Positions 1-64,000 of a DNA stretch of 64,000 bases are shown in pieces. How positions within the stretch are numbered: position 1 is the stretch's first letter; each line of letters opens with the position of its first letter. A program made the translations under genes and the position numbers. This DNA is from Solirubrobacteraceae bacterium (GTDB lineage: Bacteria; Actinomycetota; Thermoleophilia; Solirubrobacterales; Solirubrobacteraceae), in assembly GCA_025449845.1 (NCBI GenBank), contig JANWIP010000028.1, positions 62,001 to 126,000 of the forward strand. Reading direction: 5' to 3'. The notes under the pieces are model-generated. The model made no database searches. It saw only the letters and a program-made list of their open reading frames with translations, and had not been told where the DNA came from.

Positions 1-209
1 TCAAGTACACCGACGACCGCCGCTCGGCCATCTCTGGCCTACGTCGCGTGTCGCGACCGGGCAGGCGCACCTACGTCGATGCTCGCAGCATCCCCAAGGT
101 GCAGGGCGGCATGGGCACCTCGATCGTCTCAACCTCGCGTGGCGTAATGACCGGCCACGATGCTCGCGCTGCGGGCGTCGGCGGCGAGGTCCTGGCGCAG
201 GTCTGGTAG
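1..209 (+). CDS. rpsH: 30S ribosomal protein S8, C-terminal part
   Basis: The reading frame enters from the left edge (first full codon at 3) and ends with TAG at 207-209, giving 68 residues. They match the C-terminal half of S8: the RRVSRPGRR stretch, a [15 protein letters not shown] segment and the [13 protein letters not shown] signature that binds the 16S rRNA central domain, ending in EVLAQVW. S8 is a primary assembly protein of the small subunit. rplF follows after 9 bp, the usual spc-operon order. The start and N-terminal half lie outside the window. Confidence 0.95.
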
Positions 210-218
210 TCAAGAGCG

Positions 219-752
219 ATGTCGAGAATCGGTAGACAGCCTATTCCCTTGCCCGCCGGCGTTAGCGTCGCCATCGAGCCAGAGTCGGTCAGCGTTAAAG
301 GCCCCAAGGGCGAGCTTTCCGAGCGCATCCCGCGCGACATCGACGTCGTGCAGGAGGGCGAGCAGCTGCTCGTCTCGCGTCCCACCGACCGCGGCCAGCA
401 CCGCGCGCTGCACGGTCTCACGCGTTCGCTGGTGGCCAACATGGTGCAGGGCGTCACGGCGGGCTACGAGAAGCGCCTGGAGATCCAGGGCGTCGGCTAT
501 CGCGCGCAGCTGAAGGGCAAGAACCTTGAGCTGGCCGTGGGCTACTCCCACCCGGTGCCAATTCCCGCCCCCGAGGGCATCGAATTTGAAGTGCCTCAGC
601 CCACGAGGATCGTGGTGAAGGGCATCTCCAAGCAGCAGGTTGGCGAGACGGCGGCGATCATCCGCAAGCAGCGCCCGCCGGAGCCTTACAAGGGCAAGGG
701 CATCCGCTACGAGGGCGAGTACGTCGCTCGCAAGGTCGGTAAGCGCGCATGA
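219..752 (+). CDS. rplF: 50S ribosomal protein L6
   Basis: 177 residues, the normal L6 length, starting [12 protein letters not shown] and ending in the L6 signature [14 protein letters not shown] near residues 154-167. Two similar alpha/beta halves are expected (about 1-80 and 82-177). L6 binds 23S rRNA near the factor-binding site of the large subunit. Its TGA overlaps the ATG of rplR by 4 bp (ATGA), so the two are probably translationally coupled within the spc operon. Confidence 0.98.
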
Positions 753-1102
753 CCGTTCTTACGAAGGGCGATCGCCGGCTCTCGCGCCGCCGCCGCGTGC
801 GTGCCAAGGTCTCGGGCACCGCCGCGCGTCCGCGCGTCTCCGTCTTCCGCTCCAACAAGGGCCTCTCCGCGCAGCTCATCGACGACGACTCAGGCCGCAC
901 GCTGGCCGCCGTCAACTGGTACGAGCCAGATCTGCGCCAGCTCAGCAAAGCCGAGCGCACCTCGCGCGCCGCCGCGTTGCTAGGCGAGCGCGCCAAGGCC
1001 GCCGGTGTCGACACCGTCGTGTTCGATCGCGGCGGCTACCGCTACCACGGCCACGTCCGCACCTTCGCCGAAGCGCTGCGCGAGACCGGCATCGCTTTCT
1101 AG
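749..1102 (+). CDS. rplR: 50S ribosomal protein L18
   Basis: 117 residues with a basic N-terminus ([29 protein letters not shown]) and the C-terminal [21 protein letters not shown] typical of L18, which binds 5S rRNA in the central protuberance. It starts within the stop of rplF (ATGA) and is followed by an 89-bp pyrimidine-rich spacer before rpsE. Confidence 0.98.
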
Positions 1103-1191
1103 GCCCCTCACCTTCCTCTTCATTTGCAGACCCCTCACCTCACCTTCTCTCCTTCTCACACCTTCCCCCGCTACCCTCACCTCTTCCTCTT
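1103..1191 (+). other. pyrimidine-rich rplR-rpsE spacer without Shine-Dalgarno
   Basis: The 89-bp spacer is almost entirely C and T on the + strand, with repeated CCTCACCTTC-like words, and no purine-rich ribosome-binding site precedes the rpsE ATG. Other genes in this operon overlap or have short spacers. Its function is unknown; an unstructured leader or a homopurine/homopyrimidine tract are both possible. Confidence 0.6.
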
Positions 1192-2082
1192 ATGAACTCA
1201 GATCGCTCAGTTAGCTCAGCCGGCCTCGACCTCCAGGAGCGCGTCGTGGAGATCAACCGCGTCGCCAAGGTCGTCAAGGGCGGTCGTCGCTTCTCTTTCA
1301 CCGCCCTCGTCGTCGTCGGTGATGAGCGCGAGATCGTTGGCATCGGCTATGGCAAGGCCAACGAGGTGCCGCTGGCGATCCAGAAGGGTGTCGAGCGCGC
1401 CAAGAAAGATCTCTTCCGGGTGCCTAAGCACGGCAGCACCATCACGCATCAGACCACGGGTGTCTTCGGTGCGGGGCGCGTGTTCCTCAAGCCTGCCGCT
1501 CCGGGTACGGGAGTCATCGCCGGTGGTGGCGTACGCGCGGTGCTGGAGCTTGCGGGGATTCACGACATTCTTTCCAAGAGCCTTGGCACGCAGAACCCGA
1601 TCAACCTGGTTAAGGCCACCGTTGCCGGCCTGCGCGGACTGCGCACGCCTGCCGAGGTAGCCGAGCTGCGCGGCCTTTCGATAAACAAGGTCCTGGGTCT
1701 CACCGAGCAGCCGACCAATGGCGCTGCCGAGGCCGCCCCGGCCAGGGAGTCGGAGACAGAGGCAGCCGCTCCGGCCGGCGATAGCGCGCCCGAGGCAGCC
1801 GCGGCCGAGGCCGCTCCCGCCGAGGCCCCAGCTGCTGCGGAGACTGCATCTGCTCCTGCCGAGGCTCCCACTGCTGCGGAGGCCGCGTCTGCTCCTGCCG
1901 AGGCCCCCGCTGCTGCGGAGGCCGCGTCTGCTCCTGCCGAGGCTCCCGCTGCTGCGGAGGCCGCGTCTGCTCCTGCCGAGGCTCCCGCCGAGGCCCCAGT
2001 CGCTGAGCCCGCTGCTGCTGAGGCTCCCCCCCCTGAGTCCCCCGCCGCGGAGGCCGCGCCCGCCGAGGAGCCTTCAGCCTGA
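1192..2082 (+). CDS. rpsE: 30S ribosomal protein S5 with long Ala/Pro/Glu tail
   Basis: 296 residues, far longer than the usual 165-200. Residues ~16-175 are ordinary S5: the double-stranded-RNA-binding-like segment [30 protein letters not shown] and [13 protein letters not shown]. From ~177 to 296 it is a low-complexity Ala/Pro/Glu tail including four copies of a 13-residue unit ([13 protein letters not shown]). The start at 1192 gives the expected N-terminus; upstream in-frame sequence has no S5 similarity. S5 lies on the solvent side of the small subunit and acts in decoding fidelity, so the tail would protrude from the ribosome. TGA overlaps the rpmD ATG by 1 bp. Confidence 0.95.
1831..1990 (+). 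repeat. 39-bp tandem repeat in rpsE tail
   Basis: The word tctgctcctgccgag recurs at about 1849, 1888, 1927 and 1966, an exact 39-bp period (13 codons). Copies differ at only a few bases, indicating recent expansion by slippage or unequal recombination. The period keeps the reading frame. Confidence 0.9.
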
Positions 2083-2273
2083 TGTCTTCCTTGACCGTCG
2101 TCCAGCGCCGCTCGGCAAACGGCTCGAACAAGCGCCAGTTGGACACACTGCGCTCGCTGGGGCTGCGTCGCATCGGCCATGAGGTGCAGATCAAAGACTG
2201 CCCCCAGGCACGAGGCATGGTGCACGCCGTGCGCCACCTTGTCGAGGTACGCGACGGGGAGGCTGGCAAATGA
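2082..2273 (+). CDS. rpmD: 50S ribosomal protein L30
   Basis: 63 residues, normal for bacterial L30: TVVQRRSANGSNKRQLDTLRSLGLRRIGHEV followed by a MVHAVRHLVEV C-terminus. L30 is a small large-subunit protein bound to 23S rRNA. The ATG overlaps the rpsE stop by one base and its own TGA overlaps the rplO ATG by 4 bp. Confidence 0.97.
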   Translation: MSSLTVVQRRSANGSNKRQLDTLRSLGLRRIGHEVQIKDCPQARGMVHAVRHLVEVRDGEAGK

Positions 2274-2815
2274 GCCCCGCCCCGAAGACCCCTCCGCGTA
2301 AGGGTCCCGAGGAGAGCACCGAGCAGGAGCAGCGCATCGGTCTGCACTCACTGTCCCCGCCGCCTGGCAGTCGCCGCCCGCGCAAGCGCATCGGGCGAGG
2401 CGAAGGCTCGGGAACCGGCAAGACCTCCGGCCGCGGGCAGAAGGGCTACGGCTCGCGCTCGGGCTCCAAGAGCAGGGCGCGCTTTGAGGGTGGGCAGATG
2501 CCGATCCATATGCGCATGCGCAAGCTGCGCGGGCCGCACATGAAGAAGTCGATGCCTTTCGAGCCTTTCCGCACGCACACTCAGGCCGTCAACATCGGCG
2601 CGCTTGAGGAGCGTTTCGACGCGGGCGCCGAGGTGACGCTTGAGCTGATGGTGGGTAAGGGCCTGGGCACTCGTAAGGGCATCCCCGTGAAGGTCCTCGC
2701 CAAGGGCGAGCTGAGCAAGAAGCTCACGGTGCATGCTCACGCCTTCAGCGCCAGCGCGCGCGAGCAGATCGAGGCAGCGGGCGGCAGCTGTGTCGTGCTC
2801 GAGCCGATCTCCTAA
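2270..2815 (+). CDS. rplO: 50S ribosomal protein L15
   Basis: 181 residues, about 30 longer than usual because of an N-terminal extension (MSPAPKTPPRKGPEESTEQEQR) before the canonical LHSLSPPPGSRRPRKRIGRGEGSGTG. The glycine/arginine-rich GQKGYGSRSG and the C-terminal HAFSASAREQIEAAGG are typical. L15 is a late assembly protein of the large subunit. It starts inside the rpmD stop (ATGA); an internal start nearer the LHSL motif cannot be excluded, but the coupled start is favoured. Confidence 0.95.
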   Translation: MSPAPKTPPRKGPEESTEQEQRIGLHSLSPPPGSRRPRKRIGRGEGSGTGKTSGRGQKGYGSRSGSKSRARFEGGQMPIHMRMRKLRGPHMKKSMPFEPFRTHTQAVNIGALEERFDAGAEVTLELMVGKGLGTRKGIPVKVLAKGELSKKLTVHAHAFSASAREQIEAAGGSCVVLEPIS

Positions 2816-2863
2816 CAACAGACCCCTCGCGCCCGCGGCCCGCGAGGGCTAGAATCCGCGTCG

Positions 2864-4135
2864 ATGCTCGCCACCATCCTCAGCGCCTTCCAGGTCGCCG
2901 ACATCCGCAAGAAGCTCGGCTTCACGGCGCTCATGCTTTTGATCTATCGCTTCGGCTCGCACATTCCCGTGCCAGGCGTGAACCTCTCCGCGGTCAACAA
3001 CATCCAGAAGCAGTTCGGGGGCTCCAACATTCTTGGCTTCCTCAACCTCTTCAGCGGCGGCGGTCTCTCGCGCATCGCGCTCTTCGCGCTGGGCATCATG
3101 CCCTACATCACCGCCTCCATCATCCTGCAGCTCCTGCAGGTCGTCGTGCCTTCGCTTGAGAAGCTCTCCAAGGAAGGCGAGGTGGGTCAGCAGCGCATCA
3201 CCCAGTACACCCGCTACCTCACCGTGGGCCTCGCCTTCGCGCAGTCCATCGGCTATGTCTTCCTCTTCCACTCCTTGCAGGCCGGCGCCGGCGAATCGGT
3301 CGTGACCAAGTTCGACGCGCCGCACATCTTCCTGATCGTCATCTGCCTCACCGCCGGCTGCGTGCTGTTGATGTGGATCGGCGAGCTCATCACCCAGCGC
3401 GGCATCGGCAACGGCATCTCGCTGCTGATCTTCTCCTCGATCGTCGCCCGTCTGCCTTCGGGCATCCAGAGCTGGTGGACCAGCCAGGATCAGGTCTTCA
3501 AGGTGATGATGCCTTTCATCGTGCTCGCCGTCGTCGCCGGCATCGTCTTCGTGCAGGAGGGCCAGCGCCGCATCCCCGTGCAGTACGCCAAGCGCGTCAT
3601 CGGCCGGCGCATGACCGAGGGCGGGCAGACCTATCTGCCGCTGCGCGTCAACATGGCCGGCGTCATCCCCGTCATCTTCGCCGCCTCCATCATGGCCTTC
3701 CCGCCCACCGTCGGCCAGCTGATCCACACCAAATGGGCCCAGGGCGTCTCGGACTTCTTCACACCTAACGGCTGGCACTACGTGCTGGGCGAGTCGATCT
3801 TCATCATCATCTTCGCCTACTTCTACACCGCCGTCACCTTCAATCCCGTCGACCAGGCCGACAACCTCAAGAAATACGGCGGCTTCATCCCCGGGGTGCG
3901 TCCCGGCCGTCCCACCGCCGAATTCCTCGACCGCATTCTGGCCCGCCTCACGTTCCCTGGCGCGCTCTTCCTCGCGGCCGTCGCCGCACTGCCAACCATC
4001 CTCATCGCGCGCACTCATGCCAACTTCTTCTTCGGCGGCACTTCCCTACTGATTGTCATTGGTGTGGCATTGGAAACGATGAAGCAGCTTGAGGCTCAGT
4101 TGATGATGCGAAGTTACGAGGGCTTTTTGAAGTAA
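2864..4135 (+). CDS. secY: Preprotein translocase subunit SecY
   Basis: 423 residues with ten predicted hydrophobic segments. It starts MLATILSAFQVADIRKKLGFTALMLLIYRFGSHIPVPGV, the SecY N-terminus, and contains ALGIMPYITASIILQLL and YAKRVIGRR regions; the C-terminal loop holds GFIPGVRPGRPTAEFLDRILARLT. It is the channel of the Sec translocon in the cytoplasmic membrane, with SecE and SecG (not in this window). It sits in the standard place between rplO and adk. Confidence 0.98.
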   Translation: MLATILSAFQVADIRKKLGFTALMLLIYRFGSHIPVPGVNLSAVNNIQKQFGGSNILGFLNLFSGGGLSRIALFALGIMPYITASIILQLLQVVVPSLEKLSKEGEVGQQRITQYTRYLTVGLAFAQSIGYVFLFHSLQAGAGESVVTKFDAPHIFLIVICLTAGCVLLMWIGELITQRGIGNGISLLIFSSIVARLPSGIQSWWTSQDQVFKVMMPFIVLAVVAGIVFVQEGQRRIPVQYAKRVIGRRMTEGGQTYLPLRVNMAGVIPVIFAASIMAFPPTVGQLIHTKWAQGVSDFFTPNGWHYVLGESIFIIIFAYFYTAVTFNPVDQADNLKKYGGFIPGVRPGRPTAEFLDRILARLTFPGALFLAAVAALPTILIARTHANFFFGGTSLLIVIGVALETMKQLEAQLMMRSYEGFLK

Positions 4136-4203
4136 CTCCCGGGGGGTGGTCGGGAGGGGGGTCTGCCACCCTCCCGGGCTAGTGCGAGGGCTTTTTGAAG
4201 TAA
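4117..4203 (+). repeat. 19-bp direct repeat enclosing a stem-loop after secY
   Basis: The last 19 bp of secY (4117-4135, including TAA) are repeated exactly at 4185-4203. Between them lies an inverted repeat, 4151-4160 against 4167-4176 (one mismatch, 6-nt loop), which could act as a terminator or processing hairpin although no T-run follows. The duplicated copy puts a second stop 11 bp before the adk TTG start. Confidence 0.85.
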
Positions 4204-4213
4204 TCTCGGGCAC

Positions 4214-4888
4214 TTGTCCGAGCTCAATCTCATTCTGCTCGGCCCGCCCGGGGCCGGCAAGGGCACTCAGGCCGAGCGTCTGCGGGAGGATTTCGCCTTA
4301 GCCCACATCTCCACCGGCGACATGCTGCGCGCCCAGGTGAGCGAGGGCACCGAACTGGGCAAGCAGGCCCAGAGCTATATGCAGGCCGGCGAACTCGTGC
4401 CCGATGAGGTCATCATCGGCATGATCATGGTGCGCATCGGCGCCGCCGACGCCCGCGACGGCTTCCTGCTCGATGGCTTCCCGCGCAACGAGCAGCAGGC
4501 CGACGCGCTGGGCGAGGCACTCGCGACGCTTGAGCGCAGGCTGCTCGCCGTGCTGCTGATCGAGGTCTCAGACGACGAGGTTGTGCGTCGCCTCGGCGGG
4601 CGCCGCGTATGCACCAAAAGCGGGCACGTCTACCACCTGGAGTTCGACCCCCCCAAGCACGAGGGTATCTGCGATCAGGACGGTTCGCGCCTGATCCAAC
4701 GCGACGACGATCATGAGCAGACCATCCGCAAGCGCCTGGAGGTCTACCACGCGCAGACCGCGCCTTTGATCGAGTACTACGAGAAGGAGGGGCTCTTGCG
4801 CCGCTTCGACGGCCGCCGCCCGCCTAACGAGGTCAACGACCACATCCGCGCCACGCTTGCCACTCTGAGGCTTGAGGACAAGCTATGA
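4214..4888 (+). CDS. adk: Adenylate kinase
   Basis: 224 residues starting at TTG. The P-loop GPPGAGKGT is at residues 10-18, STGDMLRAQV at 33-42, and FLLDGFPRN at 84-92. The lid domain (about 126-165) has Cys133, Ser136, Cys153 and Asp156 at the positions that carry Cys-Cys-Cys-Asp zinc ligands in Gram-positive enzymes, so one Cys is replaced by Ser. The enzyme interconverts ATP+AMP and 2 ADP in the cytoplasm. It follows secY and precedes map as in most bacteria. Confidence 0.97.
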   Translation: MSELNLILLGPPGAGKGTQAERLREDFALAHISTGDMLRAQVSEGTELGKQAQSYMQAGELVPDEVIIGMIMVRIGAADARDGFLLDGFPRNEQQADALGEALATLERRLLAVLLIEVSDDEVVRRLGGRRVCTKSGHVYHLEFDPPKHEGICDQDGSRLIQRDDDHEQTIRKRLEVYHAQTAPLIEYYEKEGLLRRFDGRRPPNEVNDHIRATLATLRLEDKL

Positions 4889-5030
4889 CGTTCGCTGACC
4901 GAAGCCGGGAGACACTCGCCTTTGGCTCGCATCCCCGTTTCGGCCAGCGCAATACTGCGTCCTCACTCGCTCGCGTGCTTAGCACGCCACGCTCGCTGCG
5001 TCCTTGCCTTGCTTGCCCAGCGAACGTCAT
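4885..5030 (+). repeat. Intergenic hairpin element, copy 1
   Basis: A 146-bp element beginning at the adk stop codon. Its ends are a perfect 13-bp inverted repeat (4885-4897 and 5018-5030). The core shares three blocks with the copy at 8665-8800: ctgcgtcctcac (4955-4966), an identical 24-mer (4969-4992) that contains the palindrome GCGTGCT-T-AGCACGC, and ttgccttgcttgccca (5004-5019, one mismatch). No ORF fits it. The ends differ between copies but are self-complementary in each. Confidence 0.8.
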
Positions 5031-5061
5031 GGCGCTCACCTTGCCCGGCTAAGCTCACTAA

Positions 5062-5874
5062 ATGATTGTCAAGAAGACCCCCGCGGAGATCGACAAGATG
5101 GCAGCCGCAGGCGAGATCCTGGTGGCGACCTTGCACATGCTGGAGGGCAAGATCCGTCCTGGCGTTCGTACCCAGGAGCTCGATCAGGCCGCCGAGCGCT
5201 TCATCCGCGCGCGCGGTGCCACGCCCACCTTCAAGGGCTACCGCGGCTTCCCTGGCTCGATCTGCGCCTCACCCAACGCGATGGTCGTGCACGGCATCCC
5301 CGGTCGCTATCGCCTCGGCGGCGGCGACATCATCTCGATCGACGTGGGCGTCACCTATAACGGCTGGGTCGCCGACGCCGCCCGCACCTTTCCCGTCGGA
5401 GACATCGACGCGATATCCGAGAACCTACTGCGCTACACGCGCGAGGCGCTCTACGCGGGCGTTGCGCAGTGCATCGTCGGCCACCGCGTCGGCGACATCT
5501 CGCACGCCATCCAGCAGGTCGCCGAGGGAGCGAACCTCTCCGTTGTGCGCTCGCTCGTGGGCCACGGCGTCGGGCGCAACATGCACGAGGACCCGCAGGT
5601 GCCCAACTACGGTCGCCCTGGCAAGGGTCCCCGCTTGGAGGAGGGCATGGTGTTGGCGATCGAGCCGATGACCACGGCCGGCCGGGCCGCCGTACGCATG
5701 GCGGGCGACAACTGGGCGATCTTCTCCCAGGACGATTCGCCGGCGGCCCACTTCGAGTTCACCGTGGCCGTCACCGCGCAGGGACCCCGGGTCCTCACAC
5801 CGTGGCATCTGAGCGAGCAGCAGCAGGCCCCGGGTGCCGAGCCGCTGGCACAGGGTGCCGCCGGCACCGGCTGA
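5062..5874 (+). CDS. map: Methionine aminopeptidase, type I
   Basis: 270 residues. The metal ligands of the pita-bread fold are recognisable: Asp94 (ISIDVG), Asp105 (VADAART), His168 (GHGVGRNMHED), Glu201 (LAIEPM) and Glu232 (HFEFTV). It removes the N-terminal Met from nascent proteins. The last ~20 residues (EQQQAPGAEPLAQGAAGTG) are an extra low-complexity tail. It lies in the usual adk-map position; infA, usually next, is absent. Confidence 0.97.
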   Translation: MIVKKTPAEIDKMAAAGEILVATLHMLEGKIRPGVRTQELDQAAERFIRARGATPTFKGYRGFPGSICASPNAMVVHGIPGRYRLGGGDIISIDVGVTYNGWVADAARTFPVGDIDAISENLLRYTREALYAGVAQCIVGHRVGDISHAIQQVAEGANLSVVRSLVGHGVGRNMHEDPQVPNYGRPGKGPRLEEGMVLAIEPMTTAGRAAVRMAGDNWAIFSQDDSPAAHFEFTVAVTAQGPRVLTPWHLSEQQQAPGAEPLAQGAAGTG

Positions 5875-6004
5875 GCGAAGTTGCTAGCATCTACTGTCCT
5901 GCTCGCAGGCGCGTCGTTTGGTGCTCGTGAGCAAACTCCACGACTTGGTAGCGGCGGCCGTCCCGGCCTCCAGAGCCGGGTTGCTGGACCAGCCGAAAGG
6001 GATT
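5875..6004 (+). other. map-rpmJ spacer without infA
   Basis: 130 bp, too short for infA (about 220 bp) and without an ORF resembling IF-1. It contains a small GC-rich inverted repeat (ccggcctccagagccgg) and leads directly into rpmJ with GAAAGGG a few bases before the ATG. Confidence 0.6.
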
Positions 6005-6118
6005 ATGAAGGTCAGACCGTCGGTGAAGCCGATGTGCGAGAAGTGCAAGATCATCCGCCGCCACGGCGCGGTTCTCGTCATCTGCCAGAACAAGCGTCAT
6101 AAGCAGCGCCAGGGCTAA
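6005..6118 (+). CDS. rpmJ: 50S ribosomal protein L36
   Basis: 37 residues, [19 protein letters not shown] followed by a C-terminal HKQRQG: the standard L36 length and sequence. It carries the C-x2-C...C...H zinc-ribbon pattern (Cys11, Cys14, Cys27, His32), i.e. the zinc-binding form. It is the smallest large-subunit protein. The ATG at 6005 is preceded by GAAAGGG; it lies just upstream of rpsM. Confidence 0.97.
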
Positions 6119-6129
6119 GGGGTAGCTGG

Positions 6130-6513
6130 GTGGCACGTATCGCTGGGGTCAACTTGCCCCTCAACAAGCGCTCGGAGATCGGGCTTACATACATCTTTGG
6201 CATCGGCCGTTCCATGGCCAACAAGATTCTGAGCGAAGTCAAGGTCAGCCCTGACACCTACGTGCGCGACCTCACCGAGGACGAGGTCTCCAAGCTGCGC
6301 GACGCCATCGACCGCAACCTCACCGTCGAGGGTGACCTACGCCGCGAACGCTCCCAGGACATCAAGCGCCTGCAGGAGATCGGCTGCTACCGCGGCCTGC
6401 GCCATCGCCGCGGCCTGCCCGTCAGAGGTCAGAAAACCAAGACCAATGCCCGCACCCGCAAGGGCCCCAAGCGCATGCAGGTCGCCGGCAAGAAGAAGGC
6501 AGGTAAGAAGTAG
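6130..6513 (+). CDS. rpsM: 30S ribosomal protein S13
   Basis: 127 residues starting at GTG ([26 protein letters not shown]), with [25 protein letters not shown] and a basic C-terminal tail. S13 sits in the head of the small subunit and contacts tRNA and the large subunit. Its stop overlaps the GTG start of rpsK by one base. First gene of the alpha-type cluster here. Confidence 0.98.
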
Positions 6514-6908
6514 TGCCTCCTGCTCCCAAGCGCGCCCGCGGCCGGCGCAAGCCCAAGAAGAACATTCCCATTGGGCAGGCCCACATCAAGACTTCTTTCA
6601 ACAACACCATCGTCTCGCTCACCGACACCCAGGGCAACGTCATCGCCTGGGAGTCCGCCGGCGGCGCTGGCTTCAAGGGTTCGCGCAAGTCCACCCCTTT
6701 CGCCGCTCAGGTCACCGCCGACGCGGCTGCCCGCAAGGGCATCGAGCAGGGACTGCAGAAGGTCGAGGTCTACGTCAAGGGCCCCGGCTCTGGACGCGAG
6801 ACCGCGATTCGCTCGCTGCAGGCTGCCGGCCTTGAGGTGACAGGTGTCAAGGACGTAACGCCTCAGGCGCACAACGGTTGTCGCCCCCGCAAGCGCCGAC
6901 GGGTATAG
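6513..6908 (+). CDS. rpsK: 30S ribosomal protein S11
   Basis: 131 residues from a GTG overlapping the rpsM TAG. Contains [46 protein letters not shown] and the basic C-terminus [12 protein letters not shown]11 lies on the platform of the small subunit near the mRNA exit. 54 bp separate it from rpsD. Confidence 0.98.
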
Positions 6909-6962
6909 GCAGCGCGGCCCACCCCTCCTCCAAACCAAGACGAGAACGAGAACAACAAACCG

Positions 6963-7583
6963 ATGGCCAGAGACACAAGCCCCCAGTGCAAGCAGTGCCG
7001 ACGTGAGGGACAGAAGCTGTTCCTCAAGGGTGAGCGCTGCCTCACAGACAAGTGTGGCGTCGAGCGCCGCGCCTACCCGCCCGGCGAGCACGGTCGCGGG
7101 CGCCAGAAGCAGAGCGAGTACCGCCTGCAGCTGCGCGAGAAGCAGAAGGCCCGTCGCTACTACGGCGTGCTCGAGAAGCAGTTCCATGGCTACTACGAAA
7201 AGGCCTCGCGTCAGCCCGGCATCACCGGCGAGAACCTGCTCGCGCTCTTGGAGTGCCGCTTTGACAACGTGCTCGTGCGCCTCGGCTTCGCCGCCTCGCG
7301 CCGCCAGGCCCGCCAGCTGATCCTCCACGGACACTGGACGATCAACGGCAAGCGCGTAAACATCCCTAGCTATCAGGTGCGCCCTGGCGAGATCATCGCC
7401 ATCAAGGCCGAGACGCCCGCCACGCAGGTGGTCAGGGACGCCACGGAGCTCACCGGACAGATTCCCGCGTGGCTTCAGGCCGATCACGAGTCGCTCACGG
7501 CCAAGGTGCTGCGCAGGCCCGAGCGCCGCGAGGTTGCCGCGCCGGTGCAGGAGCAGCTCATCGTCGAGCTGTACTCGAAGTAA
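6963..7583 (+). CDS. rpsD: 30S ribosomal protein S4
   Basis: 206 residues. The N-terminus has four cysteines (C-x2-C at about 9-12 and C-x4-C near 26-31), the zinc-containing form of S4. The S4 RNA-binding domain is at ~95-160 (CRFDNVLVRLGFAASRRQARQLILHGHWTINGKRV). S4 nucleates 30S assembly and in many bacteria represses its own operon by binding an mRNA pseudoknot; a possible pseudoknot lies just downstream (7602-7634). Confidence 0.98.
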   Translation: MARDTSPQCKQCRREGQKLFLKGERCLTDKCGVERRAYPPGEHGRGRQKQSEYRLQLREKQKARRYYGVLEKQFHGYYEKASRQPGITGENLLALLECRFDNVLVRLGFAASRRQARQLILHGHWTINGKRVNIPSYQVRPGEIIAIKAETPATQVVRDATELTGQIPAWLQADHESLTAKVLRRPERREVAAPVQEQLIVELYSK

Positions 7584-7601
7584 GTAGCGCAAGTTTTGCC
7601 A

Positions 7602-7652
7602 CGCCGCGACTCCTGGGTCGCGGCGCCCCAGGAGCCGGTGCCCAAAGGCGCC
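7602..7652 (+). promoter_or_regulatory. Candidate RNA switch or pseudoknot in rpsD-rpoA spacer
   Basis: Helix 1 is perfect over 9 bp (7602-7610 with 7617-7625). Its 6-nt loop plus flanks also forms a perfect 8-bp helix with sequence just downstream (7610-7617 with 7627-7634). The two can compete or, through the loop, form an H-type pseudoknot. A third hairpin (7637-7642 with 7647-7652, loop caaa) follows, then the leader of rpoA. There is no T-run. Ribosomal protein S4 or a terminator role are guesses from position. Confidence 0.5.
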
Positions 7653-7683
7653 GGGAGGACACCCCAACGACGTTAGGACCTTG

Positions 7684-8664
7684 ATGCTCGACTTCCAAAT
7701 CCCCCGCATCTCAAGCGAGTCCGTGGAGCACAACCGCGGTACCTTCATCATCGAGCCGCTCGATCGAGGCTTCGGCTACACCTTCGGCAACTCGCTGCGT
7801 CGCGTTTTGCTCTCTTCGCTGGCCGGCGCTGCCGTCACCAGCGTGCGCATCGAGGGGGTGGCGCATGAGTTCTCCACCATCCCAGGTGTCAAGGAGGACG
7901 TCACCGACATCGTTCTGAACCTCAAGGGTGTCGTCTGCCGCATGCACTCCGACGCCACCGAGGTCGAGGCTCCGCTCGTCGTCACCGGTCCCGGCGACAT
8001 CACCGCCAAGGACATCGATCTGCCTGCTGGCGTTGAGATCCTCAATCCAGACGTGCACATTGCCACGCTTGAGAAGAAGACCAAGCTAGAGCTGTACATG
8101 ACCATTGGCCGCGGCCGTGGCTACCGTCCGGCCGAGGAGAACAAGTCGCCCGATCAGCCGATTGGCGTGATCCCGATCGACTCCATCTTCTCGCCTGTGC
8201 GTCGTGTTGCCTACGCCGTTGAGCAGGCTCGTGTCGGGCAGAAGACCGACTTCGACAAGCTCACCTTGGACATCGAGACCGACGGCTCGATCGAGCCGCA
8301 GGCCGCTTTGCGCGAGGCTGCCGAGCTCTTGATCTCTCAGCTGGCGATCTTCACTGATGCCGACCGTATCCAGGAGCTGCGTGCTTCACCGGGCGGTCAG
8401 CTTGACGGGCATGGGCTTGCCGTTGGCGGCCCGGGTGCGCCTGCCGGTGCTCTGCAGGGTGAGGAGTACGGCATTCTCATCGAGGAGCTTGAGCTGGGCG
8501 TGCGCTCCTACAACTGCCTCAAGCGCGCTGGCATCCAGACCGTCGGTGATCTCATCTCCAAGTCTGAGGGTGAGCTTAACGCGATCCCCAACTTCGGCAA
8601 AAAGTCGATCGATGAGGTCATCGAGACGCTCGAAGCGCGGGGCATGTCGCTGCGCCAGGACTGA
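7684..8664 (+). CDS. rpoA: RNA polymerase subunit alpha
   Basis: 326 residues. The N-terminal assembly domain (about 1-230) includes NRGTFIIEPLDRGFGYTFGNSLRRVLLSSL and the KEDVTDIVLNLKG region; the C-terminal domain (about 255-326) has ELGVRSYNCLKRAGIQTVGDL and NFGKKSIDEV, which bind UP elements and activators. I chose ATG 7684 over TTG 7681 because AGGA at 7675-7678 is then 5 bp away. It lies between rpsD and rplQ as expected. Confidence 0.97.
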   Translation: MLDFQIPRISSESVEHNRGTFIIEPLDRGFGYTFGNSLRRVLLSSLAGAAVTSVRIEGVAHEFSTIPGVKEDVTDIVLNLKGVVCRMHSDATEVEAPLVVTGPGDITAKDIDLPAGVEILNPDVHIATLEKKTKLELYMTIGRGRGYRPAEENKSPDQPIGVIPIDSIFSPVRRVAYAVEQARVGQKTDFDKLTLDIETDGSIEPQAALREAAELLISQLAIFTDADRIQELRASPGGQLDGHGLAVGGPGAPAGALQGEEYGILIEELELGVRSYNCLKRAGIQTVGDLISKSEGELNAIPNFGKKSIDEVIETLEARGMSLRQD

Positions 8665-8800
8665 CTAGGGGGGCCGCTGAGCGGCGCGAGGCTGCGTCCT
8701 CACCCTCCGGGTACAGGCGGTCTAGCTCGCGTGCTTAGCACGCCACGCGTGGTGGGTGGGCCTCCGATCATTTGCCTCGCTTGCCCATCGACCCCCCTAG
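8665..8800 (+). repeat. Intergenic hairpin element, copy 2
   Basis: A 136-bp element starting at the base after the rpoA stop. Its ends are the perfect 9-bp inverted repeat CTAGGGGGG (8665-8673) and CCCCCCTAG (8792-8800). The core blocks match copy 1: ctgcgtcctcac (8692-8703), the identical 24-mer (8725-8748), and ttgcctcgcttgccca (8772-8787). The terminal arms share no sequence with copy 1, yet pair with each other in both. No ORF; rplQ starts 20 bp later. Confidence 0.8.
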
Positions 8801-8820
8801 CCGGCTAGACTCCAGAACTC

Positions 8821-9174
8821 ATGAGACATCAGAAGACCCGCAACAAGCTCAGCCGCTCGGCCTCGCATCGCAAGGCGCTGCTCATGAACCTCATGAAGGA
8901 GGTTCTCGAGCACGAGCGCATCACTACTACCGAGGCCAAGGCCAAGGCGGTCAAGCCTGAGCTTGAGAAGCTCATCACGCTTGGTAAGCGTGGGGACCTG
9001 CACGCGCGTCGTCAGGCGCTCTCGGCTCTCTCGCAGGACAAGTTCGCCGTCTACCGGCTGTTCGAGGAGGTGGCCCCCCGTTACAAGGATCGTCCTGGGG
9101 GCTACACGCGCATCCTCAAGCTCGGGCCGCGTCGCTCTGACGCGACCGAGATGGTCTTCCTAGAGCTGGTCTGA
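8821..9174 (+). CDS. rplQ: 50S ribosomal protein L17
   Basis: 117 residues: MRHQKTRNKLSRSASHRKALLMNLMKEVLEHERITTTEAKAK is the L17 N-terminus and GGYTRILKLGPRRSDATEMVFLELV its end. L17 lies at the base of the large subunit near the exit tunnel. It is separated from rpoA by the hairpin element rather than the usual short spacer. Confidence 0.98.
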   Translation: MRHQKTRNKLSRSASHRKALLMNLMKEVLEHERITTTEAKAKAVKPELEKLITLGKRGDLHARRQALSALSQDKFAVYRLFEEVAPRYKDRPGGYTRILKLGPRRSDATEMVFLELV

Positions 9175-9200
9175 GTCGCGGCCGGGCCGCCCGCCGCGAC
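9175..9200 (+). terminator. GC-rich hairpin after rplQ
   Basis: GTCGCGGC (9175-9182) pairs perfectly with GCCGCGAC (9193-9200) over a 10-nt loop, immediately after the rplQ stop. No T-run follows, so it may be a weak or T-less terminator at the end of the ribosomal cluster. Confidence 0.5.
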
Positions 9201-9262
9201 GGTGGGGCGGGGGTGCTGGTGGGCCGAGGGTGCTGCTCAACAGTGTTGGCGGGATCTCGGGC

Positions 9263-9580
9263 CTACCGGGTAGGTAACGTCGACGCGGCGCGTTCGAGAT
9301 CGCCGCGGTCGATCACACGCTCTACGAGAAAGCCGGCTTGCTCCTGGGTGCTCAGAGCCTGCACCTCATCCTCGGTAAGGGGACGGTAGAGAACGCGGTA
9401 CTCGCCCCGTCGAGCGCGCAGCCAGGGAGCGCGTCCAGTCAGAGGCTTGATGTCAAGGTTCGCCGGCTGGGGCTCGGCGGCGAGTTCATTCTCAAGTAGG
9501 TCCAGCAGTCGCCGGCGGCTCTTGTGATCGATACGACGCAGGTCACGCAGAGCGCGCTTGGACAACTCGACGCGGTACAT
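9263..9580 (-). CDS. RelE/ParE-family toxin
   Basis: 105 residues: MYRVELSKRALRDLRRIDHKSRRRLLDLLENEL... LTGRAPWLRARRGEYRVLYRPL. The basic helix, the central L-T-G-R and the R-x-G-x-Y-R-V-L-Y strand are the pattern of RelE-type mRNA interferases. It lies 20 bp downstream of a Phd/YefM-like antitoxin, the usual antitoxin-first order. Target and activity are inferred from the family. Confidence 0.85.
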   Translation of the reverse strand: MYRVELSKRALRDLRRIDHKSRRRLLDLLENELAAEPQPANLDIKPLTGRAPWLRARRGEYRVLYRPLTEDEVQALSTQEQAGFLVERVIDRGDLERAASTLPTR

Positions 9581-9600
9581 CTGATCGACCTTCCGCGACC

Positions 9601-9882
9601 CTACTGACCGCGCGCGCCCTTTTCGGCTTCCAGCTCCTCGCGCACGCTCGCGAGCGAGACGGTCGCCCCCGTGACCAGCTCGGTATCGGCGGCCGCCATT
9701 CCCTCGACGAACTGGGGTGCGTGCGTCAGCACGAAATCCTCGAACTCCTCGGAGTCGACAGGCAGCATGTAGACCACGGGCCGTCCGCGCCGCGTGATCA
9801 ATGCCGGCTCCTTTTTACGCTCGATGTCATTGATGATCGAGCTTGCATGTCTTGCAAGCTCACGTACTCCGATCGTGCTCAC
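9601..9882 (-). CDS. Phd/YefM-family antitoxin
   Basis: 93 residues from a GTG start. The N-terminal MSTIGVRELARHASSIINDIERKKEPALITRRGRPVVYMLP is the DNA-binding fold of Phd/YefM antitoxins; the acidic C-terminal half would bind and neutralise the downstream RelE-like toxin. Such pairs autorepress; a perfect 10-bp palindrome (9911-9920) lies 29 bp upstream of the start and could be the operator. It is divergent from truA. Confidence 0.87.
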   Translation of the reverse strand: MSTIGVRELARHASSIINDIERKKEPALITRRGRPVVYMLPVDSEEFEDFVLTHAPQFVEGMAAADTELVTGATVSLASVREELEAEKGARGQ

Positions 9883-9910
9883 TACTTGGCTCCCGTCATG
9901 TGCGTCTCAA

Positions 9911-9920
9911 TGTACGTACA
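9911..9920. promoter_or_regulatory. Palindrome in antitoxin-truA divergent region
   Basis: TGTACGTACA is a perfect 10-bp palindrome in the 62-bp region between the divergent antitoxin and truA starts, followed by the AT-rich ACGATAACATATC. It could be an autoregulatory operator of the toxin-antitoxin pair, or part of the truA promoter. This is inference from position and symmetry. Confidence 0.4.
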
Positions 9921-9944
9921 ACGATAACATATCCTGCCGCGGCC

Positions 9945-10742
9945 ATGGTCACCAAGCTAAAGCTCGAATACGACGGCACCAACTTTGCCGGCTGGGCGCG
10001 GCAGCCGGGGTTGCGCAGCGTGGAGGAGGAGCTGGAGCGGGTCCTGCAGACCATTCTCGGCGAGCCGTTGACGCTGACTGTTGCCGGCCGCACTGATCGT
10101 GGGGTGCATGCGTGGGAACAGGTGGCCGGCTATGCGCACGAGGCGTTGGACCCGACCCGCCTGAACACGCTGCTGCCCGACGATCTGGCGGTGCTCAGCT
10201 CCGAACCAGCCCCGGAGGGATGGGACGCGCGTCGCAGTGCTACCAGTAGGACCTACTGCTATCGCATCCTTACTCGCCGCACGCGCGGCGTGCTCATGCG
10301 TGGCACTGCCTTGTGGTGGCCTCGTGCTCTGGACCGTGAGGCTTTGGATGAGTGCGCCAAGGCGCTTCTGGGTCGTCACGACTTCACCGCCTTCACTCCT
10401 ACCGAGACCGACCACGTGCGCTTCGTGCGCGATGTGCTGCGTGCGCAGTGGCAGTCAGATGGTGATCTGCTCGAGTTCTGGATCGAGGCCGACACCTTCA
10501 TGCGCCACATGAATCGCGTCATCGTCGGTTCGATGTTGGAGGTCGCCTCCGGGCGCAGCTCGCTGGATGACTTTGTGCGCCTGCTCACGGGGCGGCCTCG
10601 CTGCGAGGCCGGACCGACGGCTCCGCCGCATGGTCTGGCGCTGGCCTCGGTTGCCTACGGGGACGACGCCTCTGGGGATGATGCCTCTGGGGATGATGCC
10701 TCGGGGGATGATGCCTCGGGGGATGACGCCTCGGGGGAATGA
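9945..10742 (+). CDS. truA: tRNA pseudouridine synthase A
   Basis: 265 residues. Start chosen at ATG 9945 (MVTKLKLEYDGTNFAGWARQPG); the longer reading frame upstream overlaps the divergent promoter region. The catalytic Asp is in AGRTDRGVHAW. It makes pseudouridine at tRNA positions 38-40. The gene follows rplQ in many bacteria; here the toxin-antitoxin pair intervenes. The last ~27 residues are a Gly-Asp-Asp-Ala-Ser repeat unrelated to TruA (see the repeat entry). Confidence 0.95.
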   Translation: MVTKLKLEYDGTNFAGWARQPGLRSVEEELERVLQTILGEPLTLTVAGRTDRGVHAWEQVAGYAHEALDPTRLNTLLPDDLAVLSSEPAPEGWDARRSATSRTYCYRILTRRTRGVLMRGTALWWPRALDREALDECAKALLGRHDFTAFTPTETDHVRFVRDVLRAQWQSDGDLLEFWIEADTFMRHMNRVIVGSMLEVASGRSSLDDFVRLLTGRPRCEAGPTAPPHGLALASVAYGDDASGDDASGDDASGDDASGDDASGE

Positions 10743-10757
10743 TGCTTCTGGGGACGA
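10660..10757 (+). repeat. 15-bp tandem repeat across the truA stop
   Basis: Units of ggggatgatgcctcg (with c/t variation) run from about 10660 to 10757. The first five encode GDDAS; in the sixth an extra A (gggggaatgatg) shifts the frame and makes the truA TGA at 10740-10742. The array continues past the stop for about one more unit. Confidence 0.9.
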
Positions 10758-11023
10758 CGCGCTGGCTAGATAAAGGGGGGAGATGGGGTGCACTTTTTTT
10801 TGGTCTGCAATGCAATGGTTATACGGCCGAGAAAATAGAGACCCTCGTCCTCCCGCTTTACATTTCGTTTACCAATCGACCAGCCTGCTCGCGGCCCCCA
10901 GACATGCCTGCGGCCCCCCGACATGCCCGCGGCTCCCGACATGCCCGCGGCCCGCGCTCATCGACCCTGCTCTTCATCGGCCCCGCCCCCCATCGGGGCC
11001 GGCCCCTATGCTGGGATGCACAG
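10743..11023 (+). other. truA-surE spacer with short repeats
   Basis: 281 bp without a convincing gene. It contains three copies of a ~20-bp unit around gacatgcccgcggc (about 10900-10955) and a relatively AT-rich stretch (10790-10870) with a run of eight T at 10794-10801. A promoter for the surE-ligA pair is likely here, but I see no clear -35/-10 pair. Confidence 0.5.
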
Positions 11024-13968
<2,945 letters not shown>

Positions 13969-13999
13969 CGACCTCCGGCGTGTGGGTTGCGTTATGCGC

Positions 14000-15358
14000 T
14001 CAAGGCGCGTAACGCGAGAGCGCAATTGCCATGCTGTCCTGCAGGTGGTGGGCCAGCAGTTCGCTCTTGCCGTCGATGAGGAAGCAGAAAGCGAGCGTGT
14101 GACCGCTGAGCGACTCACACCAACCGGCGAGGTTGGAGACACCGTTGAGGGTCCCCGTCTTGGCCTGGCAGCGCCCGGAGGCGGTGGTGCCGCGCATGCG
14201 CCGAATGAGCGTGCCGCTGCGCCCAGCGACTGCTAGATCAGACTGCAGGATGGTGCCGATCTGCGTGCCGGAGAGAGCGACGAGCAGCGAAGCGACGGCG
14301 AGCGGCGTGGTGCGATCGGAGTGCGACAGGCCGGAGCCGTCAAACACGATGGGCTTGACGCCGAGACGCTGGGCCATGGTGCTGCGCACGACCTTGGCGC
14401 CGGCGGCGGTGCTGCCGGCGCCTCCAAACAGAGACCCGAGATCCTTGACTAGGGTCTCGGCGAAGAAGTTATCCGAGGCGCGATCCATTAGCCCGAGCAG
14501 CGTGGCGAGCGGGGGCGACTGCACGACGGCCAGCTGCTGCGTGCCGCTGAGGGGTATGGGACCGGCGCTGAAGCCTTCGCTGACGGGGATATGCAGGGCA
14601 TGCAGAGCGCTCTGCAACTGCTGGGCGGCATAGGCGGCGGGTGCATGCGGGCCGTGCTGATGGCCCACTTCGCCGCGGTTGAAGGCGAGTCCGCTGAGGG
14701 TGCCCTCGACTTCGGGGTCCTGGGCGTAGCCGGTGGTGGGGCCGCCGCGCAGCGAGTCCAGGAAGGACTCATCGCCGATCAGCGAGCCTTCGATGCGCTT
14801 GATGCCGTCCGCCGCGAGCTGCTGTGCGAGCGCGCTGACGGAGGCTCCCTGGCCCCCGTAGAGGGAGCGGATGAAGGCGGTCGAGCCGAAGGTGGGGTCG
14901 CCGCCGCCGCGCAGGTAGAGGTTGCCCTGCCAGGTGCCTTCGGCGTCGAGCTGCCCGGCGCCGAGCACGGTGGTGGTCAGGTGGGCTTCGGGGCCGAGCA
15001 GCAGCAAGGCCGTGGTGGAGGTGTAGAGCTTCTCGACGGAAGCAGGCGGGGAAGCATGGGTGGAGTTGGCGGCGAAGAGAGGCGTGTGGGTGGTGAGGTC
15101 GTAGACGTAGGCCCCGGAGCGAGAGCCGGCGAGGTGCATCTCACGTCCCAGCAGCGATTGCAGAGCCAGCGTGCCGGCGCTCGAGGCCGTGCTCGCTGTG
15201 CCGCCCGCGATGCCTTGCCGGCTCGCCGTGCTCGCCGCGGGCCTCGCCACAGCTGCCTGCGAGCGGGCGCAGAAAGCCAGCGTGAGCAGCGCAAAAGCGC
15301 ACAGCAGCACATGCCGCCGAGAGAGCGTGGGGAGCGGGGGAAGGCAGAGACGCTGCAA
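14000..15358 (-). CDS. dacB: D-Ala-D-Ala carboxypeptidase, PBP4/DacB type
   Basis: 452 residues with an N-terminal signal segment (about 15-36). The S13 penicillin-binding motifs are in order: Ser107-x-x-Lys110 (SVEK), Ser295-Asp-Asn297 (SDN) and Lys400-Thr-Gly (KTG), with the large inserted domain between the first two that marks class C low-molecular-weight PBPs. It trims or cleaves peptidoglycan peptides outside the membrane. Convergent with ligA, divergent from the patatin gene 22 bp away, so the two starts probably share a promoter region. Confidence 0.93.
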   Translation of the reverse strand: MQRLCLPPLPTLSRRHVLLCAFALLTLAFCARSQAAVARPAASTASRQGIAGGTASTASSAGTLALQSLLGREMHLAGSRSGAYVYDLTTHTPLFAANSTHASPPASVEKLYTSTTALLLLGPEAHLTTTVLGAGQLDAEGTWQGNLYLRGGGDPTFGSTAFIRSLYGGQGASVSALAQQLAADGIKRIEGSLIGDESFLDSLRGGPTTGYAQDPEVEGTLSGLAFNRGEVGHQHGPHAPAAYAAQQLQSALHALHIPVSEGFSAGPIPLSGTQQLAVVQSPPLATLLGLMDRASDNFFAETLVKDLGSLFGGAGSTAAGAKVVRSTMAQRLGVKPIVFDGSGLSHSDRTTPLAVASLLVALSGTQIGTILQSDLAVAGRSGTLIRRMRGTTASGRCQAKTGTLNGVSNLAGWCESLSGHTLAFCFLIDGKSELLAHHLQDSMAIALSRYAP

Positions 15359-15380
15359 GGAACCCTAAAATGAACCGTGG

Positions 15381-16694
15381 ATGGGCAAGGTTGTCAAGCT
15401 GGAACCGTCAAGCCGCAACAGGGCGGCAACACGCTCGGGGGGCACCGGGAGGGTGGTGGGCGCCGAAGGCAAGGCGCCGACGCTGCCGCGCAAGCGCCGC
15501 GGCAAACGCGAGAAGACCGCGCTGGTGCTGGGCGGGGGAGGCTTCACGGGCGGGGTATATGAGATCGGGGCGTTGCGCGCGCTCGACCTGCTGTGGGTCA
15601 ACCGCACGATCAACCAGTTCGACATCTACGTGGGCACCTCCGCGGGTGCCTTCATCGCGTCGCTGTGCGCCAACGGGGTGACCCCCGAGGAGATGATGCG
15701 GGTGGTCACGCACCAGGGGCCGCTGCCATTCAGAGACATCAACCTGGGCGATCTGCTGCGCCTGAACGCAGGCGAGCTGGCGCGCAAGGGCGCGCTGATG
15801 CCGCTGCACGCGGCCAAGCTGGGACGGCAGTTCGTGCGCCAGCTGGGCCAGGTGTCGCTGATGGACCTCGTCGGAGGCCTGGCCGAAGGTCTGCCCTCGG
15901 GCCTCTACAACGGCGCCGGCATCGAGCGCTACCTGCGCCGCGTGCTGGGCGACCCGGATCGCACCAACGACTTCCGCGAATTGGAGTGCGAGCTGTACCT
16001 GACGGCCACCGACCTGGACACCTGCGAGCGGGTGGTGTTCGGCAGCAAGGAGTACCAGGACGTGCCGATCTCCACGGCAGTGCGAGCCTCGGGCGCTCTG
16101 CCGATGGTCTATGCGCCCGTGATGGTCAAGGGCCGCGAGCTGGTGGACGGCGGCCTCGTGTCGACCACCAATCTCGACATCGCCGTCGAAGCGGGAGCGA
16201 AGCTGGTGGTCGTGGTCAACCCGCTGGTGCCTTACGTGAACGATTTCTCCGAGCAGGTGCGCACGCTGCGCGGCAGCCGTCCGCGGCGCGTCTCAGACAT
16301 GGGCTTTCCCCAGATCGGCTATCAGGCCTTCAAGATGCTGGCCTATCAGCGTCTGCACGAGATGGCCAGTCGCTGGGAGGAGCGCTACCCAGGCGTGGAC
16401 ATCCTGCTGGTCGAGCCGGCGCCCACGGATGAGCTGATGTTCCAGACGTCGATGATGAACTTCACCTCGCGCATCGAGATCGCCCGTCATGGATTCCAGT
16501 CGGTGACCTATCACCTGCACGGCGAGTATGAGCGCTACAAAGAGACCTGCGCGCGGCATGGCATCGAGATCTCGGCAACAAGAGTGCGCAATGTGGTGGA
16601 GCACTTCGAGTCCGAGCAGGAAGAGGTCAGCGCCTGGCGCCGGATTCTGGAGAGCACCACGGGAGCGCTGCTGCGCCAGACGGGCGCCGCCTAG
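15381..16694 (+). CDS. Patatin-like phospholipase
   Basis: 437 residues. The oxyanion loop is GGGGFTGGVYEIG (51-63), the nucleophile Ser87 is in VGTSAGA, and the dyad Asp256 is in VDGGLV: the complete catalytic set of patatin/RssA-type lipid acyl hydrolases. The first ~40 residues are basic. A C-terminal region (~290-437) rich in charged residues follows. Substrate cannot be told from sequence. Similar stand-alone patatins are frequent in actinobacteria. Confidence 0.92.
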   Translation: MGKVVKLEPSSRNRAATRSGGTGRVVGAEGKAPTLPRKRRGKREKTALVLGGGGFTGGVYEIGALRALDLLWVNRTINQFDIYVGTSAGAFIASLCANGVTPEEMMRVVTHQGPLPFRDINLGDLLRLNAGELARKGALMPLHAAKLGRQFVRQLGQVSLMDLVGGLAEGLPSGLYNGAGIERYLRRVLGDPDRTNDFRELECELYLTATDLDTCERVVFGSKEYQDVPISTAVRASGALPMVYAPVMVKGRELVDGGLVSTTNLDIAVEAGAKLVVVVNPLVPYVNDFSEQVRTLRGSRPRRVSDMGFPQIGYQAFKMLAYQRLHEMASRWEERYPGVDILLVEPAPTDELMFQTSMMNFTSRIEIARHGFQSVTYHLHGEYERYKETCARHGIEISATRVRNVVEHFESEQEEVSAWRRILESTTGALLRQTGAA

Positions 16695-16868
16695 TTCACG
16701 CTGCCGGCTCCGAGCCGCCCAGGCTCAGAGTTGCCTCATCTCCGACGTTCCCTCCGACGTTTCGTGCGTACGCCGGTTAGGTTTCATGCGTATGCCGGCT
16801 AGGCAGGAGAATTGCCGGTTACGTCAAAGTCCGGGAGAACATGCCTAATTTCCCAAAGGAATAGTTCT
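16695..16868 (+). other. Spacer before the surface-protein cluster
   Basis: 174 bp without a gene. It contains imperfect copies of cgtacgccggttag / cgtatgccggctag / ttgccggttac (about 16766-16826) and ends in AAAGGAATAGTTCT, a good ribosome-binding site for the ATG at 16869. A promoter for the three-gene cluster is probably here but I cannot place it. Confidence 0.5.
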
Positions 16869-17333
16869 ATGTATCAGCATACCATAAAAAGAGTGATTTT
16901 GGTCGGAATTGGAGTCCTCGCAATAGCTGGTGTCGCCGTTGCGTATTTCACAAACCTGGGCAGTGGTACAGGTACGGCAACGGTGGGGAGTAGCTCCAGC
17001 GTCACGCTTCATGGTGCTGTTGCGAGCGCGCTTTTCCCGGCCTCATCCTCGACGGTGACCTTCACGGTCGACAACCCCTCGCCCGGCACGGAGCTCGTCA
17101 ACACGATCCACCTGGCGAGCATCACGCCTGACGCCGGCCACAGCGGTTGCAGCACGATCATCACCGGGGGTAACCCGGACTTCACGATGCCCAATGTCGC
17201 AGCGGGTCAGAGCTTTCCGCCCGGCAACGGCCAGGCCGTCACAACGACGGGAACGCTCACGATGCGCGAAACCGGTGTGAACCAGGATGCCTGCCAGGGT
17301 GCAACGCTGACGCTGAACCTCACAAGCAGCTAG
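16869..17333 (+). CDS. Small secreted/anchored protein with SipW-type leader
   Basis: 154 residues. A basic start is followed by a hydrophobic segment (about 9-26) and then VAYFTNLGSGTGTATVG, the leader type seen on TasA/CalY-like proteins processed by SipW-family signal peptidases. The rest is a beta-rich domain with two Cys pairs likely (C98 region and the QDACQG C-terminus). The C-terminal domain resembles the end of the next gene (both contain NQDACQ). Start chosen at ATG 16869 with AAAGGA upstream. Function unknown; an extracellular fibre or matrix component is an inference. Confidence 0.75.
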   Translation: MYQHTIKRVILVGIGVLAIAGVAVAYFTNLGSGTGTATVGSSSSVTLHGAVASALFPASSSTVTFTVDNPSPGTELVNTIHLASITPDAGHSGCSTIITGGNPDFTMPNVAAGQSFPPGNGQAVTTTGTLTMRETGVNQDACQGATLTLNLTSS

Positions 17334-17358
17334 GGCGGATCGCCTGCGCACGGGGGCT

Positions 17359-18384
17359 ATGCGCGTGAGCACAAGGACAACGAGGACTACAAGGACAACG
17401 AGGAGTGCCGGACGCCGGGGGTGTCTGGTGGCGCTCGGCACCATCGGCGTGTTTGCCGGCGGCGCGTCGGTGTACGCGTTGAGCACGCAGGGAGGCGGCT
17501 CAGGGGTGCCGGCGCCGAGGATCGTGGCGAAGCCGGCGAAAGGAACCTCGCTGACCTCGGCGCGGTTTGCCTATACCGATCGCTGGCGGCGCGCGAGCTT
17601 TCTGTGCTCACTGGACCGCTCGCGTTTCTCCCGCTGCGCGAGTCCGACGCGCTATCCGGGCCCGCTCGCTCCCGGCTGGCATACATTTCGGGTGAGGGCG
17701 TTGGGCTCCTATGGCGCTCGCGGGCGCAGCCGCGTCACGTCATACAACTGGCTGATCGACCTGCAGCCGCCGGCGCCCTATATCGCCAGGCACCCCAGCG
17801 AGCCGACGAGCGAAAAGTCGGCAACATTCGCTTTCACCGATGGCGAGCCAAATGTCTCGTTTCAGTGCAGCATCGACAGGCGGGCGTGGCGGAAGTGCAA
17901 AAGTCCAATCGCCTACCGCGGGCTCGGTCAGAGCGAGCACCTGTTCCGCGTGCGCGCGATCGACCCGCCCGCAATCCCGAGTGCCGTCTCGCAATTTGAC
18001 TGGCACGTGACGACGCAGCAGGCAGTGCAGAACTTCTCGATCGGCAGCGGGGAAATCGAAGGCGGCCCGCTCTATCCGGGCGCCCCACCGCAGGCGATTC
18101 GGGTAATTCTCACCAACCCCAATGGGGTATCGATTTTCGTGACAGCTCTGACGGTGACGGTGCCGAGCGGGCCCCCCGGCTGTGACAGTGCGACCAACCT
18201 CAGCCTCGCCCAGTCCGATGTGTCAGGCACCACCCCGGTCGAGATCCCGGCCCACGGCTCCGTGACGCTGCCTGCGCAGGGCCGCTCGGCGCCGACCATC
18301 CAGCTGTTGAACCTGCCGGTGAACCAGGATGCCTGCCAGAACGCCCAGCTGCCGCTCAGCATGACCGGGAGCGCGCACTCGTGA
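17359..18384 (+). CDS. Membrane-anchored protein with two Cys-rich Ig-like repeats
   Basis: 341 residues. A Thr/Arg-rich n-region (RTTRTTRTTR) precedes a hydrophobic segment (22-42). Two repeats of about 90 residues follow, each with F-x-CSLD/CSID-R...C-x-SP...Y...L...H-x-FRVRA, a beta-sandwich unit common in actinobacterial surface proteins. The last ~110 residues match the domain of the preceding 154-residue protein and end NQDACQNAQLPLSMTGSA. It is 25 bp after that gene and overlaps the next start by 4 bp, so the three are one operon. Function unknown. Confidence 0.75.
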   Translation: MRVSTRTTRTTRTTRSAGRRGCLVALGTIGVFAGGASVYALSTQGGGSGVPAPRIVAKPAKGTSLTSARFAYTDRWRRASFLCSLDRSRFSRCASPTRYPGPLAPGWHTFRVRALGSYGARGRSRVTSYNWLIDLQPPAPYIARHPSEPTSEKSATFAFTDGEPNVSFQCSIDRRAWRKCKSPIAYRGLGQSEHLFRVRAIDPPAIPSAVSQFDWHVTTQQAVQNFSIGSGEIEGGPLYPGAPPQAIRVILTNPNGVSIFVTALTVTVPSGPPGCDSATNLSLAQSDVSGTTPVEIPAHGSVTLPAQGRSAPTIQLLNLPVNQDACQNAQLPLSMTGSAHS

Positions 18385-18475
18385 GACGCCTGCCGGCAAG
18401 CCGGGAGCGCACGCGTGAGATGCCTGGCCGGCATGCCCGGGAGCGCGCACGCGTGAGATGCCTGGCCGGCAAGCT
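18366..18475 (+). repeat. Triplicated stop/start junction
   Basis: A unit of about 38-40 bp (gagcgcgcacgcgtgag, then atgcctggccggca) occurs three times from 18366 to 18475. The first copy contains the stop of the 341-residue gene and the overlapping GTG start of the 1630-residue gene; later copies supply further possible starts (ATG 18420, GTG 18453) in the same frame. Confidence 0.8.
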
Positions 18476-21400
18476 CCTCACGAGAACCGGCATGTTGATG
18501 CTGCTCGTGCTGGCGCTCAGCGCCGCGGTGCTGGCGTACCTGACGAGCACCGGCGCGGGCAGCGCATCGGCGGGGGTGACGGTGCTCGGGGCCACGAGCA
18601 TCACCTCAGCGACGCCGGGCGCGGGCACGGTCGCGCTCAGCTGGAGCGCTGTCAGCCCGCCGGGCGCGGGAGCGGTCTCCTACTACGTCAGCCGTGACGG
18701 CGGCGCTCCGGAAGGCAGCTGTCCGAGCTCCACCGCGACTTCGACGGTGACGAGCTGCAGCGACACGAATGTCTCGCTGGGGACCCACGAATACAGAGTT
18801 ACGGCGGTGTGGCGCTCGTGGACGACGACGAGCGCACCGATGTCGGCCGTGGTCGCCTTCGGGCCGGCCACCCATTTCATTCTCAGCGCCGTGAGCACGA
18901 CGCCGACGGCGGGGGTCGCTGACAATCTGACGATTACCGCCAAGGACGAAGGCGACAACACGGTCGCCACCTACGCCGGGCTGCACAGCCTGACGTTTGC
19001 CGGTGCGGGCAATGGTCCGACGGGGACGCATCCGACGGTGTCGAGCAGCACGGGTGTTGTGACGAACTTTGGTACCGCGACGGCGATCTCATTTGTCAAC
19101 GGCGTGGCCGTGGTGGCCGGCGCGAACAACGGTGTAATGACCCTCTACAAGGCGGAAACGGCGCTAGTCACGGTGACCGATGGCACCCTCAGCAATGGTG
19201 CGGGCTTGTCGGTGACGGTGGCCGCGGCGGCGGCGGCGAGCTTTTCGATGACGGCGGTGAGTACCGCGGTGACGGCGGGTGAAGCGGATAATCTGACGAT
19301 CACGGCGCTGGATGCGTTTGGCAACGTCGCCATTACGTATGTCGGCTCGCACAGCCTTACCTTCGGGGGTGCTGCCAATAGCCCCAACGCCACTCATCCG
19401 ACGGTGAGCACCAGCGCTGGAGTGGCGACGAACTTCGGGACGGCGACGGCGATCACATTCACCAATGGCGTGGCGACGGTGGCGGGTGCGAATAATGGTG
19501 TGATGAGGTTGTATAAGGCGGAAACGGCGAGTGTGACGGTGGCGGCGGGTGCGGTGACCAACGGCGCGGGTCTGTCGGTGACGGTGAGTGTCGCGGCGGC
19601 GTCGAGTTTGGGACTGGTGGCGGCGACGGTCACGCCGACGGCGGGTGCGGGTGACAGTCTGACGATCACGGCGAAGGATGTGTATGGGAATACGATCACG
19701 AGCTACACGGGCTCGCATAATTTGACGTTCGGGGGGCCGCATGTGATTGGGGCGTTCACTCCGACGGTGTCGGATGGCTCGGGTGTGGCGACGAGTGTTG
19801 GCACGGTGACGGCGATTACGTTCACGAATGGTGTGGCGAGTGTGTCGGGGGCGAGTAATGGTGTGATGACGTTGTATAAGGCTGAGGCGGTGAGTGTGAC
19901 GGTAACGGATGGGACGCTTAGCAATGGTGCTGGGTTGGCGGTGACGGTGGGTCCGGCGGCGGCCGCGAGCCTGTCCTTGGCAGCTGCCGGCACCACCGCG
20001 GGGGTGGCGGATAATCTGACGGTGACGGTGAAGGATGCGTATGGCAATACGGTCACGAGTTACGCGGGCCTTCATAATTTGACGTTTGAAGGTGCGGGTA
20101 ATGGTCCGACGGGGACGCATCCGTCGGTGTCGAGCAGCACTGGGGTGGTGACGAACTTTGGTACGGCGACGGCGATTTCGTTCGTGAGTGGTGTGGCGAC
20201 CGTTGCCGGTGCGAACAACGGTGTGATGAAGCTCTATAAGGCGGAAACGGCGCTGGTCACGGTGACGGATGGCACGCTGAGCAACGGTGGGGGCTTGTCG
20301 GTGGCGGTGGCTGCGGCGGCGGCGGCGAGCTTTTCGATGACGGCGGCGTCCACCACCCCGACGGCGGGCGAAGCGGACAATTTGACGATCACCGCACTCG
20401 ATGCGTTCGGCAACGTCGCCATTACGTATGTCGGCTCGCATAGTCTCACTTTTGGGGGCGCTGCCAACAGCCCCAATGCGACTCATCCGACGGTGAGCAC
20501 TAGTGCGGGTGTGGCGACGAACTTTGGGACGGCCACGGCGATCACGTTCACGAATGGCGTCGCGACGGTGGCGGGTGGGAATAATGGTGTGATGAGGTTG
20601 TATAAGGCGGAAACGGCGAGTGTGACGGTGGCGGCGGGTGCGGTGACGAACGGTGCGGGCTTGTCGGTGACGGTGAGTGTCGCGGCGGCGTCGAGCTTGG
20701 GGTTGGCGGCGGCGACGGTCACGCCGACCGCAGGCGCGAGCGATAATCTGACGATCACGGCGAAGGATGCGTATGGGAATACGATCACGAGTTACACGGG
20801 CTCGCATAATTTGACGTTTGGGGGGCCGCATGTGATTGGGCCGTTCACTCCGACGGTGTCGGATGGCTCGGGTGTGGCGACGAGTGTTGGCACGGTGACG
20901 GCGATTACGTTCACGAATGGTGTGGCGAGTGTGTCGGGAGCGAGTAATGGTGTGATGACGTTGTATAAGGCTGAGGCGGTGAGTGTGACGGTGACGGATG
21001 GGACGCTTTCCAATGGTGCTGGGTTGGCGGTGACGGTGGGTCCGGCGGCGGCGGCGAATCTGTCTCTGGCGGCGGTGAGTACGACGCCGACGGCGGGGGT
21101 GGCGGATAATCTGACGGTGACGGTGAGGGATGCGTATGGCAATACGGTCACGAGTTATGCGGGTCTGCACAATTTGACGTTTGAAGGTGCGGGTAATGGT
21201 CCGACGGGGACGCATCCGTCGGTGTCGAGCAGCACTGGGGTGGTGACGAACTTTGGTACGGCGACGGCGATCTCGTTCGTGAGTGGTGTGGCCGTGGTGG
21301 CTGGTGCGAACAACGGCGTGATGAAGCTCTACAAGGCGGAAACGGCGCTGGTCACGGTGACGGATGGCACGCTCAACAACGGTGCGGGCTTGTCGGTGAC

Positions 21401-23273
21401 GGTGGCCGCGGCGGCGGCGGCTAGCTTTTCGATGACGGCGGTGAGTACTGCGGTGACGGCGGGTGAAGCGGACAATCTGACGATCACGGCACTCGATGCG
21501 TTCGGCAATATCGCCATCACGTATGTCGGCTCGCACAACCTGACGTTTGGCGGTGCGGGGACGAGCGTGGGCGGGAACCATCCGACGGTGAGCACCAGTG
21601 CGGGTGTGGCGACGAACTTCGCGACGGCCACGGCGATCACCTTCACAAATGGTGTGGCGACGGTGGCGGGTGCGAACAACGGTGTGATGAGGCTCTACAA
21701 GGCGGAAACGGCGAGCGTGACGGTGGCGGCAGGTGCGGTGACGAACGGCGCGGGCCTGTCGGTGACGGTGAGCGTCGCGGCGGCGTCGAGCTTGGGGTTG
21801 GCGGCGGCGACGGTCACGCCGACGGCGGGTGCGGGTGACAGTCTGACGATCACGGCGAAGGATGTGTATGGGAATACGATCACGAGTTACACGGGCTCGC
21901 ATAATTTGACGTTTGGGGGGCCGCATGTGATTGGAGCGTTCACCCCCACCGTGACGGACGGCTCGGGTGTGGCGACGAACGTTGGCACGGCAACAGCGAT
22001 CACGTTCACCAATGGGGTGGCGAGCGTGTCGGGGGCGAGCAACGGTGTGATGACGTTGTATAAGGCTGAGGCGGTGAGTGTGACGGTCACCGATGGGACG
22101 CTGAGCAACGGTGCGGGCCTGGCGGTCACCGTGGGAGCCGCCAGCGCGACGAGCCTGTCCCTGGCAGCTGCCAGCATCACGCCGACCGCGGGGGTGGCCG
22201 ACAATCTGATGATCACGGCGAAGGATGCCTACGGCAACACCGCCACCAGCTACGCGGGTCTGCACAATTTGACCTTCGAAGGCGCCGGAAACAGCCCTAA
22301 CGCCACCCACCCGACGGTGTCGAGCAGCACGGGCGTGGTGACAAACTTCGGCACGGCGACGGCGATCTCGTTCGTGGCCGGTGTGACGACGGTGGCGGGC
22401 GCGAACAACGGCGTGATGAAGCTCTATAAGCCCGAAACGGCGCTGATTACGGTGAGCGACGGCACGATCAACAACGGTGCGGGCCTGTCGGTAACGGTGG
22501 CCGCGGCGGCGGCGGCGAGCTTCTCGATGACCGCGGCGTCCATCACGCCGACGGCGGGCGAAGCGGACAATCTGACGATCACGGCGCTCGACGCCTTCAG
22601 CAATGTCGCCATCACGTATGTCGGCTCACACAACCTCACCTTCGGGGGCGCCGCCAACAGTCCCAACGTGATCCACCCGACGGTGAGCAGCAGCACGGGT
22701 GTCGCGACGAACTTCGCGACCGCCGAGGCGATCACGTTCACCAACGGTGTTGCGACCGTGGCGGGCGCGAACAACGGCGTGATGAGGCTCTACAAGGCGG
22801 AAACGGCGAGTGTGACGGTGGCCTCGGGCGCGGTGACCAACGGCGCGGGCCTGTCGGTGACGGTGGCAAGCGCCCCAGCGAGTCGCCTGGCATGGACCCA
22901 CGTGACGGTGAGCGCTGGCTCTCTGAGCGCGCCGTGCCTCTTCACATGCACGGTCACAACCCTCGGCAACGCCGGCACGTTCACCGCCAATGTGAGCGTC
23001 GCGGACACTTACGGCAACACGGTCAGCGGTCTGGAAGCTGGCTACACCGTAACCGTCTCCACCCCTTCAAGCGGCGGTGGCTCCGGCGGAGCCTTCACCG
23101 AACCGGCAGCCGGCACATCCCTCACGCTGTCCATCAGCAGCGTGGGCCCGGCGGACTCGACGCTCCAGTTCGTATTCAAGGCCCAGACGGGCGCCTGGGT
23201 GTCCGACACGATGACGGCCCAGACACTGACCGGCACCAGTTACACGAGCGCGACTGCGACGCTGAATAAGTAG
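18381..23273 (+). CDS. Giant repeat surface protein
   Basis: 1630 residues from GTG 18381 (alternatives ATG 18420 or GTG 18453, the last giving a normal signal-peptide n-region). After the hydrophobic segment comes YLTSTGAGSASAGV, the same leader type as upstream, then a fibronectin III-like domain (about 62-160). Eleven ~121-residue repeats follow, each with TAG-x-A-DNLTITA-x-DA-x-GN, a beta-sandwich of the invasin/bacterial-Ig type, in an A-B-C order. A unique ~130-residue C-terminal domain with a Cys pair (APCLFTCTV) ends the protein. No sortase motif is visible. Adhesin or stalk role is inferred. Confidence 0.85.
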   Translation: MRRLPASRERTREMPGRHARERARVRCLAGKLLTRTGMLMLLVLALSAAVLAYLTSTGAGSASAGVTVLGATSITSATPGAGTVALSWSAVSPPGAGAVSYYVSRDGGAPEGSCPSSTATSTVTSCSDTNVSLGTHEYRVTAVWRSWTTTSAPMSAVVAFGPATHFILSAVSTTPTAGVADNLTITAKDEGDNTVATYAGLHSLTFAGAGNGPTGTHPTVSSSTGVVTNFGTATAISFVNGVAVVAGANNGVMTLYKAETALVTVTDGTLSNGAGLSVTVAAAAAASFSMTAVSTAVTAGEADNLTITALDAFGNVAITYVGSHSLTFGGAANSPNATHPTVSTSAGVATNFGTATAITFTNGVATVAGANNGVMRLYKAETASVTVAAGAVTNGAGLSVTVSVAAASSLGLVAATVTPTAGAGDSLTITAKDVYGNTITSYTGSHNLTFGGPHVIGAFTPTVSDGSGVATSVGTVTAITFTNGVASVSGASNGVMTLYKAEAVSVTVTDGTLSNGAGLAVTVGPAAAASLSLAAAGTTAGVADNLTVTVKDAYGNTVTSYAGLHNLTFEGAGNGPTGTHPSVSSSTGVVTNFGTATAISFVSGVATVAGANNGVMKLYKAETALVTVTDGTLSNGGGLSVAVAAAAAASFSMTAASTTPTAGEADNLTITALDAFGNVAITYVGSHSLTFGGAANSPNATHPTVSTSAGVATNFGTATAITFTNGVATVAGGNNGVMRLYKAETASVTVAAGAVTNGAGLSVTVSVAAASSLGLAAATVTPTAGASDNLTITAKDAYGNTITSYTGSHNLTFGGPHVIGPFTPTVSDGSGVATSVGTVTAITFTNGVASVSGASNGVMTLYKAEAVSVTVTDGTLSNGAGLAVTVGPAAAANLSLAAVSTTPTAGVADNLTVTVRDAYGNTVTSYAGLHNLTFEGAGNGPTGTHPSVSSSTGVVTNFGTATAISFVSGVAVVAGANNGVMKLYKAETALVTVTDGTLNNGAGLSVTVAAAAAASFSMTAVSTAVTAGEADNLTITALDAFGNIAITYVGSHNLTFGGAGTSVGGNHPTVSTSAGVATNFATATAITFTNGVATVAGANNGVMRLYKAETASVTVAAGAVTNGAGLSVTVSVAAASSLGLAAATVTPTAGAGDSLTITAKDVYGNTITSYTGSHNLTFGGPHVIGAFTPTVTDGSGVATNVGTATAITFTNGVASVSGASNGVMTLYKAEAVSVTVTDGTLSNGAGLAVTVGAASATSLSLAAASITPTAGVADNLMITAKDAYGNTATSYAGLHNLTFEGAGNSPNATHPTVSSSTGVVTNFGTATAISFVAGVTTVAGANNGVMKLYKPETALITVSDGTINNGAGLSVTVAAAAAASFSMTAASITPTAGEADNLTITALDAFSNVAITYVGSHNLTFGGAANSPNVIHPTVSSSTGVATNFATAEAITFTNGVATVAGANNGVMRLYKAETASVTVASGAVTNGAGLSVTVASAPASRLAWTHVTVSAGSLSAPCLFTCTVTTLGNAGTFTANVSVADTYGNTVSGLEAGYTVTVSTPSSGGGSGGAFTEPAAGTSLTLSISSVGPADSTLQFVFKAQTGAWVSDTMTAQTLTGTSYTSATATLNK
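18871..22880 (+). repeat. Eleven ~364-bp repeats in a three-unit super-repeat
   Basis: The conserved DNLTIT codons recur near 18918, 19284, 19648, 20008, 20371, 20738, 21101, 21467, 21834, 22195 and 22560, a period of 360-367 bp. Types alternate A-B-C-A-B-C-A-B-C-A-B, so the duplicated unit is ~1.09 kb. Type A has the SYAGLHNLTF motif, B has ITYVGSH, C has GPHVIG. Central copies are nearly identical at DNA level and use more GTG/ACG/TTG codons than the outer ones. Confidence 0.9.
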
Positions 23274-23313
23274 GTCTACCGGCTTCCATTGTGGTCAGGG
23301 CGCTCGTATTACC

Positions 23314-23339
23314 AAATCGAAAGGCTTAGCTTTCGATTT
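23314..23339. terminator. AT-rich bidirectional terminator hairpin
   Basis: AAATCGAAAG (23314-23323) pairs perfectly with CTTTCGATTT (23330-23339) across a 6-nt loop. It lies between the convergent giant repeat gene and the aminotransferase gene and has A/T at both outer ends, so it could terminate transcription from both sides. It is unusually AT-rich for this genome. Confidence 0.7.
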
Positions 23340-23355
23340 AGAAAGTCAAAGGCTA

Positions 23356-24459
23356 TTACGCCAAAGCGTTGTCGACCGCGCCCAGCAACCGTTCGGAAGC
23401 CGCGCGGTTACGCAAACTGATGCGCACATGCCGAGGCTCGCCAAGCGCAGAACCGGCGGCAACCAATACGCCGCTGCGCGCGAGCCGGGCGGATAGCTCG
23501 CCGCCATCGAGCGTGGGATGCGCGACCCAGAGGAAGTTGGCCTGACTGTCGGCGACCTCGCAGTGCCGGTGGCGCAGCTCCTCGGTGAGATACAGACGCT
23601 CCTCGCGGACGCCCTGTACGCGACGGGCCAGCATCGCCGCCCCGCTGCGCAGATCTTCAAGGGCACCGGCCTGGGAGAGCTCGCTGACGCCGAGGTCCGG
23701 TTCAAGTTCGGTGAGCAGGTCCTCGGAGCCGGGGCCGCCGATGGCATAGCCAAGGCGCAGGCCGGCGAGGCCGTGGGCCTTGGAGAAGCTGCGAAAGATG
23801 ATCAGACGGGGATGGTCCTCAAGCAGCGCAAGCGAGGCATCGGTCGGCTGCGCGTCGGCGAACTCGATGAGGCACTCATCCAGCAGCACGCCGACGCCCC
23901 CGGGCAGTCCATCGAGCAGACGTTTGAGCTCCGCGACGGGCAGCAGCTCGCCGGTGGGATCGTTGGGCGAGGCGAGCGCGATGACGCGAGTGTTGTGCTT
24001 GGGCACGGCCGCGAGCAGCTCGTCAATGCCGCCCTTGACGGGCACGGCCTGACCATGAGCGCGGCGGGCCATGATGGGGAAGAGCGGATAGGAAGGCCAG
24101 GTGGTAAGCAGCTCCTGGCCAGGCTCGATCAAGGCGCGCGTGGCGGCGGTGAGCAGCTGCCCGGCGCCATCGCCGACGATCAGGCGCTCAGGAGGAACGC
24201 CATGGCGCTCGGCCAGCTCTTTGCGCAAAGCCGCGCCGCGCGTATGCGGGTAGCGGTGCAGGCCGGCACGGGCGGTGAAAGTGATGGCGTTGACGACATT
24301 GGGATGAGGCAGCTCGGGCCAGGTGGTCTGGGAGAGGTCGAGCGTGACAACGCGCGTAAGCGCCTTGCGCCGCCGCTCAGCGGCCTGCTCGCGCAGGTCG
24401 ATGTTGACTTCCTCCTCCGTAAGCGCTTCGAACTGGCGGTAGTAGTCGAGCAGGCCCAT
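23356..24459 (-). CDS. HisC-like PLP-dependent aminotransferase
   Basis: 367 residues from ATG at 24459 (MGLLDYYRQFEALTEEEVN); the open frame continues upstream but only as a shadow of the next gene. Fold type I aminotransferase: ASPNDPTG (163-170), DECLIEF (194-200), and the PLP lysine Lys227 in SFSKAHGLAGLRLGY. This arrangement matches histidinol-phosphate aminotransferase-like enzymes. No other his genes are near, so the substrate (histidinol phosphate, aromatic or other amino acid) is open. Confidence 0.88.
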   Translation of the reverse strand: MGLLDYYRQFEALTEEEVNIDLREQAAERRRKALTRVVTLDLSQTTWPELPHPNVVNAITFTARAGLHRYPHTRGAALRKELAERHGVPPERLIVGDGAGQLLTAATRALIEPGQELLTTWPSYPLFPIMARRAHGQAVPVKGGIDELLAAVPKHNTRVIALASPNDPTGELLPVAELKRLLDGLPGGVGVLLDECLIEFADAQPTDASLALLEDHPRLIIFRSFSKAHGLAGLRLGYAIGGPGSEDLLTELEPDLGVSELSQAGALEDLRSGAAMLARRVQGVREERLYLTEELRHRHCEVADSQANFLWVAHPTLDGGELSARLARSGVLVAAGSALGEPRHVRISLRNRAASERLLGAVDNALA

Positions 24460-24469
24460 GGGCGCAGGC

Positions 24470-24949
24470 TCAGAGGCCGTTGTTTGTGAGGCCGCCAGCT
24501 CCGGGGCCGTGGATGACGACCCACCAGAAGGCGAAGACACCCCCGCAGATGGCGGCGGTGATGGCGAAGATGCGACCGACCGTGCCGCCGCGCTGATCGT
24601 GACCGGCGGCGCGGCGCACGAGAATCCAGGCGCCATCGAGACGGCGCATGAGGCTGAGCGCGCCGAACAGCAGCAGGCTGAGCGCGAAGATCGAGGCGAG
24701 GATGCCGAGGCTGACGCTGCCGGTGAGGTAGTTGACCTGCGAGCCAACCCATAGGCAGGCGATTGGGATGGGACCCCAGCAGAGCAGGCTGAGCAGGACG
24801 ATGGCAGCCTGCATGGAGGCGGCGATCCAGCCGTCGATGCGCTGACGCTTGGCGCTGCCGCGCTCGGGCAGACTGCGGAAGTGCACCGGTGCGGTGCCTG
24901 GGCGGCGCCCTACGAATAGGCCACCGTTATCGCTGGGATCGCTGCGCAT
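24470..24949 (-). CDS. Hypothetical membrane protein
   Basis: 159 residues with three or four hydrophobic segments (about 43-62, 66-95, 125-147) and a charged N-terminal 40 residues. It ends 10 bp before the aminotransferase start and begins 6 bp after the FadD-type gene stop, so it is probably in one transcript with both. I do not recognise a family. Confidence 0.75.
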   Translation of the reverse strand: MRSDPSDNGGLFVGRRPGTAPVHFRSLPERGSAKRQRIDGWIAASMQAAIVLLSLLCWGPIPIACLWVGSQVNYLTGSVSLGILASIFALSLLLFGALSLMRRLDGAWILVRRAAGHDQRGGTVGRIFAITAAICGGVFAFWWVVIHGPGAGGLTNNGL

Positions 24950-24955
24950 CTTGAC

Positions 24956-26854
24956 TTAGCCAGCATAGAGCGAGTCGATGACGGCCGCGAACTTCTCCGA
25001 GACGACGTTGCGCTTGACCTTGAGCGTCGGTGTGAGCTCGCCCGTCTCCTGGGTGAGATCGCAGGGCAGAATGGCGAAGCGCTTGACCTGCTCGACCTGG
25101 GCATAACGGGCATTCACGCGATCCACCTCCGCGCCGATCATCTCCTGGATCGCGGACTCCTTGCACAGCGAGGGGATGTCCGCGGGCAGGTTGTGCTCGC
25201 TGGCGTAGCCGGCGATCTCTTCCGCGTCGAGCGTGATGAGGATGACGGGGTAGGGACGCTTGTCGCCCTGCATGACCGCCTGGGAGATCCAGCGGCACTG
25301 CCGCAGGTCGTTCTCGATATTGGCGGGGGTCAGGTTCTTGCCGCCGGCGGTGATGATGATGTCCTTCTTGCGGCCTGTGATCGAGAGGTAGCCGTCCTCG
25401 TCGATCGAGCCGAGATCGCCGGTGTGCAACCAACCCTCGGCGACGGCGCCGAAGCTGGCGTCGGCGTTGTGGTGGTAGCCCTGGAAGATGTTGGCGCCCT
25501 TGATCAGCACCTCGCCGTCATCGGCGATCTTCAGCTCGACGCCCGGGAAAGGACGCCCGACGGTGCCGAACTTGTGGTTCTCGATAGTCGAGAGGGTGGC
25601 GGCGGTGGCGGTCTCGGTCATGCCGTAGCCCTCAAGCACCGGCACGCCAGCGGCCCAGAAGAACTCAAGGATCTCGTGAGCGATGGGCGCGGCGCCGCTG
25701 GTGGCCCTGCGCACCTGGCCGCCAAAGATGGCGCGGACGTTTTTGAAGAGCTTCTCCTCGGCCTCCTCGAAAGGCTGCTTGAGCTCCTCGGGGATCTCTT
25801 CGCCACGGACCAACATGTCGCGCACCTTGCCGCCGAGCTTGATGGCGGCCTGCGCTCGCTCGCGCTCCTCCGGTGGCTGGGCCTCGATGGCGCCGTGGGC
25901 AAGGGTGTAGACCTTCTCAAAGACGCGCGGCACCGAAGGCAGGTAGGTGGGCTTGACCTCCATCAGCTCGGCCACGATCTGCTTGGTGTCGCCGCCGAAG
26001 TAGGCGATGGTGGTGCCCAGGTCAAAGGCGGCGAGCTGGATCAGCAACGCGTAGGCGTGGGCCAAGGGCAGGTAGAGGTAGGTGACCTCGTCCTCTTCGA
26101 TCTGCCCGACCTCGCCGACCATGTCCATGATGGCGCGGTAGTTGCCGTGCGTGAGCACACAGCCCTTGGGCGGGCCGGTGGTGCCGGAGGTGTAGATGAA
26201 GGTATAGGGGTCCGCCGGCGTGACGGTGGCGCGACGCGCGTGCAGCTCCTCGGGTGAACGCGCACGTCCGCGCTCGCGTACCTCATCGAGCGGGATGGCC
26301 GACAGCTTCGTCGCAGGGGAGTCCCCGTTCGTCTCCGTCGCGCTCTGCGCCGTCGCGACCTTGCCCGCGGCGCCGGCGACCTTGCCCGCGGCGCCGGCGG
26401 GCGGGTCCATGACGATCACCAGGCGCAGCTGCGGAAGCTGATCGCGCACGGCGGTGACCTTCGCGAGCTGCTGCTCGTTCTCACAGACGATGGCGCAGGC
26501 TTCGGAGTCGGACATCACCCAGAGGCACTCCTCGGGGGAGTTGGTCTGGTAGATGGGGACGACCACGGCACCGGTCTCGGTAAGGGCCATGTCGGCATAG
26601 GACCACTCGGGGCGAGTGTTGGCGAGGATGCAGACGCGCTCGCCTTTCTCGATACCCAGATCGATCAGGCCTAGGGCGATCTCCTGCACGATCTCGCCGA
26701 CCTCGGCGTAGGTGACGTCATGCCAGGTGCCCTCGCGCTTGTAGCGCACCGCGGCGGTCTGGGGATGCTCGGCGACCGCCCGCGGAATTACGTCCGCAAT
26801 CGTGCGCGCTGCGGTGGCGGCGGCGGTGACGGGCGCCGCGGTGCTTGCCTCCAT
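24956..26854 (-). CDS. Long-chain fatty acid-CoA ligase (FadD15-like)
   Basis: 632 residues of the AMP-binding superfamily. The P-loop-like YTSGTTGPPKG, LEGYGMTETATAAT, the WLHTGDLGSIDEDGYLSITGRKKD hinge and the C-terminal lysine region (ELTPTLKVKRNVV) are all present in order. It activates fatty acids to acyl-CoA via acyl-adenylate for lipid synthesis or oxidation. An Ala/Gly repeat (AGAAGKVAGAAGKVA) near residue 155-170 is an unusual insertion. It is the first gene of a three-gene minus-strand group. Confidence 0.94.
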   Translation of the reverse strand: MEASTAAPVTAAATAARTIADVIPRAVAEHPQTAAVRYKREGTWHDVTYAEVGEIVQEIALGLIDLGIEKGERVCILANTRPEWSYADMALTETGAVVVPIYQTNSPEECLWVMSDSEACAIVCENEQQLAKVTAVRDQLPQLRLVIVMDPPAGAAGKVAGAAGKVATAQSATETNGDSPATKLSAIPLDEVRERGRARSPEELHARRATVTPADPYTFIYTSGTTGPPKGCVLTHGNYRAIMDMVGEVGQIEEDEVTYLYLPLAHAYALLIQLAAFDLGTTIAYFGGDTKQIVAELMEVKPTYLPSVPRVFEKVYTLAHGAIEAQPPEERERAQAAIKLGGKVRDMLVRGEEIPEELKQPFEEAEEKLFKNVRAIFGGQVRRATSGAAPIAHEILEFFWAAGVPVLEGYGMTETATAATLSTIENHKFGTVGRPFPGVELKIADDGEVLIKGANIFQGYHHNADASFGAVAEGWLHTGDLGSIDEDGYLSITGRKKDIIITAGGKNLTPANIENDLRQCRWISQAVMQGDKRPYPVILITLDAEEIAGYASEHNLPADIPSLCKESAIQEMIGAEVDRVNARYAQVEQVKRFAILPCDLTQETGELTPTLKVKRNVVSEKFAAVIDSLYAG

Positions 26855-26954
26855 AACTGACTCTCCTCAGGTAAAGCTGGTTAGGGCTGCTGGAACCTTT
26901 GCATCCAAAGGATAGGCCCTTGGAGCCGTGAGGGAGGCGAGATGACGTGTCGGC

Positions 26955-27140
26955 TCAGGTCTTCAGCAGCGGTGCGCCACGCTTGCTCGCGGGAGTCGCT
27001 CTGATACTGGCCAGAAAGAGGTTCTTGTCGATGCGGCCCTTGAAGATGGGCACACCTGTTTCGAGGCACTTGCGGAGCACGTCGGTGCGGCCTAACCCGG
27101 ACTCGCGAGCGAGTTCGGTGGGGGTCAGGTGATTGGCCAT
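26955..27140 (-). CDS. Small HTH-like DNA-binding protein
   Basis: 61 residues. The central LTPTELARESGLGRTDVLRKCLETGVPIFKGRID looks like a helix-turn-helix (MerR/excisionase-like) segment. GGGAGGAA lies 7-8 bp before the ATG on the minus strand, a strong ribosome-binding site. A small inverted repeat, CCTTTG-catc-CAAAGG, lies downstream at about 26897-26913. Function unknown; a regulator is inferred from the HTH-like pattern. Confidence 0.65.
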   Translation of the reverse strand: MANHLTPTELARESGLGRTDVLRKCLETGVPIFKGRIDKNLFLASIRATPASKRGAPLLKT

Positions 27141-27354
27141 AGAGGGTTCCTCCCGGTTGAGGTATGGCTGCTGTCTGGCTGCTGTCTCTATCTATACCGC
27201 TTCCAGCGGATGAGCTCAAGCACGTTTTCCTGGAATTTGCAGGACCTACCGCCGCACGAGCTTCACATTCCCGTCGGTAGAGGTCCTATGATGCGCGCGC
27301 TCACTGGGAACCGGGTAAGAGCCCGTGTCATCAAGCAGCGTAAAAGGAGGCGAT

Positions 27355-27519
27355 ATGCCGCTTAGCAGTGTCCTTGAGATTGAGGCCCCCGCAGGCGAGT
27401 TCGACGAGCAGGAGTGGGAGGGGGATGAGGAGGAGGACGAGGAGTTCGGCAGCGAGGATGAGGAGTTGGATCTGGACGAGCTCGATGAGGACCTGGAGGA
27501 GGATGACGAAGACATCTGA
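27355..27519 (+). CDS. Very acidic 54-residue protein
   Basis: 54 residues from ATG 27355, chosen because AAAAGGAGGCGAT precedes it, one of the best ribosome-binding sites in the window. After MPLSSVLEIEAPAGEF it is almost all Asp, Glu and Leu (EEEDEEFGSEDEELDLDEL), ending EEDDEDI. A short hairpin (GGGTaagaGCCC, 27314-27325) lies in the leader. It could be a nucleic-acid mimic or a disordered chaperone-like peptide; I do not recognise a family. Confidence 0.65.
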   Translation: MPLSSVLEIEAPAGEFDEQEWEGDEEEDEEFGSEDEELDLDELDEDLEEDDEDI

Positions 27520-27612
27520 GGACGCGCAAGGAGCGATGTGCCTGAGGACCCGCGGGACGCCGGCTTGAGGACGCCCACGGAACGCTGGTGTGAGGACGCT
27601 CAAGGAGCGCTG
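27517..27612 (+). repeat. Tandem repeat starting at a stop codon
   Basis: Four imperfect units, tgaggacgc.caaggagcgctgg, begin at 27517, 27543, 27566 and 27591 (spacing 26, 23, 25). The first TGA is the stop codon of the acidic protein. Confidence 0.8.
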
Positions 27613-27628
27613 GCCCTACGCTTGAGCC

Positions 27629-28693
27629 ATGCCCTTCCCGGTGGCGTCAACTTCGATAGCTGACAGCCTCAACGCATTCGTCGAAGCGGCCGGGCAGTTC
27701 TTCTCCGATCTGGCGGCAGTGCACTGGCCGGCGCTGGCCTTGGGGCTGATCTGCTTCGCACTGAACCTGACGCTGCGCTCGCGCGCGTACTTCCATAGCC
27801 TGCGCGCGGCCTATCCGGCGGTCCCTTTCCAGTGGCGCCGTATCTGGGGCGCCTACGTCGCGGCGGTCGGCTTCAACGCCGTGGTGCCGGCACGCGGAGG
27901 CGACATCATCAAGCTGTTCCTCACGCGCAGCTCGATCCCGGGCTCGACCTACCCCACGGTGGCCGCGGCGTTCTTCGTGGAGGCGGTATTCGACGTGTGC
28001 ATGGGCGTGCTGGTGCTGATCTTCGCGTTCACCCAGGGTGTCTTCCCCAAGCCGCCCGACTTCTCGAAGCTGAGCTCCTTCGACATCTCCTATCTGGCCG
28101 AGCACTTTCGCCTGACGCTGTTCTTGATCACTGCGCTGGCGGTGCTGAGCCTGACGGCCTTCGCGCTGCTGTCGGTGCGCGTGAAGGCTTTCTGGGCAAG
28201 GGTGCGCCAGGGCGTGACGATCCTGAGCGATCGCCCCCGCTATCTGCGCGAGGTGGCGGCCTGGCAGGCGGGGGCGTGGCTGTTTCGCTTCGCGGCCTTC
28301 TGGTTCCTGCTGGATGCCTTCCGCGTCGGAGGCTCAGTGCAGAACGTGCTGCTCGCGTTTGGTGCGGGGCAGGTGGCCGGGGCCGTTCCGTTCACGCCGG
28401 GCGGTGCGGGGGTGCAGCAGGCGCTGCTCGTGAAGGTGTTCGCGGGAACCGCCTCAACGTCGGTGGTGGCGGCCTACTCGGTGGGCCAGCAGATTGCGAT
28501 CGCGGCCTTCACGGCCTTGATGGGATTGGCAGCGGTGGTATTCGTCTTCCGCTTCCGCTCCTTCAGCGAGGTGATCGCCGCCGGGCGGGATTCGCGCGAG
28601 GCGGAGCGTGCGGCTGAGCGCGCGGGGGTGCTGCTAGTGGACGACACTGCCGAAATCCCGCCGGGGCCGCGCGGGCCGCGCGCGCGAGTCTGA
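27629..28693 (+). CDS. LPG-synthase-type transmembrane protein (UPF0104)
   Basis: 354 residues with seven or eight hydrophobic segments. Contains AYVAAVGFNAVVPARGGDIIKLFLTR and AGQVAGAVPFTPGGAGVQQALLV, the two most conserved motifs of the lysylphosphatidylglycerol synthase transmembrane (YbhN/AglD) family. The C-terminus is a short charged cytoplasmic tail. Members move or modify lipids in the cytoplasmic membrane; substrate unknown. A minisatellite starts directly after its stop. Confidence 0.88.
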   Translation: MPFPVASTSIADSLNAFVEAAGQFFSDLAAVHWPALALGLICFALNLTLRSRAYFHSLRAAYPAVPFQWRRIWGAYVAAVGFNAVVPARGGDIIKLFLTRSSIPGSTYPTVAAAFFVEAVFDVCMGVLVLIFAFTQGVFPKPPDFSKLSSFDISYLAEHFRLTLFLITALAVLSLTAFALLSVRVKAFWARVRQGVTILSDRPRYLREVAAWQAGAWLFRFAAFWFLLDAFRVGGSVQNVLLAFGAGQVAGAVPFTPGGAGVQQALLVKVFAGTASTSVVAAYSVGQQIAIAAFTALMGLAAVVFVFRFRSFSEVIAAGRDSREAERAAERAGVLLVDDTAEIPPGPRGPRARV

Positions 28694-28801
28694 CGAAGCT
28701 GCCCGGAGCCACCGAGCTGCCCGGAGCCACCGAGCTGCCCGGAGCCACCGAGCTGCCCGGAGCCACCGAGCTGCCCAGAGCCACCGAGCTGCCCAGAGCC
28801 G
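28694..28801 (+). repeat. 18-bp tandem repeat, six copies
   Basis: Six copies of cgagctgcccggagccac (first copy cgaagctg, last two with ccagagcc) start at the base after the TGA of the LPG-synthase-like gene. No gene is supported in it; a minus-strand reading frame encodes only an AlaProGlySerSerVal repeat. Confidence 0.95.
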
Positions 28802-28850
28802 ACGCGGGCTGCTTCAGGGGCCGACGCTACACGAGCTCCAGAGCCCGACG

Positions 28851-29123
28851 CTACTGAAGCCCCTCGCGCGCCTCGCGCACGAGTGTGACGGCCTCGGGGA
28901 AGACGACGGCCATGACGGCGCGGACCTGGAGCGCCTGCGCCTCGGCGTCGCCCTGGAGGTTGATGCGGTTAATGGCCGCGACGGTCATGTCGACGGCAAG
29001 CTTGATGGCATTGTCGGCCCAGGCGAGCGCCTGCTGTCCCTGCATCTGCGCGGCAAACTCGGCCAAGCGCCGCTGCAAGTCCTCAGGGTCACCGAAGAGA
29101 TCGCCGAAGCCGCTGCCCTCCAT
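28851..29123 (-). CDS. Hypothetical 90-residue protein
   Basis: 90 residues from ATG 29123 (MEGSGFGDLFGDPEDLQRRLAEFAAQMQG), with AGGA 9 bp upstream. It is mostly helical and charged, without a signal or membrane segment: WADNAIKLAVDMTVAAINRIN then AVMAVVFPEAVTLVREAREG. It is divergent from the membrane protein at 29161, 37 bp away. No family recognised. Confidence 0.65.
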   Translation of the reverse strand: MEGSGFGDLFGDPEDLQRRLAEFAAQMQGQQALAWADNAIKLAVDMTVAAINRINLQGDAEAQALQVRAVMAVVFPEAVTLVREAREGLQ

Positions 29124-29160
29124 GTGGATCATCCTAGCGACGAACTCATAGACTGCACCG

Positions 29161-30111
29161 GTGGCCAACGTGAGCGAGAGCGAGTACCCGGAACCGAGCA
29201 AGGCCGAGATCAAGGCGCAGGTGGCACGCGAGAGCGAACGCCGTGCGCGGCTAGGCGTGCCGGCAGCCGCCGGAGGCGTGCTGTACATGCTCAGCGGCAT
29301 CATCCTGACGACGACGCTCAGAGGCATCCCGACTGTGGGAGTGCTGCAGGGCGTGGCCCCGGCGCTGCGCGGCGAGGCCAATCCGGCGGTGAGCCCGCGC
29401 GCGGGCGAGGTGACGTTCCAGAGCCACCATTCCTTTGGGCTCGTGGCTGGCAGTGTGTTGGTGGCACTGGCCTATGCGGCGATCGTGCTGGTGCTGCTGT
29501 TCATCTTGGGTGCCACGCGCTTTCGCCAGCCCCAGACGCGCCCCGCCGCGCGCTGGCTGATCCTGATCGGGGGCAGTGCCGTGGCGGTGCTCAGCGTCGC
29601 CACCCAGATTCTGCTGGCGATCAAGACGCACAACTTCGTCACCGGCCATGACTTCTCCGATCATGCTGTGGAAGCGGTGACCCACAATGGCATCTACACC
29701 GTGCTCGCCTACATAACGCCGGTGGCCGGCATCGCGCTGGCGGCGGGGATGATCATGACGATGCTAGGTGCCGTACGCACGGGCTTGGTACCGCGCTGGG
29801 TGGCGATGGTAGGCGGTGTCTCAGCGGTGCTGCTGCTGCTGCCTACGGCGGTGCTGGATTTCGTGCCCGCCTTCTGGATGGTGGCGATGGGCATCCTGAT
29901 CATGGAACGCTGGCCGAGTGGCGATCCGCCGGCGTGGGCCAGCGGCGAAGCTATCCCGTGGCCCTCCCAGGCGGAAATGCGCGAAGCGAAGGAAGAAGCC
30001 AAATCAGGCGAGACGAAGAAGGTCCGCGCAAAGGACAATGGGGTGCCTGAGCCCGCGCAGCCGGTGAAGAGCTCAAGTCGCAAGCGCCGCAAGCGCAGCG
30101 CCAGCCGCTGA
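29161..30111 (+). CDS. Hypothetical five-helix membrane protein
   Basis: 316 residues from GTG 29161. Hydrophobic segments lie at about 33-55, 95-120, 133-153, 176-200 and 210-245; the C-terminal ~60 residues are charged and end in a Lys/Arg cluster (SSRKRRKRSASR). No catalytic motif is visible. Function unknown. Confidence 0.7.
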   Translation: MANVSESEYPEPSKAEIKAQVARESERRARLGVPAAAGGVLYMLSGIILTTTLRGIPTVGVLQGVAPALRGEANPAVSPRAGEVTFQSHHSFGLVAGSVLVALAYAAIVLVLLFILGATRFRQPQTRPAARWLILIGGSAVAVLSVATQILLAIKTHNFVTGHDFSDHAVEAVTHNGIYTVLAYITPVAGIALAAGMIMTMLGAVRTGLVPRWVAMVGGVSAVLLLLPTAVLDFVPAFWMVAMGILIMERWPSGDPPAWASGEAIPWPSQAEMREAKEEAKSGETKKVRAKDNGVPEPAQPVKSSSRKRRKRSASR

Positions 30112-30187
30112 ATCTCGGCGCGGAGCCGATGAATTCGCGACGCGAGCCGATGGGTTGGCAGCGCCAGCCGATGAATTGATTCAGCGG
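30102..30187 (+). repeat. 21-bp tandem repeat across a stop codon
   Basis: Four units of cagccgatgaattcgcgacgc type start at 30102, 30123, 30144 and 30165, an exact 21-bp period with variation. The first contains the TGA (30109-30111) of the upstream membrane protein. The rest of the spacer to 30294 (about 107 bp) has no gene that I can support. Confidence 0.8.
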
Positions 30188-30294
30188 TAGGCGGGTAATA
30201 AACATCGGTGAGGGGCGGAACAAGGCTCCTACGCCGTCCGCGCTTCAGACCCAACCGATAAGGCACGATGCCGCCGCGGGATTGGGCGGCGTGA

Positions 30295-30972
30295 ATGGAG
30301 GGCTCCATGGAGGCAGCATCGATCCATCCCCACCCCGCGCAGGAACAAGGAGCGCGAGGCAATGCTTACGATCCACAGCGGGACGAGACCGCGCGTGCGG
30401 GGCTGTGGAAGCCGGCGGACCCGGCTCCTCTCGGTCTGGCCGCTTTCGCGATGACGACCTTCGTACTGTCGATGTTCAACGCGAATCTGGTCGATGAAAA
30501 GGGCACGCCGGTAGTGCTCGGCCTGGCGTTGGCCTACGGCGGCATCGTGCAGCTCCTGGCCGGCATGTGGGAGTTCCGCACAGGGAACACCTTTGGCGCG
30601 GTCGCCTTCTGCTCGTACGGCGCCTTCTGGATCTCGTTCTGGGCGCTGGAGGTCTTCTACGCCAAGCAGATCGGTGGCAACGTTGGCCACGCGCTTGGCG
30701 TGTACCTGTGGGCGTGGGCGATCTTCACGGCGTATATGACGGTTGCCGCGCTACGCGTGAGCGGTGCGGTGCTGGCGGTGTTCGCGTTGCTGACGGCGAC
30801 GTTCATTCTGCTGGCCATCGGCGCCGTGGGTCCGCACACAACGGTGACCCACTGGGGCGGCTACGTCGGTCTGGCGACCGCCGCGGCAGCTTGGTATGCC
30901 TCGTTTGCGGCTGTGACAAACTCGACCTTCAGGCGGACCATCATGCCCGTCCTTCCGTTAGGACGCGAGTAA
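30295..30972 (+). CDS. satP: Acetate/succinate permease, GPR1/FUN34/YaaH family
   Basis: 225 residues with six hydrophobic segments. The family signature is visible: NPAPLGL-like ADPAPLGLAAFAMTTFVLSMFN, AYGGIVQLLAGMWEFRTGNTFGAVAFCSYGAFWISFW. It imports acetate and related short acids. The N-terminal ~40 residues are soluble. ATG 30307 with GGAGGG just upstream is an alternative start. It lies 37 bp before acs, so acetate uptake and activation are likely co-expressed. Confidence 0.9.
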   Translation: MEGSMEAASIHPHPAQEQGARGNAYDPQRDETARAGLWKPADPAPLGLAAFAMTTFVLSMFNANLVDEKGTPVVLGLALAYGGIVQLLAGMWEFRTGNTFGAVAFCSYGAFWISFWALEVFYAKQIGGNVGHALGVYLWAWAIFTAYMTVAALRVSGAVLAVFALLTATFILLAIGAVGPHTTVTHWGGYVGLATAAAAWYASFAAVTNSTFRRTIMPVLPLGRE

Positions 30973-31009
30973 AGCCCTGGACGCGAGTGAGGAAAGGCGG
31001 CAGCAATCA

Positions 31010-33004
31010 ATGGCAACCGAACCGAAGCAGGTCAGTGGAGAGGAGCTCGACCACGATCTGGCTGAGCTGCTTGAGATCGAGCGTTTCGAGCCGCCTGCGG
31101 AGTTCCGTGAGCGTGCTCTTCTGAACGACCCCGCCGTCTACGAGGAGGCCGCGCGCGATCCGCGGGCGTGGTGGGCCAAGCAGGCGGCGGAGCTCGATTG
31201 GTTTGAGCCATGGGACACGGTGCTGGATGACAGTGAGGCCCCGTTCTACAAGTGGTTTACGGGCGGCAAGCTGAACGTGTCCTACAACTGCCTGGATCGC
31301 CATGTGCTGGCCGGTCGCGGCGAGCGCGTGGCCTATCACTGGCGTGGCGAGGAGGGCCAGGAGCGCGACATCACCTATGCCGAGCTGCTGGCGGAGGTCA
31401 AGCGCTTCGCCAGTGCGCTGAAGGATCAGGGCGTGAAGAAGGGCGACGTGGTGGGGATCTACCTGCCGATGATCCCCGAGGTGGTTGTGGCGATGCTCGC
31501 ATGCGCGCGTATCGGCGCGCCTCACAATGTCGTCTTCGGCGGCTTCTCCGCGGAGGCGGTGCGCGAGCGCATGGAGTTCTCCGAGGCCAAGGCGCTGATC
31601 ACGGTGGACGGCGCGGCCCGTAAGGGCAAGACGGCGCCGGTCAAGGAGCGCGTGGACGAGGTGATGGGCGATCTGGCGACGCTCCAGAAGATCATCGTGG
31701 TGCGCAGCAAGGACGTGCCTTGTGAGATGCGCGCGGGCCGCGACGTCTACTACGACGAGATCTGCGCGGCGGCTGATCCGGAGTGCGAGGCCGAGCCGCT
31801 GGACGCGGAGCATCCGCTGTACATCCTCTACACCTCCGGCTCGACGGCCAAGCCGAAGGGCATCCTGCACACCACCGGCGGCTATCTCACGGGCGTGAGC
31901 GCGACGCATCGTTATGTGTTCGATTTGAAGCCCGAGTCTGATGTGTACTGGTGCGCGGCCGACGTGGGCTGGGTCACGGGCCACTCTTACATCGTCTATG
32001 GCCCCCTGGCCAATGGCGCCACGTCGGTGATGTGGGAGGGCGCGCCGGACTACCCCAACAGGGGCATCTGGTGGGAGATCGTGGAGCACTATGGAGTGAC
32101 CATCCTCTACTGCGCACCGACGGCGATCCGCGCGTGCATCAAGTGGGGCGCGGACTGGCCCAATGGGCACGACCTCAGCTCGCTGCGGCTGCTGGGAACG
32201 GTGGGCGAGCCGATCAACCCAAAGGCCTGGCTCTGGTACCACAAGGTGATCGGCTCAGAACAGTGCCCGATCGTGGATACGTGGTGGCAGACGGAGACCG
32301 GCGCGATCATGATCACGCCGCTGCCGGGCATCACGGCGACGAAGCCGGGCTCGGCCACGCAGCCCTTTCCGGGCGTGGCGGCGCAGGTGCTGGCGGAGTC
32401 AAGCGGCGAGCCGCTTGAGGAAGGGCAGGGACTGCTCGTGCTCAACGGCCCCTGGCCCTCAATGCTGCGCACGCTCTACAAGGAGCCCGAGCGCTATATC
32501 GAGACCTACTTCAAGCGCTTCGGCAGCGAGACCTACCTGGTGGGCGACGCGGCGCGCCGCGACAAGGACGGCTACTTCTGGGTGATAGGCCGCATCGATG
32601 ACGTGGTCAACGTCTCCGGACACAGACTGTCCACGGCCGAAGTGGAGTCGGCGATCGTGGCCCATCCCGACGTGGCGGAGGCCGCGGTGATCGGTCAGCA
32701 CGACGAGGACACGGGCCAGGCGATCGTGGCCTTCGTGACCCTGCAGGGGGACCTGGAGGGAGATGAGCACACCGTGGAGGGCATCCGCGCGACGGTGGCC
32801 GAGCGCATCGGCAAGTTCGCGCGGCCCAAGCGGATGATCTGGACCGACGATCTGCCCAAGACGCGCTCAGGCAAGATCATGCGCCGCCTGCTACGCGACA
32901 TCGCCGAGGGGCGCGCGCTGGGCGACGTCACCACCCTGCGCGACCCCGCCGTGATGAGCCAGCTGGAGGATCGCGTCAAGGAGATGCAGGCGCAGGAGGA
33001 CTGA
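31010..33004 (+). CDS. acs: Acetyl-CoA synthetase
   Basis: 664 residues. YTSGSTAKPKGILHTTGGYL (the ATP loop), WWQTETGAIMITP, the hinge GRIDDVVNVSGHRLSTAEVE, and the regulatory/catalytic lysine Lys622 in KTRSGKIMRR are all present. It makes acetyl-CoA from acetate, ATP and CoA. Lys622 is the residue acetylated by Pat-type enzymes in this family. Directly downstream of the acetate permease homologue. Confidence 0.97.
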   Translation: MATEPKQVSGEELDHDLAELLEIERFEPPAEFRERALLNDPAVYEEAARDPRAWWAKQAAELDWFEPWDTVLDDSEAPFYKWFTGGKLNVSYNCLDRHVLAGRGERVAYHWRGEEGQERDITYAELLAEVKRFASALKDQGVKKGDVVGIYLPMIPEVVVAMLACARIGAPHNVVFGGFSAEAVRERMEFSEAKALITVDGAARKGKTAPVKERVDEVMGDLATLQKIIVVRSKDVPCEMRAGRDVYYDEICAAADPECEAEPLDAEHPLYILYTSGSTAKPKGILHTTGGYLTGVSATHRYVFDLKPESDVYWCAADVGWVTGHSYIVYGPLANGATSVMWEGAPDYPNRGIWWEIVEHYGVTILYCAPTAIRACIKWGADWPNGHDLSSLRLLGTVGEPINPKAWLWYHKVIGSEQCPIVDTWWQTETGAIMITPLPGITATKPGSATQPFPGVAAQVLAESSGEPLEEGQGLLVLNGPWPSMLRTLYKEPERYIETYFKRFGSETYLVGDAARRDKDGYFWVIGRIDDVVNVSGHRLSTAEVESAIVAHPDVAEAAVIGQHDEDTGQAIVAFVTLQGDLEGDEHTVEGIRATVAERIGKFARPKRMIWTDDLPKTRSGKIMRRLLRDIAEGRALGDVTTLRDPAVMSQLEDRVKEMQAQED

Positions 33005-33054
33005 TGTCGGGTGACTCCTGGAGCGCGGCGGAGCGATCGATGCCGGTCATGACT

Positions 33055-33105
33055 CTTGCGGGGGCGGCTCAGTCGAGCCAGGTGAACTTGCGGGGGCGGC
33101 TCAGT
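33055..33105. repeat. 19-bp direct repeat between acs and thyX
   Basis: cttgcgggggcggctcagt occurs at 33055-33073 and 33087-33105, exact copies 32 bp apart, in the 148-bp convergent spacer. No clear terminator hairpin is visible there. Confidence 0.85.
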
Positions 33106-33152
33106 GCATCGGCGAGACGCTGGTTGGCCTGCGCCACTAAACGGCAGCCGTC

Positions 33153-35027
33153 CTAGACCTTGCGGTGCTCAGGCACCCAGCACCCGTCGTCCTGGCGCAC
33201 GAAGTCCTGGAAGAGTCCGGGCGCCTCGGCCTGCATGATCTGGGCGACGCGATCGAAGACGATGCGCAGCTCCTCCTCGGCGCCCTCGGCGGTGCGCATC
33301 TCAATGACATGGCGCAAGGTGCGGGCGTTGGCGGTCCAGATGATGTCGGTGCTGAGGCCGATCGGCGCGAGGCGGCGCAGCGCGGAGGTGACCTCCTTCT
33401 TGACGTGGAAGGGCACGCCCTCCTCGTCGATCCCCAGCGCCTTGGCGGCGCTGACCTGAAACTCCTCAAGCTGCTCGACGATTGAGAGCACCTGCTCGCG
33501 CACGGGCTCAAGCGCGGGTGGCACGCGGAAGCCGATGTCGGTGAGGCGCACGTAGCGCAGGCTCTCCTGACTGAAGGCCGAGCCGGCACGATGGCGGACG
33601 AGCTCGTGCGTATTGCCTGATACCACTGGCTTTCCATTGCGGCGCACGAAGAGCAGGCCATTGGGAACCTTGACGCAGTAGACCTTCCCCTTGTAGTGCT
33701 GCCAGGAATCACTCTTTGCGCCGTTGTGATTGACAAGCGGATGCGTCTTGACGAGCGAGACCACGTAGCAGGCCCGAGCATTGCGGAAGCTCTGTCCATT
33801 GGGCATGACACGCTGTAAGCCGACCCTGTCGTCGATACGGATATTGGCCGACCAGCCCGCCTTGATGGCAAGCACCTGCAGTTCGTCGGCCATCTGTCTG
33901 GAGGTTGTATAGATCACCGAATGGTTGCCGTCACGGCGCCGACTTCCATCACCGTCCACATATGCTTCCAGGAAGATGCGCAGTATCGATGGGCCCCAGT
34001 TGTGTACGTACTCTGGGATGTGCTTCTCGTGGGCCTTCGTTCCACAATCTGCGAGAGAGTCGCGCAGTGCAATGTTCTGTGTCCGGACAGCGCCGGGGCC
34101 GCTTGTGGGCTGGTACGCGGCAAGACCCATCTTGCGTATGTTGTCGGTCATCGCCTCCAATTTCTCGCCGCGGTTCTGTGCGAGACAGATCTGATGTCCG
34201 TTCAGGCTTCCCTCCGCGAGCCAATGGCCAAGAAAGCGTGCAAACTCCTCGATCGGAAACTCGTCGCCGATGTAGTGACGAGTCGTGGCAGTCGCGGTGT
34301 CAGCTCTTTGCCACGTTCGCTTTGTGCCAGGGATCGCGACGGTTCCCGACTCCTGGCCCTGCCACATGCCTGTCTTCTGATATGCGACACGCTTTCCAAA
34401 TATCTCGCTCGCCAACCGTATCTTGTAAGGCTCCTCGCCACGACGGTTGGCCTGCGTGTCGTGCGCCTTGACCCACATGCGGTGATCGGGTGTGACGAGC
34501 AGATCGACCTGCTCTGAGTGCACTCGGTACATCTCACCGTCATAGTCGCCGACGAAATGCTCGGTGGCATACTGGTACTCGATAGCTCCGGTGTCCGGAT
34601 CGACCGTCGCGAACACCTCAGTTCCGTCTATCTCCGGCCAGGTCTTCCACCCATCCTTTGTAAGCACCTCCGTCTCGGCGTCGTAACAAAACACCCGACT
34701 TACCTTGCGCAGCGCAAACGAGTAATTGGCGTGCTCTAGCACGCTGCCATGAGCGCTGCGCAGGATGTTGGCGAAGTATTCGCGCTGGTCGGTGCGCACG
34801 CGTGTCACATTGGGATTGAGGCCCGGCTCCCAGCTCCGATAGCAGGCGCGCCCACCGAACTCGACGATCATCTCGCCACCGTTGATGCCTTTCTCCGTGC
34901 CCTCAGCCTCGCTGAGCCGCCCTTGCAGCCATGACTCCCCTCCTACGTCTCGAAGGTAGGCGAGCATCCCCTCGACGTCGATCGAAGGCCGGGCTATGAG
35001 GAAGACACTGGGAGTTGTCTCGTGCAT
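33153..35027 (-). CDS. thyX: FAD-dependent thymidylate synthase ThyX, interrupted by an intein
   Basis: 624 residues in one frame. Residues 1-113 and 473-624 join to a normal 265-residue ThyX; 114-472 are an intein (separate entry). The ThyX motif RHRAGSAFSQESLRY begins five residues after the insertion point (THELVRHR). The enzyme makes dTMP using methylene-THF and FADH2. The intein splits the most conserved part of the active-site region, so splicing is required for function. Divergent from pepF. Confidence 0.95.
   Translation of the reverse strand: MHETTPSVFLIARPSIDVEGMLAYLRDVGGESWLQGRLSEAEGTEKGINGGEMIVEFGGRACYRSWEPGLNPNVTRVRTDQREYFANILRSAHGSVLEHANYSFALRKVSRVFCYDAETEVLTKDGWKTWPEIDGTEVFATVDPDTGAIEYQYATEHFVGDYDGEMYRVHSEQVDLLVTPDHRMWVKAHDTQANRRGEEPYKIRLASEIFGKRVAYQKTGMWQGQESGTVAIPGTKRTWQRADTATATTRHYIGDEFPIEEFARFLGHWLAEGSLNGHQICLAQNRGEKLEAMTDNIRKMGLAAYQPTSGPGAVRTQNIALRDSLADCGTKAHEKHIPEYVHNWGPSILRIFLEAYVDGDGSRRRDGNHSVIYTTSRQMADELQVLAIKAGWSANIRIDDRVGLQRVMPNGQSFRNARACYVVSLVKTHPLVNHNGAKSDSWQHYKGKVYCVKVPNGLLFVRRNGKPVVSGNTHELVRHRAGSAFSQESLRYVRLTDIGFRVPPALEPVREQVLSIVEQLEEFQVSAAKALGIDEEGVPFHVKKEVTSALRRLAPIGLSTDIIWTANARTLRHVIEMRTAEGAEEELRIVFDRVAQIMQAEAPGLFQDFVRQDDGCWVPEHRKV
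33612..34688 (-). other. Intein with LAGLIDADG endonuclease in ThyX
   Basis: 359 residues, starting at Cys114 (CYDAETEVLTKDG, block A) and ending VSGN before Thr473. Block B is TPDH (intein residues 66-69); the two LAGLIDADG-like motifs are FLGHWLAEG (152-160) and LRIFLEAYVDGDG (236-248); block F is VYCVKVPNGLLFV. The residue before the terminal Asn is Gly, where most inteins have His. The +1 nucleophile is Thr. Base composition is visibly less GC-rich than the exteins, consistent with transfer. Confidence 0.93.
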
Positions 35028-35123
35028 CGGGCGACGATGCTAGGACGTGTCCCGGACGATGTGGCACAACACGCGTGCCAGGGCGAGCAACCGGGATCTG
35101 CGCCGGCTAAGCTGCTGAGGATC
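35028..35123. promoter_or_regulatory. thyX-pepF divergent region
   Basis: 96 bp between divergent genes must hold both promoters. I see no consensus pair. CTGAGGATC just before ATG 35124 contains GAGG at a suitable distance for pepF translation. Confidence 0.4.
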
Positions 35124-37013
35124 ATGGCCACGACGACCTCAGAGCCCACCGACCCCGAGCTGGAGCAGGCCGCCTGGGACCTCGATGCGCTGGTCGAAGG
35201 CGAGGGCGATGCGGGCGTCGAGCGTCAGCTCAGCGAGGCCCTGACGCGCGCCGCGTCCTTCGCCGAGCGCTATGCGGGCAAGCTCGAAGCGCTCGACGGC
35301 GCGAGTCTGGCGGAGGCGATGCACGAGCTGGGCGCGATCCACGACCTGATCGGCCGCGCGGGCACGTACGCGGCGCTGCGCTTCTCGACCGACACGGCCG
35401 ACCCGAGCAGAGGTGCGCTCTTGCAGCGCGTGCAGGAGCAGGGAACGTCGATCGAGACAAAGCTGCTTTTTTTTGATTTGGAGTGGGCCGCGCTGCCCGA
35501 CGACCGTGCGGAGGAGTTGGTGTCAGGCGAGGCGCTGGATTTCGCGCGCCATCACCTGCGCAACGTGCGCCGCTACCGCGAGCATCTGCTGAGCGAGCCG
35601 GAGGAGAAGATCCTGGCGGAGAAGTCGGTCACGGGAAATGGCGCCTGGGCGAGGCTGTTCGAGGAGCTGACTTCGGCGATCGAGGTGGAGCTGCCGGCTG
35701 AGGACTCTCGGGAGGCCGAGGGCGCACCGGAGGCCGGCGAGGGCGCGCGGGCCGCGACTGGCGGCGCGAGCGGCGTGACTCAGCGCGTTGCCCTGGATGT
35801 GGCGCTGAGTCGCCTGGCGCTGCCCGACCGCGAGCTGCGACGCACAACGGCCGAGGCCGTGACGGCCGCACTCCAGCCAGGCCTGCGCACGCGCGGCTAT
35901 GTGCTGAATACGCTGCTGGCGGACAAGGCCACCGACGATCGCCTGCGGCGCTACCCCAGCTGGCTGGCGGCACGCAATCTCGCCAATGAGGCCAGCGACG
36001 AGTCGGTGCAGGCGTTGATCGAGGCGGTGCGCGGGCGCTATGAGTTGCCGCGGCGCTGGTATCGCCTGAAGGCGAAGCTGCTGGGCGTGGAGCGGCTGGC
36101 GGACTACGACCGCATGGCAGCAGTGACGCAGGACGAAGTGACCTTCAGCTACGCGCAGGCTTGCGAGTTGGTGCGCGATTGCTACGGCTCCTTCTCCCCT
36201 GAGCTGGGGGATCTGGTGCAGCGCTTCTACGACGAGCGCTGGATCGATGCGCCGGTGCGTCCGGGCAAGCGCGGTGGAGCCTTCTGCGCTTCGGCCACGC
36301 CAGATGTGCACCCCTATGTGATGCTGAACTACACCGCGCGCCGCCGCGACGTGCTGACGCTGGCGCACGAGCTGGGCCACGGCGTGCACTTCGCATTGGC
36401 CGCCCGTCAGGGCATCTTCCACCAGGGCACCCCGCTGACGCTGGCCGAGACAGCCTCGGTGTTCGGCGAGACGATCGTCTTCGGCCGCCTGCTGGAGGAA
36501 GACAGCACGCCGCAGTCGCGTCTGGCGCTGCTGGCCGAGAACCTGGAGGGCGCGATTGCGACCGTCTTTCGCCAGGTAGCGATGAACCGCTTCGAGGACC
36601 TCGCCCATACGGCCCGCCGCGAGCAGGGCGAGTTGTCGGTCGATCGTCTGGGCGAGCTGTGGGCGGAGAGCCAGACTGAGATGCTGGGCGACTCCGTGGA
36701 GATCACCGACGGCTACCGCTCATGGTGGAGCTACATCCCGCACTTCATCAACACCCCCGGCTACGTCTACGCCTACGCCTACGGCCAGCTCTTGGCCCTG
36801 TCGGTCTACCAGCGCTATGAGCAGCGCGGCGCCGACTTCGTCCCTCAGTACCTGGAGCTGCTGGCCGCCGGCGGCTCGCGCTCACCGCAGGAGCTGGGGG
36901 AGATCGTGGACGTGGACCTGGCCGATCCGGGCTTCTGGGATGCGGGCCTTGATCTGGTGGAGCGTCAGCTGGAGGAGGCCGAAGCGGCGGCGCGGGAGAG
37001 CGGGCGGCTGTAG
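35124..37013 (+). CDS. pepF: Oligoendopeptidase F-type M3 metallopeptidase
   Basis: 629 residues from ATG 35124, preferred over an upstream start because that would overlap thyX. The zinc site is HELGH at 415-419 followed by the downstream Glu in FHQGTPLTLAETASVFGE. The N-terminal helical region (30-230) contains an Ala/Glu/Gly-rich insertion near 200. PepF enzymes cleave short peptides in the cytoplasm. Confidence 0.93.
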   Translation: MATTTSEPTDPELEQAAWDLDALVEGEGDAGVERQLSEALTRAASFAERYAGKLEALDGASLAEAMHELGAIHDLIGRAGTYAALRFSTDTADPSRGALLQRVQEQGTSIETKLLFFDLEWAALPDDRAEELVSGEALDFARHHLRNVRRYREHLLSEPEEKILAEKSVTGNGAWARLFEELTSAIEVELPAEDSREAEGAPEAGEGARAATGGASGVTQRVALDVALSRLALPDRELRRTTAEAVTAALQPGLRTRGYVLNTLLADKATDDRLRRYPSWLAARNLANEASDESVQALIEAVRGRYELPRRWYRLKAKLLGVERLADYDRMAAVTQDEVTFSYAQACELVRDCYGSFSPELGDLVQRFYDERWIDAPVRPGKRGGAFCASATPDVHPYVMLNYTARRRDVLTLAHELGHGVHFALAARQGIFHQGTPLTLAETASVFGETIVFGRLLEEDSTPQSRLALLAENLEGAIATVFRQVAMNRFEDLAHTARREQGELSVDRLGELWAESQTEMLGDSVEITDGYRSWWSYIPHFINTPGYVYAYAYGQLLALSVYQRYEQRGADFVPQYLELLAAGGSRSPQELGEIVDVDLADPGFWDAGLDLVERQLEEAEAAARESGRL

Positions 37014-37015
37014 CG

Positions 37016-38245
37016 TCAGTGAAAGGGCGGTTCGGTTTCGCCCTGGCCGCGTTCGATGTCGTTGCTGTCATAGGCCGTCAGGTGGACCACGTATTCACCG
37101 TGTGATGGTGGCTCAGGGATCCAGAACTGACCGGAGAATGATTCTTCTTCGCGCTGTGGTTCCACCTCCTTGGCGATCACGTTGCTCAACCAGGCCTTTG
37201 GCAGTGGGCGTCCGCTGGCCTTCGACCAGAGCGACCATACGAGGATCGCTTCATGGTGGGAGAAGCCAATCAGATCGACCGCGTAGTTGACGGCCACCCC
37301 GTGCGGGTAGAGCTTGTGATGGATCACTCGTCCGCGCGAGTCGGCGAAGGCCGCGGCGACCGCGCGAGCCGCCACGATCGGGTTGGAGTGGTAGGCGAGC
37401 GCGTGGTCGATTAGGGGCGTCAGTGCACAGCTGGAGACGGCACAGGACTTGGGGACCTCGATCTGCACGCTGCTGGTCGCCGACGGGACAGCCTCCGACT
37501 TGGCTGCTGCGGGGGTGGGTTTGATAGTGCTGCCGGCCAGCGCCGCTGCGACTGCGTGAACTTCCTGGGGAGGCACTCCGTTGCCTTCCCTCGTGCGCAC
37601 ACCGTTGACGTCGGTGAACGGCAACTGTGTCGGAGGTGGCGGGGTAAGCGTGGAAAGTGTCCGAGAGCCGCTTGTGCTCGTCGAGCTGTCAGAGGTTGTG
37701 CTCGTCGAAGTGGAGGTAGTCGAGTGGGTCGTAGGGGTGGAGGTGGTGGTGTGCGTGCGCGTGCTGTGCGAGGTGGTGGTGTGGATGCTCGTGGGGGTAG
37801 GAGTGGTGGTGCTCGTCGAGGTCGAGGTGGAAGTCGAAGTTGAGGTGCTCAGCGGTTCGCCGGAGGTCGTCGATTCGGTGCTTGAGGTCGTGGGTTCCCC
37901 GTTCTGGACCACCGGCACCGCAGCGGAGGCGGAGCGCGTGGCGCGTGCCAGCCGATAAGGCAGCGCGAGGGCTGTGGGCTGCTGCGGTTCGGCGCTGCCG
38001 GTATTCGCCACGGCATGATCCCCAAAGCGGCTTTCGTATTCGGCAAGGTCTACGTTTGGGTAAACGGTGATCTTGCCGAAGTCGGCCTTCAGCGCATTTG
38101 GGGTCTGATGTGAAGGCAGCAGCGAATGCACCCCGACTGCGATCGCGACGAGCGTGCCCACGGTCGCGATTGCACCCTTGGTGCTGGTGAAAAAGCTGCT
38201 GAGGTCCTTTTTCGCCACGTTCCTCCAGCTGCAAGAAAAATCCAT
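37016..38245 (-). CDS. Membrane-anchored protein with Ser/Thr-rich stalk
   Basis: 409 residues. One hydrophobic segment (about 24-44) follows a short basic N-terminus. Residues ~115-205 are almost only Ser and Thr with Pro and His (many Ser-Thr pairs), a likely extended, possibly glycosylated stalk. The C-terminal ~150 residues form a folded domain with one Cys pair (PKSCAVSSCALTP) of unknown family. Start: ATG 38245 lacks a ribosome-binding site; GTG 38218 has GGAGG 3 bp upstream, so the start is uncertain. Composition is less GC-rich than neighbours. Confidence 0.65.
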   Translation of the reverse strand: MDFSCSWRNVAKKDLSSFFTSTKGAIATVGTLVAIAVGVHSLLPSHQTPNALKADFGKITVYPNVDLAEYESRFGDHAVANTGSAEPQQPTALALPYRLARATRSASAAVPVVQNGEPTTSSTESTTSGEPLSTSTSTSTSTSTSTTTPTPTSIHTTTSHSTRTHTTTSTPTTHSTTSTSTSTTSDSSTSTSGSRTLSTLTPPPPTQLPFTDVNGVRTREGNGVPPQEVHAVAAALAGSTIKPTPAAAKSEAVPSATSSVQIEVPKSCAVSSCALTPLIDHALAYHSNPIVAARAVAAAFADSRGRVIHHKLYPHGVAVNYAVDLIGFSHHEAILVWSLWSKASGRPLPKAWLSNVIAKEVEPQREEESFSGQFWIPEPPSHGEYVVHLTAYDSNDIERGQGETEPPFH

Positions 38246-38296
38246 TAAGCGGAAAAGAGGCAGCTTAGGGACTTTTGTCCGCGTGTCAACTCAGCG

Positions 38297-39832
38297 TCAG
38301 AACAGCCCGAACCCGCTGCCTACGCCGTGCACGAGGTCGAAGAGCGGCTGCGGGACGATGCCGAAGAAGAGCGTGGCGGCGCCGGCGAGTACGGCGACGA
38401 GGAGCACCTCGGGCTGGACGCCCTTGACTGACGGGGAAGACAGATCCTCGTCAAGCTCCGGTGAGCCTCCCGCGAGGGCCGGTAGGGGGGCGGGGGCGTC
38501 TGCCATCCACATCGTCGCGATCACGGGGAGGTAGTAGCCGAGGGAGATCATCGAGCCGATCACGATCACTACGCCCAGCCAGGTGTAGCCGCCTGCGACG
38601 GCCGCATCGATTAAGTAGAACTTGCCGATGAAGCCTGCGGTCGCGGGGATGCCGGCGAGGGAGAGCATCGACAGGGTCAGGGGCCAGGCCAGCCAGGGGT
38701 CAGAGCGGCCGAGGCCTGCGACCGATTGGACGTTGTCGCCGAGGCCGGCTTGGCGCTCGCGGGCGATGATCACCGCGAAGGCCGCCATGTTCATGAACAG
38801 ATAGATGGCGAGGTAGAAGACGGTGGCGCGCACGCCTAGCTGCGTGGAGACAACTACGCCCGCCAGCATGTAGCCGGCCTGTGCCACCGAGGAGTAGGCC
38901 AGCATCCGCTTCAGCGAGGACTGGCCGAGGGCGCCGACGTTGCCGACGATGATCGTCAGCGCGGCGAGGGTGGCTACCGCTGGTCCCCAGCTGCTCTGGG
39001 CTTCGACCAAGGCGACATCGAAGAAGCGCAGGAATACGCCGAGGGCCGCGACCTTCGTGGCGACTGCCATGAAAGCCGTCACGGGGGTGGGGGCGCCCTC
39101 GTAGACGTCGGGGGTCCATTGGTGGAAGGGGGCCACCGAGGACTTGAAGGCCAGGCCCACCAGGCACAGCGCGATGCCGGTCAGCAGCAGCACGTCGCTG
39201 CTGAGGCCCTTCGTGGAGATGGCCGAGGCGATCGTCGTGAAGTCCGTGGCGCCGGTGGCGCCGTAGATCAGGGCCAGGCCATACAGCAGCGTCGCGCTGC
39301 CGACCGAGCCGACGATCAGGTACTTCAGGCCTGACTCCAGCGAATGCTCGCGGCGCATCTCCGTCGCGCACAGGACATACAGGGGAATCGACAGAAGCTC
39401 CAGGCCCACGAACAGCATCACCGTGTTCTGCGCGGCCGCCAGCAGCGTCATGCCGCCGATCGACGTCAGCAGCAGGGCGTGGAACTCGCCATGGGCCGCT
39501 TCGCGTGCCGCCAGCGAGCGCCATGCCAGGAGAACCGTTGCGATGCCGCCGACCGTCAGGATCATCGTCAGCACCAGCGACAGGTCGTCGATGCGTAGGG
39601 CGCCCGCGAGGATCGACTTCTCTTCGCCCCACTGCCAGATCGTCAGGCCTAGCGCGGTGCCCAGCGCGACGAGGCTTAGTGCGGGGACCACCTGTGCACG
39701 CACCCAGCGAGAGCCGAGCAGGCCGACCAGTAGCACCACCACAGCGCCGCCGAGCAGCGCCAGCAGGGGGGACAGACCCGCGAAGTCAACGTGGGGGCCG
39801 CTGAGGGTCGCGCTGGCAAGGACAGGGGTCAT
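38297..39832 (-). CDS. nuoN: NADH-quinone oxidoreductase subunit N
   Basis: 511 residues with about 14 membrane helices. Antiporter-like subunit of complex I: SSVAPFHQWTPDVYEGAPTPVTAFMAVATKVAAL is the signature of NuoN, including the helix-7/8 Lys and Pro. It transfers protons across the membrane. Last gene of the nuo operon; its start overlaps the nuoM stop by 4 bp. Confidence 0.97.
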   Translation of the reverse strand: MTPVLASATLSGPHVDFAGLSPLLALLGGAVVVLLVGLLGSRWVRAQVVPALSLVALGTALGLTIWQWGEEKSILAGALRIDDLSLVLTMILTVGGIATVLLAWRSLAAREAAHGEFHALLLTSIGGMTLLAAAQNTVMLFVGLELLSIPLYVLCATEMRREHSLESGLKYLIVGSVGSATLLYGLALIYGATGATDFTTIASAISTKGLSSDVLLLTGIALCLVGLAFKSSVAPFHQWTPDVYEGAPTPVTAFMAVATKVAALGVFLRFFDVALVEAQSSWGPAVATLAALTIIVGNVGALGQSSLKRMLAYSSVAQAGYMLAGVVVSTQLGVRATVFYLAIYLFMNMAAFAVIIARERQAGLGDNVQSVAGLGRSDPWLAWPLTLSMLSLAGIPATAGFIGKFYLIDAAVAGGYTWLGVVIVIGSMISLGYYLPVIATMWMADAPAPLPALAGGSPELDEDLSSPSVKGVQPEVLLVAVLAGAATLFFGIVPQPLFDLVHGVGSGFGLF

Positions 39833-41406
39833 GGCCTTGCTCCCGCCGCTTCGCCGTTGCCCGTGCCGGTCACTGGGCCAGTCTCAAAGCGGCCCAACGC
39901 TGCGGCGAAGGTCGGCCCGCGCAGTGCTGCCTGTGCCGGCGCCACCGCCGCCTTCACCGAGTCTTCGCCGCGCCGCAATGCCAGCTGTGGGTAGACCGCG
40001 AAGAACAGGATGACCGCCACCACTGGCACCAGCACAACGCGGTCGAGCAGGCCGATGTCGCGGGACTCCACGTTCTTGCCGGGGCGGTTGTGCATCGCGC
40101 GGATGAACAGCCGCAGCGCGTAGACGCTCGCCATCACCACGCCTGCGAAGGCGATGATCGCGATTGCCAGCTTGGCGTTGAACACGCCTAGCAGGATCAG
40201 GAACTCGCCGACGAAGTTGGCCGAGCCTGGCATCGCCAACGTGGCCAGGGCGACGATCAGGAACAGCGCCGCTAGCACCGGCGCGCGGAAGGCGATGCCA
40301 CCCATCTCGCGCACGTCTTCGGAGCCGCCCGCGCGGCGTGAGAGCAGGGCGACGATAAACAGCAGTGGCGCCACCACGAGGCCGTGGTTGACCATCTGCA
40401 GCAGCGCGCCTTGGGCGCCTTGGGAGTTCAGGGCGAAGATGCCGAGCGTTATGAAGCCCATCTGGGCGATCGAGGAATAACCGGCGATTAGGCGTGCGTC
40501 GGTCTGCGTGAAGGCCACCATCGAGCCGTACAGGATCGAGGCCAGCGCAATCAGCAGCATCAGCGTCTGGAAGTGTGCCGCTGCCTGTGGGTACAGCGGC
40601 AGGGCGATGCGCAGGAAGCCGTAGGCGCCTACCTTGGAGAGGACGCCTGAGAAGACCATCAGCACCTCGATCGGCATCGTCCTGTACCCGTCGGGCATCC
40701 AGCCGTGCAGCGGGAAGGCCGGCATCTTCACCAGGAAGGCCGCCGCGAAGAACAGGAAGATCCACTCCTGCGAGCCGCGGCTCAGTGGCAGCGTTTGCAG
40801 GTTGGAGAGCACGAACGTCAGCGGGACGTCGTTCTGCTGGGAGGCCAGTACGCCCGTGGCGATCGCCGCGGCGAGCATCAGCAGCGAGCCCACGAGGGTG
40901 TAGATCACGAGCTTGATCGTTGCTCGCACGCGCTCCTCTCGGGGGCCGCGGCCCCACATTCCTGTCATGAAGTAGAACGGGATCAGCATCAGGTCGAAGA
41001 AGGCCACGAACAGCGCCAGATCCTGTGCCAGGAAGGCGCCGAGCACGGCCGACTCGGCGAGCATGAAGTGGAAGAAGAACAGTCTTGGACGATCCCACTC
41101 ACGCAGATTGGCCGCGAGCGTGGCCATTGCGAACAGGAGGGTTGTCAAGCCGATCAGCATCACGTTCAGGCCGTCGATGCCGAGCTTGTAGTGGATGCCC
41201 AGTTCGGAGATCCACACGACATCGGTGACGTGTGTCAGACCTCTTGTGCCTGGTGAGTAGCCGACGATGTAGCTGATTGCCAGTGCTAGGGCGGCCACCG
41301 AGCCAAGTAGGGCAAATACGCCAAGGGCACGTTTGTCACGCAGCGCGAAGATCGCTCCGAGAACACCACAGGCCGCGGGGAGCCATATGAGGATTGAAAG
41401 TGGCAT
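39829..41406 (-). CDS. nuoM: NADH-quinone oxidoreductase subunit M
   Basis: 525 residues, about 14 helices. VKMPAFPLHGWMPDGYRTMPIEVLMVFSGVLSKVGAYGFLR is the conserved antiporter-like region, with the key Glu in FMLAESAVLGAF. One of three proton-pumping antiporter-like subunits of complex I. Starts within the nuoL stop (1-bp overlap). Confidence 0.97.
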   Translation of the reverse strand: MPLSILIWLPAACGVLGAIFALRDKRALGVFALLGSVAALALAISYIVGYSPGTRGLTHVTDVVWISELGIHYKLGIDGLNVMLIGLTTLLFAMATLAANLREWDRPRLFFFHFMLAESAVLGAFLAQDLALFVAFFDLMLIPFYFMTGMWGRGPREERVRATIKLVIYTLVGSLLMLAAAIATGVLASQQNDVPLTFVLSNLQTLPLSRGSQEWIFLFFAAAFLVKMPAFPLHGWMPDGYRTMPIEVLMVFSGVLSKVGAYGFLRIALPLYPQAAAHFQTLMLLIALASILYGSMVAFTQTDARLIAGYSSIAQMGFITLGIFALNSQGAQGALLQMVNHGLVVAPLLFIVALLSRRAGGSEDVREMGGIAFRAPVLAALFLIVALATLAMPGSANFVGEFLILLGVFNAKLAIAIIAFAGVVMASVYALRLFIRAMHNRPGKNVESRDIGLLDRVVLVPVVAVILFFAVYPQLALRRGEDSVKAAVAPAQAALRGPTFAAALGRFETGPVTGTGNGEAAGARP

Positions 41407-43424
41407 CAGGACTGAAGTAGGAAGTAGAAGCCGATCGCTGCCACGCCCAGCACCAGCGCCGCCGCGTAGTAACGCACCAAACCGCTCTGCACCGCGCGCA
41501 CCGCTGCCGAGCCTGCGCGCACCACGCTCACCGTTCCATCGATCAGGCCGCCCTCTACCACCGCGCGCTCGAACGTGCCTGCCGCGAAGCGGCCCGCGGT
41601 TGCCATCGGGCGCACGATCAGCCCGTCGATCAGCTCGTCAAACCACCACTTATGCGCGAGCAGTTCATACACCGCGTGCCATCTCGCCTGGAGCTTCGCG
41701 GGGGATAGGCGCCCGCCCACCCGCGCAACCCAAACCCTCCAAGCTAAAGCGATCCCTGCCAGGCCCAACACCGTTCCCAGCAGTAGGCCGAAAGCCAGCA
41801 GGCCGTCCTTCGTATGCGTTTCGTAGACCGCCGAGCCCGCGAAGCTCGGGCGTAGGAAGTCGTCGATCACGAAGTCAACATTCGGGATCTGCAACAGACC
41901 CAGGCCGACCGAGCCCACGGCCAGGATGCACATTGCCACCTTCATTGGCAGCGCTCGTTCGGCGATCGCGTGCGTTGGGCCGGGGAAGCCTACGTCGGTG
42001 TCCTCGATCTCGCCTGTCGCCGGGTTTGTTGGATGCTCGGGGTGGTGCAGGTGGCCGGCTTCCAGCTCCTGCGCCTCTGGGACTGGGTCGCCGTAGAAGG
42101 CGCGAAAGATCATCCGGAAGGTGTAGACCGCCGTCAGGAAGGCGCCGATGTAGCCCATCACGTACAGCGCCCAGTGCCATCCGCCTAGCTCGCCTGTCAC
42201 CAGCAGGATCTCGTCCTTGCTGAAGAAGCCCGAGAAGGGGGGGATGCCCGACAGGGCCAGGCCGCCGATGATGAAGCAGCCGAAGGTGAAGGGCATCGCT
42301 TTGCGGAAGCCGCCCATGCGATTAAGTGACTGCTCGCCGCCCATCGCGCCGATGATGCTGCCTGCCGCCATGAACAGCAGCGCCTTGAAGAAGGCGTGCG
42401 TCATCAGGTGGAACAGGCCTGCTGCGTAGGCGCCTACGGATACGCCCATGATCATGTAGCCGATCTGCGACATCGTCGAGTACGCGATCACGCGCTTGAT
42501 ATCTGTCTGCACCAGGCCGATCGTGCCTGCTACGAACAGTGTTACTGCTCCCACCACCGCGCCTACGTCCTGCGCGATCGGGGCCAGTTCGAAGAGCACG
42601 TGCATTCTGGCGATCAGGTACACGCCTGCGGTCACCATCGTCGCCGCGTGGATCAGCGCGCTCACGGGGGTCGGGCCCTCCATCGCGTCCGGGAGCCATG
42701 TGTGTAGGGGGATCTGCGCGGACTTCGCGAAGGCTCCTACCAGCAGGAGTATGCAGCCTGCCACCAGGTCGGCTTCGTTGTGTGTGAATACCTGCCCGGC
42801 TACGTGGAATGTCTGTAGGAAGTCGAGCGTGTGGGTGTGCTTAAAGATGAAATATGTGCCTAGGACTAGGCCTACGTCGCCGACCACATTGATCACGAAC
42901 GCCTTGATGCCTGCCTTCGTCGCGGTTGTGCGCCGGTACCAGAAGGAGATCAGCAGGTAGGAGGCTGCGCCTACGAATGCCCAGCCGACGATCAGCAGTA
43001 GGAAGTTCCCTGCCAGTACCAGCAGCAGCATTGAGAACACGAAGAAATTCAGGTAGGCGAAGTAGCGATTGAAGCCTTTGTCCTTGTCCATGTATGAGAT
43101 GGAGTAGAGGTGAATCAGGGTCGAGACGCCGCTGACGATCAGGATCATGAACACCGACAACGGGTCCACCAGGATCGACAGCTGTGCGTTCACGCCGACC
43201 GTGTTCGCGTAGTTCCATAGCGAGGACGTCACCTGCCGGTGTGCTGGTGACAGACTCTGGATTTCTAGCAGTGCGCCGAGGGCGGCGAGGAACGCTAAGA
43301 AGATCGCGCCTGTGCCGATCCAACCTGCTGTGCGGCCGGGAAATGCCTTGTAGCCGAAGGCGATCGTCAGCATGCCCAGCAGTGGGAACAGCAGCACCAG
43401 CCAGCCGTACGTTGTCGCGCTCAC
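41406..43424 (-). CDS. nuoL: NADH-quinone oxidoreductase subunit L
   Basis: 672 residues from GTG 43424, which overlaps the nuoK TGA (GTGA); the longer upstream frame is only the nuoK gene read out of frame. SAQIPLHTWLPDAMEGPTPVSALIHAATMVTAGVYLI is the NuoL signature. The C-terminal part holds the long lateral helix and a last anchoring helix. The distal proton-pumping subunit of complex I. Confidence 0.96.
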   Translation of the reverse strand: MSATTYGWLVLLFPLLGMLTIAFGYKAFPGRTAGWIGTGAIFLAFLAALGALLEIQSLSPAHRQVTSSLWNYANTVGVNAQLSILVDPLSVFMILIVSGVSTLIHLYSISYMDKDKGFNRYFAYLNFFVFSMLLLVLAGNFLLLIVGWAFVGAASYLLISFWYRRTTATKAGIKAFVINVVGDVGLVLGTYFIFKHTHTLDFLQTFHVAGQVFTHNEADLVAGCILLLVGAFAKSAQIPLHTWLPDAMEGPTPVSALIHAATMVTAGVYLIARMHVLFELAPIAQDVGAVVGAVTLFVAGTIGLVQTDIKRVIAYSTMSQIGYMIMGVSVGAYAAGLFHLMTHAFFKALLFMAAGSIIGAMGGEQSLNRMGGFRKAMPFTFGCFIIGGLALSGIPPFSGFFSKDEILLVTGELGGWHWALYVMGYIGAFLTAVYTFRMIFRAFYGDPVPEAQELEAGHLHHPEHPTNPATGEIEDTDVGFPGPTHAIAERALPMKVAMCILAVGSVGLGLLQIPNVDFVIDDFLRPSFAGSAVYETHTKDGLLAFGLLLGTVLGLAGIALAWRVWVARVGGRLSPAKLQARWHAVYELLAHKWWFDELIDGLIVRPMATAGRFAAGTFERAVVEGGLIDGTVSVVRAGSAAVRAVQSGLVRYYAAALVLGVAAIGFYFLLQS

Positions 43425-43720
43425 CCCTGCAGCTCCCTCAGCTCGTCCACGTCGATCGGCAGCTGGCGGCGGTAGATCGCCACGATCATGCCTAGGCCGA
43501 TGCACACCTCGCAGGCGGCGACCGTCATCACGATCAGCGCCAAGATCTGGCCGTCGCCGTTGCCCCACATGCGCGAGAACGCGATCAGTGCGAGGTTCGC
43601 GCCGTTCAGCATCAGCTCCAGGCACAGCAGCAGCACCAGGGGGTTGCGGCGGGTCATCACGCCTACGGCGCCGAGCGTGAAGACGATCGCGGAGACCGCC
43701 AGGTACCAGGCGATGCTCAC
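43421..43720 (-). CDS. nuoK: NADH-quinone oxidoreductase subunit K
   Basis: 99 residues, three membrane helices, the usual length. LVLLLCLELMLNGANLALIAF carries the conserved membrane Glu of the proton path; AACEVCIGLGMIVAIYRR carries the second. Overlaps nuoJ and nuoL by 4 bp each. Confidence 0.97.
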   Translation of the reverse strand: MSIAWYLAVSAIVFTLGAVGVMTRRNPLVLLLCLELMLNGANLALIAFSRMWGNGDGQILALIVMTVAACEVCIGLGMIVAIYRRQLPIDVDELRELQG

Positions 43721-44478
43721 CAGCCGCCGTCCTTTGGTCCCGCGCTCACCTTGGGGCGCTCGGCGCCGTCACGCGCGCCTGTGTCCTCCGTGGTGCGTCC
43801 TTTCGCAGACTCGATGCCGTTCTCGACGCCTGCCTGGGCTGCCGCGAACGGCAGCCCCGCCACGCCCTCGGCCATCGTGCCCGTGCCCTGCGGGCGCAGC
43901 AGATCTAGCGGCGTCAGGATCTCGCGTTCGTCCTCTTCGTCCTCGCTGACCCCTCCGCGGCGTCGTGCCAGCACCACCGCGCCGACGGCCGCGATCAGCA
44001 GCAGGAAGGAGGCCACCTCGAACGCCAGCAGGAAGCGCGTCAGCAGCAGCTGGCCAATATAGGCGGGGGTGCCATAGGTGCGCGGACCGGGTGCATAGCC
44101 GGCGCCTTGGCTGTTGATCGCCTCAAGGCCTGTGCCGAGCAGCGCGATGAACAGCTCTACCAGCAGCGCCGCGCCTAGCACCGCCGCGCCTAAGCGCAGG
44201 CTGGAGCCGCCCGGGCCGCGCAGGCGGGCGCCGAGGGACTGTTCCTGGTCGCCTACGTAAGCGACGACGAACACGTACAGGACCATTACCGCGCCGGCGT
44301 ACACGACCACCTGCACCGCGGCTACGAACTCTGCTCGCAGCAGCAGGAACAGCAGCGCCAGCGAGATCAGGTGTGTCACCAGCGCCAACACGCTGTAGAA
44401 CGGGTCGCGCAGGCTTACCACGCCGACCGCGCCGGCGATCGCCCCGAGGGCCGCGATGAAGAACATGACCGTGCTCAT
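43717..44478 (-). CDS. nuoJ: NADH-quinone oxidoreductase subunit J
   Basis: 253 residues. The five N-terminal helices are typical (DPFYSVLALVTHLISLALLFLLLRAEFVAAVQVVVYAGAVMVLYVFVVAY, with the pi-bulge region near YAGAVMVLYVFVV). The C-terminal ~80 residues are an extra charged, low-complexity cytoplasmic tail. 7 bp after nuoI and overlapping nuoK by 4 bp. Confidence 0.95.
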   Translation of the reverse strand: MSTVMFFIAALGAIAGAVGVVSLRDPFYSVLALVTHLISLALLFLLLRAEFVAAVQVVVYAGAVMVLYVFVVAYVGDQEQSLGARLRGPGGSSLRLGAAVLGAALLVELFIALLGTGLEAINSQGAGYAPGPRTYGTPAYIGQLLLTRFLLAFEVASFLLLIAAVGAVVLARRRGGVSEDEEDEREILTPLDLLRPQGTGTMAEGVAGLPFAAAQAGVENGIESAKGRTTEDTGARDGAERPKVSAGPKDGGW

Positions 44479-44485
44479 CCGCGCG

Positions 44486-45016
44486 CTATTCGTCCTCGGT
44501 CCTCAGGGGCGCGCGCTCCAGCGGCTCGGCTAGCAGCATCTCCTTGGTGAAGATCAGATCCGAGCGGCTGTAGTCCGACAGCTCGTAGTCGTGGCCCATC
44601 GTGATCGCGTCGAACGGGCAGGCCACCTCGCAGTAGCCGCAGAAGATGCAGCGCGAGAGGTTGATCTCGTACACCGCCGCGTAGCGCTCGCCTGCCGATA
44701 CGCGGTTCTCCGGCGTGTTCTCGGCGGCTACCACGCGGATGCAGTCGGCTGGGCAGGCGGCTGCGCACAGCGAGCAGCCCACGCACTTCTCAAGCTTTGT
44801 GTCCTCGAAGCGGTGCAGCTTGTGGCGGCCGCGGAAGCGCGGGTACACCGGCACCTTCTCCTCCGGATACTGGATCGTGTGCGGCCCCTCCGCGATGCGC
44901 GCGAAGGTCGTCTTCAGGCCGCGCAGCGTCTCGCCGAATGCGCGGTAGGCGCCACCGGCGCCGCCTGGCTCCGGGCCGCGCTGCACTGCGAGCATGTCAT
45001 CGCCTGGGGTCCACAT
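44486..45016 (-). CDS. nuoI: NADH-quinone oxidoreductase subunit I
   Basis: 176 residues from ATG 45016, which overlaps the nuoH stop (TGATG). Two 4Fe-4S ferredoxin motifs are present: [12 protein letters not shown] and [12 protein letters not shown], binding clusters N6a and N6b in the peripheral arm. The N-terminus is amphipathic. Electrons pass from NuoG to NuoB through it. Confidence 0.97.
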
Positions 45017-46035
45017 CAGTGCGTTGCCACCACCAAGATCGCCGTCACCAGGGCGTTGAGCGTGGCCAGTGGCAGCAGCACCTTCCAGCCGAAGCTCATC
45101 AGCTGGTCGTAACGCAGCCGCGGCAGCGTCGCGCGTACCCAGATGAACAGGAACGTCACCAGGCTCATCTTGAACAGCACCACGAACGGGTCCACCCAGC
45201 CGGGGGGGTGGATGCCGAACGGCAGCAGCCAGCCGCCCAGGAAGACGGTCGTGACGATGCCGGAGACCACCAGCACGTTGAGGTACTCGGCGAAGTAATA
45301 GCTGGCGAAGCGTCCGCCGCCGTACTCGGTGTTGTAGCCGCCCACCAACTCGGCGTCGGCCTCCGTCAGATCGAACGGCGCGCGGTTGGTCTCCGCGAAG
45401 CTCGCCACCAAGAAAATCAGAAAGCCCACGAACTGGGGCACGATGAACCACATGCCTTCCTGTGCATGCACGATGCCCGTCAATGAGAGCGTCCCTGCCG
45501 TGAAGATCACTCCTACCAGCGCCAGTCCCTGGCTGACCTCATAAGAGATCAGCTGCGCCGCGCCTCGCATCGCGCCTAGGAAGGAGTACTTCGAGCCGGA
45601 GGCCCAGCCGCCGAGCATGATTCCGTAGAAGGCGATCGCGCCTAGTGCGAACAGGTACAGCGGGCCGATCGACACGTCGATTCCATACAGGCCCACGGGG
45701 GTGCCGAAGATGTCCTGCACGTCGCCGAAGGGGATGATCGCGAAGGCCGCCACCGCTGTCAGGATCGAGATCAGCGGCGCCAGCGCGAACAGGAAGCCGA
45801 CTGAGGTCGTTGGGCGGAACTGCTCCTTGGTCAGCAGCTTCAGGATGTCCGCCAGCGGCTGCAGCGCGCCGTAGGGGCCCACGCGGTTGGGGCCATAGCG
45901 TCCCTGCATGCGGCCCATGATCTTGCGCTCTGCCATCAGCACCACGGGCACCAGCTGTAGCGCCACGGCGAAGATCACGATCCCCTTGAGGATCTGTATC
46001 CACCACGGCTCGTAGTAGCCGACCAGGGCGATCAC
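45016..46035 (-). CDS. nuoH: NADH-quinone oxidoreductase subunit H
   Basis: 339 residues with eight helices. [37 protein letters not shown] is the NuoH signature loop near the quinone channel; [25 protein letters not shown] is the second conserved loop, with the Glu residues coupling quinone reduction to proton transfer. Overlaps nuoG by 4 bp. Confidence 0.98.
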
Positions 46036-48089
46036 GAGGATGCCACTCCCGCTGCTGTCTCGCGCTGCGCCCAGCGGATGCCTTTGCCGCCGATCTCCTC
46101 AAGCGTCAGGCCTGCGTAGAAGGGCACTGCGTCAAACAGCTGCTGCGAGGCCGCCATGCCATTGCGCACTTCGAGGTCGAGACCGATGCGCTCTGCCAGC
46201 TCGGCGAGCACCTGCCACTCCGCGCGGGTCGAGCCGAGGCGGGCGACCGCTGGTCGCAGGCGCTGGATGCGCCCGTCGGGGTGCACGATCGTCCCCTCTT
46301 TCTCGGCGTACGCGCCGGCCGGCAGCACCACGTTGGCGTGCTCGCGGATGCCCTCCGTGAGGAACGTCGCGTGAGCTACGACGGTGCTGGCGCGCTCAAG
46401 CGCCTGCTCCCACAGTGGGCGCTGCTGCTCCCACGGCGAGTGGCTGCGTGACCACACCGGCAGGGAAGAGGAATCCTCCAGCGGGTCCACGCCGAGCAGA
46501 TATACGGCGCTCAGCTCTCCCTTGATTAGTGCATCGGCGATGCCCAGCGCATCGAGACCTTCGGCGGCGTTGCCGGTGTCTGCGGGGGCCCCGAGGCCGG
46601 GGCTGGCGTTCGGCAGCACGCCCGCCTCGCGCAGGCCGCGCCCGTTGCTCTGCGCCGGGATTTCCAGCAGGCCCGAGTTCTCCGCGCCCGCCAGCGAGAG
46701 TGTTGTGGCGAGGTCGAGCAGCGCGCGGGCGGCCTCTGCGCCCTTGGGGCCGGCGGTGAGGCGCTCGTGCCACAGCACCACGATCTCCTCGCCGGCCGCT
46801 TTCAGCGTCTTGACCAGCTCGCCGGCGGCCTGCTTGTTCAGCAGTTCCTCTGAGCTGGCGCGCACGAGCTTCATGCCATGGCGGCGCACGCCCTTGCGCA
46901 GGCGCAGATCGAGGATCGCCGCGTCCTCGATCGGCTCCGTGTCGAGCAGCAGCACCGCGTGCGCGAACTCCAGGTCGCTGACGTGCGCCTGCAGGCTGGG
47001 GTCGCCCAGCTCGCGCTGTAGCTCCAGCGGCAACGTGCCTGCCACGCGCGAGTCGATATGGGGTGAGTCAAGACCTTCGCGCATCAGGCGCGCGAGCAGG
47101 AAGCCCTCCTCGTTCGTGGCCTGCCCGCCGACCAGTGCGCCCGTGCGTGCACCTGCGCGTTTGAGACCAGCCGCGGCCTCTTCCAAGGCGCGCTCCCAGG
47201 AGACGGGGCGCAGCTCGCCGCCGTCGCGCAGCAGCGGCTCGCTCACGCGCTCATCGCCGCCGAGGCGCGGATAGGCGAAGCGGCCGCGATCGCACAGCCA
47301 GCCGTCGTCCACCTCGGGGTGCTGGCGCGCCAGTACCCGCATCACGCGCTCGTCGCGCACGGTGAGCGTCACGTTGCACTGCGCCGGGCACAGCGTGCAC
47401 ACCGAGCCTGAGTCCTCGATGTCCCACGGTCGCGCGCGGAAGCGGTAGGCGCGCGATGTCAACGCCCCCACTGGGCACAGCTCCACGATGTTGCCGCTGA
47501 AGGGGGCCACGTAGGGGTGGCCATCGAAGGTCGACACGTAGGAGTGCGCCCCGCGCTCCTGCAGCACCAGCTGGTAGTCCTCGCTGATCTCCTGCGAGAA
47601 GCGCACGCAGCGGTAGCAGAGGATGCAGCGCTCGCGGTCGATTGCGATTGTCGGCGAGAGCTCCAGCGGCTTGACGAAGTGGCGCTTGGGCTCGATGAAG
47701 CGCGAGGTGCCTTTGCCCCAGCCGAAGGTGATGTCCTGCAGGGGGCACTCTCCGCCCTTGTCGCATACGGGGCAGTCCAGCGGGTGGTTGATGAGTAGGA
47801 ACTCCACCACTGCGTTCTGCGCCTCTTTCACGCGCTCGCTCTGGGTGTGCACGACCATGCCGTCCTTCACCGGCGTCGAGCAGCCGGTCTGCAGCTTGGG
47901 GATGCCCTCAATTTCCACCAGGCACATGCGGCAGGCGCCCACGGGCTGGCCTAGCTTGGGCTCGTAACAGAAGACCGGGATCTCCACGTCGCCGTGCTTG
48001 GCGGCGTCCACCAGCATCGCGTTCTCCGGCGCCTGCACCTCCAGGCCGTCGATCGTGAAGGTGATCGTGCGCGCCTGCGGTCTAGGCAT
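46032..48089 (-). CDS. nuoG: NADH-quinone oxidoreductase subunit G
   Basis: 685 residues from ATG 48089 (MPRPQARTITFTIDGLEVQAPE); upstream frame is a shadow of nuoF. N-terminal 2Fe-2S ferredoxin domain (CYEPKLGQPVGACRMC), then HPLDCPVCDKGGECPLQ and CILCYRCVRFSQE cluster sites, and a molybdopterin-oxidoreductase-like body (~240-685). It holds most of the peripheral-arm Fe-S chain. Overlaps nuoF by 8 bp. Confidence 0.96.
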   Translation of the reverse strand: MPRPQARTITFTIDGLEVQAPENAMLVDAAKHGDVEIPVFCYEPKLGQPVGACRMCLVEIEGIPKLQTGCSTPVKDGMVVHTQSERVKEAQNAVVEFLLINHPLDCPVCDKGGECPLQDITFGWGKGTSRFIEPKRHFVKPLELSPTIAIDRERCILCYRCVRFSQEISEDYQLVLQERGAHSYVSTFDGHPYVAPFSGNIVELCPVGALTSRAYRFRARPWDIEDSGSVCTLCPAQCNVTLTVRDERVMRVLARQHPEVDDGWLCDRGRFAYPRLGGDERVSEPLLRDGGELRPVSWERALEEAAAGLKRAGARTGALVGGQATNEEGFLLARLMREGLDSPHIDSRVAGTLPLELQRELGDPSLQAHVSDLEFAHAVLLLDTEPIEDAAILDLRLRKGVRRHGMKLVRASSEELLNKQAAGELVKTLKAAGEEIVVLWHERLTAGPKGAEAARALLDLATTLSLAGAENSGLLEIPAQSNGRGLREAGVLPNASPGLGAPADTGNAAEGLDALGIADALIKGELSAVYLLGVDPLEDSSSLPVWSRSHSPWEQQRPLWEQALERASTVVAHATFLTEGIREHANVVLPAGAYAEKEGTIVHPDGRIQRLRPAVARLGSTRAEWQVLAELAERIGLDLEVRNGMAASQQLFDAVPFYAGLTLEEIGGKGIRWAQRETAAGVASS

Positions 48090-49410
48090 GAGCCGCCGCT
48101 CCCTCTGCGGACAGCGCGTCCGCGGCTGTAAGCGCGGCGTCGGCGACGCCGAGATCGGCGCGCGCGCGCGCCTGCGCGGCCTGCATGTGCGCTTCAAACT
48201 CCTCGCGGAACTTGACGATCATCGAGGAGATGGGCATCGCCATGGCGTCGCCGAGCACGCACAGGCAGTTGCCCATGATGTGCTCCTGCACGCTCGCCAT
48301 GATCTCCAGGTCCATCGGTGTGGCCTCGCCGCTGTCGATGCGCTCCAGCATCTTCACCGTCCAGTTGGTGCCCTCGCGACAGGGGGTGCACTTGCCGCAG
48401 GACTCATGGCGGTAGAACTTCGCCACCTTCAGCGCCACGTCAAGGATCGGCGTGCTGTCGTCGACCACGATGATCGCGCCTGAGCCGAGCATCGAGCGGA
48501 CCTCCGCCAGCGAGTTGAAGTCATAGGGCACGTCCAGCTCATCTGCCGTCAGTACGGGGGAGGAGGAGCCGCCTGGGAACCAGCACTTCACCTCGCGCCC
48601 TTCCGGGGGACCGCCGGCGAGGCCGTAGATGATCTCGCGGGAGGGGATGCCCAGCTCGATCTCATAGTTGCCGGGACGCTGCACGTGGCCGGAGACGCTC
48701 ACGAGCTTGGTTCCGGTCGATGTCTCCACGCCAAGCTTGGCGTACTGATCGCCGCCCATGCGCATGATCGTGGGCACCGTCGCCAGTGTCTCGACGTTGT
48801 TGATCAGCGTCGGTCCCTGGTAGAGGCCCTGGTTAGCCGGGAACGGTGGCTTCAGGCGCGGATTGCCGCGCTTGCCCTCCAGCGAATCGAGCAGCCCCGT
48901 CTCCTCTCCGCAGATGTAGGCGCCGGCGCCGCGGTGCACGACCAAAGAGAGCGAGTGGCCGGAGGCGAGGATGTTCTCGCCGACATAACCCTGCTCGCGC
49001 GCTTCGTGCAGCGCCGCGTCGAGCATGTCGGCCTGCAGCACGTACTCGCCGCGGATGTAGATGAAGGAGCGGTTGGCGCCGGCCGCGTAGGAAGCGATGA
49101 TCAAGCCCTCGATCAGCATATGAGGGGACTTCTGCATCAGTTCACGATCCTTGAAGGTGCCCGGCTCGGACTCATCCGCGTTGCACACCAGGTACTTGTC
49201 CATCGCGCCCTTAGGCAGGAAGGAGACCTTCTTGCCCATTGCGAATCCTGCCCCGCCGCGCCCGCGCAGGCCGGAGGCTTCCAGTTCGTTCAACACCGCC
49301 TCGGGCGGCATCGCCAGTGCCTTACGTAGCGACTCATAGCCGCCGCGGGCTTCGTACACCGGCAGGGTATTCAGGCCGGGCTCGTCGATGCGATCGAACA
49401 GCAGCTTCAT
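48082..49410 (-). CDS. nuoF: NADH-quinone oxidoreductase subunit F
   Basis: 442 residues. GLRGRGGAGFAMGKK and the CNADESEPGTFKDR segment form the NADH/FMN site; GAYICGEETGLLDSLEGKRGNPRLKPPFPA follows; CGKCTPCREG with a later Cys binds cluster N3. This is the NADH-oxidising subunit. Unusually for this operon it is separated from nuoE by 79 bp made of start-codon-bearing repeats. Confidence 0.97.
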   Translation of the reverse strand: MKLLFDRIDEPGLNTLPVYEARGGYESLRKALAMPPEAVLNELEASGLRGRGGAGFAMGKKVSFLPKGAMDKYLVCNADESEPGTFKDRELMQKSPHMLIEGLIIASYAAGANRSFIYIRGEYVLQADMLDAALHEAREQGYVGENILASGHSLSLVVHRGAGAYICGEETGLLDSLEGKRGNPRLKPPFPANQGLYQGPTLINNVETLATVPTIMRMGGDQYAKLGVETSTGTKLVSVSGHVQRPGNYEIELGIPSREIIYGLAGGPPEGREVKCWFPGGSSSPVLTADELDVPYDFNSLAEVRSMLGSGAIIVVDDSTPILDVALKVAKFYRHESCGKCTPCREGTNWTVKMLERIDSGEATPMDLEIMASVQEHIMGNCLCVLGDAMAMPISSMIVKFREEFEAHMQAAQARARADLGVADAALTAADALSAEGAAAHA

Positions 49411-49506
49411 GCGCTCGCCTCAGTCATGCGCTCGCCTCGATCATGCGTCGGCCTCCGTCATGCGTTGCCTCCGTCATGTGTTGCCTCAGTCATGCGCTCG
49501 CCTCGG
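49407..49506 (-). repeat. Tandem start-codon modules between nuoE and nuoF
   Basis: Six units of 16-17 bp, each reading GAGGcgagcgcATG-like on the minus strand, put ATG codons at 49493, 49477, 49461, 49444, 49427 and 49410 (the nuoF start). The nuoE TGA (49492-49490) overlaps the first ATG. From there an 11-residue ORF ends at a TGA overlapping ATG 49461; three 6-residue ORFs then each end at a TGA overlapping the next ATG, the last one nuoF itself. Confidence 0.85.
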
Positions 49507-50122
49507 CATCGGCACAGGGCCGTCGCGCCAGCTGCTTCTCGGGCAGCACTTCGCGTCCTGCGCGCACGTCATCGAGCAGCCGCGGCACATCCTCGATGCT
49601 CAGCGGCCCCACGTAGGCGCCATCGACCGAGGCCATCGGCGCGATGTCGCAGGCGCCCAGGCACTCGAAGGCACGCACGTTGAACTCAGGATCATCGCCA
49701 GCAGCCGTGCGCACCGCTCCGTAGAGCTCATCAGCGCCGCGCAGCGAGCAGGAGATGTTGGTGCACACATACACGCTGTGCTTGCCCACGGGGCTCGTCT
49801 CGAGCATGTCGTAGAAGCTCGCCACCGACACCAGATAGGCGGGAGTCAGGCGCATCACGCAGGCCACCTGCTCGATCGCCTCCGGCGAGCACCAGCCGTG
49901 CACGCGCTGGGCGGCCTCAAGTGCGGGCAGCGTTGCCGAGCGACTGTCGGGGTAGAGCGCCATGTGCCCTTCGATTTCCTCACGCAGCGTCGCCGGGACC
50001 TCGGTCGTGGCCGGGTCCGGGACCGGCGAGGGCTCCTTGGTCAGATCGGCCGCTTCATCCCAGCCGGGGGGGACCCTGGAGCCGTGGGCGTAGCGGGGGA
50101 TGGGGCGACGCAAGGCGCTCAT
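49490..50122 (-). CDS. nuoE: NADH-quinone oxidoreductase subunit E
   Basis: 210 residues. Thioredoxin-like 2Fe-2S subunit: CTNISC and CLGACDIAP supply the four Cys of cluster N1a. The helical N-terminal part has LYPDSRSATLPALEAAQRVHGW. The first ~45 residues and the last ~20 extend beyond the core. It overlaps nuoD by 4 bp; its last codons (EASA-stop) are themselves one unit of the downstream repeat. Confidence 0.95.
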   Translation of the reverse strand: MSALRRPIPRYAHGSRVPPGWDEAADLTKEPSPVPDPATTEVPATLREEIEGHMALYPDSRSATLPALEAAQRVHGWCSPEAIEQVACVMRLTPAYLVSVASFYDMLETSPVGKHSVYVCTNISCSLRGADELYGAVRTAAGDDPEFNVRAFECLGACDIAPMASVDGAYVGPLSIEDVPRLLDDVRAGREVLPEKQLARRPCADAEASA

Positions 50123-51381
50123 CGGTCGATGCCTCCCAGGATCGGGTCGAGCATCGCGAGCGTCGCGATCAGATCGGCGATGTAGGAACCCTCGGCCATG
50201 CGTGAGAAGGACTGGAGGTTCACGAAGGAGGGATCGCGCATGTGCACGCGCGCGGGCTTGGAGGAGCCGTCGGAGCGCACAAAGCAGCCGAGCTCCCCGC
50301 GCGGGCTCTCGATCGGGTGGTAGACCTCGCCGGGCGGCACGCGGAAGCCCTCGGTGACGAGCTTGAAGTGGTGGATCAGCGCCTCCATTGACGTCGCCAG
50401 CTCGTGGCGCGGCGGCAGTGCGACCTTGCGGTCCTCGGTGATGTACGGCCCCTCGGGCAGCCCTTCAAGCGCCTGGTCGATGATCTTCACCGACTCGTAG
50501 ATTTCCGCCAGGCGCACGGCGAAGCGGTCGTAGTTATCGCCTACCGTGCCTACCGGGATCTTGAAGTCGAAGTCGCCGTAGGAGCAGTAGGGGGCGGCCT
50601 TGCGCAGATCCCAGGGGTTGCCTGCCGCGCGCAGCAGCGGGCCGGTGACGCCGAAGGACAAAAGGGTCTCTGCATCGAGCGGGCAGGTGCCGCGCAGGCG
50701 CTGCAGCACGATCTCGTTCTTGTTCAGCAGATCGCCGTACTGATCGGCGCGTGTGGGCATGATCTTGGTGAACTTGCGCAGCTTCTCGGTGAAGCCTTTG
50801 GGGATGTCCTCGATCACGCCGCCCACCTGGAAGTAGCGCGTGTGCATGCGCTGCCCCGAGGACATCTCGAACAGGTCGAGGATCGCCTCGCGCTCGCGGA
50901 AGCAGTACCAGAACATCGAGATCGCGCCGAGGTCCAGCGCGCTCGTGCCGAGCCACACCAGATGGCTCATGATGCGGTTCAGCTCCATGTGGATCACGCG
51001 CAGGTACTGGGCGCGCGGGGGCACCTGCACCTCCAGCAGCGTCTCGACCGCGCCGCAGAAGGCCATCGCGTTGAAGTAGTAGGCGAGGTAGTCCATCCGC
51101 TCCACCACCGGGATGACCTTCCAGTAGGACTTGTCCTCGGCGGTCTTTTCGATGCCCGTGTGCACGTAGCCGATCACCGGCTTGATGTCGCGCACCACCT
51201 CGCCCTGCAGCGTCACCAGCAGACGCAGCACGCCGTGCGTCGCCGGGTGGTGCGGGCCCATGTTCAGCGTCAGCAGCTCCTGACTGCTCTCCTCCTCGTC
51301 CACGGGCGCGATCAGCGGCTCATCCAGGGGCTCAAGCGTGATGCTCTGCTCGCGCTTGCGGTACTCCGAGAGCTCGCTCAC
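50119..51381 (-). CDS. nuoD: NADH-quinone oxidoreductase subunit D
   Basis: 420 residues from GTG 51381 overlapping the nuoC stop (GTGA). NMGPHHPATHGVLRLL near the N-terminus carries the quinone-site His; the C-terminal PSFVNLQSFSRMAEGSYIADLIATLAMLDPILGGIDR is the NuoD end. It forms the quinone pocket with NuoB and NuoH. Confidence 0.97.
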   Translation of the reverse strand: MSELSEYRKREQSITLEPLDEPLIAPVDEEESSQELLTLNMGPHHPATHGVLRLLVTLQGEVVRDIKPVIGYVHTGIEKTAEDKSYWKVIPVVERMDYLAYYFNAMAFCGAVETLLEVQVPPRAQYLRVIHMELNRIMSHLVWLGTSALDLGAISMFWYCFREREAILDLFEMSSGQRMHTRYFQVGGVIEDIPKGFTEKLRKFTKIMPTRADQYGDLLNKNEIVLQRLRGTCPLDAETLLSFGVTGPLLRAAGNPWDLRKAAPYCSYGDFDFKIPVGTVGDNYDRFAVRLAEIYESVKIIDQALEGLPEGPYITEDRKVALPPRHELATSMEALIHHFKLVTEGFRVPPGEVYHPIESPRGELGCFVRSDGSSKPARVHMRDPSFVNLQSFSRMAEGSYIADLIATLAMLDPILGGIDR

Positions 51382-51896
51382 CGTCGCGCTCCTATGCGGT
51401 CCGACTCGTTGTGCGTGAAGAGCACGGGTTCGCCACCGATCGGGAAGTCGCGGCGCTGGGGGTGGCCCTCGTAGTCCTCGGGCATCAGGATGCGGCGCAG
51501 GTCGGGGTGGCCTTTGAAGACCACACCGAACATGTCGTATACCTCGCGCTCCTGATGGTTGGCCGTCGGCCACGCGTCGGTCACCGAATCCACCTCGGGC
51601 ACGTCGCTCGGCACGCGCAGCTTGACCGTGATGCGGTCGACGCGCTCCATGTCGAGCAGCTCGTAGTGCACGCCCAGGCGTGGCTCGTGCGGGTAGTAGT
51701 CGACGCCGTGCAGGCTCGACATGAACGCGTAGCCCTTGCCGCGCAGCTGCTCCAGCACGGGGAGGATCAGCGTGGGATCGATCGTCAGCGTGGCGCGTTC
51801 GCGGAAGAACAGCGTCTCAAGCACCACACCCTCGCCCAGACCTTCGGCCTCGCGTAGCTCCTGTGCGATCAGCTCCAACCCGGTGGCATCAGGCAC
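51378..51896 (-). CDS. nuoC: NADH-quinone oxidoreductase subunit C
   Basis: 172 residues. The NuoC signature is W[15 protein letters not shown]: [38 protein letters not shown]. It is a separate gene here, not fused to nuoD. Overlaps nuoB by 8 bp. Confidence 0.97.
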
Positions 51897-52557
51897 CGGG
51901 AAGGACCTCCTCGGTTCCGATTGCCTCGTAGCGCTCGCGCCAACCCATCTCGGGGTCGTCCTGCACCATCTTGCGCAGCTTCAGCACGCCGTGCATCAGT
52001 GCCTCCGGGCGCGGTGGGCAGCCCGGGACGTGCACGTCGATCGGCATGAACTTATCCGAAGGCACCAGCGCGTAGTTGTTGAAGACGCCCATCGATGAGC
52101 AGCACGCGCCCATCGAGATCGCCCACTTCGGCTCGAGCATCTGGTCGTAGATGCGGCGCACTACCGGCGCCATCTTGATCGACACGCGCCCGGAGAGAAT
52201 CAGCAGATCGGCCTGGCGCGGGGAGGCGCGGAACGCCTCGAAGCCGAAGCGCGCCACGTCCACGCGCGCGGCCACGATCGACATCATCTCGATCGCGCAG
52301 CAGGCCAGGCCGAAGGTGGCGGGGAAGAAGGAGTTGGATCTCGCCCAGGCCGTCGCCTTCTCGAGCGTCGTCGTCAGCACGCGTTCCTCGACGTAGCGTT
52401 CGAAGTCCGTTCCCTCAAGGTGCGCCGCGGCGTTGGGGCCTTCCACCTCGGCGCCGCGCAGCAGCTGGCGCGAGTTGAGTCGGCGCACGCGCAGGGCATC
52501 GCCGTCGATATGCGGCCCGCCGCCGGCGGGATCGATCGGTTCGCGCTTTATCTCCAC
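51889..52557 (-). CDS. nuoB: NADH-quinone oxidoreductase subunit B
   Basis: 222 residues, with an N-terminal extension of about 50. Cluster N2 ligands are [11 protein letters not shown], the [10 protein letters not shown] Cys and [11 protein letters not shown]2 passes electrons to quinone. Overlaps nuoA by 10 bp. Confidence 0.97.
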
Positions 52558-52904
52558 TCCAGCGCTCCTCGTCGCCAGACATAGACAAAGGCCACGACCA
52601 GCAGCACGATGAAAGTGATCGTCTCGGCCAGCGCATAGCCGCCGTAGGCGCGCAGCTCCACCGCGATTGGGTACAGGAAGACGACCTCGATGTCAAACAG
52701 GATGAACAGCATCGCGATTAGGTAGAAGCTGATGCCGAAGCGCAGCCCGCGCTTGACCTCTGAGGGGAGCCCGCACTCGTATGGGTCCTGCTTGTGCGGA
52801 ATCGCACGGCGTGGGCCGATCACGGAGTTCAGTACGGCGAAAGCTCCGCCTACGGCTCCGCCCAGCACGAGGAAAACGATCGCCGGGAGGTAGGAGCGCA
52901 GCAC
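52548..52904 (-). CDS. nuoA: NADH-quinone oxidoreductase subunit A
   Basis: 118 residues from GTG 52904, three membrane helices. [11 protein letters not shown] is the NuoA loop motif (Cys near the quinone channel) and [13 protein letters not shown] the second-helix signature. First gene of the operon. No ribosome-binding site precedes the GTG, and a TATAAC -10-like box ends 7 bp upstream, so the mRNA may be leaderless. Confidence 0.96.
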
Positions 52905-52911
52905 TGGCGCT

Positions 52912-52917
52912 GTTATA
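52912..52917 (-). promoter_or_regulatory. Probable nuo operon -10 element
   Basis: On the minus strand TATAAC is followed by agcgcca and then the GTG of nuoA. The distance fits transcription starting at or next to the start codon. No good -35 box is visible; TGTAAC lies 19 bp further upstream. Confidence 0.45.
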
Positions 52918-53027
52918 TCACCGCTTGTGGCAGACTGTTACATAGTGACGAATGGTGCTAGAGGGTGGCGCAGCCGGCTGCAAGGCCGGCGAGCCGGGCC
53001 CCTCGATTTCCCAGCCATTCGGGGCGG

Positions 53028-53480
53028 GTGAATGAGGCCGTCGTCGCGGGGGCGCTGGCGCTCGCGGCACTCAACGCGATCCCCGGCGGACTGGGGGCCT
53101 GGCGCTGGTATCGCGACGAGCCGAGCCGGGCCTTCTGGGTGCTGCTGCGGGTTGCGCAGGTTGGTGCGCTCCTGTTTGCGCTGGCCGTCGGACTGCTGGC
53201 CGCGGCCGGCAAGAATCCAACCGACAACCTCTTCTATTTATATTCTTTGCTGCCGCTCGCGGTCAGCTTCGTCGCCGAGCAGCTGCGCGTTGCCTCGGCG
53301 CAGACGATCCTCGACCAGCGCGGCCTTGAGGATGCGCAGGCCGTCGGGTGGTTGGCTGAGGACGAGCAGCACGCCGTCGTTGCCGACATCGTCCGGCGCG
53401 AGCTGGGCGTCATGACGCTCTCGGCGCTCGTCGTCGTCTTCCTGGCGCTGCGCGCGGCCAGCACCGCGCACGGCTTTTAG
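53028..53480 (+). CDS. Hypothetical membrane protein
   Basis: 150 residues from GTG 53028 (VNEAVVAGALALAALNAIPGGLGAW), chosen because a membrane helix starts at once and GGGGCGG precedes it; GTG 52965 would add a low-complexity stretch. Four hydrophobic segments (about 3-22, 35-60, 68-85, 128-145). No motif recognised. Divergent from nuoA. Confidence 0.65.
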   Translation: MNEAVVAGALALAALNAIPGGLGAWRWYRDEPSRAFWVLLRVAQVGALLFALAVGLLAAAGKNPTDNLFYLYSLLPLAVSFVAEQLRVASAQTILDQRGLEDAQAVGWLAEDEQHAVVADIVRRELGVMTLSALVVVFLALRAASTAHGF

Positions 53481-53992
53481 TTAGGGAAGTTGGCCTCTGC
53501 CGGTACCTCGTCACCCAAGGTGCCGTAGCGGCCTTGGTACCAAACCAGCGGCTGGCCTTTGGGCCTGTAGTGCATGTCGACCACGGTGCCGACGCAGATC
53601 GTGTGGTCTCCCCCCGCGTGCGTCTCGCGCAGCTCGCATACCAGCCATGCCAGGGCCTCCTCAAGCACGGGCGCGCCCTCGTGCAGGCGCCACGGCACGC
53701 CTTGGAACTTCTCTCGCTCGGGCGCTTTGGAGGCGAACACGCCCGACAGCGCGTGCTGCTCGTGGCGCAGGATGTTGACGGCGAAGCGCTCGGACTGCTT
53801 GACCATGGGCAGCGTGCGGGCCGAGCGCTCAAAGCACACCAGCAGCAGCAGCGGGTCTAGCGACAGCGAGCACAGCGCGTTGGCGGTCATGCCCGCGGGG
53901 CCTTCCGTGCCGTGGGCCGTGACGACCGCCACGCCGGTGGCGAAGTGTCCGATCGTCTCGCGATAGCGCTGCACGTCCACGGCCGCGGTCAT
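53477..53992 (-). CDS. Flavin reductase (NAD(P)H:flavin oxidoreductase-like)
   Basis: 171 residues from ATG 53992 (MTAAVDVQRYRETIGHFATGVAVVTA); a start 15 bp upstream is possible. GPAGMTANALCSLSLDPLLLLVCFERSARTLPMVKQSERFAVNIL is the FMN-binding split-barrel of flavin reductase-like proteins, and AGGDHTICVGTVVDM follows. It would supply reduced flavin to a monooxygenase or act alone; no partner is nearby. Its stop overlaps the convergent membrane protein stop. Confidence 0.88.
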   Translation of the reverse strand: MTAAVDVQRYRETIGHFATGVAVVTAHGTEGPAGMTANALCSLSLDPLLLLVCFERSARTLPMVKQSERFAVNILRHEQHALSGVFASKAPEREKFQGVPWRLHEGAPVLEEALAWLVCELRETHAGGDHTICVGTVVDMHYRPKGQPLVWYQGRYGTLGDEVPAEANFPN

Positions 53993-54018
53993 AGCACAGC
54001 CTTGCATGAGCCGCGACC

Positions 54019-54026
54019 TATATATT
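54019..54026 (+). promoter_or_regulatory. -10-like box upstream of cytochrome c gene
   Basis: TATATATT lies about 9 bp before ATG 54036 in the 43-bp divergent region between the flavin reductase and cytochrome genes, so this transcript may also be leaderless. No -35 box is clear. Confidence 0.35.
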
Positions 54027-54035
54027 CCGCCGCGC

Positions 54036-54446
54036 ATGACGCCTCGCCCCAAGATCTTCGCTGCGCTCGCTCTGCTGCTGTGCTCAATCGCCGTTGCCGG
54101 CGCCTGCGGCTCGCAGGGCGTGCAGGTCTCAAAGACCGACCCCTACTACCGCGGGGCGGTGCTGTTCCGCGATCACTGCTCGGGCTGCCACACGCTCTCA
54201 AGCGTCGGTGCGCAGGGTTCGGCGACCAGCATCAAGGACCGCCTGCGCACCAACGGGCCTAACTTCAATGTGCGCAAGGAGAATGAAGAACAGGTGCTCT
54301 ATGCGATCCGTAATGGGGGTTTTTCTGGCGCGATCATGCCCGAGAACATCGTCGTCGGTGACGACGCCAAGGCGATCGCTGCGTTCCTCGCCAAGTACTC
54401 GGGCGTGAAGTCCGAAAAGGTGCCCACCGTCGAAACCACGCAGTAG
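54036..54446 (+). CDS. Small c-type cytochrome, probable lipoprotein
   Basis: 136 residues from ATG 54036. A signal segment (8-23) is followed by Cys24 (VAGAC), a possible lipidation site. The haem motif is Cys48-Ser-Gly-Cys51-His52 and the likely Met ligand is in GAIMPENI. The fold resembles cytochrome c6/cbb3-type monohaem domains. It would carry electrons outside the membrane; its partner oxidase is not in the window. Confidence 0.88.
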   Translation: MTPRPKIFAALALLLCSIAVAGACGSQGVQVSKTDPYYRGAVLFRDHCSGCHTLSSVGAQGSATSIKDRLRTNGPNFNVRKENEEQVLYAIRNGGFSGAIMPENIVVGDDAKAIAAFLAKYSGVKSEKVPTVETTQ

Positions 54447-54471
54447 GCACCCGGCCGCCCGCCTGGGTGCC
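54446..54471 (+). terminator. Hairpin after cytochrome c gene
   Basis: GGCACCC (54446-54452) pairs with GGGTGCC (54465-54471) over a 12-nt GC-rich loop, starting at the last base of the stop codon. No T-run. Confidence 0.45.
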
Positions 54472-54482
54472 AGGATGTAGCC

Positions 54483-55742
54483 GTGCTCGACATCAAGCGC
54501 ATACGCGAGCAGCCCGATGCCGTCAAGGCCGCGCTGTCGCGGCGGGACCCTGCATTGGCAGGGGCGATCGACGCGATCCTTGAGCGCGATCGGCAATGGC
54601 GGGCCGCGACGAGTCAGGCCGAGGAGCTGCGCGCCGCGCAGAAGGCCCGCTCCGAGGAGATTGCCCGCGCCAAGCGCGCCGGCGAGGACGCCACGGCGGC
54701 GCTCGCGGATATGAAGGAGCTCAGTGCGCGCGTCAAGGAGCTGGGCGAGCAGGCGCGGGTTGCGCAGGAGGAACTGCAGCAGGCTTTGGCGCCGCTGCCC
54801 AATCTGCCGGACCCCAGCGCGGCGCCTGGTCCCGAGGACGAGATGGTGCGGGAGGTCGGGGAGATACCACAGCTCGCGTTCAAGGCGCGCGATCACCTGG
54901 AGTTGGCGGGGGCCGCGATCGACATGGACCGCGCCGCCAAGCTGTCGGGCGCGCGCTTTGCCTACTTGAAGGGCGATCTGGTGATGCTGGAGCTGGCGCT
55001 TGTGCGCTGGGTGCTTGAGAAGCTGCGCGGGCATGGCTTTGAGCCCGTGATTCCGCCGGTGCTCGTGCGCGAGCGGGCGCTGTTTGGCACCGGCTTTCTG
55101 CCCGACACCGAGCAGCAGATCTATCACCTGCCGGAGGACGAGCTCTATCTAGTGGGCACCTCAGAGGTCGCGCTTGCGTCATTGCATGACGAAGAGATCC
55201 TGCAGGCCGAGCAGTTGCCGCTGCGCTACGCCGGCCTCTCGCCCTGCTTCCGTCGCGAGGCCGGCGCGGCGGGCAAGGACACGCGCGGCATCTTCCGCGT
55301 GCACCAGTTCGACAAGGTGGAGATGTTCAGCTTCGTTTCGCCGCAGGAGTCGGGAGCTGAGCACGAGCTTATCCTGGGGATCGAGGAGGAGATCTTGGGG
55401 GAGCTGGGGTTGCCTTACCGCGTTGTCAACATCGCCGTCAACGATCTCGGCAACTCCGCTGCGAAGAAGTACGACTGTGAGGTTTGGCTGCCCAGTCAGG
55501 AGCGCTACCGGGAGTTGACCTCGTGCTCGACCACCACCGATTACCAGGCGCGGCGGTTGAACATCCGTGTGCGCCGTGAGAAGCACACCGAGGCGCTGCA
55601 CACGCTCAACGGCACCGCCGTGGCGGTGGGGCGCACGCTGATCGCGCTGTTGGAGAACGGGCAGCGTGAGGACGGAAGTGTGGCGCTGCCCGAGTGCCTG
55701 GGGGCCTACGGGGCACCCACGGTGCTGCCGGGCGCATCCTAA
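54483..55742 (+). CDS. serS: Seryl-tRNA synthetase
   Basis: 419 residues from GTG 54483. The N-terminal coiled-coil arm (about 28-110) binds tRNA; motif 2 is PCFRREAGAAGKDTRGIFRVHQFDKVE and motif 3 GRTLIALLENGQREDGSVALPECL, the class II aminoacyl-tRNA synthetase core. Charges tRNA-Ser. It has its own start 37 bp after the cytochrome gene. Confidence 0.98.
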   Translation: MLDIKRIREQPDAVKAALSRRDPALAGAIDAILERDRQWRAATSQAEELRAAQKARSEEIARAKRAGEDATAALADMKELSARVKELGEQARVAQEELQQALAPLPNLPDPSAAPGPEDEMVREVGEIPQLAFKARDHLELAGAAIDMDRAAKLSGARFAYLKGDLVMLELALVRWVLEKLRGHGFEPVIPPVLVRERALFGTGFLPDTEQQIYHLPEDELYLVGTSEVALASLHDEEILQAEQLPLRYAGLSPCFRREAGAAGKDTRGIFRVHQFDKVEMFSFVSPQESGAEHELILGIEEEILGELGLPYRVVNIAVNDLGNSAAKKYDCEVWLPSQERYRELTSCSTTTDYQARRLNIRVRREKHTEALHTLNGTAVAVGRTLIALLENGQREDGSVALPECLGAYGAPTVLPGAS

Positions 55743-55808
55743 GCTTTGAAGTTGCTCAGGGTGCGGGTGGCGATGGGTGTGGCGCCCAGGGGTTCGCTCC
55801 TTCGTTCA

Positions 55809-55830
55809 CGGCCCGGGCCCTCGTGGGCCG
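55809..55830 (+). terminator. Hairpin after serS
   Basis: CGGCCC (55809-55814) pairs with GGGCCG (55825-55830) over 10 nt in the serS-antitoxin spacer. No T-run; a modest candidate. Confidence 0.35.
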
Positions 55831-55870
55831 CCTGGAGAGCACCTGAGGAGGCACGCCGGTTGTGTTAGGA

Positions 55871-55883
55871 TGACATCATGTCA
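55871..55883. promoter_or_regulatory. Palindrome over the antitoxin start codon
   Basis: TGACAT-C-ATGTCA is a perfect 13-bp palindrome whose right arm contains the antitoxin ATG (55878). TTAGGAT just upstream fits a -10 box for a leaderless start. An antitoxin bound here would block transcription initiation, as expected for autoregulation. Confidence 0.5.
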
Positions 55884-56171
55884 GAGCGTGGGTTGACCCA
55901 TATCAGCGTGGCCGACGCCAAGCGGCGCTTCGCTGATGTCCTCGGCACCGTCCGCTACCAGGGCGAGCGCTATGTGGTGGAGCGCAACGGCACGCCGATG
56001 GCTGCGCTGGTCCCTCTCACCGACCTGCCGGAGTCCTCCGGGAAAGACGAGCGCCCCGGTTTCCTGGCGCTCGTCGGCGCGTTCGAGGACGCTCCCGAGT
56101 ACGCCGAGTCGCTCGCCGAGGTCGTTCGCACCCGCGGAGCGCAGCGCTCGCGATCCGCTCCGCGACTCTGA
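55878..56171 (+). CDS. Phd/YefM-family antitoxin
   Basis: 97 residues: THISVADAKRRFADVLGTVRYQGERYVVERNGTPMAALVPL is the Phd/YefM N-terminal DNA-binding domain; the acidic C-terminal half would bind the toxin. It precedes a PIN-domain protein by 11 bp. Pairing of a Phd-like antitoxin with a VapC-like toxin is common. Confidence 0.87.
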   Translation: MSERGLTHISVADAKRRFADVLGTVRYQGERYVVERNGTPMAALVPLTDLPESSGKDERPGFLALVGAFEDAPEYAESLAEVVRTRGAQRSRSAPRL

Positions 56172-56182
56172 CAGGCGCTCGC

Positions 56183-56584
56183 GTGATCGTCCTGGACACC
56201 GACGTTGTGAGCGATCTCATGCGCCCGCGGCCCTCCGCCCAGCTAGTGGAGCGTCTCGCCCAAGTCGACGCGTCCGAGCAGGCCACGACGGCCGTCACCA
56301 TCGGCGAGTTGGCCTATGGCGCTCAGCATGCCGATCGCCCCGAGCTTTATGAGCGCGCAGTGCGCCTGCTCTCAGGCACTCGCGTGCTCCCGTTCGACCG
56401 TGACGCGGCGGAGCTGTACGGCACCATTCGCAGTCAACTTGAGCGCGACGGCAGGCGGCTCCCCGATCCGGATCTGCGCATCGCCGCTACCGCGCTCGTG
56501 CACCGGGCTGTGCTCATCACAGGCAACATCCGCCACTTCGAGCGTGTTCCCGGCCTTGGATGCGAGAACTGGCTGCGTGAGTGA
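56183..56584 (+). CDS. VapC-type PIN-domain ribonuclease toxin
   Basis: 133 residues from GTG 56183. PIN acidic residues: Asp5 (VLDTDVVSDL), Glu42 (TIGELAYGA), Asp97 (PDPDLRIAATAL) and the TGNIRHFERVPGL C-terminal signature. VapC toxins cleave tRNA or rRNA with Mg2+. It is the second gene of the toxin-antitoxin pair. Confidence 0.88.
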   Translation: MIVLDTDVVSDLMRPRPSAQLVERLAQVDASEQATTAVTIGELAYGAQHADRPELYERAVRLLSGTRVLPFDRDAAELYGTIRSQLERDGRRLPDPDLRIAATALVHRAVLITGNIRHFERVPGLGCENWLRE

Positions 56585-56723
56585 AAGGCTGCGTGGGCTG
56601 TACCTCATCAAGCTGGAGAAGCACCACCGCTGCGTGATCGTTCGGCCGGCTTGCTGCCGAGACGCATCTGAGGATCCACAGGCGCTGAGACGGCCATGGG
56701 GCTGAGACTGCTGTGGTCTACGT
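56585..56723. other. Spacer between convergent genes
   Basis: 139 bp after the PIN-toxin stop. I see no gene, no clear terminator and no repeat in it. Confidence 0.5.
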
Positions 56724-57857
56724 CTAGGCGCTGCCGGCCAACTGGATGTGATCGGCCTCGGCGGCGCCCCCGAACGGCCGCGTGAGCCCGAAGCGGTTCA
56801 GCGTGGCCTCGGGCACGCCCTCCACACCGGGGGTGTCTGACGCTTCGCCGCGCGTGTGCGGGTCGTTGGCAAAGCCGCCGACCTCGACTGAGTGCTGCGG
56901 CGTGCGGTAGCCGCTGACGCCGATCAGGTGCAGATGCAGCGCCTTGCCCAGGGTGTTCAGGCGCGCCGCGAGCTGCGGCTCCACGCCGACGCTGTAGTTG
57001 GTGCCGGCGGCCGGGAAGAAGCCATATTCCCCTTCGGTGCTCAGGTTGACCGGCCCGACGGGCCCGGAGTAGGCCAGCGAATTGCCGGCCGCGGCCAGTT
57101 CGCGCGTCTGGATCGTGGCCAGTTCGTGTTCGAGGCTCTGCTGATGCGAGCGCAAGGCGCCCAGCTCCGAGCTCTTGCGGTCGCGCGCCTGGATGTACGC
57201 GAGCTGGCGGTTGACCAGCGCGAGGTGCAGTTGCGCGACCTCGTCGCGCTGCACCAGCACGGCGCTGGTATTGCGCTGCTGGCGAGCCTCGATTTCGGTG
57301 AGCCTGGCTGCCTGCACGGTGACGGCGTGGTGCTCGACGGCCACCCGCGTGGTGGCCTGGGCGTTCTCGCTGGAGATCGCGCGCAGACTGTCGAAGCGCT
57401 CGATCAGGTCGGCAAAGCCGTGCGCCTCCAACACGACGGAGGCGATGCTGGGGGGAGGCGCCTCATAGGAAGCCACGACCTGGGCCACCAACACCTGCTT
57501 GTCGTGGGCCAGCTGCACCTGCAGAGCGGCCATCTGCGTACGCGCCGTGTGTAGTTCGGACTTCAACTTGGCCAACTGCGCGCGCTCCAGCGCGAGGCTC
57601 GATTCAAGCGCGCTCAGGCGAGTTTGCAGGTCGTTGATGTTGCCCTGGAAGCCGGCTATCTGGTGGTTGTCGGCGCTGATGCCGGAATGCAGTTCGCTGC
57701 TGCGTGCCTGGGAAGCGGCGATACGCCCTTCGATGCTCCCGGATGAGCTGGCACCGGCCGAGCCGACCGCGAAAGCGGCGATCGCGAGGACAGCGGCAAT
57801 GATAGAGGCGGCTGCAAGCGGCAGCGCCCACGGATGTGAACGGGGAAAAGGGCTCAT
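56724..57857 (-). CDS. Coiled-coil M15-type peptidase, secreted
   Basis: 377 residues. A signal segment (about 12-36) is followed by a long coiled coil (about 40-270) like those of PcsB/CwlO-type cell-wall hydrolases. The C-terminal domain has M15 (VanY/DacC-like) zinc motifs: SGYRTP, His334 and Asp341 in PHTRGEASD, and Glu367-x-x-His370 (EADH). It probably cuts peptidoglycan peptide bonds. A coiled coil joined to M15 is unusual; PcsB/CwlO proteins end in CHAP or NlpC/P60. It lies downstream of the double-TetR gene on the same strand. Confidence 0.82.
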   Translation of the reverse strand: MSPFPRSHPWALPLAAASIIAAVLAIAAFAVGSAGASSSGSIEGRIAASQARSSELHSGISADNHQIAGFQGNINDLQTRLSALESSLALERAQLAKLKSELHTARTQMAALQVQLAHDKQVLVAQVVASYEAPPPSIASVVLEAHGFADLIERFDSLRAISSENAQATTRVAVEHHAVTVQAARLTEIEARQQRNTSAVLVQRDEVAQLHLALVNRQLAYIQARDRKSSELGALRSHQQSLEHELATIQTRELAAAGNSLAYSGPVGPVNLSTEGEYGFFPAAGTNYSVGVEPQLAARLNTLGKALHLHLIGVSGYRTPQHSVEVGGFANDPHTRGEASDTPGVEGVPEATLNRFGLTRPFGGAAEADHIQLAGSA

Positions 57858-57920
57858 GTGCAGGCGATTCGCGAACCATTTGCAGGCATTCGTGAACTGC
57901 GCAAGCTAGTCGCGAGCGCC

Positions 57921-59387
57921 TTACGCACCAACTGCTGCAGCGCTGCTTGCAGTCTGTGCGGCGCTGCTTGCTGGCTGTGCGGCGCTGCTTGCTGGCTGTG
58001 CGGCGCTGCTTGCTGGCTGTGCGGCGCTGCTTGCAGGCTGTGCGGCGCTGCTCGCGGCGAGCTCGTCCACGATCCCCCGCGCCTTGCCGGGGCCTAGGAA
58101 GGGCGCGAGCGCGACATAGACGGCCTGGGGCAGCAACTGACGCAGCTCGGGCACGCGATCGTTCTGCGCCGCGTGACACAGCAGCTCGTGGATCGCGCCC
58201 GCGATGGCATCGGAGCAGATGCGCGGCAGCTGCTCGGCGCGCGGGCTGCGGTGGTAGCCCTCCTCCAGGAACAGGCTGAGCGTACGCATCGTGTCGAGGA
58301 TGCGATCGAGCGCCGCCACGCCGGCGGCATAGGGCTCGATCAACATCAGGTGCGCCAGGTCGGGCAGCCCGGCGAGATAGCCAAACAGCGCGTCCAGGCC
58401 ATTCCATACCTGCTCGGGCCAGGTGCGCCCCGTGAAGAAGGCGGCTGAAGCTGTCGTCAGGCCCTTCTCCAGGGCCATCGTCTGGGCTGCGAGGAAGACC
58501 TCCTGCTTGTTCTGGAACTGGCCGTAGAAGACGCCCCGCGAAGTGCCCGCGGCGGCGACGATGTCGGCGATCGTGGTGGCGGTGTAGCCCTTGGCGCGGA
58601 TCACATGAGCGGTGGCTTCGACGATGCGTGTGTGGTGCTCGCTGGCCACCACGTTGGCCGGCAGGCGATTGCGCCCGCGCGGCAGACGGGGCCGCTCGGC
58701 ATTGCCCCGCGTGGCTCCCGCACCCCGCTCGTCCCCGGCCCCGCCAAACCCGGAATCGCAAAGCCCAAGCCCCAACTCATCCCACTCGGCACTTGAGCGC
58801 CGGGCGTAGCCGGGTGACACGGCGTAAGAGCCTGTCCAGGTCTCGAGATCGTCAAGCAACAATCCCTGCTCGTGGGCATCGTGCGTGTAGCGGCGGGTCG
58901 AGATGACGCTGCGCACGCCGCCAAGCAGCGCCTTAGCCGGGATGTCCAGCGTGGGGATGCCCTCCGGGGGGGCTTCCAGCAACGCCTCGAAGGCCTGCTC
59001 CAGGCGCTCCACGAACTGCTCGCGCGCGGCGCGGATGCGCGGCTCGCCCGCGCGGGCCTGGGTGAGCAGCAGGCGCCAGTGCATCGCCGTGTCGCTTTTG
59101 GAAGGGTCGAGTACGACGCTGAGCATCACGCGCGGCTTCTGCTCCCAGGGCACGTCCTGGACCGCCTGCAGCAGCTCTTCGCCGAGCACGGGCGCGAGCG
59201 CGGAGAAGCTGGCCAGGAAGCAGTCCTCCTTGTCCTCGAAGTGCTCGTAGAAGGTGCTCCGCGAAACGCCGGCGTAGGCGATCGCCTGGGCCACGGTGGC
59301 GTCGGTATAGCCGCGGCGAGCGACGGCCTTGGCCATCCCCGCCAGCAGACGCTCGCGCTGACCGGCTGGTGTGAGCTTGCTTGCCAT
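57921..59387 (-). CDS. Protein with two fused TetR-family regulators
   Basis: 488 residues. The first TetR HTH is at ~25-50 (RGYTDATVAQAIAYAGVSRS) with its helical ligand domain to ~195; a Gly/Arg-rich linker (205-245) follows; the second HTH is at ~268-293 (GYTATTIADIVAAAGTSRG) with its own C-terminal domain to ~440. The last ~45 residues are six ASSAAQP repeats. TetR proteins dimerise, so a fused pair could act as an internal dimer. Ligands and targets unknown. Divergent from the candidate ncRNA. Confidence 0.88.
   Translation of the reverse strand: MASKLTPAGQRERLLAGMAKAVARRGYTDATVAQAIAYAGVSRSTFYEHFEDKEDCFLASFSALAPVLGEELLQAVQDVPWEQKPRVMLSVVLDPSKSDTAMHWRLLLTQARAGEPRIRAAREQFVERLEQAFEALLEAPPEGIPTLDIPAKALLGGVRSVISTRRYTHDAHEQGLLLDDLETWTGSYAVSPGYARRSSAEWDELGLGLCDSGFGGAGDERGAGATRGNAERPRLPRGRNRLPANVVASEHHTRIVEATAHVIRAKGYTATTIADIVAAAGTSRGVFYGQFQNKQEVFLAAQTMALEKGLTTASAAFFTGRTWPEQVWNGLDALFGYLAGLPDLAHLMLIEPYAAGVAALDRILDTMRTLSLFLEEGYHRSPRAEQLPRICSDAIAGAIHELLCHAAQNDRVPELRQLLPQAVYVALAPFLGPGKARGIVDELAASSAAQPASSAAQPASSAAQPASSAAQPASSAAQTASSAAAVGA
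57934..58055 (-). repeat. 21-bp tandem repeat in double-TetR tail
   Basis: The word ctgtgcggcgctgcttg recurs about every 21 bp, five to six times, encoding ASSAAQP on the minus strand. Copies are almost identical. Confidence 0.92.
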
Positions 59388-59388
59388 C

Positions 59389-59405
59389 TGTAACGCTACT
59401 GTACA
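59389..59405. promoter_or_regulatory. Dyad upstream of double-TetR gene
   Basis: TGTAACGCTACTGTACA starts 2 bp upstream of the double-TetR start and has matching ends (TGTA, TACA) and a G/C pair at symmetrical positions. It could be an autoregulatory operator. Symmetry is incomplete. Confidence 0.3.
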
Positions 59406-59542
59406 AGAAGCAACTCAAGAACGTCAGCTTGACCTCAAGAAAATCTGCCTCACAAGCTCTGCTGGAGGCCAAAAACTGCCCAAAAGCAGGGAAAAAGGAC
59501 CAGATTCAGGGTTTGTCACGGAATTAATGGCTATGATCCCTC

Positions 59543-59572
59543 TTGACAAGACCACCTGCGATCTGCTTTATT
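59543..59572 (+). promoter_or_regulatory. Sigma70-like promoter
   Basis: TTGACA (59543-59548), an 18-bp spacer, then TTTATT (59567-59572). The -35 is a perfect consensus and this is the best promoter match I saw in the window. Transcription would start near 59579. Confidence 0.5.
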
Positions 59573-59578
59573 ACCGAT

Positions 59579-59748
59579 TCCGTACAAACTTGGTCGGCAG
59601 CGAAGTCGACTACGCAAGCTGGGAGCGCTACCGCCCCTCAACTCTCCGGGTAGCGCCTCAGGGGACCAATCGACGCAAATCCCCTCCGCGTCAGGGTCTC
59701 TCGAGACCGGAGCCGTGGCCTGTTCCCCCCAGGCCACGGCTCCTCTTT
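59579..59748 (+). ncRNA. Candidate small noncoding RNA
   Basis: From the predicted start to the terminator is about 165-170 nt. Internal pairing includes GCGCTACC (59628-59635) with GGTAGCGC (59650-59657), a small GGTCTC/GAGACC hairpin (59696-59708) and the terminal 13-bp helix. The terminator loop has a run of six C. No ORF starts with a ribosome-binding site. It does not match an RNA family I can name with confidence; the C-rich loop recalls actinobacterial 6C RNA only loosely. Confidence 0.4.
59710..59748 (+). terminator. Strong rho-independent-type terminator
   Basis: GAGCCGTGGCCTG (59710-59722) pairs perfectly with CAGGCCACGGCTC (59730-59742) over a 7-nt loop, followed by CTCTTT. It is the strongest hairpin noted in the window, with no gene just upstream of it on either strand. 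Confidence 0.75.
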
Positions 59749-59795
59749 CAAGGCCACGGCCCATATTTGTTCAAGGCCACGGCTCATATTTGCGG
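59749..59795 (+). repeat. Direct repeats of terminator arm
   Basis: tcaaggccacggcycatatttg occurs twice (about 59748-59769 and 59772-59793); its ggccacggc is also the 3' arm of the terminator, giving three copies in tandem. Confidence 0.8.
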
Positions 59796-59940
59796 CCAAC
59801 GCCACCTCTTCCCTCGGCTGGACACTTAGAATATGCTTGCTATTGCAAAGATCAATCCGCCCGCGGCGCGCGACGTGGTGCGCGGAGTAGGTCGGATGGG
59901 TGAGCCAGCCTCATGGACTGGGTAGCCGATCGGGGGGACG

Positions 59941-60897
59941 ATGGGAGACGAGCTTCAGCGGGCAAGGGTTGAGCGGGCATTAGCCGAGGAGATGGCTGCC
60001 CGCGGGGACCCCCACGCCGCCACCGTTGCCGACGTGGTAGCGCGGGCAGGCGTCTCACGCCGCACTTTCTACGAGCTCTATCCCGATCGCGAGGCCTGCT
60101 TTCTGGCGGCGCTTGAGTCGGGGTTGCGGCTGGCCGCCGATGAGATGTACACCGCCTATGCGCGCCAGGCGCGCTGGCAGGACGGCGTCCGGGCGGCCCT
60201 GGCGGAGCTCTTGGGGCTGCTCGATCGCGAGCCGGCGCTGGGACGGCTATGCGTGGTTTACGCCCTGGGCGGCGGCGCGCGGGTGCTGCGCCGGCGCATG
60301 GAGGCGATCGAGGTGCTGTGCGAATTCGTCGACCGCGGGCGCCTGGAGGGCTACGCCCGCAGCGAGCCGCCGGAGGTCGCGGCCGAGGGGGTGGTGGGCG
60401 CTGTGCTGGCCGTCATCCATACCCGCCTGGTGGTTGCCCCCTCCGAGCAATCGCAACCTTTGACGGAGCTGCTGGGACCGCTGATGAACCTGATCCTGCT
60501 GCCCTATATGGGCGCCGCGAAAGCCGGTCGGGAGCTGACCAGGCAGGCGCCCCGCCCGACTGCGGTGCAGGCCGGCCGCGGCGAGGCGTTGGGGCGCGAC
60601 GGCGCAGGCATGCGCGTGACCTACCGCACCGCGCGCGTGCTGCGCGCAATCGGCGAGCGTCCGGGGGCCAGCAACCGCGAGGTCGCCGATCAGGCCGGCA
60701 TCGTCGACCAGGGTCAGATCTCGCGGCTGCTCAGTCGCCTTGAGAGCCTTGCCCTGGTGGCGAACAAGGGTGTCGGTCTCGGCGGTAGCGCCACGCGCGG
60801 CACCGCCAACGCCTGGGTGCTCACGCCGCGCGGTGAGCAGGTGCAGCGGGGCGTGCAGCCGCAAGCGCGGCCGGCCTCGCGCCCGGCGCGGGGGTAG
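59941..60897 (+). CDS. TetR regulator fused to a winged-helix domain
   Basis: 318 residues. TetR HTH at ~22-47 (ATVADVVARAGVSRRTFYELY) with ligand domain to ~195. A Pro/Arg linker leads to a second DNA-binding unit at ~226-300 with a MarR/ArsR-like winged helix (YRTARVLRAIGERPGASNREVADQAGI, then QISRLLSRLESLALV). Two different DNA-binding domains in one chain suggest bridging of two sites or an unusual regulator. GGGGGG precedes the ATG. Confidence 0.85.
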   Translation: MGDELQRARVERALAEEMAARGDPHAATVADVVARAGVSRRTFYELYPDREACFLAALESGLRLAADEMYTAYARQARWQDGVRAALAELLGLLDREPALGRLCVVYALGGGARVLRRRMEAIEVLCEFVDRGRLEGYARSEPPEVAAEGVVGAVLAVIHTRLVVAPSEQSQPLTELLGPLMNLILLPYMGAAKAGRELTRQAPRPTAVQAGRGEALGRDGAGMRVTYRTARVLRAIGERPGASNREVADQAGIVDQGQISRLLSRLESLALVANKGVGLGGSATRGTANAWVLTPRGEQVQRGVQPQARPASRPARG

Positions 60898-60949
60898 CGT
60901 CGCCGGGGTCCTAAGGCGCATCGCGACACGGCGATGCCTTGCGCGTCGA

Positions 60950-62593
60950 CTAGGCCCGCACGGCGGCCCGCCGGCTGAGCCGCGTGAGCTCGCGCACGAG
61001 CAGAGCGACCGAGCGCTCAAGCTGCTCGATGGTGGCCTTGTCGACCCGCGCGATGCCGACCTCGCGGTTGACCCAGGCGTTGATCTCGCGGTGGCTGCGC
61101 TTATCGCGGCGGTTCAGGTCTGCGACCAGGCGACTGCGCTCCGCGCGTAGGTGGTCACGCCGTTCGAAGGCCGCCATCGGCGGCGGCTCGGCGGACCGCT
61201 GAACCCCAGCTGTCTCCCTGGCCCCGGCCGTCTCCGCCGCGACCCCGGGGGCACTCGGCCCGGCCATCGCGGGACTGGGCCCGAAGAGCGTCATCTGTGG
61301 CGCGACCTCGGCGCTGAGCGGCACGAAGTCGATCGCCTCCGAGCGCTCGCTCTGGCGGCGCGGCTCGCGCTCCTCCTCGAAACCGTCCTCGGACTCAGGG
61401 CGGCGCAGCACATGGCGCAGCTCGCTCTCGACCTCTGAGGCGTGGTGGCGCAGCAGCGGATCGGCGGGCAGATACAGCCAGCTTGGCTCGGGCGCGCGCC
61501 CACGGATGGTGCGCACGAAGCGCCCCACGATCTGGCGAAAGATCAGGGGAGTCTTGGCGGCGGTGGCGTAGACGCCGACGCGCAGGCGTGGAATGTCCAC
61601 CCCCTCGGAGACCATGTTGACGGCGACGATCCAAGGCTCGCTTGAGTTGGTGAAGGCGGCCAGCTTGTCCGCGGCGCGTGTCTCGGTGTGCAGCACGATC
61701 ACGGGCGGGCGCCCGGTCGCCTCGCGCAGCAGCGCCGCGATCTGACGAGCATGGGCGGCGTCGGCGGCCACCACCAGGCCCCCGGCATCGCGATGGCCCT
61801 CCGCACGCAGCGTCTGCAGGCGGTTGTGAGCCTCGCGCAGGATGCGCGGCAGGCCGTCGGGCAGCTCGGTTGAGATAGCGGTGCGGTAGCGCCGGCCAGC
61901 CTCGCGCGCGCTCAGCACGGTCTCGAAGGAGGATTCGATCACGTCCTCGCCGCTGCGCCAGGAAAGCGCGCCGTCGAAGGTGACGAAGGCCACCGGCCGG
62001 CAGATGCCGTCGGCCACGGCCTGGGCGTAGGTGTAGGAGGTATCGGGCTCGGCCAGGCCTTCGGCGTCATAGCGCACCCCAGGGATCGGTGTGGCGTCCG
62101 AGCGGAAAGGGGTGCCTGAGAGCAGCAGCCAGCGCGGAGATGCCGCGAAGGCGCGCTGAAAGCCGGCACCCCAGGCGAGGTCCTCGCCGAGATGGTGGGC
62201 CTCGTCGGCGACCACCAAGGTGTTCGCACCGCTCCCGGCCGCCCACGCGCGCGGGTCTGAGGCCACCCGCGCGTAGGTCACCGCCACCCCGTGGAAGCCG
62301 CGCGGCGCGCGTGGCTGCTCCGCGTCGGGAACCAGCTGCACGCCGAGTGCCGCCGCGGCCCTCGCCCACTGGCGCGTGAGGGGAGTTGTGGGGCACAGCA
62401 CCGCCACGTTGCTCACCGCGCCTTCGTCCAACAGGCGCCGCGCCAGCTCCAGCGCCGGACGCGTCTTGCCGGCCCCGGGGGCCGCCGAGATGAGGAAGGG
62501 GCCGCCTTGCCAATCCTCCAGCTGCGCCAGCGTGCGCCGTTGCCAGGCGCGCAGAGAGGTGGGGGCGGAGGTGATGGCCAAAGGGCCAGGCAT
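60950..62593 (-). CDS. SF2 helicase, DEAH/XPB-like
   Basis: 547 residues. Walker A is APGAGKT (38-44), motif II DEAH (VVADEAHHLGED), motif III SGTPF, and motif VI QIVGRFVRTIRGR. The C-terminal ~170 residues are charged, with a helical end (LRAERSRLVADLNRRDKRSHREINAWVNREVG). Similar stand-alone helicases occur in actinobacteria and phages; the role is unknown. No nuclease or methylase genes are adjacent in the window. Confidence 0.9.
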   Translation of the reverse strand: MPGPLAITSAPTSLRAWQRRTLAQLEDWQGGPFLISAAPGAGKTRPALELARRLLDEGAVSNVAVLCPTTPLTRQWARAAAALGVQLVPDAEQPRAPRGFHGVAVTYARVASDPRAWAAGSGANTLVVADEAHHLGEDLAWGAGFQRAFAASPRWLLLSGTPFRSDATPIPGVRYDAEGLAEPDTSYTYAQAVADGICRPVAFVTFDGALSWRSGEDVIESSFETVLSAREAGRRYRTAISTELPDGLPRILREAHNRLQTLRAEGHRDAGGLVVAADAAHARQIAALLREATGRPPVIVLHTETRAADKLAAFTNSSEPWIVAVNMVSEGVDIPRLRVGVYATAAKTPLIFRQIVGRFVRTIRGRAPEPSWLYLPADPLLRHHASEVESELRHVLRRPESEDGFEEEREPRRQSERSEAIDFVPLSAEVAPQMTLFGPSPAMAGPSAPGVAAETAGARETAGVQRSAEPPPMAAFERRDHLRAERSRLVADLNRRDKRSHREINAWVNREVGIARVDKATIEQLERSVALLVRELTRLSRRAAVRA

Positions 62594-62646
62594 CCTGCGC
62601 TATGGGCCGGACGGATCGCGGCGCGGCCCTCGGCCGAGGCAGGCCG

Positions 62647-64000
62647 CTAGCCGATCGAGATGGGGATCGAGCTGGCGATGCCGTGCAGTGGTGTGAGCGT
62701 CAGGCGGTAGCGCCCGGAAGGCAGCACGCCATGCCCACGCAGATGCGCGTGATTGATGCCCACATGAGCCGCGAGCGAGTTGGCACCTCGCAAGGTGCTC
62801 CAGCGCCAATGCCCATGCACGCGCACCCAGCGGGCCAAGGTGATGCGCACCGAGACGGGAGCATTGAGGACGAAGCTGAAGGCGACCTTGGCGAGCGAGG
62901 GGTGACGGCGGTTGAGCGCGATCACGGCGGCCAATGTCAAGGATAGCCCCGAGACGCGGACCTGCGAACTGGCCTTGACGCTCGCGACGTTCGAAGGCGT
63001 GGGAGCGGGCGAAACAGCCGTGCTTGAGCCGTTGCCGGGGCTAGCCGTGCCTCCGCCCCCGCCCGAACCGCCGCTGGGAGGACCTTCGCCGAAGCCTTCG
63101 GTCTGGCCCGGCACCGGCTGGAAGGCGCTGAGGCCGATCGGGGTGCCCACGCCGGTAGGTCCGTCGTAGCCGGCGGCGGCGTTGCAGATCGCATGACCGG
63201 CACCGCAGTCAAGCAGCGAGGCGAGCGAGCCGCTGCACGCGGGACTACCGCTGTAATTGCCCTTGCATTCGCCGTTGCCCCCTTCTGTGATGTCGTGCAA
63301 GCCGCCCGAGCCGGCGTTGGCGTAGAGCGTGGCGGCCGGGTAGGCAACACCGTGCGCGCCACCGGCAAGCGCAAAGGTGGAGGCGATTATCGGTGAGGCG
63401 ACGCTGGTGCCGCCGATGGTGAAGTATTCGGGCGCTTCTTCGCCGAGTTCTTCCTTTTCAGTGCCGAGATATTCGGGAATGGAGTCATAGACCTCGACCC
63501 CGGTAATGGGATCGGCGTCGGCGGCGATGTCGGCGACGGCCCGCCGTGAGCCGCAGCCGACGGCGGACCAGTCGAGCAGCTGTGACTGCCATAGGGGCGC
63601 GGCGAAACGCAGGCTGCAGCCGCCTCCGGCGGCGCCATTGCCGTGGTTCCAGACGCTCTCTTCGCGCCATTCGCCGGTGATGCTGGTCTTCAGCTTGGTA
63701 CCGCCGACGGCGACAACGCGCGGCGAGGAGGCCGGGTAGCTAGGTCCTTCAAACCAAGATGAGTTCTTCTGTCCGCGGCTGTTGTATTCGTCCCAGTTGA
63801 GGTAGCCCTCATCGCCGGAGGAGGCGGTAATGACGATGCCGGGGTGATTGAAGGCGGAGCTGTCCACGGGGGACTCTTCGCCGCCCCAGGAGTTTGATAT
63901 CTCGCCGGTCGTGGTGCCGGGCGGGGAGGCCGCCTTGAGCAGGGCGGCGGCGGTGTCCTCGGCCGCTTCCAGATCCGGGAAACCGGCCGTTTCGGCCTCG
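62647..64000 (-). CDS. Sedolisin (S53) family serine protease, C-terminal part
   Basis: The frame runs from the right window edge to the stop at 62647-62649, about 450 residues; the start is outside. ISNSWGG, ITASSGDEGYLN (oxyanion Asp) and GGTSVASPIIAS (nucleophile Ser) are the S53/sedolisin order, with a Cys-rich insertion (GECKGNYSGSPACSGS...DCGAGHAIC). After ~270 comes a Gly/Ser/Pro linker and a ~90-residue C-terminal beta-rich domain. Secreted endopeptidases of this family act at low pH. The catalytic Glu/Asp pair is beyond the edge. Confidence 0.88.
   Translation of the reverse strand, partial: EAETAGFPDLEAAEDTAAALLKAASPPGTTTGEISNSWGGEESPVDSSAFNHPGIVITASSGDEGYLNWDEYNSRGQKNSSWFEGPSYPASSPRVVAVGGTKLKTSITGEWREESVWNHGNGAAGGGCSLRFAAPLWQSQLLDWSAVGCGSRRAVADIAADADPITGVEVYDSIPEYLGTEKEELGEEAPEYFTIGGTSVASPIIASTFALAGGAHGVAYPAATLYANAGSGGLHDITEGGNGECKGNYSGSPACSGSLASLLDCGAGHAICNAAAGYDGPTGVGTPIGLSAFQPVPGQTEGFGEGPPSGGSGGGGGTASPGNGSSTAVSPAPTPSNVASVKASSQVRVSGLSLTLAAVIALNRRHPSLAKVAFSFVLNAPVSVRITLARWVRVHGHWRWSTLRGANSLAAHVGINHAHLRGHGVLPSGRYRLTLTPLHGIASSIPISIG

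What the first reader, a model, noticed from the sequence alone, without database searches (positions are those of the whole stretch)
4885..8800. Duplicated intergenic element with a conserved core and covarying ends
Two elements, 4885-5030 (146 bp) and 8665-8800 (136 bp), share three core blocks, including an identical 24-mer with a 15-nt palindrome, but their terminal arms are unrelated between copies. In each copy the arms are perfectly self-complementary (13 bp and 9 bp). Both begin exactly at a stop codon (adk, rpoA). Different sequence with conserved pairing is the signature of a structured RNA, or of a mobile hairpin that copies or selects complementary flanks. I know no named family that fits.
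Basis: partly seen in the sequence, partly recalled or inferred. Interest (0 to 1): 0.75.

Follow-up and report, generated by a model that had tools for sequence, protein, structure and literature searches.

The report
Stop-codon hairpins that mirror host sequence
Scattered through soil actinobacteria is an apparently undescribed non-coding element of about 100 bases that sits at the ends of genes, at the stop codon, and folds into a hairpin whose outer arm can mirror the host gene's own last letters, so that copies have different yet matching stems.

Summary
The two window elements are real and belong to a dispersed family: 8 model matches in this genome, matches in 120 of 232 genomes of the order and 18 of 396 sampled across the phylum. 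Each is a hairpin: a terminal stem of about 17 bp whose sequence differs between copies, a covarying 7-bp stem, G·A-rich internal loops and a hairpin tip. Mismatch types (A·C 73, G·T 12 on the upstream gene's strand) show that the opposite strand is the one that folds. In 72 of 91 copies a gene's stop codon lies in the stem or at most 5 nt outside it; shifted controls give 0-4 of 83-90. The window insertions are absent from relatives (0 of 24 and 0 of 17 sites). At gcvPB the left arm is the host's own codons and the right arm their reverse complement, 17 of 17; two relatives with the same flanking genes have neither element nor inverted copy. Best reading: a mobile non-coding hairpin whose outer stem is an inverted copy of its target, probably by fold-back template switching. 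No mobilising enzyme was found. No relevant Rfam, plasmid, phage or viral-contig match; nine paper searches listed nothing that names it.

The parts
4885..5030 (-). element copy 1, between adk and map; folding strand is minus
   Evidence: R1 match 72.7 bits, E 4.6e-11; coordinates
4885..4897 (+). copy 1 outer left arm (13 nt); contains the adk stop codon TGA at 4886-4888
4898..4943 (+). 46-nt secondary hairpin inserted in the left arm of copy 1
4949..4955 (+). copy 1 second stem (P2), left side
   Evidence: by register with alignment A2
4973..4987 (+). copy 1 tip hairpin P3 (GCGTGC-TTA-GCACGC)
5006..5014 (+). copy 1 P2 right side plus TT linker
5015..5030 (+). copy 1 right arm; its outer 13 nt are complementary to the left arm and stop codon
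8665..8800 (-). element copy 2, between rpoA and rplQ; folding strand is minus
   Evidence: R1 match 35.6 bits, E 0.0024; coordinates
8665..8682 (+). copy 2 left arm (18 nt), starts right after the rpoA stop TGA 8662-8664
8686..8692 (+). copy 2 P2 left side (GCGAGGC)
8729..8743 (+). copy 2 tip hairpin P3
8774..8780 (+). copy 2 P2 right side (GCCTCGC)
8783..8800 (+). copy 2 right arm

Best explanation
This is a dispersed, probably mobile, non-coding hairpin element of Actinomycetota that inserts at gene 3' ends at the stop codon, in one orientation relative to the upstream gene. Shown: the strand opposite the upstream gene is under structural constraint, with a terminal stem of about 17 bp, a 7-bp stem, G·A-rich internal loops and a tip hairpin. 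Shown at five sites: occupancy differs between species. Shown at gcvPB, and consistent at rnhB and rpsK: the host-side arm is native sequence including the stop codon and the other arm is its reverse complement. Inferred: the second arm is made by copying the host sequence, by fold-back (template-switch) DNA synthesis when the stable hairpin in the template stops the polymerase, at insertion or soon after. Inferred: spread occurs through a folded single-stranded intermediate handled by an enzyme not yet identified.
For: Covariation: 93.3% of cells paired against 72.7% shuffled and 26-45% slid; score 0.514 against 0.130 shuffled (57 of 74 copies in the layout, 17 with under 10 of 16 pairs dropped). 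Without that filter the stem still shows (47 copies). Folding strand: A·C 73, G·T 12 on the plus strand in 77 of 91 copies with at least 11 of 16 pairs; minus strand more stable in 78 of 81. Stop codon: 72 of 91, against 0 of 90, 4 of 87 and 4 of 83 at shifted positions. Site turnover: rpoA-rplQ 0 of 24 relatives, adk-map 0 of 17 (the model finds nothing at those sites); gcvPB 1 of 30, rnhB 3 of 30; rpsK-rpsD 1 of 26 genomes including this one. Copying: the gcvPB copy of G086 has left arm CGTCAGCCTCTCTGACC and a right arm complementary at 17 of 17. Its RQPL* end is shared by three empty relatives (L262, L267, L280). G092 and G095 have the same two flanking genes 12 and 6 nt apart with no inverted copy. 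Template switching makes reverse-complement copies (PMC8794818, abstract) and in E. coli drugs raised it mainly on the leading-strand reporter (PMC7202029, passages). In G053, 25 of 27 copies put the folding strand on the leading-strand template, against 134 of 235 co-oriented genes.
Against: No transposase, recombinase or reverse transcriptase is linked: Y1_Tnp in 29 and RVT_1 in 58 of 232 genomes, neither in this genome nor in G053, G054, G096 or G213 (20-42 copies each), though other carriers have one (for example G007 both). Other recombinase families were not tested. No transposition was observed and no population data exist. Simple template switching does not explain why the stem stops near 17 bp. 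The wobble asymmetry implies selection on the folded strand, so a host or mobility function is missing from the model. The replication bias is seen in one genome; G128 gives 5 of 8 (my count). Some copies share about 11 nt of inner arm at different genes, so copying there may cover only the outer letters. In 28 of 91 copies a called gene on the other strand also ends at the right arm, so some right-arm letters may be native to a convergent gene (rnhB is such a case).
Confidence: 0.5

Rival explanations
1. A structured antisense RNA: the minus strand is transcribed, folds and acts at the 3' end of the upstream gene or after processing; arms covary by compensatory mutation and selection.
For: Strong covariation and G·U-type wobbles on the minus strand; arms differ but pair at related sites.
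Against: No conserved signal in 60 nt of either flank, no position above 0.37 bit (80 copies). Copies sit inside apparent operons such as rpoA-rplQ, where an antisense transcript would need its own promoter (inference). Of 50 copies with an upstream gene called by that script, the next gene is on the same strand in 26, convergent in 14, not called in 10, near the 124:90 baseline of one genome. A species-specific copy with 17 of 17 complement to native codons is hard to reach by stepwise selection. Tip loops are mostly 3 bases (by eye), which I recall as more typical of DNA hairpins.
Confidence: 0.22
2. A passive by-product: a conserved core spread by ordinary recombination, and replication template switching keeps rewriting its flanks into a perfect inverted repeat; no dedicated mobility or function.
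For: Template switching can create and maintain hairpin arms (PMC8794818 abstract, PMC7202029 passages); leading-strand orientation in G053; mismatches over the stop codon and coding part show no significant strand asymmetry.
Against: Strand asymmetry of mismatches in the non-coding stem part (22:3 and 19:1); sharp stem end; 20-42 copies in some genomes.
Confidence: 0.15
3. A transcription terminator or mRNA 3'-end stabiliser acting on the upstream gene's transcript.
For: Mostly just after a gene, hairpin base at the stop codon.
Against: On the mRNA strand the stem mismatches are A·C and pyrimidine pairs, not G·U; only 1 of 81 copies has 6 or more T in the 12 nt after the stem on either strand; found inside ribosomal-protein operons.
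Confidence: 0.08

Closest known systems
REP elements / REPINs (GTAG- and CGTC-tagged palindromes, RAYT)
   Same: Dispersed extragenic palindromes; GTAG REPs often supply the TAG stop codon of neighbouring genes; CGTC REPs lack a known transposase (PMC3733652: abstract, passages and section 6 seen)
   Different: REPs are 20-40 bp with family stems and an unpaired tag at one end; here the outer stem differs by copy and the core is conserved. The phyla named for CGTC repeats in the passage seen do not include Actinobacteria. No RAYT link found.
Integron attC sites (recalled)
   Same: Follow stop codons in sense orientation; one strand folds; stem sequence free, structure conserved
   Different: attC keeps conserved boxes at its ends and a variable middle, the reverse of this layout; integron genes were not searched for
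Mycobacterial interspersed repetitive units, MIRU (recalled)
   Same: Actinobacterial intergenic repeats reported at stop/start junctions in fixed orientation
   Different: As recalled, MIRUs are direct repeats with small reading frames, not hairpins with site-specific arms; no sequence comparison made
MITEs (recalled)
   Same: Short, non-coding, inverted termini, multicopy
   Different: MITE terminal repeats are shared among copies and flanked by direct target duplications; here terminal repeats differ by copy and, where tested, mirror the target
Template-switch (quasipalindrome) mutations
   Same: Produce perfect inverted copies beside a hairpin
   Different: A mutation process, not a dispersed family with a conserved core and a sharp stem length

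Membership tests
REP/REPIN | conserved stem sequence shared by copies | tested here: not met
   outer stem carries 0.01-0.71 bit per position at positions 3-17 (81 copies)
REP/REPIN | associated RAYT (Y1 transposase) | tested here: not met
   Y1_Tnp in 29 of 232 genomes, absent in this genome and in four high-copy genomes
Intrinsic terminator of the upstream gene | hairpin constrained on the mRNA strand | tested here: not met
   mismatch types and energies favour the opposite strand
Intrinsic terminator of the upstream gene | U-tract after the stem | tested here: not met
   1 of 81 copies with 6 or more T in 12 nt after the stem
Rfam RNA families | match to a curated covariance model | tested here: not met
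   no match at the elements in window 4000-9500 or in five loci
attC | folded bottom strand, position after a stop codon | tested here: met
attC | R-boxes and recombination by an integron integrase | not tested
   no motif or integrase search was run
MITE | terminal inverted repeats shared by all copies | tested here: not met
MITE | direct target-site duplication | tested here: inconclusive
   none seen by eye at the gcvPB site against two empty relatives; not tested systematically
MIRU | sequence similarity and a small reading frame | not tested
   no MIRU sequence was fetched
Retroelement-dependent element | reverse transcriptase in carrier genomes | tested here: not met
   RVT_1 in 58 of 232, absent in this genome, G053, G054, G096 and G213

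The most novel reading that the evidence does not exclude
A new kind of mobile element: its insertion creates an inverted, not direct, duplication of the target, of measured length (stem completed to about 17 bp; about 46 bp in a longer form), aimed at gene 3' ends at the stop codon. All three stop codons serve, so the aim may come from translation termination or transcription rather than from DNA sequence.
Probability: 0.3. Interest if true: 0.9.

Novelty: new variant of a known kind. Interest (0 to 1): 0.72.

Why it matters
Copies of a dispersed element normally share their ends; here the ends are the part that differs, and at the best-studied site they mirror the host. If the inverted copying holds, it is a transposition or mutation mechanism not seen in the families compared here. 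It would also give a natural record of template switching in many genomes. The stop-codon rule makes a link between mobility and gene ends directly testable, and would help annotation of gene ends in Thermoleophilia and other Actinomycetota.

Tried and rejected
Insertion into the loop of a pre-existing terminator: rejected at gcvPB and rpsK, where empty relatives have no room for the arms, and not seen at the two window sites. RAYT/Y1 and reverse-transcriptase partners: no association. Conserved flank: none. Preference for convergent genes: none over baseline. tRNA 3' ends as targets: default ARAGORN on 51 loci found no gene at an element. L021 has a tRNA-like stretch beside its element, below Rfam's cut-off (22.3 against 29 bits) and called tRNA-Asp only at a relaxed ARAGORN setting; left open. 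Viral contigs (exact pattern), plasmids and phages (one 101-base query): no match. In-situ compensation versus re-insertion could not be separated at most related sites; arms at shared sites such as the sigma-factor gene (L049, L202, L227) and L010/L024 differ outright.

Limits of the counts. leans on the filter; searches check that. choose the offset that gives the best 17-nt stem, which favours a length of 17; (fixed anchor) does not, and puts the end at 15-18. With gapped pairing 81 of 113 copies beat all of about 15 swapped partners and 32 do not. Counts are lower bounds, since 17 and 10 candidates per genome were scored. Upstream genes were called by open frame and third-position G+C, not annotation, and sought only from 30 nt outside the stem to the core: 77 of 91 copies had one, 14 had none. 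A stricter neighbour script saw a same-strand upstream gene in 50 of 81, an opposite-strand one in 6 and none in 25. Three weak model matches in the relatives' stretches (L179, L198, L196; E 0.04-0.57) lie away from the two tested sites. One search printed stop triplets without checking for a gene and is not used for that.
Full report
WHAT IS IN THE WINDOW. The window lies in G000:C28:62001-126000 of a 3.27-Mb genome. Same-genus genome G002 shares contig lengths with records titled Solirubrobacteraceae. The two elements lie between adk and map (4885-5030) and between rpoA and rplQ (8665-8800) in the ribosomal-protein operon region; gene names are recalled from the proteins. They share an identical 24-mer, 0 expected. 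Their arms differ and pair. Inverted pairs of that size and spacing are at or near chance in the window taken alone (53 against 51.8 for 9 bp; 2 against 0.45 for 13 bp), so the case rests on relatives.

THE FAMILY. The core with up to 3 mismatches occurs in 20 of 61 genomes, this one and 60 relatives. An exact pattern occurs in 99 stretches of genome contigs; 90 of the 99 record titles name Solirubrobacterales or Solirubrobacteraceae, Thermoleophilia, Actinomycetota or Actinobacteria, and 9 carry other labels: Atopobiaceae 4, Pseudonocardia 2, Chlamydiae 2, bacterium 1. After removal of duplicates these loci gave 117 copies. Of 74 copies fitting a 101-column layout, 17 with fewer than 10 of 16 stem pairs were dropped and 57 aligned without gaps. 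On the strand opposite the upstream gene the layout is: stem P1; AA opposite GCC; 7-bp stem P2; a G·A-rich double internal loop with isolated conserved pairs; 6-bp hairpin P3 with a 3-base loop. Cells paired: 93.3% against 72.7% shuffled; 23 pairs change on both sides; covariation score 0.514 against 0.130 shuffled and 0.061-0.102 slid. A covariance model finds 8 copies in this genome, the weakest at E 0.0024, matches in 120 of 232 genomes and 38 of 54 genera of the order (lower bound), and 8-42 matches in each of five genomes scored in depth.

WHICH STRAND FOLDS. Of 91 copies found by a relaxed core pattern, 77 have at least 11 of 16 Watson-Crick P1 pairs. Their mismatches on the upstream gene's strand are A·C 73, G·T 12, C·T or T·C 39, A·G or G·A 4. 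On the other strand these become G·T/G·U and G·A, the tolerated kinds. The minus strand folds more stably in 78 of 81 copies, by 6.4 kcal/mol on average. The asymmetry is strong in the part of the stem downstream of the stop codon (22:3) and in stems lying wholly past the stop (19:1), weak where the stem covers the stop codon or coding sequence (13:6 and 6:2, not significant). Wobbles concentrate at stem positions 8-12.

A SHARP STEM AT THE STOP CODON. Before the first double mismatch the stem is 17 (35), 18 (17) or 19 (8) bp in 60 of 81 copies; 15 are shorter and 6 longer (which favours 17 by its choice of offset). With a fixed anchor and no filter on pairing, 47 copies show pairing of 68-100% at positions 1-15, then 74, 60, 49 and 26%. 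A called gene's stop codon lies inside the stem or at most 5 nt outside it in 72 of 91 copies (77 have a called gene in the searched stretch). The same rule at positions shifted by +150, -150 and -300 nt gives 0 of 90, 4 of 87 and 4 of 83. On the other side, a gene on the opposite strand ends likewise at the right arm in 28 of 91, so convergent neighbours share part of the rule. Upstream stops fall in two main places: 13-14 pairs from the inner end (25 copies), and at pairs 1-4, so that the stem covers 11-14 nt of coding sequence (14 copies); the other 38 of 77 lie elsewhere. All three stop codons occur. Of ten upstream proteins tested by Pfam, eight had a family, among them S20, glycine dehydrogenase subunit 2, AICARFT/IMPCHase, a bifunctional nuclease and a five-region sigma-70 factor.

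INSERTION AND MIRRORING. Neither window site is occupied in relatives: 0 of 24 at rpoA-rplQ and 0 of 17 at adk-map. At gcvPB 1 of 30 loci is occupied, at rnhB 3 of 30, at rpsK-rpsD 1 of 26 genomes. The gcvPB copy in G086 is the clearest case. Its left arm is CGTCAGCCTCTCTGACC, that is, the codons for RQPL, the stop and CC; three empty relatives also end in RQPL*. Its right arm is complementary at 17 of 17 positions. G092 and G095 have the same two neighbours (downstream proteins 166 of 210 and 163 of 212 identical) with 12 and 6 nt between them and no inverted copy. At rnhB three species carry copies whose arms follow their own host's letters, with some mismatches; there a convergent gene may supply part of the right arm. 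Copies L008 and L026 share an inner arm of about 11 nt at different genes, while the outer letters, including the differing last codon, are each mirrored. So in these copies part of the stem is carried by the element and the outer part mirrors the target.

LONGER FORMS. In 13 of 15 loci from more distant Actinomycetota the same core sits in a longer stem, usually ending about 29 nt beyond P1, again different and pairing in each copy (scores 27 or more; mean of all 15 is 28.3 against 13.7 with swapped partners). L316 and L325 do not show it, L339 was skipped, and the related pair L319/L332 also pairs well when swapped. Mismatches are again A·C 52 against G·T 12. A stop codon was called in 6 of those loci, 0-11 nt outside the longer stem (distances, stem ends); in the others no upstream gene was called. 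The flanks of 80 short forms do not pair beyond P1 (14.5 against 14.0).

HOW IT MAY WORK. Template switching makes reverse-complement copies of nearby sequence and can create perfect stems in one event (PMC8794818, abstract). In E. coli such events at imperfect palindromes show a strand bias, and in a drug screen all eleven hits raised the leading-strand reporter while only one raised the lagging-strand one (PMC7202029, passages). In G053 (one contig, dnaA at base 420) 25 of 27 copies place the folding strand on the leading-strand template, assuming the terminus at mid-chromosome (one copy lies 24 kb past it); 134 of 235 sampled genes are co-oriented, p = 6e-5. G128 gives 5 of 8, counted by hand. 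A nascent leading strand that stops at this hairpin and folds back would copy the gene-side arm and write the other arm from it, as seen. This explains neither the sharp stem length nor the spread; both point to an unknown protein, which is inference.

COMPARISON. REP elements are the nearest in print that I saw: they can supply stop codons, and the CGTC kind lacks a known transposase (PMC3733652: abstract, passages, section 6). Their stems belong to the family, ours differ by copy. attC sites, MIRUs and MITEs are recalled analogues; none was tested by sequence. Paper searches listed nothing that names this family; I judged listings only, and subscription papers are largely outside that library.

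LIMITS. The relatives are single genomes per species, many from metagenomes. No expression or population data exist here. RNA or DNA as the folded molecule, and the mobility enzyme, remain open.

Noticed in passing
window 18381-23273 (+): 1630-aa reading frame holding 11 copies of a ~363-bp repeat, a large repeat-domain protein
   Followed up: no
window 1786-2070, 10652-10741, 28697-28800, 57936-58055: tandem repeats with 39-, 15-, 18- and 21-base units
   Followed up: no
window 43665-43769: another 13-bp perfect inverted repeat at element-like spacing; the core 24-mer is not there
   Followed up: no
L136 (own genome, C20:183275-183334): 60-nt remnant with P1 and P2 but no core, at 41 bits: a possible decay product
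   Followed up: partly
window 8694-8728 and L135: both carry the same insert CACCCTCCGGGTACAGGCG inside the core, a local subfamily
   Followed up: no
L098 and L035: two element cores in tandem, 105 and 70 bp apart
   Followed up: no
L174/L181 (G003): element between rpsK and rpsD, where several relatives have only 1-3 nt between the genes or overlapping codons
   Followed up: partly
right arms of 28 of 91 copies: a called gene on the opposite strand also ends at the right arm, so convergent genes can meet in one element
   Followed up: partly
L036, L064, L066, L119: Atopobiaceae-labelled MAG with core-bearing palindromes whose arms look alike between copies, perhaps a REP-like cousin
   Followed up: no
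L080: a stem change removes the stop seen in its relative L070, and the reading frame runs through the element to a stop in its right half
   Followed up: partly
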